The notes under the pieces are model-generated. The model saw only the letters and a program-made list of their open reading frames with translations. It was not told the origin of the DNA and ran no database searches. Source: an uncultured Gemmiger sp. (GTDB lineage: Bacteria; Bacillota; Clostridia; Oscillospirales; Ruminococcaceae). From it: a stretch of 52,714 nucleotides of DNA. Made by a program: the position numbers and the translations under genes. Of the stretch, positions 1 through 52,714 are shown piece by piece (the first letter of the stretch is position 1; the number at the start of each line of letters is the position of its first letter). Location: NCBI GenBank assembly GCA_944386225.1, contig CALXAH010000024.1, positions 1 through 52,714 of the forward strand, in the 5' to 3' direction.

Positions 1-107
1 TCACAGACAACAAGCCCTTTCGGCTGCTTGAACTATTCTTGCTTCAAAATATTGTCTAACTTTTTGGGGTCACTTCACCGCTCTTTCCGGGGGCATTCTG
101 TTTGCTT
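1..107. other. No gene recognised at window start
   Basis: Short stretch downstream of the xdhA stop. The minus strand has a purine-rich ribosome-site-like run near 75-90, but the ATG at 96-94 opens only an eight-codon frame. No convincing terminator was found. The next gene of the operon, if there is one, lies outside the window. Confidence 0.4.
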
Positions 108-2408
108 TTAATCCTGCTGCTTATGGTGCAGACCCAGCAGCACCTTTTCCGGTGTGATGGGCAGTTCCCGATGCCATATGCCGGTAGCGCTGTGAATCGC
201 GTGGGCAATGGCCGGCGAAGGGGTGTTGATCACGATCTCGCCGATGGATTTGGCGCCGAACGGACCGGTGGGCTCGTAACTGGGCTCAAATTCCACATGC
301 AGGGTACCCATATCCTGCCGGGTGGGCAGCTTGTACTGCATGAAGCTGTTCTCGGCGATCTGGCCCAGAGCGTTGGTGGTCACGTTCTCGTAGAGGGTCA
401 TGCCGATGCCCTGCACCAGGCCGCCCTCGGTCTGGATACGGGCCAGATTCGGGTTGATGGGGGTGCCGCAATCCACAACCGCCACAAATTCCAGCGGGCG
501 GACGCTGCCGGTTTCCGGATCCAGTTCGATCTCGGCCATGCCCACCATGAACGGCGGGGGCGAAGTGGGCGAAGAGTGGGAGCAGGTAGCCTGCAAAGCC
601 GGGGCAATGCCGCCCATGGAGCGGGTGGCAATATCCGCCAGGGATACCGCGCCGCCGCCGTCCAGCCGGCGCACCTCACGGCCCGCAAACTCCAGATCGG
701 ACGCTTCGCAGCCCAGCATCTCCGCGGCCAGGGAGCAGATTTTGGTTTTCAGTTCGGCACAGGCTTTTTCCACCGCCTTGCCGGTAACATAGGTGGTGGA
801 GGATGCATAGGAGCCGGAATCGTAGGGCGAAGCGTCGGTATCCGCACCGAACACCGCCACGTCGTCCACCGAACAGTCCATGCACTCGGCGGCCATCTGG
901 GCCAGGATGGTATCACAGCCGGTGCCCATATCCGCCGCGCCGATGATCAGAGAGTAGCAGCCCTGGTCATCCAGTTTGATGGTGGCAGAGCCTACGTCCA
1001 CGCCGGAAATGCCGGAGCCCTGCATGGCCATCGCCACGCCGGCCGCCCGGATCTTGCCGTCGGGCTGTACCCGGGGGGTGCGGCGGTGCTCCCAGTCAAA
1101 CAGATCGGCGCAGCGCAGCATGCACCGGTCCAGCGCACAGGCCAGCGTTTTTTCGTTGTAGTAGGCGGGCATGACCTGGCCTTCCCGCACCATGTTGCGC
1201 AGCCGCAGCTGCACCGGGTCGATCCCCAGCTTGTCGGCCAGTTCGTTCACCGCCGATTCCACTGCAAAGATGCCCTGGGTAGCGCCGTAGCCACGGTAGG
1301 CACCGGCGGCCTGCTGGTTGGTATAGACCACATCATAGGCAAACCGGAACGCCTCCAGCCCGCCGGTGTACAGCGGGATGGATTTGTGGCCGGACAGGCC
1401 CACGGTGGTGGGGCCATGCTCGCCGTAGGCGCCGGTATTGGACAGGGTGTACACATCCATGGCACGGATGCGGCCCTCCTTGCTGGCGCCTACCCGGACA
1501 TGAATCTCCATCTCGTGGCGGGGAGAACCGGCGATCTGGCACTCCCGCCGGGTATAGATCATCCGGGCGGGGCGGCCGGTTTTCAGGGTGACGAGGGCGG
1601 GATAGACCTCCGCCACCACTGTCTGCTTGGCGCCGAAGCCGCCGCCGATGCGGGGCTTTTCCACATGGATGCGGGAAACCGGAATATCCAGCGCGTGGGA
1701 CAGGATGCGGCGCACATGGAACACGATCTGGGTGGAACTGACCACATGCAGCCGTCCGTACGGGTCCAGCTCGGTATAGGTGCGGAAGGTTTCCATCATG
1801 GCCTGCTGAAACGCCTTGGTGTGGTAGGTATGTTCCACCACCACGTCACAGTCGGCCAGCACGCCGTCCACATCGCCGTCGCTCTCGCTGCCGCAGGCGC
1901 ACAGGTTGCGGGTGTTGTCCGCCCCCACCGGGCAGCAGGCTTTCCAGTCTTCCTCCGGGTGCACCAGCACCGGGTTGTCCTTGGCGGTGTGGAAATCCAG
2001 CACCGCGGGCTGCACATCATACTGCACCTTGATCAGCTTGAGCGCCTTGTCGGCGGCCTTTTCGTTTTCGGCGGCCACGATTGCCACCGCGTCCCCCACA
2101 AACCGCACCCGCCGATCCAGGATCAGACGGTCATAGGGAGAGGGTTCCGGATAGGTCTGCCCGGCCTGGGCATACCGCTTCCGGGGCACATCCTGCCAGG
2201 TATAGATACCCACCACGCCGGGCACCTTGCCCGCCACAGTGGTGTTGATCTCCCGGATTACCGCGTGGGCATGGGGGCTGCGCAGCACCTTGACCACCAG
2301 ACAATCGGAGGGGGTGACATCCTCCAGATAGGCAGGCTTGCCCAGCAGCAGATGCATGGCGTCCTTTTTGCGCACCGGACGGCCCACGACCTTATTTTTC
2401 TGCTCCAT
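108..2408 (-). CDS. xdhA: Molybdenum-binding subunit of xanthine dehydrogenase-type hydroxylase
   Basis: This 766-residue protein is the large subunit of a molybdenum hydroxylase that oxidises purines or similar N-heterocycles. It carries the family's GGGFGAK motif (residues 255-261) next to the molybdopterin pocket. Near the C-terminus, GAKSIGEI contains the expected catalytic glutamate (E724). Length fits the E. coli-type separate XdhA (about 750). The ATG at 2408 is preferred over the GTG at 2417 because an AGGGAGG site sits eight bases before the ATG. The start lies inside the end of xdhC, implying translational coupling. The three genes run FAD subunit, iron-sulfur subunit, molybdenum subunit from one promoter. 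Substrate is uncertain: clostridial enzymes of this build include xanthine, purine and nicotinate hydroxylases. No cofactor-maturation gene lies nearby. Confidence 0.88.
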   Translation of the reverse strand: MEQKNKVVGRPVRKKDAMHLLLGKPAYLEDVTPSDCLVVKVLRSPHAHAVIREINTTVAGKVPGVVGIYTWQDVPRKRYAQAGQTYPEPSPYDRLILDRRVRFVGDAVAIVAAENEKAADKALKLIKVQYDVQPAVLDFHTAKDNPVLVHPEEDWKACCPVGADNTRNLCACGSESDGDVDGVLADCDVVVEHTYHTKAFQQAMMETFRTYTELDPYGRLHVVSSTQIVFHVRRILSHALDIPVSRIHVEKPRIGGGFGAKQTVVAEVYPALVTLKTGRPARMIYTRRECQIAGSPRHEMEIHVRVGASKEGRIRAMDVYTLSNTGAYGEHGPTTVGLSGHKSIPLYTGGLEAFRFAYDVVYTNQQAAGAYRGYGATQGIFAVESAVNELADKLGIDPVQLRLRNMVREGQVMPAYYNEKTLACALDRCMLRCADLFDWEHRRTPRVQPDGKIRAAGVAMAMQGSGISGVDVGSATIKLDDQGCYSLIIGAADMGTGCDTILAQMAAECMDCSVDDVAVFGADTDASPYDSGSYASSTTYVTGKAVEKACAELKTKICSLAAEMLGCEASDLEFAGREVRRLDGGGAVSLADIATRSMGGIAPALQATCSHSSPTSPPPFMVGMAEIELDPETGSVRPLEFVAVVDCGTPINPNLARIQTEGGLVQGIGMTLYENVTTNALGQIAENSFMQYKLPTRQDMGTLHVEFEPSYEPTGPFGAKSIGEIVINTPSPAIAHAIHSATGIWHRELPITPEKVLLGLHHKQQD

Positions 2409-2877
2409 CCCGGGCACCTCCCTGCTCTTTTTTGCTGTTCAGATAGGCGCGGATACCCCGCAGCTGCCCGTCATAGCCGGAGCAGCGGCACAGATTACCC
2501 GCCAGGTAGGCGCGGATCTCCTCATCGGTGGGATCGGGATTCTCCCGCAGCAGGGCGATGGTGTTCATCACAAAGCCGGGGTTGCAGAAACCGCACTGAT
2601 CCGCACCCTGATCCGCGATAAAGGTGACAAATTCTTCCGCTTCACTCTGCAGACCTTCCAGGGTCTGCACCGAATGGCCGTCGGCACGGGCTGCCAGCAC
2701 ACTGCAGGAGAGCACCGGCACACCGTCCAGCAGCACGGTGCACAGCCCGCAGTTGGCGGTATCGCAGCCCCGCTTGACGCTGACGCATCCCTGCGCACGG
2801 ACAAAATCCAGCAGCAGGGTATCGGGATCGGCCTGCGCCGTAATGGCCCGGCCGTTCAGATTCAGTTTGATTTCCAT
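2392..2877 (-). CDS. xdhC: [2Fe-2S] subunit of xanthine dehydrogenase-type hydroxylase
   Basis: A 161-residue electron-transfer subunit that passes electrons from the molybdenum centre to FAD. All eight cluster ligands are visible. The plant-ferredoxin-type cluster uses C38, C43, C46 and C58 (motif GCDTANCGLC). The second cluster uses C95, C98, C130 and C132 (CGFC and CRC). The open frame extends 45 codons upstream without family similarity; the ATG at 2877 gives the normal N-terminus MEIKLNLNG and sits one base after the xdhB stop. Length matches the family (about 160). Gene naming follows E. coli xdhABC; in other species xdhC means an unrelated chaperone. Confidence 0.9.
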   Translation of the reverse strand: MEIKLNLNGRAITAQADPDTLLLDFVRAQGCVSVKRGCDTANCGLCTVLLDGVPVLSCSVLAARADGHSVQTLEGLQSEAEEFVTFIADQGADQCGFCNPGFVMNTIALLRENPDPTDEEIRAYLAGNLCRCSGYDGQLRGIRAYLNSKKEQGGARDGAEK

Positions 2878-2878
2878 C

Positions 2879-3670
2879 TCAGCACCCCTCCATCTGTACA
2901 AGGCCGCGGCGCACCAGTGCTTCGCATGCAAGGCGGCGGTACTCTTCCCCGGCACGCAGATTGCTGCCCAGCGGCACACGGGCCGCCAGGTCTTTGGCAA
3001 ACGCAGCGGCACTGGTTTCGTTCACACCGGCTGCCAGCAGGCCTTTCTCGTCGTCAAATGCCATGGCGCGCATAGGCCGGGCACCGATGACGCAGCAGGT
3101 CTGCCCGTTCTGCCGGGCGATGGCGCAGGTCAGGGTGGGAAAATCCGTAGCCGAGTTGCGCTGGCTCAGGTACACCACCCGGCGGGGCGCACGGGGCAGG
3201 TAGACCCGCACCAGAATATCCCGCTGCTGGCGGGGCATCCCGATAAAATCGGCAAGGGACATCATCCCGGCGTGGTACAGTTCCACCCGGGCATCCAGCG
3301 CCAGGAACAGGGTGAGCACGTCCGAAAAACCGAACCGGCCATACAGGCTGCCGCCCACTGTGGCCAGGTTGCGGAACTGCACCCCCACGATATGCTTGAC
3401 CGCCTCGGCCATGGCACCCTGGGTCAGAGCGGCCAGGCCGGGGTGCTGTTCCAGCTGGCGCAGGCTGACCATGGTGCCGATCACATAGTCGTCCGGCGTC
3501 TCTTCAATGTGGTTCAGCCCCAATTCACACAGGTCAATGGCAGTACCCACCTGGCTGTTCTGCATCCGCAGCCAGAGCATGCCACCCAATACCACGCTGC
3601 TTTTTTTCTGGCAAAGGGTATAGGCTTCCTCCAAAGTCTGGGGACGCACATACTCCCGTATCGTCAACAC
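2879..3670 (-). CDS. xdhB: FAD-binding subunit of xanthine dehydrogenase-type hydroxylase
   Basis: A 263-residue flavoprotein subunit that accepts electrons from the iron-sulfur subunit and passes them to NAD+ or another acceptor. It has the CO-dehydrogenase-flavoprotein-type FAD motifs: a VLGG turn near residue 27 and NLATVGGSL near residue 100. The likely start is the GTG at 3670, since the only nearby ATG upstream is followed directly by a stop; GGAAGGA lies 11 bases before the GTG. It is the first gene of the xdhB-xdhC-xdhA operon, with its own promoter at 3733-3761. Slightly shorter than E. coli XdhB (about 290), mostly at the C-terminus. Confidence 0.87.
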   Translation of the reverse strand: MLTIREYVRPQTLEEAYTLCQKKSSVVLGGMLWLRMQNSQVGTAIDLCELGLNHIEETPDDYVIGTMVSLRQLEQHPGLAALTQGAMAEAVKHIVGVQFRNLATVGGSLYGRFGFSDVLTLFLALDARVELYHAGMMSLADFIGMPRQQRDILVRVYLPRAPRRVVYLSQRNSATDFPTLTCAIARQNGQTCCVIGARPMRAMAFDDEKGLLAAGVNETSAAAFAKDLAARVPLGSNLRAGEEYRRLACEALVRRGLVQMEGC

Positions 3671-3690
3671 GATCTTCTACATCCTTCCGG

Positions 3691-3710
3691 CGCCGTGCCA
3701 AAGCACGGCG
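3691..3710 (-). promoter_or_regulatory. Hairpin in the xdh leader beside the ribosome site
   Basis: Perfect 8-bp stem (3691-3698 with 3703-3710) and a 4-base loop in the short leader between the predicted transcription start (about 3725) and xdhB. It ends directly next to the GGAAGGA ribosome site at 3683-3689. It could tune translation or simply stabilise the mRNA. Confidence 0.4.
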
Positions 3711-3732
3711 TTTCTTGTGATTTTTCAGCCCC

Positions 3733-3761
3733 ATTATACCATGGGCCCGGCACAAATACAA
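3733..3761 (-). promoter_or_regulatory. Sigma-A-type promoter of the xdh operon
   Basis: Minus strand: -35 TTGTAT (3756-3761), 17-bp spacer, -10 TATAAT (3733-3738). It follows the fba terminator and precedes xdhB, so the xdh genes are probably a separate transcription unit. Confidence 0.65.
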
Positions 3762-3777
3762 ATACCGTTAACACAGA

Positions 3778-3818
3778 AAAGCGGCGCGCCGCCCTGAAAC
3801 AGGACAGCGCACCGCTGC
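3778..3818 (-). terminator. Terminator after the aldolase gene
   Basis: Long GC-rich hairpin with several G-U pairs (arms about 3784-3800 and 3804-3820) followed on the minus strand by TTTT. It lies just beyond the aldolase stop codon and upstream of the xdh promoter. Confidence 0.55.
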
Positions 3819-3837
3819 TTTGCGTATGAAACAGAGA

Positions 3838-4992
3838 TCAGATGCCTTCCTTGCGGTAGCGCTCGGCCATCTCGTCCAGGGTGACCTTCTCCACCAGGGG
3901 AGCCTTGCCCACGCTGCCGAATTCCACGATCAGGGTACCCACAACCTCGCGCACGCCCTTTTCGATGCAGTTCACGATAGCGGCCACGTCCTCGTCGGGG
4001 ATGTTGCCGTACATGACGGTGTCCATGATCGGGGGCAGGAACGCGCGGGGATCAAAGGCGGACTTCTTCTCTTCCAGCAGCTGGTAGATTGCACCGATGG
4101 AGGGGCTCTTCTGCAGCTCGGGACGGGCCACAAACAGCTCCTTCATGTTGCGGGTAACGGCCAGGCGGATATCAGTATCCACATTGATCTTGCCGATGCC
4201 GCAGTGGGAGACCTCTTTCAGCTGGGCCAGTTCAATGCCGTAGGCGTTCTGGATGTCGCCGCCCAGGGCGTTGATCTCGTTGACGATGTACTGGGGAACG
4301 GTGGAAGAACCATGGCTGACCAGCACGCAGAAGATGCCGGCATGGCGCAGGCACTCCTTGGTGGCAATGGCGATCTCCTTGCGGAGCTTGGCCCCCTTGC
4401 CCTTGTTGGCGCCGTGCATGGTGCCGTAGCTGATGGCCAGGGCGTCCACCTTGGTCTTTTTGATGAATTCCACCGCATCCAGGGGATTGGTATAGGTGGA
4501 GTTGTTGCTGAACACGTGGTCTTCCACGCCGGCCAGCACGCCCAGCTCGGCCTCTACGGTGACGCCGCGCTCATGAGCATACTTGACCACCTCACGGGTG
4601 AGCTCGATGTTCTGCTCAAAGGGCAGGCTGGAACCGTCGATCATAACGCTGGTGTAGCCGCCGGCGATAGCCGCCTTGCAGCTTTCAAAGTTGCGGCCGT
4701 GATCCAGATGCAGGGCCACGGGAATGGGGCTGTTCTCACCGTATTTCTTTACCGCGTCACCGATGTTGGCGGCACCCTTGATCTTATCTTCCAGGGTGGC
4801 GTTCATAAAATCGGTGCGGCCGCCCATAAAGCCGTTGGCCAGATCAGCGCCCTGCAGAATCGCCGCAGAGCGGAACATCTCGTGTACTTCGATGGCGGCT
4901 TTCGCCTGGGCCACGGCGTTTACGTTGAACGCGCCCTGGGCGTAGTCGTATTTATCGGTGGCTTCCAGAATCGCGCGAAGAGGTACTAACAT
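3838..4992 (-). CDS. fba: Class II (zinc) fructose-bisphosphate aldolase family
   Basis: A 384-residue ketose-bisphosphate aldolase that reversibly cleaves fructose-1,6-bisphosphate (or tagatose-bisphosphate) to dihydroxyacetone phosphate and glyceraldehyde 3-phosphate. The class II signature HLDHG is at residues 95-99. Further zinc and substrate residues are visible: H193 in GTMHG, H227 in VSHGSS, and NVDTD near the C-terminal third. It is about 100 residues longer than the short GatY/FbaA-type bacterial enzymes, so it belongs to a longer clostridial class. It follows nagB by 34 bases with a good AGAAAGGAAGG site, giving a two-gene unit that could channel amino-sugar carbon into lower glycolysis. 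Which ketose bisphosphate it prefers cannot be read from sequence. Confidence 0.9.
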   Translation of the reverse strand: MLVPLRAILEATDKYDYAQGAFNVNAVAQAKAAIEVHEMFRSAAILQGADLANGFMGGRTDFMNATLEDKIKGAANIGDAVKKYGENSPIPVALHLDHGRNFESCKAAIAGGYTSVMIDGSSLPFEQNIELTREVVKYAHERGVTVEAELGVLAGVEDHVFSNNSTYTNPLDAVEFIKKTKVDALAISYGTMHGANKGKGAKLRKEIAIATKECLRHAGIFCVLVSHGSSTVPQYIVNEINALGGDIQNAYGIELAQLKEVSHCGIGKINVDTDIRLAVTRNMKELFVARPELQKSPSIGAIYQLLEEKKSAFDPRAFLPPIMDTVMYGNIPDEDVAAIVNCIEKGVREVVGTLIVEFGSVGKAPLVEKVTLDEMAERYRKEGI

Positions 4993-5026
4993 GGCGGATA
5001 CCTTCCTTTCTTATGCGTCGGGCCGC

Positions 5027-5848
5027 TTAAAACGGCTGCTGGGCCGCGTTGGCGTTGGTGATGATCATAGCGTCGGGATGGTTCTGCAGCAGGGTAGCCG
5101 GGAAATGGGCGCTTACCTCGCCGTAGGCAGCCTGCCGGATCACCGCCCGGTGCCAGTCACGGAAGACGCCCAGACGCACCTTGCGGGCGGACAGAATCTC
5201 GTGGATGCCGATGGTGACACACTTTTTGGGCATAGCGTCGATGGCGCCGTTCAGATCGCCGATGGCGTTGGTGGTGCGGGTCTCGCGGGAGATGTCCAGC
5301 ACGCGGGTATGCAGCTGGGCGTATTCCTCTGCGGTCAGTTCGTCCTGAGGCTCGTTGAAAGCCAGGTGCCCGTTGATGCCGATGCCGCCAAAGGCAATGT
5401 CCACACCGCCCAGTTCCTCGATCAGGCGGGGAATGTACTCCAGGTTCTGCGGATCCGGGAACACCCGCTGCTCCTGCGGTACGACCAGTTCCGGATCAAT
5501 CTGGCTGTAGACGGTACGTTCCATGAAGCCCCGGAAGGACAGCTTGTTGCCCATATCAATCCAGCTGCCGTCGTCTTTCAGGTACTCGTCCATATTGATG
5601 AACCAGCAGTTCTTGAGGCTGACCCGCTCCCGATTAACCAGCCGCACAAAGATGGGATACTGCCCCACCGGGCCCACCGGGCAGATGAACACCGTCTTTT
5701 TGCCGGCGGCGTTGTTGGCCTTGATGCAGTTCAGCATCTCAAGAGCCAGTTCGTAGAATACTTCGCCCGAATCCCCCAGTTTGAGGATAGGCACCTTGGC
5801 ATCCTTGCCCAGGTCCTGCGCCGAAATCTGATAATACTCGAAGCTCAT
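5027..5848 (-). CDS. nagB: Glucosamine-6-phosphate deaminase family
   Basis: A 273-residue protein of the NagB/6-phosphogluconolactonase fold. NagB converts glucosamine-6-phosphate to fructose-6-phosphate and ammonia. The active-site signature reads GIGINGHLAFNEP, and FINMDEY supplies the conserved aspartate of the other half. The residue matching E. coli D141 (in NDGH) is Asn here; Firmicutes homologues can also show NGH, so this is not proof of lost activity. The ATG at 5848 is chosen because AGGAGG lies six bases upstream. It is followed by the aldolase gene. A related sugar-phosphate isomerase acting on a different amino sugar is possible. Confidence 0.8.
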   Translation of the reverse strand: MSFEYYQISAQDLGKDAKVPILKLGDSGEVFYELALEMLNCIKANNAAGKKTVFICPVGPVGQYPIFVRLVNRERVSLKNCWFINMDEYLKDDGSWIDMGNKLSFRGFMERTVYSQIDPELVVPQEQRVFPDPQNLEYIPRLIEELGGVDIAFGGIGINGHLAFNEPQDELTAEEYAQLHTRVLDISRETRTTNAIGDLNGAIDAMPKKCVTIGIHEILSARKVRLGVFRDWHRAVIRQAAYGEVSAHFPATLLQNHPDAMIITNANAAQQPF

Positions 5849-5920
5849 ACTCAACCTCCTGTTGTGACAGCCTCACAGGGCGGGCCGAACGATCCGGCAT
5901 CCGCCTTTTTCTCTATAAAT

Positions 5921-5950
5921 ATCCTAACACAACCGAAGGATTTGATGCAA
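5921..5950 (-). promoter_or_regulatory. Possible promoter of nagB-fba
   Basis: In the 120-base gap after larC: -35 TTGCAT (5945-5950), 18-bp spacer, -10 TAGGAT (5921-5926) on the minus strand. The -10 is imperfect; read-through from the lar genes is also possible, as no terminator was seen after larC. Confidence 0.35.
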
Positions 5951-5968
5951 CAAAACAAACGCAATCGT

Positions 5969-7249
5969 TTACTTTGCTGCCGATTTTTCCACTTCCTGCT
6001 GCACCTGGCGGAGGGGAACGCCCTTCTGCCGGGCAATGCGGGCCGCGTCGTCGTACTCGGCCTTGATCCGATCCACGCCCCAGCCCCGGGCCCTCTTGGC
6101 CCTGACCGGGCCATATTCGGTATCTACCGTAATAGCTTCCCGTTCCAGCATATACCGCTCGCAGAGGGTGCGGCGCACCCCCAGTGTGGTGGTATGGCGC
6201 AGCAGCAGACCGGCCATCTCGTCCGCCTGGTCCATACGGCACAGGCAGGTCAGCAGCACCGCCGGGCGATTCTTTTTCATCTGGATGGGGGTGCTGAACA
6301 CATCCAGCGCCCCTGCATCCAGCAAAACCTGGGTGCAGAAGCCGATAGCTTCGCCGGTCATATCGTCCAAATTGCAGCACAGCTGGGCGATCTGGGGCAG
6401 GGGTTCCCCCTCCGCCTGGCCCAGGAATGCCCGCACACAGTTGGCGGCGCCGAAGTCCTTTGTTCCCATCCCGTAGCCGATCTTCTCGGCGCAGAAGGGC
6501 GGCATGGGGCCGAAGCGGGTGACGAAATGTTTCAGCAGGGCCGCGCCGGTGGGGGTGCACAGTTCTCCCTGCACGCTGCCGCCATACCAGGGAATCCCCT
6601 GCAGCAGCCAGGCCGTGGCAGGAGCCGGTACCGGCAGCACCCCGTGGGCACAGCGCACATGGCCGCTGCCCGCGTGCACCGGGCTGGCCAGCACCTGCTG
6701 CGGCGCCAGCATATGCATCAGCAGGCAGACACCGGTGATGTCCGCCACCGCGTCCATGGTGCCCACTTCATGGAAATGGATCTGCCCCACCGGGCAGCCG
6801 TGCGCATGAGCCTCGGCCTGCGCAATCAGGTCGTACACCGCCAGCACATCCTGGCGCACCGGCGCGGGGACATTCATCTTTTCCACCATCGCCCGGATAT
6901 CGGCCGGGGAAGCATGGTGATGATGGTGGTGGGAATGGGCGGCTTCTTCGCCGGGATGCATGTGCCCGTGGACATGTTCCTCCCCGTGGCAATGGGTATG
7001 GGCAGCATGGGTGTGCAGGTCCACATCCTCGCTGTGCTCCTCCTGCCCGTGTACGGTCACCTCCACCCGGGTGCCCCGGATGCCGCAGCTTTCCGCGTCG
7101 CGGCGGGTCACCTGCACACCGGGCAGGCCCAGATGGTTCATGGTTTCAAAAAATTCCTGCCGGACTGCGGGGTCCAGCAGCTCGCTCAAGGCACTCATGA
7201 GCATATCCCCCGCCGCGCCCATGGCACATTCCAGATAGATGGTGCGCAT
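5969..7249 (-). CDS. larC: Nickel-pincer cofactor nickel insertase LarC
   Basis: LarC inserts nickel into the pyridinium-3,5-bisthiocarboxylic acid mononucleotide, using CTP, to finish the nickel-pincer (NPN) cofactor. The 426-residue protein starts MRTIYLECAMGAAGDM, the usual LarC opening. Between residues about 75 and 120 it has a dense histidine-rich stretch, including six His in a row, expected to bind nickel. The larC1 and larC2 parts, which need a frameshift in Lactobacillus plantarum, are one continuous frame here. It follows larB by four bases, so larE-larB-larC form one operon. The third step of the pathway is therefore encoded, but the client enzyme (LarA or a relative) is not in the window. 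Confidence 0.92.
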   Translation of the reverse strand: MRTIYLECAMGAAGDMLMSALSELLDPAVRQEFFETMNHLGLPGVQVTRRDAESCGIRGTRVEVTVHGQEEHSEDVDLHTHAAHTHCHGEEHVHGHMHPGEEAAHSHHHHHHASPADIRAMVEKMNVPAPVRQDVLAVYDLIAQAEAHAHGCPVGQIHFHEVGTMDAVADITGVCLLMHMLAPQQVLASPVHAGSGHVRCAHGVLPVPAPATAWLLQGIPWYGGSVQGELCTPTGAALLKHFVTRFGPMPPFCAEKIGYGMGTKDFGAANCVRAFLGQAEGEPLPQIAQLCCNLDDMTGEAIGFCTQVLLDAGALDVFSTPIQMKKNRPAVLLTCLCRMDQADEMAGLLLRHTTTLGVRRTLCERYMLEREAITVDTEYGPVRAKRARGWGVDRIKAEYDDAARIARQKGVPLRQVQQEVEKSAAK

Positions 7250-7253
7250 TCTG

Positions 7254-8009
7254 TCACTCCCCTATATGATTGATCATGCTGGCCAGATACCCGGCCCCGA
7301 ATCCGTTGTCGATATTCACCACGCTGACCCCGCTGGCGCAGGAGTTCAGCATGGAAAGCAGGGCGCTCATCCCGCCGAAGGAGGCGCCATATCCCACGCT
7401 GGTGGGCACCGCGATGACCGGGCAGTCCACAAGGCCGCCCACCACGCTGGCCAGTGCGCCTTCCATGCCTGCCACGGCAATGACCACCCGGGCGCTCATG
7501 AGCACATCCAGGTTGGCCAGCAGACGGTGCAGCCCGGCCACCCCCACGTCGTAGAGACGCTCCACCTTGTTGCCCATGGCCTGGGCGGTGAGGGCAGCCT
7601 CCTCGCAAACGGCCTGGTCGCTGGTTCCGCCGGACACCACCACAATAGTGCCCTTGGCGCTGATATGGGGCCGGGGCCAGGCAATGCCCACCCGGCTCAG
7701 CGGGTCGTACTGCAGGCTGTGGCCCTGGCTGCGGGCCAGGTCGGCGGCTTCGGCGCTCATGCGGGTGATCAGGATGTTCTCTGCCCCGCGCCGGTGCATG
7801 GAGGCCAGGATGCCGGCGATCTGCTCCGGCGTTTTGCCCGCGCCGTAAATCACTTCCTGCGCCCCCTGGCGCAGGCCCCGGTGGTGATCCACCTTGGCAA
7901 AGCCCAGGTCTTCAAAGGGTTCCAGCTTCAGCTGCAAAAGCGCCTGCTGCGGGTCTACCCGGCCGTCCCGGACTGCTTCAAGCAGCTGCAGCGCGTCCTG
8001 TTTTTCCAT
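7254..8009 (-). CDS. larB: Nickel-pincer cofactor biosynthesis protein LarB
   Basis: LarB carboxylates and hydrolyses nicotinic acid adenine dinucleotide to pyridinium-3,5-biscarboxylic acid mononucleotide, the first step of NPN cofactor synthesis. The 251-residue protein has a C-terminal half like the PurE/AIR-carboxylase fold, with the VSGGTSD phosphate-binding turn near residue 127 and GYGASFGG near residue 220. Length is the usual one for LarB (about 250). It lies between larE (12 bases upstream) and larC (4 bases downstream). Confidence 0.92.
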   Translation of the reverse strand: MEKQDALQLLEAVRDGRVDPQQALLQLKLEPFEDLGFAKVDHHRGLRQGAQEVIYGAGKTPEQIAGILASMHRRGAENILITRMSAEAADLARSQGHSLQYDPLSRVGIAWPRPHISAKGTIVVVSGGTSDQAVCEEAALTAQAMGNKVERLYDVGVAGLHRLLANLDVLMSARVVIAVAGMEGALASVVGGLVDCPVIAVPTSVGYGASFGGMSALLSMLNSCASGVSVVNIDNGFGAGYLASMINHIGE

Positions 8010-8021
8010 TCTGTTTCCTCC

Positions 8022-8786
8022 TCACTCCATCGGTTCTGCCCGGCGGGCGGCGGTATCCAGCCACACCTGGGCAAAGTAAGGGCGCAGCAGTGCGCGGAGG
8101 GTTTCCCGCTCCGCCGCAGCGCGGCCCCATTGTTCTTCGGTAACCTGCAACAGGCAGGCATCGTCCGCCCGCAGGCGAACCCGGAAATCCCGGTAGCCCT
8201 GCCCGGCCAGGCAGTTTTCCGCCCCCTCTACCCGGGCCAGATCCGCGGGGTCAATTTGTCGGCCGGTGGGAATTCGGGTGGCCAGGCAGGCATAGCTGGG
8301 TTTCTGCCAGGTGAACAGGCCCAGTTCCCGGCTCAGGCGCCGCACCTCCAGTTTGGTGATGCCGCACTCCCGCAGCGGACTGCGCACCCCCAGTTCCGCC
8401 AGTGCCTGCATACCGGGCCGGTCGGCCGCGTCGTCCGAGGCGTTGGTGCCGTCCAGCAGCAGGTCATAGCCGTCGGCAGACGCCTGGCGGCGCAGGGCGG
8501 TGAAGATGGCCCGCTTGCAGTAGTAGCAGCGGCGGGGACCGTTTTCCCGCACTTGCGGGTCAGCCAGGGGATCCAGCTCGATAACCCGGAGGGTCACCCC
8601 GGCGCGGGCGGCCAATTGCTGCGCGTCCTGCCGCTCGAAGGCCGGCTGGAACGGGCTGGACACAAAGTAAGGCTGGATCTGCGCCCCGGCCTGCACCCCG
8701 GCCTGCAGCAGCAGCGCGGAGTCGGTGCCGCCGGAGAAGGCCAGCGCCGCCCTGGGATGACGGGCAAAAAATTCGGAAAGCTGCAT
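8022..8786 (-). CDS. larE: ATP-dependent sulfur transferase LarE
   Basis: LarE adenylates the carboxyl groups of the LarB product and swaps them for thiocarboxylates. The 254-residue protein has the PP-loop motif SGGTDS at residues 18-23. Three cysteines may matter: C87 and C90 in RCYYCK and C167 in PSYACLATR. C167 aligns by context with the sacrificial sulfur-donor cysteine of L. plantarum LarE. The open frame runs 77 codons further upstream, but the ATG at 8786 starts exactly at the family N-terminus and has AAAGGAG upstream. The upstream part is instead a structured leader. First gene of larE-larB-larC. Confidence 0.9.
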   Translation of the reverse strand: MQLSEFFARHPRAALAFSGGTDSALLLQAGVQAGAQIQPYFVSSPFQPAFERQDAQQLAARAGVTLRVIELDPLADPQVRENGPRRCYYCKRAIFTALRRQASADGYDLLLDGTNASDDAADRPGMQALAELGVRSPLRECGITKLEVRRLSRELGLFTWQKPSYACLATRIPTGRQIDPADLARVEGAENCLAGQGYRDFRVRLRADDACLLQVTEEQWGRAAAERETLRALLRPYFAQVWLDTAARRAEPME

Positions 8787-8849
8787 AGAGAAAAGGGCTC
8801 CTTTCGACAGATCGGGGCGGGGCCCCATACAGAAAAATGCGCCGCGAAG

Positions 8850-8935
8850 CAGGCCGGTGGCGGCGGACTGCACACAGCCCCCGCACCCGGCGCAGAGGGT
8901 ATTCCCCCGCCTTCGTGGCGCATGAACCCGGCCTG
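8850..8935 (-). promoter_or_regulatory. Structured leader of the lar operon
   Basis: The predicted lar transcript has about 180 bases before larE. A perfect 8-bp stem (8928-8935 with 8850-8857) closes a 70-base region. Inside it, small hairpins can be drawn on the minus strand: CGCC-ACGAA-GGCG, GGG-AATA-CCC and CTG-TGTG-CAG, giving a multi-branched shape. No riboswitch consensus was recognised with certainty. A metal- or cofactor-sensing RNA would make sense for nickel cofactor genes, but that is inference. Confidence 0.35.
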
Positions 8936-8972
8936 TCTTCCTGACGGCGCGGGCGGTTTTGTTGTTGATTTC

Positions 8973-9001
8973 AGTATACCGGGCCCGGCAGCGGTTTGCA
9001 A
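8973..9001 (-). promoter_or_regulatory. Sigma-A-type promoter of larE-larB-larC
   Basis: Minus strand: -35 TTGCAA (8996-9001), 17-bp spacer, -10 TATACT (8973-8978). It lies directly after the fumC stop codon, so the lar genes can be expressed independently of fumC. Confidence 0.65.
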
Positions 9002-9026
9002 GCCGCGGGCAAAGCAAACGTTTGTT

Positions 9027-10409
9027 TTAGCGATGCAGGGTGCCAATCATATCCTCAGGGCGTACCCAGGCATCAAACTGTTCCGCCGTAACCAGACCGG
9101 ACTGGATGGCGGCCTGCCGCAGGGTAAGCCCCTGGGCGTGGGCGGCCTTGGCGATGCGGGCGGCGTTCTCGTAGCCGATATGGGGATTCAGTGCGGTGAC
9201 CAGCATCAGGGACTGTTCCAGATTGTGGGCAATGCGTTCCCGGTTGGGGGCAATACCCACGGCGCAGTTTTTGTTGAAGGAGCGCATGGCATCCGCCAGC
9301 AGCCGCACCGACTGCAGGAAATTGTAGATGCAGACCGGCATGAATACGTTCAGCTGGAAATTGCCCTGGGAGGCAGCCATGGCCACCGCCGTATCGTTGG
9401 CAATTACCTGCACCGCCACCATGGTGACCGCCTCGCACTGGGTGGGGTTCACCTTGCCGGGCATGATGGAACTGCCGGGCTCGTTCTCCGGGATGGTCAG
9501 CTCGCCTATGCCGCAGCGGGGGCCGCTGGCCAGCCAGCGCACATCGTTGGCAATCTTCATCAGATCCGCCGCCAAAGCCTTCATGGCCCCGTGGGCGAAG
9601 ACCAGCGCGTCCTTGCTGGTGAGGGCGTGGAACTTGTTGGGCGCGGTGACAAACTCGGTGCCGGTGAGGGCGGTGAGCCGCTCGGCGGCCTTTTCCGCAA
9701 AGCCTGGCAGGGCGTTCAGGCCGGTGCCCACGGCGGTGCCGCCCAGCGCCAGCTGACGCAGACCCGGCAGGGAGGCCACCAGCATCTCCCGGCAGCTGGT
9801 GAGCATGGCCTGCCAGCCGCTGATCTCCTGGCCCAGGGTCAGGGGGGTGGCGTCCTGCAGGTGGGTGCGGCCGGTTTTGATCACATCGGCGTAACGCCCG
9901 CTCAGATCGGCGAAGGTAGCCGCCAGCTCGTCCATGGCGGGCAGCAGCTGGCCCTCAATCTCCAGCACTGCCGCCAGGTGCATGGCGGTGGGGAAGGTAT
10001 CATTGGAACTCTGGGAACGGTTCACATGGTCATTGGGGTGCACCGGCGTATCGTCCCCCAGAATCTGCTGGGCGCGGCGGACGATCACCTCGTTCAGGTT
10101 CATGTTGGTCTGGGTGCCGCTGCCGGTTTGCCAGACCACCAGCGGGAACTGATCGTCCCACTTTCCGGCCAGAATCTCGTCGCAGGCGGCGCAGATGGCG
10201 TCGGCACGGGGGCCGTCCAGGTTGTCCAGTTCCCGGTTGGCCTGGGCGGCAGCTTTTTTCAGATAGGCGAACGCCCGGATGACCGGCAGCGGAATGGTCT
10301 CGCCGCCGATGCGGAAGTTCTCGTGGCTGCGCTGGGTCTGGGCGCCCCACAGCTTGTCGGCAGGTACCTTTACCTCGCCCATGGTATCATGCTCGATACG
10401 GTATTCCAT
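9027..10409 (-). CDS. fumC: Class II fumarate hydratase
   Basis: Iron-independent fumarase that interconverts fumarate and malate. The 460-residue length is that of FumC (about 460). The aspartase/fumarase signature [13 protein letters not shown] contains the catalytic serine (S313/S314), and H183 lies in TGRTHLQD, matching the second active-site histidine. [11 protein letters not shown] and [15 protein letters not shown] are the other conserved substrate segments. Start ATG with TAAGGAGGG upstream. It follows the malic enzyme gene by 12 bases, so the pair can carry carbon between pyruvate, malate and fumarate. Confidence 0.96.
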
Positions 10410-10421
10410 CGTTCGCCCTCC

Positions 10422-11594
10422 TTATACCCGGGCCAGGCCCAGGCGGCGGGCTTCCTCGGCCACCGCACCGGCCACCGCGTCGGCCACGCGGGGGTCAAAG
10501 GCATTGGGCAGAATGTAGTCGGCGTTCAGCTCTTCTTCGCTTACCAGCGCGGCAATGGCGCGGGCCGCCGCCAGCTTCATGCTTTCGGTGATCTCCTTGC
10601 TGCGCACCTGCAGCGCGCCCTTGAAGATGCCGGGGAACACCAGCACGTTGTTGATCTGGTTGGGATAATCCGAGCGGCCGGTGCCGATCACCGCCGCGCC
10701 GCCGGCACGGGCCTCGTCCGGCATGATCTCAGGCACCGGGTTGGCCATGGGGAACACGATCGCGCCGGGAGCCATGGAAGCCACCATCTCCCGGGTGACC
10801 AGGCCGGGGCGGGACACGCCAATGAACACGTCCGCGCCCTTCATTACGTCGGCCAGGGTACCCTGCTTGTTTTCCTTGTTGGTGATTTCGGCCAGCTGGG
10901 CCTGAGCCGGGTTCATCCAGTCCGCGCCGCGGTAGAGCGCGCCCTGCTTGTCGCAGAGCACGATGTCCCCCACCCCCAGCTGCAGCAGCAGGCGGGCAAT
11001 AGAGGTACCGGCCGCGCCGGCGCCGTTGATGACCAGATGCAGGCTTTCCATCGGCTTGCCCACCACCTTGGCAGCGTTAAGCAGCGCGGCCCCCAGCACA
11101 ATGGCGGTGCCGTGCTGGTCGTCGTGGAATACGGGAATGTCGCAGCGCTTTTTCAGTTCTGCCTCGATCTCGAAGCAGCGGGGGGCGGCGATGTCCTCCA
11201 GGTTGATGCCGCCGAAGCTCTTGGAGATCAGGGCCACCGTGTTGATGAAGGTTTCCGGATCCTTGCTGTCCACGCAGATGGGGAATGCGTCCACACCGGC
11301 GAAGGCCTTGAACAGGGCGCACTTGCCCTCCATGACCGGCATGGCGGCTTCGGGGCCGATGTCGCCCAGGCCCAGCACGGCGGTGCCGTCGGTGATGACC
11401 GCCACCAGGTTGCCCCGGCGGGTCAGGTCATAGGAAAGGGCCGGGTCCTTCTGGATGGCCAGGCAGGGTTCGGCCACGCCGGGGGTGTAGGCCACCGAGA
11501 GCTCTTCCCGGTTGGTGACCGGCGCCCGGGAGATCACCTCGATCTTGCCCTTCCACTGGCGGTGTTTTTCCATTGCAAGCTGTTTTGTATCCAT
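10422..11594 (-). CDS. NAD(P)-dependent malic enzyme (oxaloacetate-decarboxylating)
   Basis: Oxidatively decarboxylates malate to pyruvate and CO2. The 390-residue protein is the short bacterial form. Visible motifs: SVAYTPGVAEPC with the catalytic tyrosine near residue 36, GLGDIGPEA, a metal-binding segment FHDDQHGTA, and a Rossmann VINGAGAAGTSI dinucleotide site. The ATG at 11594 is chosen because a GGAGAGGAG site lies just upstream; the 11-codon extension adds nothing conserved. First gene of the malic enzyme-fumC unit, with a near-consensus promoter. Cofactor preference cannot be decided by eye. Confidence 0.93.
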   Translation of the reverse strand: MDTKQLAMEKHRQWKGKIEVISRAPVTNREELSVAYTPGVAEPCLAIQKDPALSYDLTRRGNLVAVITDGTAVLGLGDIGPEAAMPVMEGKCALFKAFAGVDAFPICVDSKDPETFINTVALISKSFGGINLEDIAAPRCFEIEAELKKRCDIPVFHDDQHGTAIVLGAALLNAAKVVGKPMESLHLVINGAGAAGTSIARLLLQLGVGDIVLCDKQGALYRGADWMNPAQAQLAEITNKENKQGTLADVMKGADVFIGVSRPGLVTREMVASMAPGAIVFPMANPVPEIMPDEARAGGAAVIGTGRSDYPNQINNVLVFPGIFKGALQVRSKEITESMKLAAARAIAALVSEEELNADYILPNAFDPRVADAVAGAVAEEARRLGLARV

Positions 11595-11642
11595 ATTGCT
11601 TCTCCTCTCCCCCGACGGGTGGAACATACATCATACTGCTTT

Positions 11643-11671
11643 AGTATACTCGTACAGATTTTTCCCGTCAA
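11643..11671 (-). promoter_or_regulatory. Sigma-A-type promoter of malic enzyme-fumC
   Basis: Minus strand: -35 TTGACG (11666-11671), 17-bp spacer, -10 TATACT (11643-11648), about 50 bases before the malic enzyme ATG. Very close to consensus. Confidence 0.75.
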
Positions 11672-11747
11672 CTTGGCAAAAGGGATTTTTTGAGTGTCCG
11701 GGCGGCGGGCAGCGGCATACCATGGAACAGCGAAAGGGGTGCTGAAA

Positions 11748-12830
11748 ATGGAATGCAACACACGCTATCTGGACTTTTTCCTCGGGGCGCTGTCCCCTGC
11801 CGGGTTTCACGGCTACTTTGCCCAGCTGACCGCCCAGCCGGGTCTGACGCCCTTTCTCATCAAGGCGGGGCCGGGCTGCGGCAAGTCCACCATGATGAAA
11901 AAGCTGGCCGCCCTGGGCAGCGGCACGGTGGAGCGCATCCACTGTTCCTCCGATCCGGCCAGCCTGGACGGGGCCGTATTCTGGGAGCAGAACACGGCGA
12001 TTCTGGACGCCACCGCCCCCCACACGCTGGAGCCCGCCTGCCCGGTGGCGGTGGAGCAGGTGGTGAGCCTGTACCACACACTGGACCGGGCCCGGATGCA
12101 GGCCAACGCCGGGGAGGTGCGGGCATTGTTCGGCCGTTGTTCCTGTTTGCAGGGACGGGCGGCCCGGTATCTGGCGGCGGCGGGCGCGCTGCTGCTGGAA
12201 AACCGTCGTCTGGCCGCCGGTGTGGCGGATGAGGGCAAAGCGCGCCGGTACGCAGCCCGGCTGGCGGAACGCCGGATGCCCCGGCAGGAGGGGCCGGGCC
12301 GGGAGAGCGTGCGGCTGCTGAGCGCTGTGACCCCGGACGGGATACTGGCCTACCGGAATACAGTAGAAGCGCTGGCTGACGATGTGATCGTGCTGCGGGA
12401 CGAATACGGCGCGGTGAGCCGGGTAATTCTGGAGGAACTGCGGCGGCAGGCGCTGGAGCGCGGATTGTTTGTGATTACCTGCCGATGCCCGTTGGCCCCG
12501 GAGGATAAAATTGACCATCTGCTGCTGCCGGAGCTGGGGCTGGCGGTGCTGACCTCCAACAGCTGGCATCCCATGGAGTTCTGCGGCCAGCACAACATGC
12601 GGTGCAGCCGGTTTGCCGACCCGGAGGGGCTGCGGGCCCGTCGGCAGCGGATGCGGTTCAACCAGAAAGCGGCGGCGGAATTGCTGGCCCAGACCAGCGC
12701 TTTGCAGCGGGAGGCCCGCTGTGCCCACAACGAGCTGGAGACCTACTACAAATCCGCCGCGGATTTTGCCCGGGTGGACGCGGTGATGGCCGAGACGGCC
12801 TGCTCCATGGGGCTGGTGACAAAGCCCTGA
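11748..12830 (+). CDS. Two-part P-loop ATPase, PRK06851-like
   Basis: A 360-residue protein resembling the uncharacterised Firmicutes ATPases annotated as PRK06851 family, some of which occur in spore formers. It is built from two similar halves. The N-terminal half has an intact Walker A motif GPGCGKST (residues 41-48). The second half starts near residue 192 with RLLSAVTPDGILAY, echoing the ALSPAGFHGYF opening of the first, but its nucleotide loop reads VLRDEYGAVSR and lacks the lysine. ITCRCPLAPEDKIDHLLLPEL follows, a segment also typical of the family. The ATG at 11748 has GAAAGGGG upstream; the 18-codon extension looks random. It is transcribed away from the malic enzyme gene. Function unknown. 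Confidence 0.7.
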   Translation: MECNTRYLDFFLGALSPAGFHGYFAQLTAQPGLTPFLIKAGPGCGKSTMMKKLAALGSGTVERIHCSSDPASLDGAVFWEQNTAILDATAPHTLEPACPVAVEQVVSLYHTLDRARMQANAGEVRALFGRCSCLQGRAARYLAAAGALLLENRRLAAGVADEGKARRYAARLAERRMPRQEGPGRESVRLLSAVTPDGILAYRNTVEALADDVIVLRDEYGAVSRVILEELRRQALERGLFVITCRCPLAPEDKIDHLLLPELGLAVLTSNSWHPMEFCGQHNMRCSRFADPEGLRARRQRMRFNQKAAAELLAQTSALQREARCAHNELETYYKSAADFARVDAVMAETACSMGLVTKP

Positions 12831-12858
12831 TGGTGGTATAATAGGAAACAAGAAAAAC

Positions 12859-12889
12859 AGCCCGCGCCGTTTTGTTGGCGGCGCGGGCT
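12859..12889 (+). terminator. Terminator after the P-loop ATPase gene
   Basis: Strong 11-bp GC-rich stem (12859-12869 with 12879-12889) and 9-base loop, followed by a T-rich but interrupted tract. It ends some 30 bases before the helicase gene. Confidence 0.65.
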
Positions 12890-12918
12890 TTCCGGTGTTT
12901 TGCGGGAGGTGACGGGAG

Positions 12919-15279
12919 ATGGACGCGGTGCAGCTTTCGGTGCGGCAGCTGGTGGAGTTTCTTTTGCTGACTGGCAGTATCGACAGCCGGTTCTCCGGGC
13001 CGGACCGGGCGCTGGAGGGGGCTCGTATCCACCGCTGGCTGCAGAAGAAAGAGGGGCCGGATTACCAGCCGGAGGTCTATCTGCGCTGGGAGCAGACGGT
13101 GGAGGAGGTTCCCTACCGGATTGACGGCCGGGCGGATGGGGTCTACCCCGCCCCGGACGGGGTAATTTGCATTGACGAGATCAAGACCACCACCCTGCCC
13201 TGTGAGCAGATCACCCCGGATCACAGCCCGGTGCACTGGGCACAGGCCAAGGTATACGCGGCCATCCTGGCACAGCAGAAAGGTCTGAGTGAGATGGGGG
13301 TGCGGCTGACCTATTTTCAGGTGGACGAGGAGCGGCTGTTCCGGTTTGAAGAGCGGTACAGCGCCGATGAACTGCGGGACTTTTTTCTGGATCTGCTGCG
13401 GCAGTACGCCCCCTGGGCCAAGCGCAGCGCCGCCCACCATGAGGCCCGGGGCGTTTCGCTGCGGGGGCTGACCTTCCCCTTTGACGGATACCGGGCGGGC
13501 CAGCGGGAGATGGCGGCCATGGTCTACCGGGCCATGCGGGACGGCAAGCGGGTATTCTGCCAGGCGCCCACCGGCATCGGCAAAACCATGAGCGCGCTGT
13601 TCCCAGCGTTGAAAGCCCTGGGCGAGGGGCACGGGGAACGGGTGTTTTATCTCACGGCCCGCACCACCACCCGGCAGGCGGCCCGGGACGCGCTGGAACT
13701 GCTGCACCAGAACCGGGGGCCGCTGGAACTGAATTACGTGGTACTGACCGCCAAGGACAAGATCTGCCCCCGGGAACGCCGGGAATGCAATCCGGAGGCC
13801 TGCCCGCTGGCACGGGGATATTTTGACCGGCGGCGGGACGCGCTGTGGCGGGCGCTGGAACACCGGCACTTTGACCGGGAGACGATTGAACGGCTGGCCG
13901 AAACGGAACAGCTTTGCCCCTTTGAATTTGGGCTGGACATCTCGCTGTGGTGCGATGTGATCGTGGGGGATTACAATTATCTGTTTGACCCCACCGCCCG
14001 GCTGCAGCGCTTTTTTGAGGGCGGCGACGGGCAGAGCCTGTTTCTTGTGGACGAGGCCCACAACCTGCCCGACCGGGCCCGGGAGATGTATTCCAGCCGG
14101 CTGGAAAAGGAGCCTCTGTACGCGGTGCGAAAGGCGCTGGGCGGACGGGGCAAGCTGGCCCGGGCGCTGGCGGCGCTGAACACCGCCTTTGTGAACATCC
14201 GCCACGAGAGCGAGGAAAAGGAGACCCGCAGCTGGTTTACCGATGCAGCCCCGGAGGAGTTTCTCAAGGCGGTGCGGCACTGCACCGCGCCGATGCAGCA
14301 GTGGCTGGAGGAACACCGGGGCGAAAACGGCGGTGATCTGTACGATCAGGTACTGGACGCCTATTTTACGGTCAAGGATTTTCTGCGCACCGCCGACCGG
14401 TACGATGAGCATTACGCCACTCAGTACACCGCCGCGGGAAGCCGGGTACGGGTGGAGTTGATCTGCCTGGATCCAAGCCTGTTTGTGGACGAAAGCCTGG
14501 CACTGGGCCGGGGCGCGGCGCTGTTCAGCGCCACCCTGACCCCCCTGCCTTACTACCGGGATGTGCTGGGCTGCGGCGAGGCGGCGGCGGTGAGCCTGCC
14601 CAGCCCCTTTGATCCCGGGCGGATGGGGCTGTTCTGCGCACTGGATGTGGATACCCGCTACGCCCGCCGGGAACAGAGCCTGGACCGGGTGACCGACTAT
14701 CTGGCGGTGATGGCCGCCGGGCGGGTGGGCAACTACCTGGCCTATTTTCCCAGCTATGGCTACATGGAGCAGGTGCGGCAGCGGTTCTGCGAGCGGTATC
14801 CGGAGATTGAGATTCTGGTGCAGGACAGCGGCATGAGCGAGGAAGAACGGGCCGCTTTTCTGGACAACTTCCGGGAAGAACCGGACAAGACCCTGCTGGG
14901 CTTCTGTGTGATGGGCGGGGTGTTCGGCGAGGGTATTGACCTGACCGGCAGCCGCCTGATCGGCACCGCTGTGGTGGGGGTGGGTCTGCCCCAGGTGAAT
15001 CCCCGGCAGGAGATGCTGCGGGATTATTTTACCCGCACCCGGGAGGACGGGTTTGCCTACGCCTACCAGTATCCCGGCTTCAACAAGGTGATGCAGGCCG
15101 CCGGGCGGGTGATCCGCACCCCCGATGACCGGGGTGTGGTGCTGCTGCTGGACAGCCGGTTCGGCACACCGGGCTACCGGCGGCTGTTCCCCGGGTACTG
15201 GCAGCATTGCCGGGATGTGCGCGGCACCGATACGATGAAAACGCTGTTGGCGGAGTTCTGGGCCGCGGACAACCCATAA
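12919..15279 (+). CDS. XPD/DinG-type helicase with N-terminal PD-(D/E)XK nuclease-like domain
   Basis: A 786-residue superfamily 2 DNA helicase. The N-terminal about 180 residues look like a Cas4/RecB-type nuclease: D73 in IDGRADG and E87-x-K89 in IDEIKTT form the D...ExK core. The helicase starts near residue 200, with Walker A APTGIGKT (216-223) and the DEAH box (378-381). Between them, C283, C290, C295 and C333 have the spacing of the [4Fe-4S] domain of XPD/DinG helicases. Motifs V/VI near the C-terminus include GEGIDLTG and QAAGRVIRT. Likely role: unwinding and trimming DNA in repair. It is a stand-alone gene between two terminators. Whether the nuclease is active cannot be told from sequence. 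Confidence 0.85.
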   Translation: MDAVQLSVRQLVEFLLLTGSIDSRFSGPDRALEGARIHRWLQKKEGPDYQPEVYLRWEQTVEEVPYRIDGRADGVYPAPDGVICIDEIKTTTLPCEQITPDHSPVHWAQAKVYAAILAQQKGLSEMGVRLTYFQVDEERLFRFEERYSADELRDFFLDLLRQYAPWAKRSAAHHEARGVSLRGLTFPFDGYRAGQREMAAMVYRAMRDGKRVFCQAPTGIGKTMSALFPALKALGEGHGERVFYLTARTTTRQAARDALELLHQNRGPLELNYVVLTAKDKICPRERRECNPEACPLARGYFDRRRDALWRALEHRHFDRETIERLAETEQLCPFEFGLDISLWCDVIVGDYNYLFDPTARLQRFFEGGDGQSLFLVDEAHNLPDRAREMYSSRLEKEPLYAVRKALGGRGKLARALAALNTAFVNIRHESEEKETRSWFTDAAPEEFLKAVRHCTAPMQQWLEEHRGENGGDLYDQVLDAYFTVKDFLRTADRYDEHYATQYTAAGSRVRVELICLDPSLFVDESLALGRGAALFSATLTPLPYYRDVLGCGEAAAVSLPSPFDPGRMGLFCALDVDTRYARREQSLDRVTDYLAVMAAGRVGNYLAYFPSYGYMEQVRQRFCERYPEIEILVQDSGMSEEERAAFLDNFREEPDKTLLGFCVMGGVFGEGIDLTGSRLIGTAVVGVGLPQVNPRQEMLRDYFTRTREDGFAYAYQYPGFNKVMQAAGRVIRTPDDRGVVLLLDSRFGTPGYRRLFPGYWQHCRDVRGTDTMKTLLAEFWAADNP

Positions 15280-15310
15280 AAACAGGCAGACCGTGACAGT
15301 CTGCCTGTTT
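15280..15310. terminator. Bidirectional terminator between the helicase gene and spoIVA
   Basis: Perfect 12-bp stem (15280-15291 with 15299-15310) flanked by A-rich and T-rich runs, so it can stop both the plus-strand helicase transcript and the minus-strand spoIVA transcript. Confidence 0.85.
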
Positions 15311-15314
15311 TTTG

Positions 15315-16790
15315 TTACAGGATAATGCAGATCAGGCCGGAACAGCCCTCGTTGATGACCCGTTCCAGGGTCTCCTGCAGGCGGGCGCGGGCCTCCTGGG
15401 GCATATGCAGCAGCTTGTTCTGCAGCCCCTCGTTGACCAGTTCGTGCAGGCTTTTGCCGAAGATGTTGGACTCCCAGATCTTGAGCGGATCCTGCTCGAA
15501 GTCCTGCAGCAGGCTGAGAACCAGTTCCTCGCTCTGCCGCTCGGAGCCCACAATGGGGCTGATCTCGGTGTGGATGGTGGCCTTGAGCAGATGGATCGAG
15601 GGGGCGCTGGCCCGCAGACGGACCCCATACCGGCCGCCCTGGCGCACGATCTCCGGTTCCTCCAGGTGCAGCTCGCTGATGGCCGGCATCACGATGCCGT
15701 AGCCGGTGGCCTCCACCTGCTCCAGTGCGTTGCGGATCTTCTCGTATTCCCGGCGAGCCTTGGCCAGGCTGATCACGCAAGGCAGCAGGCTGGCCTCGTC
15801 GCAGACTTCCAGGCCGGTGGTCTCCCCCAATACCCGGTAGAAGATGTCCGGCTCCAGCTGCAGGCGCATCCGCACGGTACCTTCCGCCAGATCCATGCCG
15901 TCGATCACGGCGCTGCTCACATACTCGCAGGCAAAGGTATCCGCGTTGGCGGCCACGTCCTTCATCCGGTCGATCGGATCGGCCCACTCCCGCACCCCGG
16001 CATAGACCGCCTGCTGCAGCCAGTGGTCCGCATCCAGCATGGGAATCCACCGGGGCATGGCAAAGGCAATCTCCCGCACCGGGAACTCATACAGCACGCT
16101 GGCCAGGATCGCCTCCAGCGTCTGCACGTCCAGGTCCACGCAGCTTACCGGCAGCACCGCATGCCCGCACCGCTGCTGCATCTGCTGGGCCAGACGGCGG
16201 CTTGCTTCGCTGTCCGGCTCGGTGCAGTTGAGCAGCACCACAAAGGGTTTGCCCAGCGCTTCCAGTTCCTGAATGACCCGCTGCTCCGCCGGCTCGTACC
16301 GCTCCCGGGGAATGTCGCTGATGGAGCCGTCGGTGGTGATGACCAGGCCGATGGTGGAATGGTCGCAGATGACCTTGTGGGTGCCGGTCTCGGCGGCCTG
16401 GTCAAAGGGAATCTCCTCCTCAAACCAGGGGCTTTTGACCATGCGGGGCTGGTCGTTTTCCTCGTGGCCCATGGCCCCCTCCACCATATAGCCTACACAG
16501 TCGATCAGCCGGGTGCGGAAGCTGCCGCCCCCTTCCAGTTCCACCGTGACGGCGGTTTCGGGCACAAATTTGGGTTCGGTGGTCATGATGGTGCGGCCCG
16601 CGGCCGACTGGGGCAGTTCGTCCCGGGCACGGGCCCGGCGGGCCGGGTCGGTGATACGGGGGATCATCAGCAGTTCCAGAAACTTTTTGATAAAGGTGCT
16701 CTTGCCGCTGCGGACCGGCCCCACCACCCCGATATAGATGTCGCCTCCGGTGCGGGCGGCGATGTCCTGATACAGTTGCTCACGCTCCAT
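15315..16790 (-). CDS. spoIVA: Stage IV sporulation protein A
   Basis: ATPase that polymerises on the outer forespore membrane and forms the base layer of the spore coat. The 491 residues match the family length (about 492 in Bacillus subtilis). The Walker A motif GPVRSGKST lies at residues 24-32, with K30 at the same number as the lysine known in B. subtilis SpoIVA. TIMTTEPKFVP, the DHSTIGLVITTDGS segment and the C-terminal GLICIIL end are hallmarks. The last residues are needed for SpoVM-directed localisation in B. subtilis. It lies 22 bases after the sipL-like gene, probably in one operon. Confidence 0.97.
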   Translation of the reverse strand: MEREQLYQDIAARTGGDIYIGVVGPVRSGKSTFIKKFLELLMIPRITDPARRARARDELPQSAAGRTIMTTEPKFVPETAVTVELEGGGSFRTRLIDCVGYMVEGAMGHEENDQPRMVKSPWFEEEIPFDQAAETGTHKVICDHSTIGLVITTDGSISDIPRERYEPAEQRVIQELEALGKPFVVLLNCTEPDSEASRRLAQQMQQRCGHAVLPVSCVDLDVQTLEAILASVLYEFPVREIAFAMPRWIPMLDADHWLQQAVYAGVREWADPIDRMKDVAANADTFACEYVSSAVIDGMDLAEGTVRMRLQLEPDIFYRVLGETTGLEVCDEASLLPCVISLAKARREYEKIRNALEQVEATGYGIVMPAISELHLEEPEIVRQGGRYGVRLRASAPSIHLLKATIHTEISPIVGSERQSEELVLSLLQDFEQDPLKIWESNIFGKSLHELVNEGLQNKLLHMPQEARARLQETLERVINEGCSGLICIIL

Positions 16791-16812
16791 AGTTGCGATA
16801 CCTCCTTTTCTG

Positions 16813-18330
16813 TCAGCCCACTACCGGGATCAAAAGCCGGGCGGGCGCGTCCAGACGGGGCTGTTCCAGCTGGTTTGCGCGCAGCAGCGCCGCCGGCGAC
16901 ACATGGTACCGCTTGGCAATGTGGAACACGTCCTCCCCTGCCTGGGCGTAGCAGATCCGCAGCGCCACGTCCGGATCGGCGGGCTCCAGCGGGTCCTGGC
17001 AGGCCATCTCGCTGACCACTGTCTGCTGCCTGGCCCGGGCCATCAGGCCGGAGATGCGCAGCGTCAGGTCGGCGGCCATGCCGCCGCTCTCCTTGCGGGC
17101 GGAGCACTGCACCACATCCGCCCAGCACTCGGCCCGGTACTCCTGGATCTGGCCCTCCCACACGTCGGGCAGCTGATACTCAAAGGCTTTGTCGTAGCAT
17201 TCGATCTCGCCCAGGCTGTTCAGACAGAGCACATGGGCGGTACCGCGGCCCCGCAGCATTACCCCCGGCCCGGCCTGGGCGGCTTCCGCCGGGGCCAGGC
17301 TGGCAAAGCAATGCAGGATACGGGCGTTCTCGTCCGGCAGGGCACCTTCCAGGGTCAGGCGCACCGTCTGGTCCACCGGCGCTTCCATCTGCTCCACCGT
17401 GACCGTTTTGTACTCCACCTGGGCGTTGTATTCGGTGGAGAAGGCATCCTCCACCACCACGCATTCCATGGGCCGCCAGACCCGCAGCCGCAGCATGGCC
17501 GTGACCGACACGGTGCCCGGCGTCTGGGGATTGGGGGCCGCCATCAGGGTGCAGCCCACCGGCTCCACGTAGGCAAAGCAGCGGCAATCCTCCGCCGCGC
17601 CGTCCACATCCACGATCTGATTGAAGGGCACCGCTCTGGTCAGCTGCTCCAGCTCACAGCCCGGGGCGGTGCGGTAAAGTACCCGGGCTTCCACTTCACC
17701 TTTTACCACCGCCTTGCCCGGCAGCAGACGGATCTCCTGCACGGTGGCAAGGCCGGTCACGTCCAGCACGGCTGCGGGCGGCGTGGGGAAGGTGATCTCC
17801 TCCTCGGCGGTGATGAGCTTATCCAGAGCCGCCACCGGGCGGGCCCCGGTCAGGGTACCCAGCAGCTGCTCGGCCCCGCTGCCGGACAGAGCCGTGATCA
17901 CCGGCTGCTCCTGCCGCAGGGTCAGGGTTACATTCAGCGAGAACGCCCCCCGCACGTCCACCCGGCGCTGATTCACCGCCCGGCAGTTCAGGTACTCCAC
18001 CTCGCCGCCTGTGTGCACCTGACAGCCGCCGTATTCCGGCGCGGGCAGATCCAGCGTTTTGGTGAACGGCAGTTTCTGCTCGGTCTGGCACAGGTTCTGC
18101 TGCTCGTCCGACTGGTAGAACACCACACACCGCAGATAGCCGTCCAGCGTGAGACGGCCGCCGGTGGTCTGGGCCTGCAGCACCACCGGCCGCACCTGGC
18201 ATTTGACAATCTTGAACACCTGCGGCAGATAGTCCGGGATCAGGATCTCGGTTTCGATGGGAAGTTCGGTCTTTGTATCGCACAACCCGCCCGCCGCAGT
18301 CAGGGTGTCTCTGAACACCTTCAATTCCAT
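16813..18330 (-). CDS. sipL: SPOCS/LysM spore morphogenesis protein, SipL-like
   Basis: A 505-residue protein with SPOCS (DUF3794) domains through most of its length and a C-terminal LysM domain (about 459-505, containing AGEDVFHIAKRYHVSPAALL). This is the layout of Clostridioides difficile SipL (about 527 residues), whose LysM domain binds SpoIVA, playing the part of SpoVID in Bacillus. It sits directly before spoIVA. The ATG at 18330 has AAAGGGG upstream; the 31-codon extension crosses the promoter region and is unlikely to be translated. A sigma-E-like promoter precedes it. The symbol is by analogy in domains and neighbourhood. Confidence 0.85.
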   Translation of the reverse strand: MELKVFRDTLTAAGGLCDTKTELPIETEILIPDYLPQVFKIVKCQVRPVVLQAQTTGGRLTLDGYLRCVVFYQSDEQQNLCQTEQKLPFTKTLDLPAPEYGGCQVHTGGEVEYLNCRAVNQRRVDVRGAFSLNVTLTLRQEQPVITALSGSGAEQLLGTLTGARPVAALDKLITAEEEITFPTPPAAVLDVTGLATVQEIRLLPGKAVVKGEVEARVLYRTAPGCELEQLTRAVPFNQIVDVDGAAEDCRCFAYVEPVGCTLMAAPNPQTPGTVSVTAMLRLRVWRPMECVVVEDAFSTEYNAQVEYKTVTVEQMEAPVDQTVRLTLEGALPDENARILHCFASLAPAEAAQAGPGVMLRGRGTAHVLCLNSLGEIECYDKAFEYQLPDVWEGQIQEYRAECWADVVQCSARKESGGMAADLTLRISGLMARARQQTVVSEMACQDPLEPADPDVALRICYAQAGEDVFHIAKRYHVSPAALLRANQLEQPRLDAPARLLIPVVG

Positions 18331-18360
18331 AGTTTCGCCCCTTTCGCGCGTTTCTATGGC

Positions 18361-18391
18361 CATGTATATGAGCGGCGCGGACAGGATATGC
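18361..18391 (-). promoter_or_regulatory. Sigma-E-like promoter of sipL-spoIVA
   Basis: Minus strand: -35 GCATATC (18385-18391), 14-bp spacer, -10 CATATACAT (from 18370 down). This resembles the mother-cell sigma-E pattern (about kmATATT, 14 bp, CATACAnT). It lies 30 bases before the sipL start, and no good sigma-A site is seen there. Confidence 0.5.
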
Positions 18392-18409
18392 AGACATGCC
18401 GGGCAGCAG

Positions 18410-18452
18410 AAAAGCCGGGGCACACCCGCTCTTTGGGTGCGCCCCGGCTTTT
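18410..18452 (-). terminator. Terminator after spoVM
   Basis: Very strong hairpin: 12-bp outer stem (18410-18421 with 18441-18452), one mismatch, 5-bp inner stem, 7-base loop, then a short T run on the minus strand. It separates spoVM from the sipL promoter. Confidence 0.75.
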
Positions 18453-18464
18453 GCTGAGGAGGGA

Positions 18465-18545
18465 TCAGCCCTCCCGGTTGATGTGAAAGATGGCCCGCAG
18501 AATACCCGCCAAGAATTTCGGACTTTTGATAACCACTACCTGCAT
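18465..18545 (-). CDS. spoVM: Stage V sporulation protein M (26-residue peptide)
   Basis: A 26-codon gene, exactly the length of B. subtilis SpoVM. Its core IKSPKFLAGILRAIF matches the IKLPKFLGGIVRAML stretch of that protein as I recall it: the same Pro-Lys-Phe-Leu, the two-residue turn and the Ile-(Leu/Val)-Arg-Ala helix. SpoVM is an amphipathic peptide that recognises the convex forespore membrane and anchors SpoIVA there. A GGGGAAG ribosome site lies upstream. Position is the strongest support: it follows thiN, as in Bacillus (prpC-prkC-rsgA-rpe-thiN-spoVM), and is followed by sipL and spoIVA, its partners. Confidence 0.88.
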   Translation of the reverse strand: MQVVVIKSPKFLAGILRAIFHINREG

Positions 18546-18590
18546 GGATGCTTCCCCGCTTTCTCCCGTCTGGGTGATGTTGGATGCTCC

Positions 18591-18618
18591 ATACTATGCT
18601 GCGGCGGGCAGAATGTGC
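18591..18618 (-). promoter_or_regulatory. Possible sigma-E-like promoter of spoVM
   Basis: Minus strand: GCACATT (18612-18618), 13-bp spacer, CATAGTAT (18591-18598). Weaker match than the one before sipL; it lies 45 bases upstream of the spoVM start. Confidence 0.3.
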
Positions 18619-18642
18619 GGCTTTTGCGGCAGTTCGGGAAGC

Positions 18643-19272
18643 TCAGTCCGCTTTGGTACAGATTACGGCCAGTGCCCCCTTGTCAATCCGCACGGTGACC
18701 GGGCGACGGTTTTCGGCCCACTCGTTGCTGACCCCGATCGGGAAATCCGGGGTCAGGACGGCGTTGTCCAGCTCATAGAACGCCCCCTGCACGCAGACGC
18801 CCTCGGCGCGGCCCTCCAGCGGAAACAGTGAAAAATACTGCCAGCACGCCGGCAGCAGGGTCAGGGTATGGCCGGGCAGCAGAAAGCGGATCTCGCTGCG
18901 CTCATTGGCCAGGCAGGTATCCACCCCCTGTTTCTGCAGCCACAGGCCGGTGGCCAGGTTGGCCAGGGTGTGTTCCAGCCGGGCGCCGCCCAGCGCCCCC
19001 AGGATGGTGACCTGTTTTGCGCCCTGTTCCGCCGCCAGCCGAGCGGCATAGTGGGTGTCGGTATCGTCCTTTACATGGGGCAGAACCACGGTATCCCCGC
19101 CCGGCGGGGGCGGTGCGGAATCAAAATCCCCCACCACCAGATCCGGTGTCAGGTCCAGTTTCTGCAGATTATGCCAGCCTGCGTCGCAGGCCACCAGACG
19201 GCAGCCCGGCGTGATGTAACGGCGCATCGCCTCCCCCACCGGGCAGGCAGACACGATCACCCAATCCTGCAT
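18643..19272 (-). CDS. thiN: Thiamine pyrophosphokinase
   Basis: Transfers pyrophosphate from ATP to thiamine, giving thiamine diphosphate. The 209-residue protein is of normal length (about 210). VVGDFDS (near residue 56) and KDDTDTHYA (near residue 80) are the conserved metal and substrate motifs, followed by the GGARLEHTLANL segment. The frame is open 76 codons upstream, but the ATG at 19272 starts the family N-terminus and has GGAAAGGAG before it. Gene order rsgA-thiN-spoVM is the Bacillus order, with rpe missing. Confidence 0.92.
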   Translation of the reverse strand: MQDWVIVSACPVGEAMRRYITPGCRLVACDAGWHNLQKLDLTPDLVVGDFDSAPPPPGGDTVVLPHVKDDTDTHYAARLAAEQGAKQVTILGALGGARLEHTLANLATGLWLQKQGVDTCLANERSEIRFLLPGHTLTLLPACWQYFSLFPLEGRAEGVCVQGAFYELDNAVLTPDFPIGVSNEWAENRRPVTVRIDKGALAVICTKAD

Positions 19273-19310
19273 AGGGCATTCTCCTTTCCGCCCCGGTATG
19301 CGGGGCCGCA

Positions 19311-19344
19311 AAAGCCCGGCGGAGACAGGGCTCCGCCGGGCTTT
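19311..19344 (-). terminator. Hairpin between rsgA and thiN
   Basis: Perfect 14-bp stem (19311-19324 with 19331-19344) directly after the rsgA stop, followed on the minus strand by only four T. Probably a partial terminator or processing site that lowers thiN expression. Confidence 0.55.
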
Positions 19345-19346
19345 GG

Positions 19347-20222
19347 TCACTTTTTGAGTTCCCAGCTTTTTACGTCCTTGACCTCGTCGTAGATGGCGCA
19401 GTAGCTTTCGTAGCGGCTGGGGCTGATCTTGCCCTCGGCCAGGGCCTGCCGCACGGCGCAGCCCAGTTCGGTACGGTGGGAGCAGCCGGTAAACCGGCAC
19501 TGGCCCAGATAGGGCGCAAACTCCGGGAACGCATACTCCAGATTCTCTTTGGGAATGTAGCAGGCACGCTCCAGATCCAGGCTGGCAAAGCCCGGGGTGT
19601 CGGCGATGCGGCCGCCCAGCGTCTCAAAGATCTCCACCTCCCGGGTGGTATGGCGGCCGCGGCCCAGCTTCTGGCTGATGTCGCCGGTCTGGCGGCCCAG
19701 CTCCGGCGAGAGAGCGTTGAGCAGGGTGGATTTGCCCACCCCGGAGTTGCCGCAGAAGGCGCACAGCTTGCCGGCAATGCGGGCGCGGATCTCATCCAGC
19801 CCCGCGCCGGTCTCATGGTCTACCCGGATACAGGCAATCCCTGCCTTTTCGTAGGCGGAGGCCAGATTTTCGTCGCTGGCCAGATCGCCCTTGGTGATCA
19901 CCAGCACCGGTTCGGCGTCCTTATCCACCGCAATGGCGGACAGCTTATCCAGCACCAGGGTGCTGGGCACCGGCTGCACCGTGCTGGCCACAATGAACAG
20001 CACGTCCAGGTTGGCAATGGGCGGACGCACAAACACGTTTTTGCGCGGGCCGATGGAGGCAATAACGGTGGTGCCCTGTTCCCGTTCCAGGGTTACGGTA
20101 TCCCCCGCCACCGGCGTGATGCGCTGTTTGCGGAAGATGCCCTTGGGCTTGCATTCCACAATTCCCTCGTCGGTTTTCACATAGTAAAAGCCGCCGATGC
20201 TTTTGGCAATATAGGGTTCCAT
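19347..20222 (-). CDS. rsgA: Ribosome small-subunit GTPase RsgA
   Basis: Circularly permuted GTPase that checks maturation of the 30S subunit. The 291-residue protein has an N-terminal OB-fold, then G4 (TKGD), G1 (GNSGVGKSTLLN) and G3 (DTPG) in the permuted order. Near the C-terminus is the zinc site C-x5-C-x-H-x5-C in GQCRFTGCSHRTELGC. The ATG at 20222 has GAGG seven bases upstream; a TTG at 20234 would overlap the prkC end and is less likely. It follows prkC closely, as in Bacillus, where the kinase phosphorylates this GTPase. Confidence 0.95.
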   Translation of the reverse strand: MEPYIAKSIGGFYYVKTDEGIVECKPKGIFRKQRITPVAGDTVTLEREQGTTVIASIGPRKNVFVRPPIANLDVLFIVASTVQPVPSTLVLDKLSAIAVDKDAEPVLVITKGDLASDENLASAYEKAGIACIRVDHETGAGLDEIRARIAGKLCAFCGNSGVGKSTLLNALSPELGRQTGDISQKLGRGRHTTREVEIFETLGGRIADTPGFASLDLERACYIPKENLEYAFPEFAPYLGQCRFTGCSHRTELGCAVRQALAEGKISPSRYESYCAIYDEVKDVKSWELKK

Positions 20223-20230
20223 ACGCTGCC

Positions 20231-22096
20231 TCAATCCTTATCCTCGTCCCCGCCCGTTGGCGTGGACTCCGGTGTAGTAGTGGAGGAAGGCTCCGTGGGC
20301 TTGGGAGTAGCGGAAGGCGTAGCAGTGGGCGTCGGGGTTGCCGTCGGGACCGGGGTGGGTTCCGGCGTGGGTTCCGGCGTAGGCTCAGGCCCAAGCGAGA
20401 CGACCACGTCCACGCGGGAGTTCCAGTTGGCCTCGCTGCCCGGCTCCTTGCTCTGGCTGATGATCACATCCACGGGATATTCGCTGCTGTACTCGGTGGT
20501 CTGCAGGCCCAGGGTGAGCATCTTGTTCTGCAGAGCGGTGGCTGCCTGTTCCACCGTCAGGCCGCGCAGGTCGGGCACGGTGGTAGTGGTATCTACCTCC
20601 TCACGGCTGACGATCAGGCGCACCTGAGTGCCTACCGCTACCTCGGCCCCGGCCTCCGGCTCGGTACGGATCACGGTACCCACCGGATAGTTGTCATCCA
20701 CCTGCGGGGTGATGCTGACCACCAGGCCCTGCCCCTGCAGGCGGGTAGTGGCATCCTCGGAGGTCATGCCGTACACGTCCTCCACATTCACGATCTCGGT
20801 GCCCTTGCTGACCTTCAGGGTGACGGTCTGGCCCTCCTTGACGGTACGGGGCGGACGGGGACTCTGACTGTACACCTGCCCGGCAGGGTACTGGGAGTTG
20901 TACTCCTCCTCAAACACGATATTGAACTGAGAATAGGCAGGGTTGCCCTCAATCTCGTCCCGGGTCATGCCCACGAAATTCACCAGTTCCACGTCCGCCC
21001 GGTTGCTGAACAGGGGGTTGGTGGAGTTGGTAAAGATGATATAGCACAGGATGGCAGCGCCGATGGCAAAGGCGGCCGCCATACCCGCCAGGATCGGCAG
21101 CGTATAATTTTTGCGTTTTTTCTTTTTGGGAGCCGGGCGGCGGGTGCCGCCGGCGGACGGCTTGGCGCCGGAGCCGGATTTGGTTTGCTTGACCACTTTG
21201 TCGATATACCTCTCTGGTTCAGAATCTGTCAGATACTCGTACTCAAACCGGATGCTGGGGTTCTGCTTGAACTCCTCCAGATCCATGAGCATGGCCCGGG
21301 CGCTGGGATAGCGGTCTGCCGGGTCCTTGGCCATGGCACGGGCGGTGATGGCCTGCAGGCCTTCCGGCACCTGGGGCGCGACCTCACCCAGCGGGGTGGG
21401 GGTGTCGGAAATCTGCTTGATGGCCACCGATACCGCGCTGTCCGAGGTGAAAGGCAGTTTGCCGGCCAGCATTTCGTAGAGCATCACGCCCACTGAGTAG
21501 ATGTCGGTCTTGCCGTCGGTAACCTCGCCTCGGGCCTGTTCCGGGCTGATGTAGTGCACCGAACCGATGGCCTTTTCGCTGACCACCTGGCTCTCGGCCC
21601 GGGAAAAGCGGGCAATGCCGAAATCCATCACCTTGATACTGCCGTCGGCCAGCAGCATGATGTTCTGGGGCTTGATGTCCCGGTGCACAACGCCCTTGCC
21701 GTGGGCGTGATCCAGCGTCTCCAGAATCTGGGTAATAAAATGGACGGCTTCCTTCCAGGTGAGCGGGCCGCCCCGCTGGTTCAGATATTCTTTCAGCGTG
21801 ATGCCGTCGATGTATTCCATGACGATATACTGGATCTTGTCGCTCACCGACACATCGTATACCTTGACGATGTGGGGATGATCCAGAATGGAAATCGCCT
21901 TGGACTCGTTCTTGAACCGCTGGACCAGCTCCGCGTTTTCCATGAATTCCGGCCGCAGGATCTTGACGGCCACCACCCGGTCCTCCTTCAGGTCGCGGGC
22001 GCGGTAGACATTCGCCATACCGCCCACGCCGATCAGGCCTTCCAGCAGATAGCGGCCATCCAACCGTTTGCCGATCACGTGTTCCAGATTGTCCAT
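20231..22096 (-). CDS. prkC: PASTA-domain Ser/Thr protein kinase
   Basis: Membrane Ser/Thr kinase that senses cell-wall fragments through its outer PASTA domains. The 621-residue protein has a kinase domain (about 14-275) with glycine loop GVGGMANV, K45, HRDIKPQN with catalytic D140, and DFGIAR. A single membrane segment follows at about 332-356, then three PASTA domains (about 365-570). The tail of about 50 residues is rich in Pro, Thr and Glu, with repeated EPTP units and an acidic end, and probably reaches into the wall. Directly preceded by its phosphatase gene. In Bacillus this kinase acts in stationary phase and spore germination. Confidence 0.96.
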   Translation of the reverse strand: MDNLEHVIGKRLDGRYLLEGLIGVGGMANVYRARDLKEDRVVAVKILRPEFMENAELVQRFKNESKAISILDHPHIVKVYDVSVSDKIQYIVMEYIDGITLKEYLNQRGGPLTWKEAVHFITQILETLDHAHGKGVVHRDIKPQNIMLLADGSIKVMDFGIARFSRAESQVVSEKAIGSVHYISPEQARGEVTDGKTDIYSVGVMLYEMLAGKLPFTSDSAVSVAIKQISDTPTPLGEVAPQVPEGLQAITARAMAKDPADRYPSARAMLMDLEEFKQNPSIRFEYEYLTDSEPERYIDKVVKQTKSGSGAKPSAGGTRRPAPKKKKRKNYTLPILAGMAAAFAIGAAILCYIIFTNSTNPLFSNRADVELVNFVGMTRDEIEGNPAYSQFNIVFEEEYNSQYPAGQVYSQSPRPPRTVKEGQTVTLKVSKGTEIVNVEDVYGMTSEDATTRLQGQGLVVSITPQVDDNYPVGTVIRTEPEAGAEVAVGTQVRLIVSREEVDTTTTVPDLRGLTVEQAATALQNKMLTLGLQTTEYSSEYPVDVIISQSKEPGSEANWNSRVDVVVSLGPEPTPEPTPEPTPVPTATPTPTATPSATPKPTEPSSTTTPESTPTGGDEDKD

Positions 22097-22222
22097 GTAA
22101 TAAAACCTCCCTGCGCCGGGGCGCGCTGTGAAAGAAAAACGGGGCGGCAGGCCGGATCATGCGGTACGCGGAAGAATCTGAATCTCTGCCGCAGGCCGCC
22201 CCTGTGGTTCATCCGCAGCCCG

Positions 22223-22972
22223 TCAGGGCGCGGGGGCTGCCGCCGGCTCCACGCCGATCAGCAGCACCGTAATGTTATCCTGACCGCCATGCTCCAGGGC
22301 CTTGGCCACCAGAACATCCGCCGCCTCATAGAACGGAACTTCGGTCAGGATGCGGGCCATGGTCCGGTCACTGACCGGATTGCTGAGCCCGTCGCTGCAC
22401 AAAAGAAGCACATCCCCCGGCCGCACCGCGCATTCACCGGTCTCGGTTTCCACCGTAGGGTTGACCCCCAAAGCACGGGTGATGATGTTTTTTCGGGGAT
22501 GGGTGGCCGCCTGCTGGGCGGTGATGGCACCGTTCTCCACCAGTTCCTGCACCATGGAATGATCCCGGGTAAGCTGGCGGATCTGCCCGGCCCGGAACAG
22601 ATACACCCGGGAATCCCCTGCGTGGAACAGCCAGGCATGACCGCCGCGCACCAAAGCACCGGCCACGGTAGTACCCATGCCCGCGTGCTCCCGATGCCGG
22701 CTGGCCTCCTCATAGATGGCCTGGTTGGCCTGCTGCACAGCCTGCCGCAGGAATTCGATCTCCTGTCCTGGCGCCAGATCTGCCAGGCCCTGATCAAAAT
22801 ACTCCTCCAGCGTCTGTGCCGCCAGCTGCGAGGCCAGCTTGCCGGAATTGGCCCCGCCCATGCCGTCGCAGATCAGGCCCCAGACGGTGTCGTCCGGCAG
22901 GCGGGCAGCCCGATAGTTGTCCTGATTTTCCAGCCGGCCGTAGCCGATATCGGTTTTGGCTGCCAGTTTCAT
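22223..22972 (-). CDS. prpC: PP2C-type Ser/Thr phosphatase
   Basis: Metal-dependent phosphatase that reverses PrkC phosphorylation. The 249-residue protein shows the PP2C motifs: DIGYGRLENQDN near residue 8, ICDGMGG near residue 34, AGDSRVYLFR, and LLLCSDGLSN followed later by DNITVLL. The start overlaps the rlmN stop by four bases (ATGA). The gap of 126 bases to prkC has a GC-rich region that can pair (around 22141-22148 with about 22195-22202), perhaps adjusting the kinase to phosphatase ratio. Confidence 0.96.
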   Translation of the reverse strand: MKLAAKTDIGYGRLENQDNYRAARLPDDTVWGLICDGMGGANSGKLASQLAAQTLEEYFDQGLADLAPGQEIEFLRQAVQQANQAIYEEASRHREHAGMGTTVAGALVRGGHAWLFHAGDSRVYLFRAGQIRQLTRDHSMVQELVENGAITAQQAATHPRKNIITRALGVNPTVETETGECAVRPGDVLLLCSDGLSNPVSDRTMARILTEVPFYEAADVLVAKALEHGGQDNITVLLIGVEPAAAPAP

Positions 22973-24021
22973 GGCGTCGCCTCCTTGGGTGGTTGTTGGG
23001 CTTCGTCCCGCCGCAGCTGACCGCAGGCGGCGCTGATATCGCTGCCGAGACGGCGGCGCACGGTGGCGTTGACCCCCAGACGGGTCAGCGCCTGCTGGAA
23101 CCGACGCACATTTTCCGCGTCGGTAGCGGAATAGGGGCTGCCGTCCACCGGATTAATGGGGATCAGATTCACATGGGCCCCCATGCCCCGGATCAGGTCG
23201 GCCAGTTGCCGGGCGGTGGCGTCGCTGTCATTGACGCCCCGCACCATGGAATACTCAAAGCTGATCCGGCGGCCGGTGGTTTTCTGGTACCGGCGGCAGG
23301 CGGCGATGAGCTGTTCCACCGGATAGGCATCGTTCACCGGCATCATGCTGCTGCGCATGGCGTTGTTGGGGGCGTGCAGCGAAATGGACAGGGTAAGCTG
23401 CAGCTTTTTCTCCGCCAGCCGGTCGATCATGGGCACAAGGCCGCAGGTAGACAGGCTGATGTTGCGCATACCGATGTTGGCGCCTTCCTCCGAAGAGATA
23501 ATGGTGAGGAAATCCATCACGTTATCAAAGTTGTCCAGCGGTTCGCCGATGCCCATGAGCACAATGTGAGAAATACGCTCCCCGATGTCCCGCTGGGCAG
23601 CGTAGAGCTGGGCCGCGATCTCGCCGGCTTCCAGGTTGCGCACCCGCCCGGCCTGGGTGGAAGCGCAGAACCGGCAGCCCATCCGGCAGCCCACCTGGGT
23701 GGACAGACAGACGGTATTGCCGTATTTGTACCGCATGACCACCGTCTCGATACAGTTGCCGTCCTCCAGGGCGAACAGGTACTTGACGGTACCGTCCCTG
23801 GACTGCTGGCGGCGACGGATGGCGGGCGCGGCGATATAGTACTGCTCCTCCAGGGTTTTCAGCAGAGCTTTGGGCTGGTCGGTCATGGCGGAAAACTCCG
23901 TGACCTGCTTCTGATGCAGCCAGCGGTAGATCTGCCCGGCCCGGAACGCAGGCTGCCCCAGGGCCGCCAGCGTTTGGGCCAGCTGAGGCCGGGTCTGGGA
24001 GGAAATGCAGTTCTTGTTCAT
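22969..24021 (-). CDS. rlmN: 23S rRNA/tRNA adenine-C2 methyltransferase RlmN
   Basis: Radical-SAM enzyme that methylates C2 of A2503 in 23S rRNA and A37 in some tRNAs. The 350-residue protein carries the cluster motif C-x3-C-x2-C at C112, C116 and C119. MGIGEPLDN follows. The C-terminal half has the INPVDGSPYS segment and a conserved late cysteine, expected to be the methyl-carrying one. It overlaps prpC and follows rsmB by four bases. There is no sign of the Cfr-type resistance variant. Confidence 0.95.
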   Translation of the reverse strand: MNKNCISSQTRPQLAQTLAALGQPAFRAGQIYRWLHQKQVTEFSAMTDQPKALLKTLEEQYYIAAPAIRRRQQSRDGTVKYLFALEDGNCIETVVMRYKYGNTVCLSTQVGCRMGCRFCASTQAGRVRNLEAGEIAAQLYAAQRDIGERISHIVLMGIGEPLDNFDNVMDFLTIISSEEGANIGMRNISLSTCGLVPMIDRLAEKKLQLTLSISLHAPNNAMRSSMMPVNDAYPVEQLIAACRRYQKTTGRRISFEYSMVRGVNDSDATARQLADLIRGMGAHVNLIPINPVDGSPYSATDAENVRRFQQALTRLGVNATVRRRLGSDISAACGQLRRDEAQQPPKEATP

Positions 24022-24025
24022 TGTA

Positions 24026-25339
24026 TCACAATCTCTCCAATGTTGCTATGAAAAATCCGTCGAAACCGGTCTCGTCCGGGAAAATCGTCATGCCGAAAGG
24101 CCCTTCCGACGCCTGCTCCGGATGGAAAGGCGGCGGAACCAGCCGGAATTTTGCGCCCTCCTCCCCGGCCAGGAACTGCTCAATCTGGTATTCGTTTTCC
24201 TGGGGGTTGAGGGTGCAGGTGGAATACACCAGCCGCCCGCCTTCTTTTACATAACGAGAGGCGGTGGCCAGAATCTTCGCCTGCACCACACAGAGGGACG
24301 GCAGTTCTCCCAGCGGCTTGTAGCGCAGATCCGGTTTTTTGCGCAGAATACCCAGACCGGAACAGGGCACATCGCAGAGCACCCGGTCGGCCCGGGCCAG
24401 TTCCGGCTGCCAGACCGACGCATCGGCACAGGCCACATCGGCGCACTGTATGCCGCTCCGTTCCAGCGCCTGCCGGATCAGGGAAACCCGCCCTTCGGCG
24501 GCGTCACGGCTGTACAAACGGCCGGTATCCTGCATCTGCTGGGCCAGCAGCAGGGTTTTGCCGCCCGGCGCAGCGCACAGATCCAGCACCTTCTGGCCGG
24601 GCTGTGCGTCCAGGCTCAGGGCTGCCAGCTGGCTGGACAGCCCCTGCACATGGAAAAGCCCCTCGGCAAAAGCAGTGCTCTGGACGGGTGAGCCCTCAAA
24701 AGCCGCCAGCAGGCTGCCCGGCAGCGGACCGGGACGGCTGGGCGTACCCTCGTCTGCCAGGCGCCGGGCCAGCTGCTCGGCGTCGGTGCGCAGGGTGTTG
24801 ACCCGCAGGGCGGTTTCCCGGCTGGGGGTGGACATGGACAGCAGAAGCTGTTCGGTACGGGTGGGATAAGCCGCCAGATACAGCCGCACGATGGGTTCAG
24901 CCACCGAATACTGCACCGACAGCCGTGCGGCCCGGTTGGGAAACTTGGCGGCGGCAGGGTCCTGGGCCGGGGCACGGCGAAGCACCGCGTTGACCAGCCC
25001 GGCGGCGCTGGAGCAGCCCAGCTGCCGCACCAGGGCAACCGATTCGTTGACCGCCGCGGCAGGCGGCACCTGCATGTACACGATCTGGGCCAGCCCTGCC
25101 CGCAGCACCGCCCGCACCGGCGGATCCAGACGGCTCACCGGACGGTTCAGGCACTGGCGCAGCTGCCAGTCCAGGGTGATCTGATGTTCCAGAACGGTAT
25201 AGAAAATAGCGGTACAAAAGGCTTTGTCCCGGCCGGTCAGGCCGCTGCGGCGCAGCCGCCCGTCCAGCACCAGGTTAGAGTAACCGGCCTTTTCCTGGTG
25301 GATCAGCGCCTCTACCGCCGCGCGGCGCGCGGCGCTCAC
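24026..25339 (-). CDS. rsmB: 16S rRNA cytosine-967 methyltransferase RsmB
   Basis: Methylates C967 of 16S rRNA. The 437-residue protein has an N-terminal NusB-like RNA-binding domain (about 1-135) and a Rossmann methyltransferase domain with LCAAPGGKT near residue 248. CDVPCSGLG holds one catalytic cysteine, and YSTCTLNPQENE the second. The start is a GTG at 25339 whose bases overlap the fmt stop (GTGA), indicating coupling. The NusB-like part is complete, so nothing is missing. Confidence 0.95.
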   Translation of the reverse strand: MSAARRAAVEALIHQEKAGYSNLVLDGRLRRSGLTGRDKAFCTAIFYTVLEHQITLDWQLRQCLNRPVSRLDPPVRAVLRAGLAQIVYMQVPPAAAVNESVALVRQLGCSSAAGLVNAVLRRAPAQDPAAAKFPNRAARLSVQYSVAEPIVRLYLAAYPTRTEQLLLSMSTPSRETALRVNTLRTDAEQLARRLADEGTPSRPGPLPGSLLAAFEGSPVQSTAFAEGLFHVQGLSSQLAALSLDAQPGQKVLDLCAAPGGKTLLLAQQMQDTGRLYSRDAAEGRVSLIRQALERSGIQCADVACADASVWQPELARADRVLCDVPCSGLGILRKKPDLRYKPLGELPSLCVVQAKILATASRYVKEGGRLVYSTCTLNPQENEYQIEQFLAGEEGAKFRLVPPPFHPEQASEGPFGMTIFPDETGFDGFFIATLERL

Positions 25340-26244
25340 AGGCTGTCCCCCGCCTTGAACCGCCGGCCGGCCGCCCAGGCGGAGCCCTCCATGGGCTTGC
25401 CGCCCTCCGGCACCACCTGCAGCAGCTGCAAAGCACCGGAGGCACAGGCCACGGTAAAGGGTTTCAGCGCCAGGATAGTACCGGGCTGCGCGCTTCCCTC
25501 GGCCACACGGCTGGCCAGCACCTTGATCTTTTTGTCGCCGTACTCAAAGAAAGCCGCCGGCCAGGGATTCATACCCCGAACCAGATTGTGCAGATGCGCG
25601 GCGTCGGCGTCAAAATCAAAGCGGGCCATCTCCTTGCGCAGGGGCGGGGCCAAGGTGGCGGCCGCGTGATCCTGGGGCACGGGGGTCAGCTCGTCAAACC
25701 GGGCCAGGGCATCCAGCAACGTTTCCGCCCCCAGGGCGGTGATCCGGTCGAACAGTTCGCCGCTGGTTTCCTCCGGGCCGATGGGCGCAGGGCGCACCAG
25801 CAGGATATCGCCGGTGTCCAGGCCCTCGTCCAGCTTCATGATGGTCACGCCGGTCTCGGCGTCGCCGTTCAGTACCGCCCATTGCACCGGCGCAGCGCCC
25901 CGGTATTTGGGCAGCAGGGATACGTGCAGGTTGATGCAGCCCCGGGGCGGGATTGCCAGCACCTCCGGCGGCAGAATCCGGCCGTAGGCCACCACAACGA
26001 TGATTTCCGGTTCCAGCGCGCGGATCTGCGCCTGTACCTCTTCGTCCCGCAGGGTCACCGGCTGAAACACCGGCGTGCCGTGGGCCAGCGCCACCTGCTT
26101 GACCGGCGGCGCGGTGAGCACCTGCTTTCGGCCCACCGGTTTATCCTGCCGGGTGAACACCCCGCAGAGGGTATGCCCGGCGCCGTACAGGGCTTCCAGG
26201 CAGTGGGCCGCGATATCCGGCGTGCCCATGAACAGGATGCGCAT
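25336..26244 (-). CDS. fmt: Methionyl-tRNA formyltransferase
   Basis: Formylates initiator Met-tRNA with 10-formyltetrahydrofolate. Normal length at 302 residues. It begins MRILFMGTPDIAAHCL, and the SLLPKYRGAAPVQWAVLNGD segment (about residue 109) contains the folate-binding and catalytic residues, with ITIMKLDEGLDTGDI close by. The C-terminal OB-like domain binds tRNA. It overlaps def by one base (TAATG), keeping formylation and deformylation genes coupled, as in most Firmicutes. Confidence 0.97.
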   Translation of the reverse strand: MRILFMGTPDIAAHCLEALYGAGHTLCGVFTRQDKPVGRKQVLTAPPVKQVALAHGTPVFQPVTLRDEEVQAQIRALEPEIIVVVAYGRILPPEVLAIPPRGCINLHVSLLPKYRGAAPVQWAVLNGDAETGVTIMKLDEGLDTGDILLVRPAPIGPEETSGELFDRITALGAETLLDALARFDELTPVPQDHAAATLAPPLRKEMARFDFDADAAHLHNLVRGMNPWPAAFFEYGDKKIKVLASRVAEGSAQPGTILALKPFTVACASGALQLLQVVPEGGKPMEGSAWAAGRRFKAGDSL

Positions 26245-26771
26245 TATTCCTCTCCGTCCTCGTCGAATTCTTCTTCGTCCTCGTAGAAATGGTCGGCCAG
26301 ATCCAGGATGGTCACACCATCCAGATGGTTGGTCTCGTGGCAGACGCAGCGGGCCAGCATGTCCTCCGCTTCCAGCTCAAAGGGATTGCCATGCCGGTCG
26401 AACGCCCGCACCTTGACCCGCTTGGGGCGGCTGATGGCCGCGTTGCGGCCGGGGAAGGACAGGCAGCCTTCGTAGAGCATGACCTCTTCGTCGCTGCGTT
26501 CCAGAATCTCCGGGTTGATGAACTCCAGATACTTGGGTTCGTACCCTTCCGGCACAGTGCCGTCCTCGGGCAGATCCCGTTCATCCAGGCTTACGAACAC
26601 CCGGCGCATGACCCCCACCTGAGGGCCGGCCAGGCCGTAGCCCTCGGCGTCGGCCAGGGTCTCGATCATGTCGTCCAGCAGAGTAGCCAGACGGTCGTCA
26701 AAATTGGTCACCGGGCGGCAAACCTTTTTCAGAATAGGATCGCCGTCCTGTACGATGGTGCGCAGAGCCAT
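26244..26771 (-). CDS. def: Peptide deformylase
   Basis: Removes the formyl group from new proteins. All three motifs are present: GYGLAGPQVG (about residue 44), EGCLSFPG with metal ligand C103, and HETNH with H145, E146 and H149. The 175-residue chain ends in an acidic tail of about 15 residues (YEDEEEFDEDGEE), longer than usual and without known role. EGCLSFPG and the inserts resemble the Gram-positive type. Confidence 0.96.
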   Translation of the reverse strand: MALRTIVQDGDPILKKVCRPVTNFDDRLATLLDDMIETLADAEGYGLAGPQVGVMRRVFVSLDERDLPEDGTVPEGYEPKYLEFINPEILERSDEEVMLYEGCLSFPGRNAAISRPKRVKVRAFDRHGNPFELEAEDMLARCVCHETNHLDGVTILDLADHFYEDEEEFDEDGEE

Positions 26772-26802
26772 AGTTTTCCTCTCCTTTTTTCGGCGGGCGG
26801 CG

Positions 26803-29067
26803 TTACAGATCGCCGTCTGCGTTGAAATCCAGTGTGACCGCTGCCTTGGCGGGCAGACCCTCCTCCCCGTACCGGGCCAGGACGGCGCGCATCAGGGCGC
26901 GGAAATCGTTTGTGTTGCGGCATTTGATGGTAAGCTTGAAACGGTACAGATCCTTGACCATCGCCACGTTCATGGGGGCGGGCCCCAGCACCCGCATGGG
27001 CAGTTTGGGCCAGTTCTGGCGGGCCGTTTCGGCCAGGATCGCGGAGAACCGGGCGGCCGCGGCCAGCGCCGGGCCTTCCTTTTCGCCGGAAAAACCCACC
27101 ATGCACAGATCGCAGAAGGGCGGGTACAGGCACAGCTGCCGGAAGCCGATCTCCTCTTCAAAGAAGGCTTCGTAATCCTGCTTGGCCGCCAGCTGCAGCA
27201 CCGGGTGCCCCGGGCAGACGGTCTGGATGATGGCCCGGCCGGGATACTCCGCCCGGCCGCCCCGGCCCACCACCTGGGTAATCAGGCTGAACACAGTCTC
27301 ATACGACCGGTAGCCCTGGCTGAACAGCAGCGAATCAATGCCCAGCACCCCCACCAGGGTGACCTTTTCAAAATCCAGCCCCTTGGCCACCATCTGGGTG
27401 CCCAGCAGGATGTCATACTCCCCTTTGGCAAAGCGGGCCAGCAGCTGTTCGTGGGCGTTTTTGCGGCTGGTGGAATCCTGATCCATCCGCAGCACACGGG
27501 CTTTGGGGAACAGGTTCTCCAGTTCTTCCTCCACCCGCTGGGTACCGAAGCCGGTATACAGCAGTTTGCCGCCGCACTGGGGGCAATGGGTGGGAGCGGG
27601 CTTGATCGTTTTGCCGCAGTAATGGCAGAGCATCTGCCCCTGGGCTTTATGGTAGACCATGGGCACGCTGCAGGACGAGCATTTCAGCGCGGCCCCGCAG
27701 TCCTGACACAGGGCCACGGTGCGGTATCCCCGGCGGTTAAGCAGCAGAATGGTCTGCTGGCCATTTGCCAGGTTTTCCCGGATGGCGTCGGCCAGAGGCT
27801 GGCTGATATCCTCCGGGTTGCCGGCGGCGGCTTCCGCCCGCATATCCACGATCTGCACCGGCGGCAGCGGCTGCCCGGCATACCGATGGGTGAGCCGTAC
27901 CAGCTGGTACCGGTCCTGCCGGGCGGCCCGGTAGTAGCTTTCCACCGAAGGGGTGGCGCTGGCCAGCAGCAGCAGCGCGCCGCTGTCCGCCGCCCGCAGC
28001 CGGGCCACGTCATGGGCATCAAACCGGGGGCTGGACTCGGAACGGTAGGTATGCTCCTGTTCCTCATCAATGATGATGAGCCCCAGATTCTGCAGCGGTG
28101 CAAAGATGGCGCTGCGGGTGCCTACCACGATCTGGGCGCCGCCCTGCTGGATCATCCGCCATTGCAGCAGCCGCTCGGTATGGTTGAGGGCGGAGTGCTG
28201 CACCGCCACCCGGCTGCCGAAATTTTCTTTCAGGCGGCGGATCATCTGGGGGGTCAGGCTGATTTCCGGCACCAGCACCAGCGCGGTGCGGCCCAGTTCC
28301 AGCGTGTGACGGATCAGTTCCAGAAAGACCAGCGTTTTGCCGCTTCCGGTAACCCCGTGCAGCAGCGCCGCGTGGGGTTTGCCCGCCTGCAGCGCGGGCA
28401 GCAGCGCATCCAGGGCGGCCTGCTGCTCATCGGTCAGGGTGATGGTCTCGCTGGTCAGCGGGATATGGGCGTACAGATCCAGGGTTTTGTCCACCTGTTC
28501 CTTTTCCAGCACGCCCTTTTTGACCAGATTGTCCGCCACGGCGGCGGATACCCCGGCCTGCTGCAGTTCCTCCCCGGTCAGGGGGCCGTCCCGCAGCAGC
28601 TGTACCGCCAGGATCTGGGTCGGGGTGGGGCGGGGCTTTTCCGGCAGGGGCGCCGCCAGCCGGTACTGGGGCTGGGTGTGGCGCACCAGCTGCTTTTGCA
28701 GCACCGGACGGCCATCCTGCAACACAGGGCGGTACTGGGCCCCATAGGGAATGACCGTTTTTACCGCCTCATACCAGGTACAGAAGGTGCGCTCGTGGAG
28801 AAACTCCACCAGGCGCAGCAGATCGGGGGTCAGGCAGGCGCTTTCCGGCGCGGCGTCATAAAGCGGTTTGACACGGGGGGAGAGCTCCGCGCTCTCCCCT
28901 GCCGCCAGCACCACCGCCATGCGGGGCTTGTCTCCCCGGCCGAACGGCACCAGTACCATCCCCCCTACCGGCACCTTGCCTTCCAGTTCCGGCGGAACCC
29001 GATAGGTATAGAGTTTGTCAAAATGAAGGGTGGCGTTGTTTACCGCCACTTGCACGGTATGCGGCAA
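26803..29067 (-). CDS. priA: Primosomal helicase PriA
   Basis: 3'-5' helicase that restarts stalled replication forks. The 754-residue protein has an N-terminal DNA-binding part, Walker A GVTGSGKT (near 243), a DEEQEHT box, and a zinc domain with eight cysteines in CxxC pairs (about 450-490). QVVGRGGRAEYPG and the C-terminal domain follow. No ATG fits; a TTG at 29067 has AAAGGGG six bases upstream and is the best start (a GTG four codons later is possible). In Bacillus, coaBC and rpoZ lie between gmk and priA; here the gap is only about 27 bases and both are absent. Confidence 0.95.
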   Translation of the reverse strand: MPHTVQVAVNNATLHFDKLYTYRVPPELEGKVPVGGMVLVPFGRGDKPRMAVVLAAGESAELSPRVKPLYDAAPESACLTPDLLRLVEFLHERTFCTWYEAVKTVIPYGAQYRPVLQDGRPVLQKQLVRHTQPQYRLAAPLPEKPRPTPTQILAVQLLRDGPLTGEELQQAGVSAAVADNLVKKGVLEKEQVDKTLDLYAHIPLTSETITLTDEQQAALDALLPALQAGKPHAALLHGVTGSGKTLVFLELIRHTLELGRTALVLVPEISLTPQMIRRLKENFGSRVAVQHSALNHTERLLQWRMIQQGGAQIVVGTRSAIFAPLQNLGLIIIDEEQEHTYRSESSPRFDAHDVARLRAADSGALLLLASATPSVESYYRAARQDRYQLVRLTHRYAGQPLPPVQIVDMRAEAAAGNPEDISQPLADAIRENLANGQQTILLLNRRGYRTVALCQDCGAALKCSSCSVPMVYHKAQGQMLCHYCGKTIKPAPTHCPQCGGKLLYTGFGTQRVEEELENLFPKARVLRMDQDSTSRKNAHEQLLARFAKGEYDILLGTQMVAKGLDFEKVTLVGVLGIDSLLFSQGYRSYETVFSLITQVVGRGGRAEYPGRAIIQTVCPGHPVLQLAAKQDYEAFFEEEIGFRQLCLYPPFCDLCMVGFSGEKEGPALAAAARFSAILAETARQNWPKLPMRVLGPAPMNVAMVKDLYRFKLTIKCRNTNDFRALMRAVLARYGEEGLPAKAAVTLDFNADGDL

Positions 29068-29094
29068 TCGCTGCCCCTTTCCGGGCCGAGCCGG

Positions 29095-29661
29095 TCAGCC
29101 CTCTTGTCTTGCCCGGATGATCTCGTACAGCTGCCGGGCGCAGTCGTCCACCTCCCGGTTGACCACCGTGGCGGTGTACTGATCCGCCAGGGCCAGCTCC
29201 TCCCGGGCGCGGGCGAGGCGGCCCTGGATGGCCTCCTCGCTCTCGGTGCCGCGGCCCCGCAGGCGGTGTTCCAGTTCTTCCAGGCTGGGGGGCGCCACAA
29301 AGATGGTGGTGGCCTCCGGATACAGGCGGCGGATATTGCCCGCGCCTTCCACCTCAATCACCAGCACCACGGTGACACCCTGGCCGATGCGGCGGTCTAC
29401 CTCGGACTTGGGGGTGCCGTAGTAGTTGCCGCAATAACAGGTGTGCTCCAGGATTTCCCCGGCAGCCAGTTTCGCTTCAAACTGGTCGCGGGTCATATAA
29501 TAATAGTTTACCCCTTCGGCCTCGCCGGGACGCATGGCCCGGCTGGTGGCCGAAACCGAGATCTCAATCTCCGGGTGCAGCTGCCGCAAACGGCTTACGA
29601 CGGTGTCTTTGCCGGAGCCGGAAGGCCCGGACACAACCACCAGATACCGATCCTTATTCAT
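29095..29661 (-). CDS. gmk: Guanylate kinase
   Basis: Phosphorylates GMP to GDP with ATP. The 188-residue protein starts [20 protein letters not shown], with the P-loop close to the N-terminus, followed by the GMP-binding segment around [19 protein letters not shown]. The start at 29661 is the one that places the P-loop as in the family; it overlaps the remA end by eight bases. The order yicC-remA-gmk is widespread in Firmicutes. Confidence 0.96.
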
Positions 29662-29929
29662 CTTCCAGTTCCTCATCCAGTTCATCCGCATCGTCGTTGT
29701 CGTTCAGACGGTTCGCCACCGTCTCCGGCTGCACAGCCGACAGGATCACATGGTCGGAATCCATGATGATCACCGCCCGGGTGCGGCGGCCATAGGTGGC
29801 GTCGATCAGAGCACCCTTGTCCCGGGCTTCCTGCACGATGCGCTTGATGGGGGCGGATTCAGGGCTCACAATGGCGATCAGCCGGTTTGCGCTGACCATA
29901 TTGCCGAACCCGATGTTGATAAGCTTCAT
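29654..29929 (-). CDS. remA: RemA-like DNA-binding protein (DUF370)
   Basis: In B. subtilis RemA is a DNA-binding activator of matrix and osmoprotection genes that forms rings. This 91-residue homologue has the family core: [20 protein letters not shown] at the N-terminus, the PIKRI helix and the [12 protein letters not shown] segment with the arginines that contact DNA. The C-terminal 15 residues are strongly acidic and extra. It lies in its standard place between yicC and gmk. Confidence 0.93.
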
Positions 29930-29945
29930 GATAGCTCCCCTTTTA

Positions 29946-30824
29946 TTATTCGATATTCTGCACCTGTTCGCGGATTTTTTCGATCTCGGCCTTCATCTCC
30001 ACCACCAGACGGGTGATGGCCAGATCCTGGCACTTGGAACCAATGGTGTTGGTTTCCCGGTTCAGTTCCTGGGTAAGGAAGTCCAGCTTGCGGCCCACAG
30101 CCCCGGCTCCGGTAAGAATCTGCCGGTACTGCTGGATATGGCTGCGCAGACGGACGGTCTCCTCATCCACGGCGGTCTTGTCCGCAAAGATGGCCGCCTC
30201 GGTCAGGATACGCGCTTCGTCGATGGAGCGATCCTCCAGCAGAGGCTGCAAACGGGCGTACAGCCGCTGGGTGTAGGCTTCCACGCGGCCGGCGCTGTCC
30301 TGCTCTACCAGGGCCACGTCCTGTTCCAGGGTGTCCAGCCGGGACAGAATGTCCGCTTCCAGCTTGGCGCCTTCCGCCGTGCGCATGGTCATGAAGCTGT
30401 CCAGGGCCATACGGCAGACTGTCTCCACGTCCGCGGCCAGCTGCTCCTCGTCCACCTGGGCGTGACGCACCGACAGCACATCGGGGAAACGGGCCAGCAT
30501 CCCGGCAGCCGCATCGCAGGCTACACCGCAGCCCTCGGAAATCTGCCGCAGCGCTTCCAGATAACTGCGGGCCAGCGGCAGGTCGGCCTGAACCTCCACA
30601 TCGCTGACGCCGATGGTCTGCAGCTGCAGGCTCAGCTCCACCTTGCCCCGGCTGATGGTGCCGGAAAGCAGCTTTTTGAGCCGGTCATCCAGAAACAGAC
30701 AGGCCCGGGGAAGCCGGGAAGAATACTCAAAATACCGCGAATTGACGCTGCGGATCTCCACGGTCAGGTCACGCCCGTTGAGAACCGCCTTGCCCCGGCC
30801 GTAGCCGGTCATGCTCAGCGCCAT
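29946..30824 (-). CDS. YicC-family endoribonuclease
   Basis: A 292-residue protein of the YicC/YloC family, recently linked to endoribonuclease activity. The N-terminal domain starts with SMTGYGRG and continues with [11 protein letters not shown]. The C-terminal DUF1732 part ends in the signature [20 protein letters not shown], followed by a helical tail. The ATG at 30824 ([11 protein letters not shown]) is chosen over the longer frame. First gene of the conserved yicC-remA-gmk-priA block. Confidence 0.93.
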
Positions 30825-30909
30825 AGCACACCGCCTTTCTTTTGTGTTTTTCCGCAAGGTATATCGCCTCAGGGCACAGATCCCCTATTTGGATATACAC
30901 AGGGATATT

Positions 30910-32304
30910 TTACTCTTTTTGGGCTGTTTTTGCAAGGCGCACGCCACCATCCGGGGCGGGCGGATTGCCCAGGTCACGAAACAGACGGCGCAGCACCATA
31001 GCTGCAACCAGGCACAGGATGATCTCCGCACAGGTCTGGGCATAGGCAAGCCCGTAAAGCGGCCAGATCCAGTTCAGGATGCACAGTGCAGGGATTTCCA
31101 TGACGATCTTGCGCAGAATCGCAAAGATCAGCGAGCGGCGTCCCATGCCGCAGGCCTGGAACACACCCACTGCCAGGAAGTCCACCCCCAGGAACGGCAG
31201 GCACAGACACATACCCCGCAAAAAACGGGAACCGTAGGCCACGATCTCCGCATCCTTCATGAACAGGCGCACCAGCCAGGCGCTGCAGGTCCAGTCAAAC
31301 ACACAGAGAGAAATCAGGAATGCCATGGCAACCTTCAATGCAAACAGAATGCACCGTTTCATCCGGCGATAATCACCGGATGCGTAGTTATAGCTGACCA
31401 GGGGCATCAAGCCCTGGGACAGGCCCAGCGCCACATAGAAGGGCACCTGGTTGACCTTCTGCGCGATCCCCATGGCGGCCACCGCATTGGAGCCGTACAC
31501 AGAGGTAAAGTTGTTCAGCACGGCCATACCGGTCACATTCAGCAGATTCTGCACCGCAGCGGGAATGCCCACCGCACAGACGCCCACCACAATGGCACGG
31601 CCGGGCAGCGTGGGCCGCAGGCTGATGTTGCTGCTGCGCCGGCGCACCGCCAGCAGTACCAGAAAATAGCAGCAGGCCACGCAGTTGGAGAGGAAGGTGG
31701 CCAGGCCGGCGCCGGCCGCCCCCATATTCAGGCCCCAGGGCAGGATAAAGACCGGATCCAGCAGGATATTCAGAAAACAGCCGCTCATGGTACCGATGCC
31801 CGCGTGGAGCGCCGCCCCCTCGCTGCGGACCATATAGGCCAGCACCACATTTAAAATAGCCGGCACGGCACCGCAGGTGGTGGTCCAGAACAGATAGGCG
31901 GAGGTGGCCGCGGCGTTTTCCTCGGTAGCGCCCAGCACGGCCAGCGCCGGGGCGGAAAAGGTTGTAAAGCTCACCGACAGAAGCGCCCCGCAGAGCAGTG
32001 CACACCAGAAACCAAACGAAGAACTGCGGCGGACGGTTTCCCTGTCGCCCCGGCCCAGCGCACGGCTCATCATGCTGGAGGAGCCCACGCCGAACAGGTT
32101 GTTGATAGCGTTGAATGCCAGCAACACCGGTGCGGCCAGGGTAACCGCGGCGTTCTGGATGGGATCGTTGAGCATCCCGACAAAATAGGTATCCGCCAGA
32201 TTGTACAGCACCATAACCAGAGAACTGGCTATCGTAGGCGCAGCCATGGACATGACCGCCCGGGAGACGGGGGCTTGTTCAAACAAATAGGTACGACCCT
32301 GCAT
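30910..32304 (-). CDS. MATE-family efflux transporter
   Basis: A 464-residue membrane protein with about 12 hydrophobic segments in two similar halves, as in MATE exporters that expel drugs or cationic compounds in exchange for Na+ or H+. Family features: AAPTIASSLVMVLYNLADTY in the first helices, the SSMMSRALGRGD segment, and the matching MPLVSYNYASGD in the second half. The ATG at 32304 has AGAGGGAAG upstream; the 37-codon extension would cross a hairpin. It has its own promoter and leader. Substrate unknown. Confidence 0.93.
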   Translation of the reverse strand: MQGRTYLFEQAPVSRAVMSMAAPTIASSLVMVLYNLADTYFVGMLNDPIQNAAVTLAAPVLLAFNAINNLFGVGSSSMMSRALGRGDRETVRRSSSFGFWCALLCGALLSVSFTTFSAPALAVLGATEENAAATSAYLFWTTTCGAVPAILNVVLAYMVRSEGAALHAGIGTMSGCFLNILLDPVFILPWGLNMGAAGAGLATFLSNCVACCYFLVLLAVRRRSSNISLRPTLPGRAIVVGVCAVGIPAAVQNLLNVTGMAVLNNFTSVYGSNAVAAMGIAQKVNQVPFYVALGLSQGLMPLVSYNYASGDYRRMKRCILFALKVAMAFLISLCVFDWTCSAWLVRLFMKDAEIVAYGSRFLRGMCLCLPFLGVDFLAVGVFQACGMGRRSLIFAILRKIVMEIPALCILNWIWPLYGLAYAQTCAEIILCLVAAMVLRRLFRDLGNPPAPDGGVRLAKTAQKE

Positions 32305-32348
32305 ATGACGCTTCCCTCTTTCTGCCGTTTGCCGTGCGGCAGTTATGG

Positions 32349-32380
32349 AAAGAGCGCCCCGCGGGCGCGGGGCGCTCTTT
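32349..32380 (-). terminator. Strong hairpin in the MATE leader
   Basis: Thirteen-base arms (about 32349-32361 and 32367-32379) with a tiny loop, ending in CTCTTTCC on the minus strand. It lies downstream of the sigma-factor pair but also downstream of the MATE promoter, so it can act as terminator of the former and as attenuator in the leader of the latter. Confidence 0.6.
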
Positions 32381-32381
32381 C

Positions 32382-32434
32382 GGATACAACATTTGGATGT
32401 ATCCCATGATAGCACAGGAAACGAGGCTTTTCAA
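32382..32434 (-). promoter_or_regulatory. MATE promoter with dyad at the transcription start
   Basis: Minus strand: -35 TTGAAA (32429-32434), 17-bp spacer, -10 TATCAT (32406-32411). A dyad GGATACA...TGTATCC (32382-32388 with 32398-32404) overlaps the expected start near 32399, as repressor operators often do. Confidence 0.65.
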
Positions 32435-32472
32435 CCCGACAAAACCGGCGCGCTGTTTGAATCTTTGGCACT

Positions 32473-32742
32473 TTACCGTTTTTTGTCCTCGCTTGTTTCA
32501 ATCAGCAATCTGCGGTTTTGGGGACGGTTTATCCAGCAGGATGCAGCGGCATACAGGACGCCGAACGAAGCGAAATAGACCACAACGCCTACGATGGGCA
32601 TACTGTCGGGGATCAGGGCGCTCACGTTGGCCGCCAGGAAACAAAACAAAAGGTTCAGCCACGGCGATACCAGTTTTCTGGGCTGCAGGATCCATTTTTC
32701 TTCCAGATCCGAAAGGCCGTCGAACAGATCGTACTCACTCAT
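32473..32742 (-). CDS. Small membrane protein, possible anti-sigma partner
   Basis: An 89-residue protein with a soluble, charged N-terminus (about 1-28), two adjacent membrane helices (about 30-47 and 52-70) and a basic/acidic tail. Its ATG overlaps the stop of the sigma-factor gene (ATGA), with AAGGGAGGG upstream. Co-translation with an ECF-type sigma factor suggests a role in holding the sigma factor at the membrane, but no known anti-sigma domain is recognised. The frame is open far upstream inside the sigma gene; that part is a shadow. Confidence 0.6.
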   Translation of the reverse strand: MSEYDLFDGLSDLEEKWILQPRKLVSPWLNLLFCFLAANVSALIPDSMPIVGVVVYFASFGVLYAAASCWINRPQNRRLLIETSEDKKR

Positions 32743-33284
32743 GCGGAATATCCCTCCCTTTCCAGAAAATCGCGCAGTTTGTTCCTCGTTCGGTGCAGGG
32801 AAACCGAAACCCGATTGTCTGAGCATTGCCGGGCGGCGGCAATTTCCTGTATGCTTGCCCCGAAAAAATAGCGCTGCAGAAAGATTTCCCGTTCTTCTGT
32901 ACGGAGCGAGGCAACGAAACGGTTGAGCAGATCCCGGATCTGAACGGAATCCAGCGGCTGACGGGTTGTCTGATCCGGAATGCATTCCGTCAATTCATCC
33001 AGCAGCACGGTGATCCCGCTGCGTTTTTGCGCCTGTGCCCGTTCCAGATACCGCAGGGACGTGTTGCGGGCTGTTTTGGCCAGATACGCCCGGAAATATT
33101 TCGGCCGGGCCGGCGGAATCCCGTTCCACACTCTGAGCCATACATCGTTCAGTGCTTCTTCGGCATCCTGGGCACTGTTCAGCAATCCGGCTATGATCCG
33201 CCGGCAGAATCCGCTGTACCGGTTTTCCAGAAGCGACAGCGCCCGTTCGTCGCGCTGCCACAAGAGCGACACGATTTCATCCAT
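32739..33284 (-). CDS. ECF-type RNA polymerase sigma factor
   Basis: A 181-residue sigma-70-family protein with only regions 2 and 4. Region 2 (about 15-75) contains DAEEALNDVWLRVWNGI, and region 4 (about 125-175) has the LRTEEREIFLQRYFFGASIQ helix-turn-helix entry and SVSLHRTRNKLRDFL. The second of two close ATGs (33284) has AAGGAGG at the right distance. It is coupled to the small membrane protein downstream. Upstream gap to the glgA terminator is about 90 bases. Target genes unknown; the neighbouring MATE gene has a normal sigma-A promoter. Confidence 0.88.
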   Translation of the reverse strand: MDEIVSLLWQRDERALSLLENRYSGFCRRIIAGLLNSAQDAEEALNDVWLRVWNGIPPARPKYFRAYLAKTARNTSLRYLERAQAQKRSGITVLLDELTECIPDQTTRQPLDSVQIRDLLNRFVASLRTEEREIFLQRYFFGASIQEIAAARQCSDNRVSVSLHRTRNKLRDFLEREGYSA

Positions 33285-33374
33285 GCGCATTCCCTCCTTA
33301 TCTATACAGGACCGGAACAAAGCCGGAATTCTTACAGCGCTTCCAAAAAAGTTGGTTTCTGCCGGCATGCGCAA

Positions 33375-33408
33375 AACGGCCACGCCGCAAAAACGCGGCG
33401 TGGCCGTT
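33375..33408 (-). terminator. Terminator of the glycogen operon
   Basis: Perfect 14-bp stem (33375-33388 with 33395-33408), six-base loop, followed on the minus strand by TTTT. It lies just after the glgA stop. Confidence 0.8.
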
Positions 33409-33431
33409 GTATCATAGGTTTTTGTGCCGGA

Positions 33432-34850
33432 TTACCACAGGTTCATGACCTGCTCGTACATCTCCACATAGGAGCGGGCAGAAACGTTCCAGCTGAAGTC
33501 GCACTGCATCGCGCGCTTGACCAGAACCGGCCAGCCCTCTTTCTGCCAGTAGCCTTCCTTGGCACGCCAGCAGGCCTCGTAAAGGTCATGGGCACTGTAC
33601 TGCTGGAAGACAAATCCATTGCCCTTGCCATCGCCGGAATCCTGAATGGAATCCTGCAGACCGCCGGTAGCGCGCACCACCGGGATGGTACCGTAGCGGC
33701 AGGCCACCATCTGGGCCAGGCCGCAGGGTTCGGACTTGGAGGGCATCAGGAAGATATCCGCGCCGGCATAGATCTGACGGGCCAGCGGCGGCACAAAGCC
33801 GATGTATACGCCCACGCGGCCGGGATGGCGGCCGCACAGATCACTGAAGAAGGACTCGTAGGCATACTCGCCGTTGCCCAGCACCACCAGCTGGATTCCC
33901 TGCTGGAGCAGACCCTCGGCCACGCTCTTGACCAGATCCACGCCCTTATGGCCAACCAGACGGGTAACCATCGCCATGATGGGGCTGCCGTCATCATCCA
34001 GGCCGAAACGCTCGATCAGCTGCTTTTTGCAGACCAGCTTGCCTTCCTGGAAGCTATCGGCGTTGTAATGGGCCGGAATGTTGGGATCCGTTTCCGGGTT
34101 GTAGCTGTCCACATCGATGCCGTTCAGGATGCCGCACAGCTTGTGCTGACGCTGACGCAGCAGACCGTCCAGACCGTAGCTGAACCAGGGATCCAGAATC
34201 TCGCCTGCGTAGGTGGGGCTGACGGTGCTGACCCGGTCGCTGACCTCAATGGCGCCCTTCATGAAATTGGCGCAGCCGTCATACTCCACAATGTGGGCGT
34301 CCTTGCGGCCGATACCGCAGATCTCCTCCAGGATATCCAGGCCGTACTTGCCCTGGTACTGGATGTTGTGGATGGTGAAAACCGTTTTGATCCGGCTGAA
34401 CTTGTCCAGATGACGGTAATACAGGTTCAGGTATACCGGAGTCAGGGCCGTCTGCCAGTCGTTGCAGTTGATCACATCCGGAGTGAAGTCGGTGTAGAAG
34501 AGCATCTCCATAATGGCACGGCTGAAGAACGCAAACCGTTCCGCGTCGTCATAGAAGCCGTACAGGCTGCCGCGCTTGAAGTAATACTCATTGTCCAGGA
34601 AGTAGAAGGTCACGCCTTCATACTCGCAGGTAAACAGGCCGCAGTATTGGCTGCGCCAACCCACCGGTACGCTGAAGTTGGTGACAAAGCTCAGCTGATC
34701 GCGGTATTTCATGGTCTCATACAGAGGCATGACCACGCGGCAATCCACACCGGAGCGAACCAGTGCCTTAGGCAGGCTGCCGGCCACATCGCCCAGGCCG
34801 CCGGACGCAGCGAACGGATTGGCCTCACTGGAGCAAAAAAGAACTCTCAT
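33432..34850 (-). CDS. glgA: Glycogen synthase
   Basis: Adds glucose from ADP-glucose to alpha-1,4-glucan. The 472-residue protein is a GT5 enzyme of typical length. The N-terminal signature reads AASGGLGDV: where E. coli GlgA has K15-T-G-G-L, this protein has A15-S-G-G-L. The C-terminal nucleotide site includes MPSKSEPCGLAQMVACRYGTIPVVRATGGL. HNIQYQGKYG is the usual linker region of the family. Last gene of glgB-glgC-glgD-glgA; no phosphorylase or debranching gene follows. Confidence 0.95.
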   Translation of the reverse strand: MRVLFCSSEANPFAASGGLGDVAGSLPKALVRSGVDCRVVMPLYETMKYRDQLSFVTNFSVPVGWRSQYCGLFTCEYEGVTFYFLDNEYYFKRGSLYGFYDDAERFAFFSRAIMEMLFYTDFTPDVINCNDWQTALTPVYLNLYYRHLDKFSRIKTVFTIHNIQYQGKYGLDILEEICGIGRKDAHIVEYDGCANFMKGAIEVSDRVSTVSPTYAGEILDPWFSYGLDGLLRQRQHKLCGILNGIDVDSYNPETDPNIPAHYNADSFQEGKLVCKKQLIERFGLDDDGSPIMAMVTRLVGHKGVDLVKSVAEGLLQQGIQLVVLGNGEYAYESFFSDLCGRHPGRVGVYIGFVPPLARQIYAGADIFLMPSKSEPCGLAQMVACRYGTIPVVRATGGLQDSIQDSGDGKGNGFVFQQYSAHDLYEACWRAKEGYWQKEGWPVLVKRAMQCDFSWNVSARSYVEMYEQVMNLW

Positions 34851-34883
34851 GTGTCTCCTCCTTGTTCAGGGTTATAGAGGGAG

Positions 34884-34953
34884 GGGGCGGGAGCCGAGGC
34901 GGCTCCCGCCCCTGGGGAGAAAAGGGCGGCCTCCGGTCAGGCCGACGCCTTTT
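34884..34953 (-). promoter_or_regulatory. Two hairpins between glgD and glgA
   Basis: The first on the transcript (about 34918-34953) has arms of AAAAGGCG type and ends in CCCTTTTCT, like a weak terminator. The second (34884-34895 with 34901-34912) is a perfect 12-bp GC stem without T run, close to the glgA ribosome site. Together they may reduce or stabilise glgA mRNA. Confidence 0.5.
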
Positions 34954-34961
34954 GGCAGGGT

Positions 34962-36086
34962 TTATACGGTCTGGCCCTTGGCCACATAGACCGGGAAGGT
35001 ATCGGTGCCGCACAGGTTCTTGTCGGCCGTAACCTTGACGCACTTGTCGGTGACCACATATTCCAGCGTAGCGCCCGGCTCCACCACGGTATCCTGCATG
35101 AGCACACAGTTCTTGACCTTGGCACCCTTGCGGATCCGCACGCCGCGGAACAGCACGCAGTTTTCAATTTCACCCTCAATCACGCAGCCGTCCGCCACCA
35201 TGCAGTTTTTCACCTTGGCATCCATGGCATAGCGGGTGGGGGCATCGTCCCGAACCTTGGTGTAGACGGGCTTGCCGGCCGGGAACAGCTGATCCAGGTT
35301 GGCCTCATCCAGCAGACGCATGTTCTCGTCGAAGTAGCTCTTCATGCTGGTGATCCGGGCGGTATAGCCCTTGTATTCCAGGCCCTGCACATTGAGCAGC
35401 TGCAGGTTGCGGGACAGGATATCCCGTTCAAAATAAACCAGACCGCGGCTGGTGGCATCCTGCACCATGGTGATCAGGGTCTCGCGTTCCACGATGTATA
35501 CATCCATGGACAGGTTCTGCACACCGGGACGGTAATCGTTGGTGAGCAGTTCCACCACACGACCGTCCTGCAGTTTGATGGTGTGGTTGTCGTTCTTGCA
35601 GCCTTCCGGAATCTCACGGCGCTCGTACAGCATGGTTACATCAGCGCCGCTGGCCACATGGGCCGCGATCAGTTCCTTAAAGTTGTAGTTGAAGGCAATG
35701 CTGGCCTCGCTTAGCACCACGTACTTCTCTTTCTGGTTCTTCAGGAACTCCAGAATGCTGGCCAGCGCTTCCACGCGGCCGTTGTACATCTTGACAGTGG
35801 ACTGGGCGTACGGCGGTACGATGTTCAGGCCGCCCAGTTTACGGGTCAGATCCCACTCACGGCCATTGCCCAGATGATCCATCAGGGAGTGGTAGTTCTT
35901 TTTTACAACAACGGTCACATTGGTGATACCGCCGTTGACCATGCTGGACAGCACAAAGTCGATCATACGGTACCGGCTGGCAAAGGGGATGGACGCCATT
36001 GTGCGCTTTTCCACCAGCTCCGGTACAAAATTATCGCCTGCGTTGGGCAGAATTACGCCCAGCGCGTTCGCAGTAGAATTTACCAT
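34962..36086 (-). CDS. glgD: ADP-glucose pyrophosphorylase regulatory subunit GlgD
   Basis: A 374-residue GlgC relative that in Firmicutes pairs with GlgC and modulates it. The N-terminal nucleotide-binding loop is altered: in place of the GGxGxRLxxLT motif it has [16 protein letters not shown], so it should not be catalytic alone. The [12 protein letters not shown] segment and the C-terminal left-handed beta-helix (about 275-360) are kept. Its ATG overlaps the glgC stop by seven bases, fitting a fixed ratio of the two subunits. Confidence 0.94.
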
Positions 36087-37294
36087 TGTTCTTCGCCCTC
36101 CTTCACGTCTTTGACCACCATGGCCTTGGGGCCGATCTTGGCGCCAGCACCAACGGTGATGCCTTCACCGACAACCGCTACGCCCCACTTGGTGATGTCG
36201 TCCATGTCCTCGGGACGCACACCTACCATGGCACCGCGCTTAACCACCACATTTTCCGCAATAATGGAGTAGCGCACGCAGGCACCGGGTTCCACCACCG
36301 AACCGGGCATCAGGATCGACGCCTCAACGGTAGCGCCCTCGGCCACACGGGTATTGTCAAACAAAACGCTCTGGATCACGGTACCGTCCACGCGGCAGCC
36401 TTCGGTGATCATGCTGTTGTCAATCACAGCCTTGTTGCCGATCTTATGGCCGGGCAGACCGGAAGTACGGGAATAGATCTTCCAGTTGTCATCCCACACG
36501 TCCAGCGCCACATTGGGATTCAGCAGGTCCATGTTCGCATCCCACAGGCTGTCGATGGTGCCCACGTCTTTCCAGTAGCCCTCGAAAGCATACGCAACCA
36601 TCTTTTCACCCGCGTTCAGCATATTGGGGATGATGTTCTTGCCAAAATCGTTCTCGCTGTTGGGATCGGCTTCGTCCTCGGTGAGGAATTTGCGCAGTTT
36701 TTCCCAGGTAAAGATGTAGATGCCCATGCTGGCCAGATTGCTCTTGGGCTCCTTGGGCTTCTCTTCGAACTTGGTGATGGTGCCGTTCTCGTCGGCAGTC
36801 ATGATGCCGAAACGGCTGGCCTCTTCCCAAGGCACCTCCATAACGGCGATGGTGCAGTCAGCGCCCTTCTCTTTATGGAAGTCCAGCATCTTGCCGTAGT
36901 CCATCTTGTAGATATGGTCACCGGACAGGATAACCACGTAGTTGGGCTCATACCGGTCGATGAAGTTGATATTCTGGTAGATCGCATTCGCGGTGCCCTT
37001 GTACCAGTCGGAGCCGGTGGCTGTCTGGTACGGAGGCAGCACATGAACACCGCCGTACAGGCGGTCCAGATCCCAGGGCTGGCCGTTGCCGATATACTCG
37101 TTCAGCACCAGAGGCTGGTACTGGGTCAGGATGCCCACCGTGTCAATGCCGGAATTGACACAGTTGGAAAGCGGAAAGTCGATGATCCGGTACTTTCCGC
37201 CAAAAGGCACCGCGGGTTTTGCCAGGCGCTGGGTAAGCGCATACAGACGCGAACCCTGACCGCCTGCCAACAGCATTGCGATACATTCTTTCAT
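36080..37294 (-). CDS. glgC: Glucose-1-phosphate adenylyltransferase, catalytic subunit
   Basis: Makes ADP-glucose from ATP and glucose-1-phosphate, the committed step of glycogen synthesis. The 404-residue protein has the intact catalytic loop [14 protein letters not shown] (about 8-21), [15 protein letters not shown] and [11 protein letters not shown] with the metal-binding aspartate. [20 protein letters not shown] is the sugar-phosphate site, and a C-terminal beta-helix follows. It is coupled to glgD and lies after glgB, with a weak hairpin between. Confidence 0.96.
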
Positions 37295-37336
37295 GACAAT
37301 TCTCCCCTTATTGGCGCATCGCGCCTTTTCTATTCT

Positions 37337-37368
37337 AAAAGGCCGTTGCTTTTAGACGCGGGCCTTTT
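37337..37368 (-). terminator. Weak hairpin between glgB and glgC
   Basis: Eight-base stem (37337-37344 with 37361-37368) with A/T ends and a 16-base loop. It could let part of the transcripts end after glgB. Confidence 0.4.
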
Positions 37369-37386
37369 TCGACTGTGTTCTCTCCC

Positions 37387-39408
37387 TTACGCTTTCTTGG
37401 CGGGCTTTTTTGCAGCAGCCTTTTTTGCGGCAGGCTTTGTCCCACTTTTAGCAGTCCGCTCGGCACGGGCAGGCTTGGCCGCCTTTTCTTCCGGCTTATC
37501 TGCTTTTTTGCGGGACATCGGCACCGAATAATAAGCTGTGCTCATAGGCGCCAGATCCAGCGTGATATGGTAATCGAACCCGTGCATCGCACCCTTGACC
37601 GCCCGTTTGACCGGGTTGTGCAGATCGCCGCCGCCATAGGCCGCATCGTCGCTGGTCAGCAGTTCCTTATACTGGCCGGCATTGGGTACACCCATCTGGT
37701 AGCCGGCACGAAGCACCGGATTGAAGTTGCAGACTACCAGGATCATCTTGCCCTCCGTATCGCGCCGCAAGAACGCGATCACCGACTGGGAACTGTCGTC
37801 CGGCACGATCCACTGGAATCCCTCCCAGCTGTAGTCCACCTGCCAGAACGCGGGATTTTCCTGGTAGAACCGGTTGAGCGCCTTGACCCAGGCCTGCAGC
37901 TGCTGATGCTTTTCATAGCCCAGCAGCATCCAGTCCAGCGGTTTCGCCTCGTTCCACTCAATGAACTGGCCGAATTCCTGGCCCATGAACAGCAGCTTTT
38001 TGCCGGGATGCGCCATCATGTAGCCATAGAAGGTGCGCAGGTTGTCGAACTTGGCGTCATACTCGCCCGGCATCTTGTTCAGCAGGCTGCACTTGCCGTG
38101 AACCACCTCATCGTGGCTGACGGGCAAGACAAAATTCTCGCTGAACGCGTAGAAGAAGCTGAAGGTCAGCTTATTGTGGTTGCCGGACCGGAAAAGCGGA
38201 TCGGTGCTCATGTAGCTGAGCATATCGTTCATCCAGCCCATGTTCCACTTGAAGTTGAACCCCAGGCCGCCGTCCGCCGCAGGTTTGGACACCAGCGGCC
38301 AGGCGGTGGACTCCTCCGCAATCATGAGTTTTTCCGGATGCCGGTTCAGCACCTCGGTATTCAGTTTGCGCAGGAACGCAATGGCCTCCAGGTTTTCCTT
38401 GCCGCCGTACATATTGGGCTCCCACTCGCCGTCCCGGCGGTTGTAGTCCAGGTACAGCATGCTGGCTACTGCGTCCACGCGAAGGCCGTCCACATGGTAC
38501 TCCTCCAGCCAGAACAGGGCGCTGGACACCAGGAAACTCTCCACTTCGGGCATGCCGTAGTTGAATACCATGGTGCCCCATTCCTTATGCTCGCCCCGGC
38601 GGGGGTTGGGATCCTCATAACAGGGCTGGCCATCAAACATATACAGGCCATAGCCGTCTTTGGGGAAATGGGCAGGCACCCAGTCCATGATAACGCCGAT
38701 GCCGGCCTGGTGGCACTTGTCCACAAAATTCATAAAATCCTTGGGGGTACCGTACCGGCTGGTAGGCGCAAAATACCCGCTTACCTGATAACCCCAGCTG
38801 CCGTCAAAAGGATACTCGGTAATGGGCAGCAGTTCCACATGGGTATAGCCCATTTCCTTTATGTACGGCACCAGTTCATCCGCCAGTTCGGAATAGTTAT
38901 AGGGCAGATCGCCCTCTTTCATCTTCCAGCTGCCGGCGTGAACTTCGTAGATATTCATGGGGCTGTTGATTACGTCCCGGCCCTTCTGCGCCGCCATCCA
39001 CTCGCCATCCCCCCAGGCATAACCGGACAGGTCATAGACCTTACTGCCGTTGGATGGACGGGTTTCGGCGTGGAACGCATACGGGTCGGCTTTGAACAGA
39101 AGCTCATCGGAAGCGGTCGTCACACAGTATTTATATACATCATACTGTTTAAGACCGGGAATAAACGTCTCCCAGATTCCGCTATCCTCCAGGCGGGCCA
39201 TCGGATGGCTTCCCACAACCCAGCTGTTGAAATCCCCCACCACACTGACGCTTTTTGCGTGAGGGGCCCATACGCGGAATTTTACGCCGTCTTCCCCATT
39301 TTCCTGCATACAATGAGCGCCCAAAAACCGGTAGGCCTCAAAGTTGTTTCCCTGATGGAACAGATAGACAGGCAGATCCGCTTCGCTTTGTTTCTTTTTT
39401 ACGGGCAT
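37387..39408 (-). CDS. glgB: Glycogen branching enzyme with basic tail
   Basis: Cuts alpha-1,4 chains and re-attaches them by alpha-1,6 bonds. The 673-residue GH13 enzyme has a CBM48 domain (about 35-125) and the catalytic barrel with nucleophile D312 (DGLRVDAVAS), acid E365/E366 (IAEEST) and VSHDEVVHGK. After the C-terminal domain it carries an extra tail (631-673) with 13 Lys, 3 Arg and 13 Ala, like histone H1 tails, absent from the standard enzyme. First gene of the operon, 50 bases after a good promoter. Confidence 0.95.
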   Translation of the reverse strand: MPVKKKQSEADLPVYLFHQGNNFEAYRFLGAHCMQENGEDGVKFRVWAPHAKSVSVVGDFNSWVVGSHPMARLEDSGIWETFIPGLKQYDVYKYCVTTASDELLFKADPYAFHAETRPSNGSKVYDLSGYAWGDGEWMAAQKGRDVINSPMNIYEVHAGSWKMKEGDLPYNYSELADELVPYIKEMGYTHVELLPITEYPFDGSWGYQVSGYFAPTSRYGTPKDFMNFVDKCHQAGIGVIMDWVPAHFPKDGYGLYMFDGQPCYEDPNPRRGEHKEWGTMVFNYGMPEVESFLVSSALFWLEEYHVDGLRVDAVASMLYLDYNRRDGEWEPNMYGGKENLEAIAFLRKLNTEVLNRHPEKLMIAEESTAWPLVSKPAADGGLGFNFKWNMGWMNDMLSYMSTDPLFRSGNHNKLTFSFFYAFSENFVLPVSHDEVVHGKCSLLNKMPGEYDAKFDNLRTFYGYMMAHPGKKLLFMGQEFGQFIEWNEAKPLDWMLLGYEKHQQLQAWVKALNRFYQENPAFWQVDYSWEGFQWIVPDDSSQSVIAFLRRDTEGKMILVVCNFNPVLRAGYQMGVPNAGQYKELLTSDDAAYGGGDLHNPVKRAVKGAMHGFDYHITLDLAPMSTAYYSVPMSRKKADKPEEKAAKPARAERTAKSGTKPAAKKAAAKKPAKKA

Positions 39409-39467
39409 GGTGTCTCCCTTCTCTCCTCTGCGGCCCGCAAGCGGGCTCGTGCTGTATACTATATATA

Positions 39468-39496
39468 ATGATACTCATTTTACATTCGATTTTCAA
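39468..39496 (-). promoter_or_regulatory. Sigma-A-type promoter of the glycogen operon
   Basis: Minus strand: -35 TTGAAA (39491-39496), 17-bp spacer, -10 TATCAT (39468-39473), leader about 50 bases. Confidence 0.7.
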
Positions 39497-39611
39497 GGGT
39501 TTTCTGTCATAAATTGCTAAAAACGTAAATTGTAAAGTTTGCGTTTTGTGCAGTTTGCATGCAAATTTTTCCACTTCATTGGCAAATGGTAGATTCTTCT
39601 GGCTAAAGTGA

Positions 39612-39640
39612 GCACAAACGTCCCGGTTTGGTGCACAAAC
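39612..39640. repeat. Direct and inverted GCACAAAC repeats upstream of glgB
   Basis: GCACAAAC occurs at 39612-39619 and again at 39633-39640, 21 bases apart (two helix turns). Between them lies the inverse GTTTGGTGC (39626-39634). Such spacing suits a dimeric DNA-binding regulator. The site is 115-150 bp upstream of the glgB -35 in an otherwise gene-free AT-rich stretch (39500-39670). Confidence 0.4.
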
Positions 39641-39679
39641 AGGTCGTATTCTGCCCGCAAGACCGTCAATTCGCACAAA

Positions 39680-39719
39680 AAAAGAACGTCTCTATCCCGA
39701 AGGATAAAGACGTTCTTTT
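39680..39719 (-). terminator. Terminator after the G5/3D protein gene
   Basis: Stem of 12 bp (39680-39691 with 39708-39719) extended inward by partial pairing, followed on the minus strand by a run of eight T. Sixty bases after the stop codon. Confidence 0.85.
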
Positions 39720-39780
39720 CCGACCCGGCGGTAAACTGCTCAGGTCCCGATTGCTGTTTGTGTTGGAGCACGTTTCCGGG

Positions 39781-40824
39781 TCAGCCAACCACGTAAACGT
39801 TCACTGTCTGTACGCCGTTCATCAGTGCTTCCGTGTAGGTGTCGTAGTACAGATCCACCAGGCAGGAACCATTCATCAGGGACGTACCGGTATCGGTTGC
39901 GATTGCATAGCCATACACAAAACGTCCGTCGGTACTGGCGATATACAGCTTGGTGCCGTAGGGGATCAAAGCGGGGTTGACCGCCACCGTACCGCAGTAC
40001 AGACCCAGGCCGGAGGCTCCGCGCCCGCCGCTGGAACTGTATCCCGTAGCCCGGCCGGTATAAACCGCCGTATAGCCGGACGGCACTCCATTAACCACTT
40101 CCGGACCGCTTAGCGAAGACACCGGCGCACCGGCCTTATAGGCTTTGACCACGGTGTTCTGCGGCGCCGCGGTCTGCACTACGCTAACCACCTGGCTGGA
40201 CTCCACTTCACCGTCTACCACCCGCTCGCGGCTGGTAATTTCGTTTGTGCCTTCGTGACCGGTCTGCAGCGTCATAGTACGGCTGCGATTACGATAGAAC
40301 AGGCTGGTATACACGTATTCGGTTTCGAAGGGAATGGACTCGTAACTCACCGTATCCCGGTATTCGACCCGGTGCACCGTTACGGTGTCCCCTTCCTCCA
40401 ATTGGGTGTGCAGGCTGGGCTCGGTATAATCGTGCTCGCCCAGGCTCACGCCCGTGGCATCCAGGGCATCCTCGACCGTACCACCGCACAGCTGCGCGGT
40501 CAGGTTCTGGCCATCGGCTTCCACATATACCGGGTAGGCGCGCTGGATGCTGAGCGACGCCAGATTGCCGGCATAGGCCGTGTAGTAGACCTCGTCATGG
40601 GCTTCGGCCACAATGCCGGACAGCTCCATAATCTGGTCGGGGTCGTCGTGGGTAGTGATCAGGGTGCGGCGGTTGCCGTCGGAATCCGATACATGCACGA
40701 CATTCAACGAAAGGCTGAGGACAAACAGGGCAATCGACAGGCTGCACAGGGAGCCCAGCAGCGCCCACACCCGGACCGGAATGGCCAGCCAGCGACGCCG
40801 CAAGTGTTCTGTGAATTTTGTCAT
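39781..40824 (-). CDS. G5 and 3D domain cell-wall protein, YabE-like
   Basis: A 347-residue protein anchored by one N-terminal membrane helix (about 19-42) with the rest outside. It shows a DUF348-like unit (about 90-135), a G5 domain (about 150-230) that probably binds wall glycans, and a C-terminal 3D domain (about 262-347). The latter includes ATGYSS, NPALIPYGTKLYI and ATDTG...VDLYYDT with the conserved aspartates, related to lytic transglycosylase MltA. B. subtilis YabE and YocH, and the Rpf-like resuscitation factors, are comparable. Single gene with its own promoter and terminator. It probably remodels peptidoglycan during growth or exit from dormancy. Confidence 0.87.
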   Translation of the reverse strand: MTKFTEHLRRRWLAIPVRVWALLGSLCSLSIALFVLSLSLNVVHVSDSDGNRRTLITTHDDPDQIMELSGIVAEAHDEVYYTAYAGNLASLSIQRAYPVYVEADGQNLTAQLCGGTVEDALDATGVSLGEHDYTEPSLHTQLEEGDTVTVHRVEYRDTVSYESIPFETEYVYTSLFYRNRSRTMTLQTGHEGTNEITSRERVVDGEVESSQVVSVVQTAAPQNTVVKAYKAGAPVSSLSGPEVVNGVPSGYTAVYTGRATGYSSSGGRGASGLGLYCGTVAVNPALIPYGTKLYIASTDGRFVYGYAIATDTGTSLMNGSCLVDLYYDTYTEALMNGVQTVNVYVVG

Positions 40825-40981
40825 ACGCTCTCCTTATCGGTTCCATGCGAGGGCATGTATGCACCGCCCGGTCCACAGGGCGGCACGGCGGCCTTTGAAG
40901 CATGGCAAGGCCGCGCCCGCGAAACCCGTTTGACGGCGCAAACAACGCCGTCAACGGAACGTGCTGTTCAGCACTTGTGGC

Positions 40982-41010
40982 ATTGTATCAAATCCGAAAG
41001 AAAGCGTCAA
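40982..41010 (-). promoter_or_regulatory. Sigma-A-type promoter of the G5/3D gene
   Basis: Minus strand: -35 TTGACG (41005-41010), 17-bp spacer, -10 TACAAT (40982-40987). The predicted leader is long, about 150 bases, GC-rich, with repeated GCC/GGC tracts that could fold. Confidence 0.7.
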
Positions 41011-41325
41011 ACAGGAGAAACAGCTCTTTTTAGCTTAATTTTTTAGAATTCTGCTTGTTTTAAAAAATGTTTCCCTGTTTTCTTCGTCTGGCGCACTATA
41101 GCTTCTGTTTGCTCTCGTTTTTAATATTTTTTCAGGATATCTTTTCTATTATTACCTTTTTCTTCCATATAAACGCTTTCGTCAAACCGTCAAAAAAGCA
41201 AGCTTTTATGTGTGCTATTTGCATAGCTTTTGTGCGTTTTCTTATTTTTGTAAGAAAGCATTTTTTCTCCATCTATCAAAGGAAAACCATGCAATTCAAG
41301 CTGCTTTTGCAGTCCGCTAAAAGTA
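41011..41325. other. AT-rich gene-free stretch
   Basis: About 300 bases of unusually AT-rich DNA between the G5/3D promoter and the rpsI terminator. A plus-strand frame of 101 codons (41067-41372) is very hydrophobic, has no ribosome site and runs through the terminator, so it is not called. No RNA gene recognised. Confidence 0.5.
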
Positions 41326-41360
41326 AAAAGCCCGGAAACCCAAAGGTTTCCGGGCTTTTT
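41326..41360 (-). terminator. Terminator of rplM-rpsI
   Basis: Perfect 15-bp stem (41326-41340 with 41345-41359), four-base loop, T run on both sides. Confidence 0.88.
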
Positions 41361-41378
41361 GAAAACTTCTGATAACGA

Positions 41379-41777
41379 TCAGCGCTTGCTGAACTGGGGA
41401 GCGCGACGGGCAGCCTTCAGACCGTACTTCTTACGTTCCTTCATACGAGGATCGCGGGTCAGGAAGCCAGCCTTCTTCAGAGCCGGACGCAGGTTCTCGT
41501 CGTACTGCAGCAGAGCACGGGACAGGCCGTGACGGATAGCGCCAGCCTGGCCGGACACGCCGCCGCCGCCCACGCGAACCACGATGTCGAACTTGCCGTC
41601 CACATCGGCCACAGCCAGGGGCTGACGAACGATCAGCTTCAGGGTCTCCAGACCAAAGTAATCGTCGATGTCACGATCGTTGATGGTGATCTTGCCGGTG
41701 CCGGTGTACACGCGAACGCGGGCAACGGAATTCTTACGACGACCGGTGCCGTAGAAATAAGGTTTCGTCTCGTACAT
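41379..41777 (-). CDS. rpsI: 30S ribosomal protein S9
   Basis: 132 residues with the S9 signature [11 protein letters not shown] at the start, [19 protein letters not shown] in the middle and the basic end [17 protein letters not shown] whose last arginine reaches the ribosomal P site. It follows rplM by 17 bases, the usual two-gene operon. Confidence 0.98.
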
Positions 41778-41794
41778 CTTCTATTGCCTCCTAA

Positions 41795-42223
41795 TCAAAA
41801 CTCGTAGATCTCGGGCTTCTGAGCGGCGTTGTCATGCTCGGCGCCCTTGTAGCAGCGCAGACGGGTCATGGCCTTGGCGCCCAGCGCGTTGGCCGGGATC
41901 ATGCCCTTGACGGCCACGAACATGGCCTTGTCGGAATTCTCCGCCATCAGGGTCTTGTACTGGATCTCCTTCAGGCCGCCGATCCAGCCGGAATGAGTGC
42001 GGTAGTACTTCTTCTCCAGCTTCTTGCCGGTCAGAACCGCCTTGTCGCAGTTGATGATGATGACATGGTCGCCGCAATCCACGTTGGGGGTGAAGGTGAC
42101 CTTGTTCTTGCCGCGCAGCAGCACAGCAGCCTGGGCGGCAACACGGCCCAGCGGCTTGCCGGCCGCATCGAGGACGTACCACTTGCGCGCCGCCTGGGCG
42201 GGCTTTGCCAGAGTAGTGCTCAT
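41795..42223 (-). CDS. rplM: 50S ribosomal protein L13
   Basis: 142 residues with WYVLDAAGKPLGRVAAQAA, the NCDKAVLTGKKLEKKYY segment and a conserved MIPANALGAKAMTRLRCYKG stretch. First gene of rplM-rpsI. The leader of about 55 bases is short but could hold an L13-type autoregulatory hairpin; none was identified with certainty. Confidence 0.98.
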   Translation of the reverse strand: MSTTLAKPAQAARKWYVLDAAGKPLGRVAAQAAVLLRGKNKVTFTPNVDCGDHVIIINCDKAVLTGKKLEKKYYRTHSGWIGGLKEIQYKTLMAENSDKAMFVAVKGMIPANALGAKAMTRLRCYKGAEHDNAAQKPEIYEF

Positions 42224-42284
42224 AATCTATTTCCTCCCTGAAAGATTTGGTTTTTTCGGTCAGGTCCGATTGGACGCAAGTTAG

Positions 42285-42313
42285 ATTATAGGACATGAAT
42301 TGCCGTTCGTCAA
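42285..42313 (-). promoter_or_regulatory. Sigma-A promoter of rplM-rpsI
   Basis: Minus strand: -35 TTGACG (42308-42313), 17-bp spacer, -10 TATAAT (42285-42290). One base from full consensus, as expected for a ribosomal operon; an A/T-rich tract lies just upstream. Confidence 0.85.
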
Positions 42314-42356
42314 GACCTTTTTTGCAAAAATTTGATTTATTCCTGCGTCACTCTCA

Positions 42357-42393
42357 AATGCTCTTGTTTTCTCCCGAATGCTCCCGTTTTCTC
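42357..42393. repeat. Tandem 17-base repeat between rplM and the DUF885 gene
   Basis: AATGCTC-(TTG or CCG)-TTTTCTC occurs twice (42357-42373 and 42377-42393), period 20 bases. It lies between divergent promoters, so it may be a paired regulator site; mere local duplication is possible. Confidence 0.45.
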
Positions 42394-42527
42394 AAACTTG
42401 ATTTTTACTTTTTCTTGCCGCGGGAAACCAGAAAGCGGAAAACGGGTGCAAACTTTTCTGTTTTGCTATATACTATACCATAATATAATGCAACGGCGGG
42501 CGCTTTGTCCGCAGAAAAGGAGTCTGC

Positions 42528-44291
42528 ATGAAACTGTTTACCCGCATCCTGGCCGGAACCGCCGCGGTGCTTTTGCTTGCCGGCTGTACTGCGTCGGAGC
42601 CGGCGATGACCGAAAGCGAAAGGTTTGCCGCCTACACCCATGAGCAGTTCTGCGAAACGGCAACCTCCAGTGCGCTGAACCTGAACTACACCCTGAGCCG
42701 CCCGGAAGAATGGGGCCTGGAGCGGATCACCCAGGAACCGTTCGGCGAACTGGATCTGGATTTTGCCAAAGACGCGGAAGAGTTAAAAACCGACCGGGAA
42801 GAGCTGAACGGCTATGACCGTTCGCAACTGACAGAAGCCCAGCAGCTGACCTGGGACGCATTGGATTTTGCCCTTACCACCCAGGAGCAGGCTGTAGGGA
42901 AAGAACTATACGACGACCTGCTGGGCCCGGTGACCGGCCAGCATATCAACGTACTGCTGAGTCTGGCTGAGTTCTCTTTCTACGAAAAAGCAGATCTGGA
43001 CGTATACATGGCTCTGTTGGAAGATCTGCCCCGGTACTTTGACTTTGTAGCACAGTATGAAACCATGCGGGCGGACGCCGGGATGGTAGCCGCTGCCGAG
43101 ACTCTGAATCAGGCCGCGGAATACTGTGAAATGATTTCCGCCGCCCCGGAAGACTGCCTGCTGGTAACCGGATTTGCCGACCGGCTGGCCGAACTGGACT
43201 GGCTGGAAGAAGCCGACCGCGCCGCATATGAGGCCCGCAACCGGGAACTGGTCTGCGGGCCGGTGGCCGAGGCCTATCAGGCGCTGGGTGAGTGCGCCCG
43301 GGAACTGTCTGCTCAGGCCGGCGAACCCCAGGGTCTGGCCGCCCGGTTGGATGACGGGGCGGACTATTACCAGCTTCTGGTGCGGGCCATGGTGGGCAGC
43401 GACCGTTCCATCGAAGACTACCAGAAACTGCTGATCAGCAGCATCAGCGAAGGCCTGATGGAGATGGGGCTGCTGTACCAGCAGGATCCGGCCGGGTATG
43501 AGGCGTTCTTCACCACCGTGCCGGCACAGGGCAGCCTGCCCCCGGAGGAGATTATTGCGCAGCTGCGGGAAGCCAGCAAGGAGGACTTCCCTGCTTCGGA
43601 AGAACTGCCCTACACCGTCAAGGACGTTCCCGCGGCGCTGGAGGAATATACCTCCCCTGCTTTCTTTATGATCCCGCCCATCGACAGCCAGGACAAAAAC
43701 ACCATCTATATCAACAACAGCGCGCTGGACGCCAGTTCCCTGTTCACCACGCTTGCGCACGAGGGTTATCCCGGGCACCTGTACCAGACGGTGTACAGCC
43801 AGCTGCTGGATCTGGACCCGCTGAACAATGAACTTTCCGCCACCGGATATGCCGAAGGCTGGGCTACCTATGTGGAGCACGAATATGGTTACAGCTATCT
43901 GGACGAGAGCGAAACCTACCGCCGCCTGGCCCGGCTGAACGCACTGCTGTCGCTGGAGGTGTCCGCCCTGGCAGACATCGGGGTAAACTGGGCCGGCTGG
44001 AGCGAGGACGATCTGGCCGCCTGGCTGGATATGCTGGGATTCAACGGAGATGTTGCCGGCGATCTGATGGCCCATGTATGTGCCGAGCCCGCCAACTATA
44101 TGGCCTATGCCGCGGGGTATCTGGAATTTATGGAACTGCGCAAGACCGCGGAAAACACCCTGGGCGATACCTTTGACGCACTGGAATTTCACACCTGGCT
44201 GCTGAACCAGGGGCCCGCACCGTTCCCGGCGCTGGCCGACCGGCTGTCGGTCTGGCTGGAGAGCAGCTCCGCCCTGGATCAGGCCGCCTGA
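42528..44291 (+). CDS. DUF885 lipoprotein, predicted zinc peptidase
   Basis: A 587-residue exported lipoprotein. The signal peptide ends in LLLAGC, with C20 as the lipid-modified residue. The body is a DUF885 protein, a family of thermolysin-like metallopeptidases. HEGYPGH at 411-417 gives H411, E412 and H417 as zinc and catalytic residues, and the downstream helix GYAEGWATYVEHE contains the likely third ligand. Full family length. Its start has AAAGGAG upstream, and a -10 TATAAT at 42484-42489 lies near. Transcribed alone, away from rplM. Probably trims peptides at the cell surface; substrate unknown. Confidence 0.88.
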   Translation: MKLFTRILAGTAAVLLLAGCTASEPAMTESERFAAYTHEQFCETATSSALNLNYTLSRPEEWGLERITQEPFGELDLDFAKDAEELKTDREELNGYDRSQLTEAQQLTWDALDFALTTQEQAVGKELYDDLLGPVTGQHINVLLSLAEFSFYEKADLDVYMALLEDLPRYFDFVAQYETMRADAGMVAAAETLNQAAEYCEMISAAPEDCLLVTGFADRLAELDWLEEADRAAYEARNRELVCGPVAEAYQALGECARELSAQAGEPQGLAARLDDGADYYQLLVRAMVGSDRSIEDYQKLLISSISEGLMEMGLLYQQDPAGYEAFFTTVPAQGSLPPEEIIAQLREASKEDFPASEELPYTVKDVPAALEEYTSPAFFMIPPIDSQDKNTIYINNSALDASSLFTTLAHEGYPGHLYQTVYSQLLDLDPLNNELSATGYAEGWATYVEHEYGYSYLDESETYRRLARLNALLSLEVSALADIGVNWAGWSEDDLAAWLDMLGFNGDVAGDLMAHVCAEPANYMAYAAGYLEFMELRKTAENTLGDTFDALEFHTWLLNQGPAPFPALADRLSVWLESSSALDQAA

Positions 44292-44311
44292 GCCGGAAAT
44301 CCGCCTGTTTT

Positions 44312-44355
44312 TGCTCTGCTGCGGCGCAAAAAAGCCTGCAGCAGGGCATTTTTTT
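44312..44355 (+). terminator. Terminator after the DUF885 gene
   Basis: Eleven-base stem with one G-U pair (44312-44322 with 44338-44348) followed by seven T. Confidence 0.8.
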
Positions 44356-44367
44356 GCAAAAAGCGGG

Positions 44368-44395
44368 TTCAAATCCGGCGGCGGTATGCTATAAT
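44368..44395 (+). promoter_or_regulatory. Promoter of ttcA-alr-lepA
   Basis: -35 TTCAAA (44368-44373), 16-bp spacer, -10 TATAAT (44390-44395) preceded by TATGC, an extended -10. Confidence 0.6.
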
Positions 44396-44420
44396 AGTCG
44401 GGAATGCGAGGTGATGGGCC

Positions 44421-45194
44421 ATGCAGCGGCTGGAAGGGCTGATGCGCAAAGCGATACAGGATTATGAGATGCTTGCCCCGGGTGACCGGGTTTGCGTTGG
44501 TGTGTCCGGCGGCAAGGACAGTGTAGCCCTTACCGTAGGGTTGGGCCGGCTGCGCCGGTATCTTGGCATCCCCTTTGAGGTGGTGGCAGTCACGCTGGAT
44601 CCGCAGTTTGGCGGCCAGCCCATGGACTGCACCCCTCTGGAGGAATTGTTTGCCCGGGAGCAGATCCCCTATCACATTCATCGCACCGATATCGGGCGGG
44701 TGGTGTTTGACCTGCGCAAGGAGCCCAATCCCTGCGCCCTCTGCGCCAAACTGCGCCGGGGTACGCTGCACACGGCGGCGCTGGAACTGGGCTGCAACAA
44801 GGTAGCGCTGGGCCATCATCTGGATGATGCGATTGAGACCTTTTATATGAATCTGTGGCGGGAGGGGCGGCTGGGCTGCTTCTCCCCGGTGACCTGGCTG
44901 GACCGGCGCAAGCTGACCCTGATCCGGCCGCTGCTGCTGGCCACCGAAGCCCAGGTAACCTCTGCGGTACGTCACGCCGGGCTGCCGGTTGTAAAAAGCC
45001 GCTGCCCCGCCGACGGTGCCACCGTGCGGCAGGATACCAAAGATTTTGTGCGGCGGATGGCCCGGGAAGACCCGGCTTTCCGCCAGAAGATGCTGGGCGC
45101 TTTACAGGACAACGGCCTGGACGGCTGGAAGCCTCTGCACACCGGCCGCGGGCTGGGCACCCAGACGGAAAAACGGGAGAGAGATGCGGAATGA
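44421..45194 (+). CDS. ttcA: TtcA-family tRNA 2-thiolation protein
   Basis: A 257-residue PP-loop protein. SGGKDS lies at 29-34, and three cysteines C105, C108 (PNPCALC) and C195 (SRCPADG) match the [4Fe-4S] ligands of TtcA, which thiolates cytidine 32 of tRNA. It is somewhat shorter than E. coli TtcA (about 311). Firmicutes often carry several TtcA-like proteins whose targets are not settled, so the exact nucleotide is inference. Its stop overlaps the alr start (ATGA). Confidence 0.82.
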   Translation: MQRLEGLMRKAIQDYEMLAPGDRVCVGVSGGKDSVALTVGLGRLRRYLGIPFEVVAVTLDPQFGGQPMDCTPLEELFAREQIPYHIHRTDIGRVVFDLRKEPNPCALCAKLRRGTLHTAALELGCNKVALGHHLDDAIETFYMNLWREGRLGCFSPVTWLDRRKLTLIRPLLLATEAQVTSAVRHAGLPVVKSRCPADGATVRQDTKDFVRRMAREDPAFRQKMLGALQDNGLDGWKPLHTGRGLGTQTEKRERDAE

Positions 45195-46366
45195 ACTTTG
45201 AAAAACACTGTTGGGCGGAGGTTGATCTGGACGCGCTGCGCCACAACTACCGCCTGATCGACCGGCTGGCCGGGCCGGCCAAAGTTTGCGCCGTGCTGAA
45301 AGCCGACGCCTACGGCCACGGCGACGTGATGACCGCTCAGGTTCTGGCTCAGGAGGGCGCGGAGTGGTTTGCGGTGAGCAGCCTGTCCGAAGCGCTGCAC
45401 CTGCGGCGGGCCGGTCTGGAGCAGCCCATTCTGGTACTGGGTCACACCGACCCGGCCCAGGCGATCGTGCTGCACCGCCAGCGGATCATCCAGACGGTAT
45501 ACAGCCCGGACTATGCGGCGGCGCTGTCCGAGGCGGCCGTAGCCGCACGCTGTACGGTACAGGTACACCTCAAGGTGGATACCGGCATGGGGCGGATCGG
45601 ATTCGGCGCACTGGGCGACGAGCCAGGCGCGGTGCGCCAGCTGGCCGCCTGCTGGCAGCTGCCCGGGCTGGAGGTATGCGGCATGTTCCAGCACTTCTCG
45701 GTGGCGGACAGCACCGAACCGGAGGATATCGCCTACACCGAACGGCAGCACAGCCTGTTCTGCCGGGTACGGGATGCACTGCAGGATCTGGGACTGGACA
45801 CCGGGCTGACCCACTGCTGCAACTCCGCCGGGCTGGTAACCCACCCGGAATGGGGCTTGGATCTGGTGCGGGCCGGCATCATTCTCTACGGTATTGATCC
45901 CAGCGACCAGGTACGCCTGCCCGGGCTGCGGCCGGTGCTGCAGCTGAAAGCCACTGTAAGCCAGGTCAAGGAACTGCATCCGGGCGAAAGCGTAAGCTAC
46001 GGCCGCGCCTTTACCGCCGAACACACCATGCGGGTTGCTACCCTCTGCGCCGGTTACGCGGACGGCTATCCCCGCCTGCTCTCCGGCAAAGGGCTTGTCT
46101 GCCTGCACGGGAAGGCTGCCCCGGTGCTGGGCCGTGTGTGCATGGATCAGATGGTGGTGGATGTGAGCGCTGTCCCGGAGGTGCACAGCGGCGATGAGGC
46201 ACTGCTGTTCGGTGCCAAGGGGCCCGGAGACACCGTCTGCACCGCAGCCGTCAAAACCGGCACCATCCCCTATGAAATCCTTTGCGGCGTAACCCGCCGG
46301 GTACCCCGGGTATACCGGGAGCAGGGCCGTGTGGTGGAAATCGCCGATTTTCTGACCCAGCCGTAA
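45191..46366 (+). CDS. alr: Alanine racemase
   Basis: PLP enzyme that makes D-alanine for peptidoglycan. 391 residues. K37 in [11 protein letters not shown] carries PLP. Y289 in [10 protein letters not shown] is the second catalytic base. MDQMVVDVS and the C-terminal beta domain follow. It is coupled to ttcA by four bases of overlap. The frame is open far upstream inside ttcA but only this ATG gives the family N-terminus. In spore formers alanine racemases can also be spore-associated; nothing here shows that. Confidence 0.96.
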
Positions 46367-46400
46367 GGGCCGGGCACAACAACTGAAAGGAGAAACCCCG

Positions 46401-48206
46401 TTGGCAAGAGACAATATCCGCAATTTCTGCATCATCGCCCATATCGACCATGGCAAATCCACCCTGGCCGACCGGATTCTGGAAAAGACCCACAGCGTGG
46501 ACGAACGCCAGATGGAGGACCAGCTGCTGGATGACATGGAACTGGAACGGGAACGGGGCATCACCATCAAAGCCCGCGCCGTTACCCTGAATTACACCGC
46601 TCGCAGCGGTGAGACGTATGAGTTCAACCTGATCGACACCCCGGGCCATGTGGACTTTGGCTACGAGGTGAGCCGCAGCCTTGCCGCCTGCGAAGGCGCG
46701 ATTCTGGTGGTGGACTCCAGTCAGGGTGTGGAGGCCCAGACCCTGGCCAACACCTACATGGCGCTGGAGCATGACCTGGAACTGGTGCCCATCCTGAACA
46801 AGATCGACCTGCCCAGCGCCGAGCCCGACCGGGTAGCCCAGGAAGTGGAGGACGTGATCGGTCTGCCCTGCCTGGATGCGCCCCGGGTGAGCGCCAAGCT
46901 GGGCACCGGCATCGAAGATGTGCTGGAACGGGTCATCACCGACATTCCCGCCCCCAAGGGCGATGAGAACGCCCCGCTGAAAGCCCTGATCTTTGACAGC
47001 GTGTACGACAGCTATAAAGGCGTTATCGTATATATCCGGGTATTTGAAGGCACCCTCAAACCCGGTGACACGGTGAAGATGATGGCCACCGGGGCCCAGT
47101 TCACTCTGGTGGAAGTAGGCCATATGGGCGCTACCAGCCTGTCCCCCTGCGACAAGCTCTGTGCCGGTGAGGTAGGCTATCTGACCGCCAGCATCAAAAC
47201 GGTTCGGGACACCCGGGTGGGTGACACCGTGACCCTGGCTTCCGCCCCCTGCACCGAGGCGCTGCCCGGCTACCGTAAGGTAACCCCGATGGTGTTCTGC
47301 GGCATCTACACCGTGGACGGGGCCAAATATCCGGATCTGAAGGATGCGCTGGAAAAGCTGCAGCTGAACGATGCGTCCCTGAGTTTTGAGCCGGAGACCA
47401 GCGCGGCGCTGGGCTTTGGCTTCCGCTGCGGCTTTTTGGGCCTGCTGCATCTGGATATCATCACCCAGCGTCTGGAACGGGAGTTTGATCTGGATCTGAT
47501 CACCACCGCCCCCAGCGTGGAATATCGGATCACCCTGACCGACGGTACCCAGCTGACCATTGAAAACCCGTCGGATTATCCTGATCCGGGCCGGATTGCC
47601 AAGCAGGAAGAGCCCATTGTGGACGCGCACCTGTACACCCCCACCGAATATGTGGGCAGCCTGATGGATCTGTGCCAGGACCGGCGCGGCACCCTGATCG
47701 ACATGAAGTATCTGGATGCCACCCGCGTGGATCTGCACTACGAACTGCCGCTGGGCGAGATTGTGTACGACTTCTTTGACGCCATCAAGAGCCGCAGCCG
47801 GGGCTACGCCAGCTACGACTACGAGATGAAGGGCTTCAAAGAGAGCAAACTGGTCAAGCTGGACATGCTGCTGAACGGCGAGATGGTGGACGCGCTGAGC
47901 ATGATCGTACACGCGGACAAGGCCTACGCCAAGGGCCGCCGCCTGGCAGAACGGCTCAAGGAGAATATCCCCCGTCAGATGTTTGAAATCCCCATTCAGG
48001 CGGCCATCGGCGGCAAGGTGATTGCCCGCGAGACGGTAAAGGCCATGCGCAAGGACGTGCTGGCCAAGTGCTACGGCGGCGATATCACCCGAAAGAAGAA
48101 GCTGCTGGAAAAGCAGAAGGAAGGCAAAAAGAAGATGCGTCAGCTGGGCAGCGTACAGCTTCCCAGCGAGGCATTCACCGCGGTGCTCAAGCTGGACGAG
48201 GACTGA
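46401..48206 (+). CDS. lepA: Elongation factor 4 (LepA)
   Basis: Ribosome-bound GTPase that back-translocates or aids assembly of the 30S subunit. 601 residues, the family length. The start is TTG with GAAAGGAG upstream. G1 [10 protein letters not shown], switch [10 protein letters not shown]3 DTPGHVDF and G4 NKIDLP are all present. The C-terminal domain unique to LepA ends in [19 protein letters not shown]. It follows alr by 34 bases. In Bacillus lepA precedes hemN and the dnaK operon; here that neighbourhood is not kept. Confidence 0.97.
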
Positions 48207-48214
48207 GCATACGC

Positions 48215-48249
48215 AAAACGGGCAGAAACCATTGGTTTCTGCCCGTTTT
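48215..48249. terminator. Bidirectional terminator after lepA
   Basis: Perfect 16-bp stem (48215-48230 with 48234-48249) and three-base loop with A and T ends. It serves lepA and the convergent small membrane protein gene. Confidence 0.88.
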
Positions 48250-48251
48250 GT

Positions 48252-48485
48252 TCATTTTCTGATTCTGCGCAGCAGGAATACATAACCTGCGGCCAGCGCG
48301 GCTGCCAACCCGGCTGCCAGCAGACGTGGAAGCCACGGTTTTTCCGCAATAAGCGCATACAGGACAAGGGAGCTCACTGCCAACACAAATATCAAGGTCA
48401 GCAGTCCCTTTGTCAGGAGCCGCACCCAGCGCGGCGCCCCGGAAAGGGATGCCATTTCCACAAGCAGATCCAACAGGAACTCCAT
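48252..48485 (-). CDS. Small two-helix membrane protein
   Basis: A 77-residue protein with a short amphipathic N-terminus, two membrane helices (about 25-45 and 52-70) and a basic end LLRRIRK. The ATG at 48485 follows a strong AGGAGGGG. The longer open frame is not needed. It is transcribed away from an XRE-type regulator gene through a symmetrical promoter region, so the two were probably a regulated pair. No family recognised. Confidence 0.6.
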   Translation of the reverse strand: MEFLLDLLVEMASLSGAPRWVRLLTKGLLTLIFVLAVSSLVLYALIAEKPWLPRLLAAGLAAALAAGYVFLLRRIRK

Positions 48486-48515
48486 ATTGATCCCCTCCTG
48501 GTTGTTTTCCTGAAT

Positions 48516-48589
48516 CCAGTATAGCATACACGTTCGCCGGCAGGCAACAGACTGTTTCTTGCCCGGCGGCAGGCGGGATGCTATACTGG
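48516..48589. promoter_or_regulatory. Mirror-image divergent promoters
   Basis: A perfect 12-bp inverted repeat (48516-48527 with 48578-48589) contains the -10 TATACT of both directions. Plus strand: TTGCCC (48559-48564), 17 bp, TATACT (48582-48587). Minus strand: TTGCCT (48542-48547), 18 bp, TATACT (48518-48523). The -35 regions are also mirror-like, so one regulator may bind both. Confidence 0.65.
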
Positions 48590-48615
48590 TGGCAGCGAAA
48601 CGCAGAGGTGATTGG

Positions 48616-48768
48616 ATGGAAAGCAAGAATAAAACACCGGAAGGGTTCGGCGCCCGGCTGGCTGAACTGCGCCGGGCCGCCGGGCTGACACAGCAGCAGC
48701 TGGCCGAGCAGCTGTTTGTAACCCGGCAGGCGGTTTCCCGCTGGGAAAGCGGAGTTTCCCATAGTTAA
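48616..48768 (+). pseudogene. Truncated XRE-type HTH regulator
   Basis: Only 50 residues remain. The N-terminal helix-turn-helix is nearly complete (ARLAELRRAAGLTQQQLAEQ, then VTRQAVSRWESG) but stops four codons after the WESG turn, where family members continue with the last helix of the fold and usually a membrane or ligand domain. The break coincides with the change from GC-rich to AT-rich sequence, so the gene was most likely cut by insertion of the DNA to its right. Ribosome site GAGGTGAT upstream. Confidence 0.75.
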
Positions 48769-48833
48769 GGATACCACACCACAAACCCACGCTTACACTA
48801 CTTCCAGAACATCAAATTTTGGAGGTACACCCC

Positions 48834-49082
48834 ATGAAAAAACTGATTTCCTGTGAATTTAACATCGATACCACCTGTGTGGAACTGAAATATTCTGATG
48901 GCAGCATGGTTTCCATTGATACCATCGCCGTGGAAAATGAGGTTGTCGAAAATATGTATGAACAATCTGAGCTGGACTATTTAATTTATAACGCTCCAGC
49001 TGAGTATGCGGATTTGATACTGAATGGTGATCCCGTAACATATCTGAAAACTGTTACCAGATATAATTCACTTAATGATTAA
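48834..49082 (+). CDS. Small DUF6061-like protein
   Basis: An 82-residue acidic protein that resembles a family (DUF6061, from memory) found often in clostridial accessory and conjugative regions. It starts MKKLISCEFNID and has a beta-rich N-terminal half followed by SELDYLIYNAPAEYADLILN, probably helical. TTTTGGAGG lies upstream of the ATG at 48834. No catalytic motif seen; function unknown. Followed by a good terminator. Confidence 0.65.
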   Translation: MKKLISCEFNIDTTCVELKYSDGSMVSIDTIAVENEVVENMYEQSELDYLIYNAPAEYADLILNGDPVTYLKTVTRYNSLND

Positions 49083-49090
49083 CTGCACTA

Positions 49091-49123
49091 CCGCCCGTAG
49101 GAAAGTCCTGCGGGCGGTTTTAT
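49091..49123 (+). terminator. Terminator after the DUF6061-like gene
   Basis: Stem of 12 bp with one G-U pair (49091-49102 with 49107-49118) followed by TTTTATCTTT. Confidence 0.8.
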
Positions 49124-49178
49124 CTTTGCGAAATTCACAAGAAGTTGCGAATTTTAGCCAAATTATAGCTGCATTTCA

Positions 49179-49207
49179 TTGACTACATAGCTAACCCGAT
49201 GTATAAT
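49179..49207 (+). promoter_or_regulatory. Consensus promoter of the HTH/zinc-ribbon/SPFH genes
   Basis: -35 TTGACT (49179-49184), 17-bp spacer, -10 TATAAT (49202-49207), about 43 bases before the HTH gene. No terminator was seen between the four genes downstream, so they may form one unit. Confidence 0.75.
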
Positions 49208-49249
49208 ATTCCCATACGGTTACAGTAGCAGATTGAGAAAGAGTGAGTT

Positions 49250-49477
49250 ATGAAAATTAGTTATAAAAAGTTATGGATACGTTTGATTGAACAAGAAGTA
49301 TCCCCTGCAACACTTCGAAAAGATTTGAATATCGCTACGGGAACCATGACCAAATTGCGGCGGAATGAGGAAGTGGCACTTTCTGTGTTACTGCGCATCT
49401 GCGAATACCTTGACTGCAATATTGGAGATATATGCGATGCAGTACGCACGGAAAGCAATGATTCCTTTGACGAATAA
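49250..49477 (+). CDS. Small Cro/CI-type HTH regulator
   Basis: A 75-residue protein made of a single helix-turn-helix domain of the HTH_26 kind common on mobile DNA: SPATLRKDLNIATGTMTKLRR forms the helices, followed by LSVLLRICEYLDCNIGDICD. It is complete, unlike the XRE fragment at 48.6 kb. It lies 22 bases before the zinc-ribbon gene, directly after a strong promoter, and may control that promoter itself. Confidence 0.8.
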   Translation: MKISYKKLWIRLIEQEVSPATLRKDLNIATGTMTKLRRNEEVALSVLLRICEYLDCNIGDICDAVRTESNDSFDE

Positions 49478-49499
49478 ATAAATTTTGGGGGACGAGAAA

Positions 49500-50372
49500 A
49501 TGCCTGTTTTTACATCAGATAATGGGGCATCCAAACAGAATTCAAACGGCAAAAAAATGATGTTTTGCCCTTATTGTGGAACTAAACTGGATGATGGCGC
49601 ACGATTTTGCAAAAACTGTGGAGAAGCGGTCTTAGGCAACAACGATAATTCCAGAAAATCTCAATATGAAGAACATTTCGGCGGGAATCCAACCGAACGA
49701 AAGACAGTTTATGAAGGGTATTTGCATAAGTGCCCCACTTGCGGCGAAGTGTTGGAAGCATTTACTACGATATGCCCTTCTTGTGGGCATGAGATTCGGG
49801 ATGCAAAAACATCAACTTCTGTACGAGAATTGGCGCTAAAATTGGAAAGCATTGCTGCTCAGAAAATGCCCTCTTTTGAAGAAAAAAAGTCGGTAATGAA
49901 AATGATTTTCGGAAAGGACTTCAAAGAGGAAAATGAAGCTGATGAAGCACTAAAACGCTTTGAAAGTCAGAAACAGCAGGAAATGGCGTCACTGATTGTC
50001 AATTTTTCTGTTCCCAACACCAAAGAGGACATCTTAGAATTTATGATATTGGCTGCATCGAACATAGATGTCCGGCACGGCGTTGACGATGATGTAACAA
50101 AAGCATGGATCGTAAAATTGGATCAGGTTTACCAAAAAGCTAAAATTTCTATGGGCAGACACCCTGACTTTGCAAAGATTGAAACTATTTATAATCAAAA
50201 GAAGCAAGAACTGAAAAAGCGGAAAATCAGAAACTTTTTGATTGGTGCTGGCTGTGTTGCTGGATGGTTCTTTTTATTGGGACTTCTCTGGAATCCTGCT
50301 GCCACAATAGGAATTGCTGTAGGTGTCCTGGTTTTAATCGTTATTGGCGTGTTTTTATTCAAAAGAAGATAA
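49500..50372 (+). CDS. Double zinc-ribbon protein with C-terminal membrane hairpin
   Basis: A 290-residue protein with two zinc ribbons: C23, C26, C37 and C40 (FCPYCG...FCKNCG), then C78, C81, C92 and C95 (KCPTCG...ICPSCG). A helical, charged middle (about 110-230) follows. The C-terminus has two membrane helices (about 237-258 and 263-285) and ends in FKRR. ATG at 49500 with GGGGGA upstream; a TTG five codons earlier is less likely. Zinc-ribbon/membrane proteins such as B. subtilis YdjG sit beside SPFH genes, as here. Likely cytoplasmic zinc ribbons tethered to the membrane, recruiting partners. Confidence 0.7.
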   Translation: MPVFTSDNGASKQNSNGKKMMFCPYCGTKLDDGARFCKNCGEAVLGNNDNSRKSQYEEHFGGNPTERKTVYEGYLHKCPTCGEVLEAFTTICPSCGHEIRDAKTSTSVRELALKLESIAAQKMPSFEEKKSVMKMIFGKDFKEENEADEALKRFESQKQQEMASLIVNFSVPNTKEDILEFMILAASNIDVRHGVDDDVTKAWIVKLDQVYQKAKISMGRHPDFAKIETIYNQKKQELKKRKIRNFLIGAGCVAGWFFLLGLLWNPAATIGIAVGVLVLIVIGVFLFKRR

Positions 50373-50394
50373 ACAAATGTGAGGTGGAAAGAGA

Positions 50395-51714
50395 ATGGCT
50401 CTATTTGATAAAAGTAAAAGAACCGGTGGCTTCATGGATGAAATCCGTTGCGATGAGCCATCATATCTCATTTGGAAATGGCATCCTGCCGGTGTTCAAC
50501 TTGGTACAGGAAACAGAGAAAACGCTATTCGCTGGGGTTCTTCCCTGCGTGTTAAGGATGGAGAAGTAGCGGTTTTTGTCTATTCCCAATATGATGGCAC
50601 TGTACAGGAGTATATTGAGGGGCCTTGCGATCTGATTCTCAATACGGAAAATCTTCCCATTCTCGCAAGTCTTGTTGGCCTTGCGTATGATGGCGGAACA
50701 CCTTTTCAGGCAGAGGTTTATTTTATCAATCTTGCCCGAATTATTCAGGTGAAGTTCGGCGTTCCATTTTTTGATATATACGATCCTCGCTTTGCGGATT
50801 TTGGCGTACCCGTTGCGGTTAGAGGTACAGTCAGTTTTAGCATTACGGACTACAGAGAGTTTATCAAGTTACATCGTTTGAATAATTTTCAACTTGAGGA
50901 TTTTCAGCAGCAAATCCGGGATACTGTTAGCCGGTATGTGAAGGATACAGTGGCTAATGCCCCGGCTGCCCATAATATTCCGGTAATTCAGATTGAAACC
51001 AAAACAGCACAGATTAATGATGTAGTGGAGTATGATCTGGTCGAGCGGCTGAAGGAAAACTTCGGCGTTCTGGTTTCTGGTGTGGATATTGGAGCCATTG
51101 AGATCGACAAAAACAGCGAGGGATACCGCCAGCTTATGGCTGTCACAAAGAATGTTGCCGCAACAAAGATCGAAGCCGAGACGCAGGATTACGTGGAGCG
51201 TCTGCGTATCCAGCGTGAAGAAGGCCAGTATGCTATGCACAAGCAGACGCAAACAGCCAATATCGGTGCTTTCCAAGTAGAGAAGCAGGCTGACGTTGGC
51301 ATTGCAGGTGCACAGGCTCTTGGTCAGATGGGTGCCAATGGTGCCGGTGATGTGAATTTGGGTGGCTATGGAGACGGCTTTAATATGGCCGCTATGATGG
51401 CGAGTATGGCTGTCGGTGGTGCCGTCGGGCAGAATATCGCCGGAGCGATGAACAATATGATGGGCAGCATCAATCAGCAGACAACACCCAGTGTTGTACC
51501 TCCTCCCATTCCTACAGTGGCCTATCATGTAGCAATCAACGGGCAAGCTGCGGGTCCGTTTGATATGACCTCTCTTACGCAGATGGCCGCAAACGGGCAG
51601 CTGACTGGGGATAGTCTAGTATGGAAAAATGGTATGGCACATTGGGAAAAAGCAATATCGGTAGATGAACTGAAAGGATTGTTTAGCACAATGCCGCCGA
51701 TTCCAGAAGAATGA
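50395..51714 (+). CDS. SPFH-domain protein with C-terminal GYF-like domain
   Basis: A 439-residue protein. Residues about 25-290 form an SPFH (stomatin/flotillin-like) domain of the COG4260/YdjI type, with YFINLARIIQVKFGVPFFD and a coiled region around 260-300. A Gly/Ala/Met-rich linker (about 300-360) leads to a GYF_2-like domain (about 376-432) with the pattern GQAAGPFDMTSLTQMAANG and a tryptophan pair. In B. subtilis YdjI helps place the PspA-type protein YdjF at the membrane. No transmembrane helix is seen, so it is a membrane-associated scaffold. Start ATG with GAGGTGG upstream; lies 22 bases after the zinc-ribbon gene. Confidence 0.8.
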   Translation: MALFDKSKRTGGFMDEIRCDEPSYLIWKWHPAGVQLGTGNRENAIRWGSSLRVKDGEVAVFVYSQYDGTVQEYIEGPCDLILNTENLPILASLVGLAYDGGTPFQAEVYFINLARIIQVKFGVPFFDIYDPRFADFGVPVAVRGTVSFSITDYREFIKLHRLNNFQLEDFQQQIRDTVSRYVKDTVANAPAAHNIPVIQIETKTAQINDVVEYDLVERLKENFGVLVSGVDIGAIEIDKNSEGYRQLMAVTKNVAATKIEAETQDYVERLRIQREEGQYAMHKQTQTANIGAFQVEKQADVGIAGAQALGQMGANGAGDVNLGGYGDGFNMAAMMASMAVGGAVGQNIAGAMNNMMGSINQQTTPSVVPPPIPTVAYHVAINGQAAGPFDMTSLTQMAANGQLTGDSLVWKNGMAHWEKAISVDELKGLFSTMPPIPEE

Positions 51715-51728
51715 AGGAGAGTAGAGAA

Positions 51729-52714
51729 ATGATTAAATGTTCGAAGTGCGGAGCAGAATTGTCTGATGACACAAAATTTTGCTCATACTGCGGAAACAAA
51801 ATTAATGCAACCACGCCTCCCCCTACCGAGGAAGATTCCATTTCCTTTGAAACTTCTCACCCTGAAACAGCTTGGTCAAATGGCGACAAGGTAGATACTC
51901 CAAAATCCTTGGCAGATAAAATCAAGGATAAGGCTTCCGATAAATGGCGCAATCTGAGTACATACGGAAAAATAACAATGGTTGCAATGAGCGTATTTGT
52001 TTTGCTATGTCTTGTGGCGCTACTGTTCGGAAAAACCGCTGCCGTTATTATTGCAATTTTGCAAATTGTTTTGACCGTGGTTGCGGTGCTTATGAAAAAG
52101 CAGGTCATCAAGGTGCCTCAGAAGTGGCTTCATATTGTTGCGCTTGTCCTTGCCGTGATTCTCTTAGTGCCGTATATGACCTTGTTTGGTACGGATTATG
52201 GTGATGCCGAGAAATTTGCGTGGTCCGATATTTTGCTTGCAGATGTTATTCCTGAGCCGAAATCTCATTTGGGAGAGATTTTAGCAAACTCTGACGAGTA
52301 CCTGTCTTTGTATGTGTATAAAACCAGCGCAGAAGATTACAGCAAGTATGTTGATGCTTGCGAGGAAAAGGGCTTTACGGTTGAAGCGGAGCAGTCTGAT
52401 CTGTCTTATTACGCCTATAACGCGGATGGGTATAAATTGTCACTGTATTATGATGAAAATGACAGCAAAATGAGTATCAGCGTAGATGCTGCCGAGGAAT
52501 ATGGAGCACTCGTGTGGCCCGACAGTGAAATTGCGAGCATGCTTCCTGTCCCCAAATCGACAACAGGAGAAATTACTCAGGATGACGAAAAAGGTTTTGC
52601 AGCCTATGTAAGCGACACTCCGATTGAAGAATATAATGCTTATGTGGCGGCGTGTGCCGATAAGGGATTTACTGTGGAAGCCTCTGAATCAGAAAAATCG
52701 TATTCGGCAAAAAA
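51729..52714 (+). CDS. Zinc-ribbon membrane protein with repeated ectodomain (partial)
   Basis: The frame is open from the ATG at 51729 to the window end (328 codons so far), so the gene is incomplete at its 3' end. It begins with a zinc ribbon (C4, C7, C18, C21), then a charged linker, three membrane helices (about 80-100, 103-121 and 131-152) and a repeated unit. One copy starts near residue 175 (PEPKSHLGEI) and a second near 273 (PVPKSTTGEI); both contain a YxxYVxACxxKGFTVEA block. The repeats resemble DUF6591-type domains (from memory). It follows the SPFH gene by 14 bases. Probably a third part of the same membrane complex. Confidence 0.65.
   Translation, partial: MIKCSKCGAELSDDTKFCSYCGNKINATTPPPTEEDSISFETSHPETAWSNGDKVDTPKSLADKIKDKASDKWRNLSTYGKITMVAMSVFVLLCLVALLFGKTAAVIIAILQIVLTVVAVLMKKQVIKVPQKWLHIVALVLAVILLVPYMTLFGTDYGDAEKFAWSDILLADVIPEPKSHLGEILANSDEYLSLYVYKTSAEDYSKYVDACEEKGFTVEAEQSDLSYYAYNADGYKLSLYYDENDSKMSISVDAAEEYGALVWPDSEIASMLPVPKSTTGEITQDDEKGFAAYVSDTPIEEYNAYVAACADKGFTVEASESEKSYSAK

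Follow-up and report, generated by a model that had tools for sequence, protein, structure and literature searches.

Described SpoVM Systems and the spoVM Locus of an Uncultured Gemmiger sp.

The closest described SpoVM systems are those of B. subtilis and C. difficile. B. subtilis spoVM is reported to be a σE gene (PMC517825). The legend of Fig. 1 in Ribis 2017 (PMC5607322) presents Pro9 as the sole completely conserved SpoVM residue, and the same paper reports that the pair formed by I6 of SpoVM and Gly486 of SpoIVA is important in B. subtilis and that the proximity of spoVM to rpmB is conserved. For C. difficile it describes early mother-cell expression of spoVM, its cotranscription behind CD25622 (a 50-aa gene whose effect on sporulation the authors considered minor) and a SpoVM that is largely dispensable. 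Short spoVM genes were often missed by annotation in the past, as stated in Galperin 2012 (PMC3533761).

By analogy with known SpoVM, the protein would be made in the mother cell, where its amphipathic C-terminal helix, kinked at Pro9, would insert into the outer, convex membrane of the forespore; there the protein would bind the C-terminal region of SpoIVA. SpoIVA would form the base layer of the coat, which would be joined to the remaining coat by SipL, the protein that corresponds in clostridia to SpoVID.

The window, meaning the whole stretch of DNA analysed, comprises 52,714 nucleotides of the genome of an uncultured Gemmiger sp. The genes around its spoVM are the following:

15315..16790, minus strand: spoIVA, 491 aa (TIGR02836, 680.4 bits; PF09547/PF20438/PF20439)
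16813..18330, minus strand: sipL, 505 aa, with two SPOCS stretches (PF12673, 95.6 bits) and a C-terminal LysM (PF01476, 21.3 bits, cut-off 20.9)
18465..18545, minus strand: spoVM, 26 codons, MQVVVIKSPKFLAGILRAIFHINREG, ATG at 18545, TGA ending at 18465
18643..19275, minus strand: thiN, thiamine diphosphokinase (TIGR01378, 123.9 bits; start codon inferred), upstream neighbour of spoVM
19347..20234, minus strand: rsgA, ribosome small subunit-dependent GTPase A (TIGR00157, 208 bits)
20231..22096, minus strand: PASTA Ser/Thr kinase, prkC-like (NF033483/NF033484)
22223-22972: PP2C phosphatase preceding the kinase (NF033483/NF033484)

The spoVM ORF and Its Product

A preliminary description of this DNA had placed at 18465..18545, after thiN, a 26-codon spoVM with the length of B. 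subtilis SpoVM (26 aa) and its Pro-Lys-Phe-Leu and Arg-Ala core. The gene was confirmed and assigned to the minus strand, the description having named none, and each of these properties was found. The profile search that the description had proposed for the translated interval gave a clear match to the NCBIfam model SpoVM_broad (NF033436.3; 46.8 bits for a cut-off of 31, E 2.1e-12), and the SpoVM profile has a single match in the whole 3.38 Mb genome (E 9.6e-11; none other at E up to 10). The peptide scores under the cut-offs of the narrower NCBIfam model NF011327 (21.2 bits, cut-off 55) and of the Pfam SpoV model PF08183 (13.7 bits, cut-off 20.6). The remark that automated annotation commonly misses the gene is accurate historically and for PF08183, and it fails for SpoVM_broad. 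A search of solved structures with the peptide matched two chains, of which the best was B. subtilis SpoVM 2mvh (E 0.026). The two proteins share the core I6 K7. P9 K10 F11 L12. G14 I15. R17 A18 and differ by QVVV at residues 2–5 and the C-terminal HINREG of the window peptide. The gene also lies beside thiN in B. subtilis. No in-frame start earlier than the ATG at 18545 is present in the ORF list, and the plus strand of 18465–18545, read in the same register, is a mere fragment of a longer open frame. The minus strand of this interval encodes an ordinary SpoVM of the known family. It is a known kind of gene, of which a new member has been recognised by the correct call of a short gene.

An alignment of 27 SpoVM rows of the order has P9, R17 and F20 invariant in 27/27 and the consensus MKIVVxKSPKxLSGILRxIFxIKKE. 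The window SpoVM is 46–92% identical to the other rows. In the majority of rows residue 2 is K and a KK pair stands close to the C-terminal end, whereas the window genus has Q2 (a residue present in six of the 27 rows), H21 and N23. Because VVV or a close form of it is the rule at the N-terminus across the order, the proposal of a notably divergent homologue found no support and was dropped; of the two ends that had been considered unusual, the VVV start is normal and the HINREG tail does belong, with Q2, to the less usual parts of the protein. Pro9 is present. I6 is retained in the window genome, as is a SpoIVA Gly at −7 from the C-terminus that corresponds to B. subtilis Gly486 if judged by length only. 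Residues 10–26 would be amphipathic if helical, with a moment of 0.64 against a shuffle mean of 0.29 (0.8% of shuffles reach 0.64). Pro9 is replaced by Ser in the SpoVM of Neobittarella massiliensis, which stands outside the 27-row alignment (L059 6880-6957; ...IKSSKF...), and a SpoVM-like ORF of another relative (G051, L128) has Pro at position 8 and Gly at 9.

The window genus and C. difficile have in common a SpoVM of the same family and a coat pathway that uses SipL. Since the C. difficile protein is largely dispensable, essentiality is not to be assumed in the window genus, and by this analogy SpoVM may be helpful here rather than essential.

The spoVM–sipL–spoIVA Cluster

The genes spoVM, sipL and spoIVA lie on the same strand, spaced by 134 nt (spoVM–sipL) and 22 nt (sipL–spoIVA), and thiN ends 97 nt before spoVM. 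The reported proximity to rpmB does not apply right beside spoVM: neither the 97-nt nor the 134-nt gap could accommodate that gene, and sipL comes next. The cluster was traced in a sample of 61 genomes (the window's own and 60 relatives; 37 of the 61 from its family), where draft contigs make all cluster counts lower bounds. SipL and SpoIVA are within 3.5 kb in at least 37 of the 53 genomes that have both, SpoVM and SipL within 3.5 kb in at least 21/47, and the three together in at least 17/46. Among the 21 genomes with SpoVM near SipL, SpoIVA is on a separate contig in four (G016, G041, G050, G054), and SpoVM lies on the strand opposite to SipL in four (G009, G028, G041, G042), so the cluster is rearranged in places.

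In a class-wide sample of 118 genomes, among them that of the window and those of four relatives from the same order, SipL adjoins SpoIVA in none of the 59 genomes scored outside the order. Seven of these carry both genes on a single contig, at distances of 29 kb to 2.7 Mb; the remaining 52 have them on separate contigs, so that adjacency may be hidden by a contig break. The 60th scored genome (G171), from the same family as the window, has SipL adjoining SpoIVA. Of 80 named SpoIVA loci, many of them incomplete, 70 contain a SipL frame and 15 a SpoVM match. thiN adjoins spoVM in 12 of these 15; in one of the 12 (L075) it is on the opposite strand. The SpoIVA nearest to that of the window is from an uncultured Gemmiger sp. 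(CASFJO010000055.1; 95% identical), followed by that of Candidatus Fournierella. Among the literature matches listed, no title names a spoVM–sipL–spoIVA cluster, which may still be in print. This three-gene cluster for the coat base layer makes the SpoVM–SpoIVA–SipL set easy to trace across gut clostridia and, like the microprotein gene found upstream of spoVM in relatives (see below), deserves specialist attention.

Putative Transcription Signals

Inspection of the sequences bordering spoVM revealed the following elements:

18363..18391, minus strand: σE-like promoter of sipL, GCATATC (18385-18391), 14-nt spacer, CATATACA (18363-18370)
18404..18456, minus strand: strong hairpin resembling a terminator, in the spoVM–sipL gap, with AAAA 5′ and UUUU 3′ of the stem on either strand
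18546..18598, minus strand: spoVM leader, from the −10 sequence to the ATG
18551-18557, minus strand: GGGGAAG, a likely ribosome-binding site identified by eye, 5 nt before the spoVM ATG
18591..18618, minus strand: σE-like promoter of spoVM, GCACATT (18612-18618), 13-nt spacer, CATAGTAT (18591-18598)

The putative spoVM promoter agrees with 12 of 15 positions of the σE consensus, a match reached by 0.8% of 500 shuffles, and the match of the putative sipL promoter is reached by 0.2% of 500. The consensus is that of B. subtilis. The same scan gave no σE-like match before thiN or spoIVA. Across 22 spoVM loci that have no microprotein frame upstream, the window genus included, three are devoid of a promoter match and in eight more the match is reached by more than 10% of shuffles. 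The test therefore backs such a promoter only in the window genus and some neighbours. The hairpin between spoVM and sipL is in a stretch (18400-18475) that folds with a minimum free energy of −53.9 kcal/mol (z −6.15).

Conservation of spoVM and Sporulation Capacity of the Genus

All four genomes of the window genus (G000-G003) carry SpoVM. The peptide is identical in three of them and differs in the fourth at the last two residues. The preliminary description had named two findings that would speak against the gene: stops or frameshifts in relatives, and equal rates of synonymous and non-synonymous change. Neither was observed. The frame is intact in 3/3 congeners, and pairs of genus genomes have 2–8 synonymous and 0–3 non-synonymous differences at ~19 and ~59 sites, respectively. 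This substitution pattern indicates that spoVM is kept by purifying selection in the genus. The order-wide pN/pS is 0.29 (325 pairs of 26 sequences) with a pS of 0.83, synonymous sites being near saturation. Conservation extends to the sequence preceding the gene. In the alignment of the four genus genomes, 49 of the 53 columns of the spoVM leader are invariant (92%), a proportion higher than in the spoVM gene itself (83%), and the figures for comparison stretches are 63% (thiN end), 37% (sequence following the thiN stop) and 33% (terminator region). For sipL, 65/68 leader columns (96%) and 135 of the first 150 nt of the gene (90%) are invariant. The σE-like promoter sequences of both genes are conserved within the genus.

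The NCBIfam model detects SpoVM in 46 of the 61 genomes, while SpoIVA is found in 56 and SipL in 54. A profile built from the 27-row alignment gave a clear match in four of the 15 genomes missed by the NCBIfam model (G037, G048, G049, G054; E <=1.5e-5), a weak or chance-level match in nine and none in two. One genome that is 99% complete and has SpoIVA, SipL and SASP yields a best SpoVM match of only E 0.96 (G023). In the class sample SpoVM was detected in 26/118 genomes against 92/118 for SpoIVA; outside the order SpoVM is therefore often absent or beyond the reach of the model.

We regard spoVM as very probably a working gene (probability of about 0.92), in view of its family match, the selection on it, its coat-gene neighbours, the σE-like promoters and the presence of Spo0A and SpoIVB in the same genome. 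The alternative that survives best is that of a fading remnant, in a lineage unable to finish spores, where spoVM decays slowly or is kept by chance. It draws on the α/β-type SASP: the family PF00269 has matches in 45 of the 61 genomes and none in the four of the window genus, so spores of the genus may be absent or unusual. Several observations make a remnant improbable nonetheless. Six further genera of the family (G014, G016, G020, G022, G027, G033) likewise combine SpoVM and SpoIVA with the lack of a SASP match. The window genome holds SpoIVA, SipL and Spo0A (TIGR02875, 229 bits, cut-off 200), open and above cut-offs, as is the seen part of SpoIVB (TIGR02860, 307.6 bits, cut-off 305.25), whose gene is partly outside the locus. 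The excess of synonymous over non-synonymous differences in spoVM and the invariance of the spoVM and sipL leaders, compared with the thiN end, likewise argue against decay. Retention of the coat base genes beside the missing SASP match poses a clear question on sporulation in the genus. A literature search found nothing on sporulation genes of Subdoligranulum/Gemmiger, on Spo0A of Subdoligranulum variabile or on spoVM/spoIVA of Ruminococcaceae. The section of Galperin 2012 (PMC3533761) on non-sporogenous strains has an “Any SASP genes” entry for Clostridiales genomosp. BVAB3.

A second alternative to a working gene is that the conserved element is mainly RNA, the 53 nt between the −10 sequence and the ATG acting as a regulatory leader. 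That these nucleotides are more conserved than the codons is what this explanation would expect. However, the leader fold (18520-18592) is no better than that of shuffled sequences (z −0.46), and Rfam has no match at gathering score over 18200-18800, the listed sub-threshold ones (miRNA-type matches on the hairpin and one other) being all far below gathering scores. A structured leader RNA was rejected on these two results. The bias to synonymous changes also lies within the codons, and a conserved leader and a working gene are mutually compatible, which makes a purely RNA role very improbable. Inspection of the alignment by eye also pointed to an ORF that starts upstream and overlaps the leader of spoVM; it was discarded, its frame being broken by a one-base deletion in one relative (L011). 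A chance ORF resembling SpoVM, for which only the length of 26 codons could be invoked, is hardly conceivable given the single genome-wide match at E 9.6e-11, the conserved place beside thiN and the purifying selection.

A Membrane Microprotein Upstream of spoVM in Relatives

A frame of 47–75 aa with a strongly hydrophobic stretch ends at most 115 nt upstream of spoVM in 24 of 46 spoVM loci, as compared to 66 of 1800 random anchors in the same loci. These frames are all outside the window (L002-L005, L007, L009, L010, L015, L020, L021, L026, L027, L030, L042, L043, L047, L050, L053, L059, L101, L107, L111, L112, L114). Their alignment has a mean column identity of 33%. The N-terminus is basic (MRR), and two hydrophobic stretches, the first of them helix-like (AFGLGLLL), flank a turn that contains P or S. 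None of six microproteins tested exceeded a curated Pfam or NCBIfam cut-off, the best weak match being to DUF2062 (E 0.004).

Searched with a 22-member profile, the 61 genomes yielded 33 matches, spread over 31 of them; 28 of the 33 are on the same strand as a SpoVM match and 19–113 nt upstream of it, and none is in the four genomes of the window genus. The microprotein adjoins SpoVM in 28/61 genomes, or in 25/61 (25 of the 33 matches) when three weak SpoVM matches (G051, G052, G055) are left out; in these three genomes the SpoVM-like ORFs are directly behind the microprotein and are missed by the family model. For the 18 matches in genomes that lent no row to the profile via their own loci, 14 are adjacent to SpoVM (11 without those of G051, G052 and G055), although these genomes may overlap named records that lent rows. 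One match that is not adjacent (G053, E 1.5e-6) is near sipL with no SpoVM ORF visible behind it, and the four remaining ones are weak (E 0.001–0.007). No convincing SpoVM ORF was seen in G053 or G047.

The microprotein resembles CD25622 of C. difficile by its place before spoVM and its length of ~50 aa. By the 22-member profile, the window genus has no such upstream gene. Among the literature matches listed, no title names such an upstream microprotein, which may still be in print. We consider it a testable candidate partner of SpoVM. A more speculative reading, which we hold to be unlikely, is that SpoVM and a ~50-aa two-helix membrane microprotein with a basic N-terminus would constitute, in the order, a two-part module acting at the forespore membrane. 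The window genus would have lost the microprotein and the SASPs, yet would keep the SpoVM/SipL/SpoIVA cluster under selection, so that the coat base layer would work in an atypical spore or serve another strongly curved membrane.

Other Features of the Window

Two long plus-strand ORFs, at 26668-29766 (1032 aa; no Pfam match at E 0.001) and at 42528-44291 (587 aa), have no NCBIfam match at E 1e-10. The glycogen synthesis genes glgA, glgD, glgC and glgB follow one another in a row on the minus strand (33432-39408).
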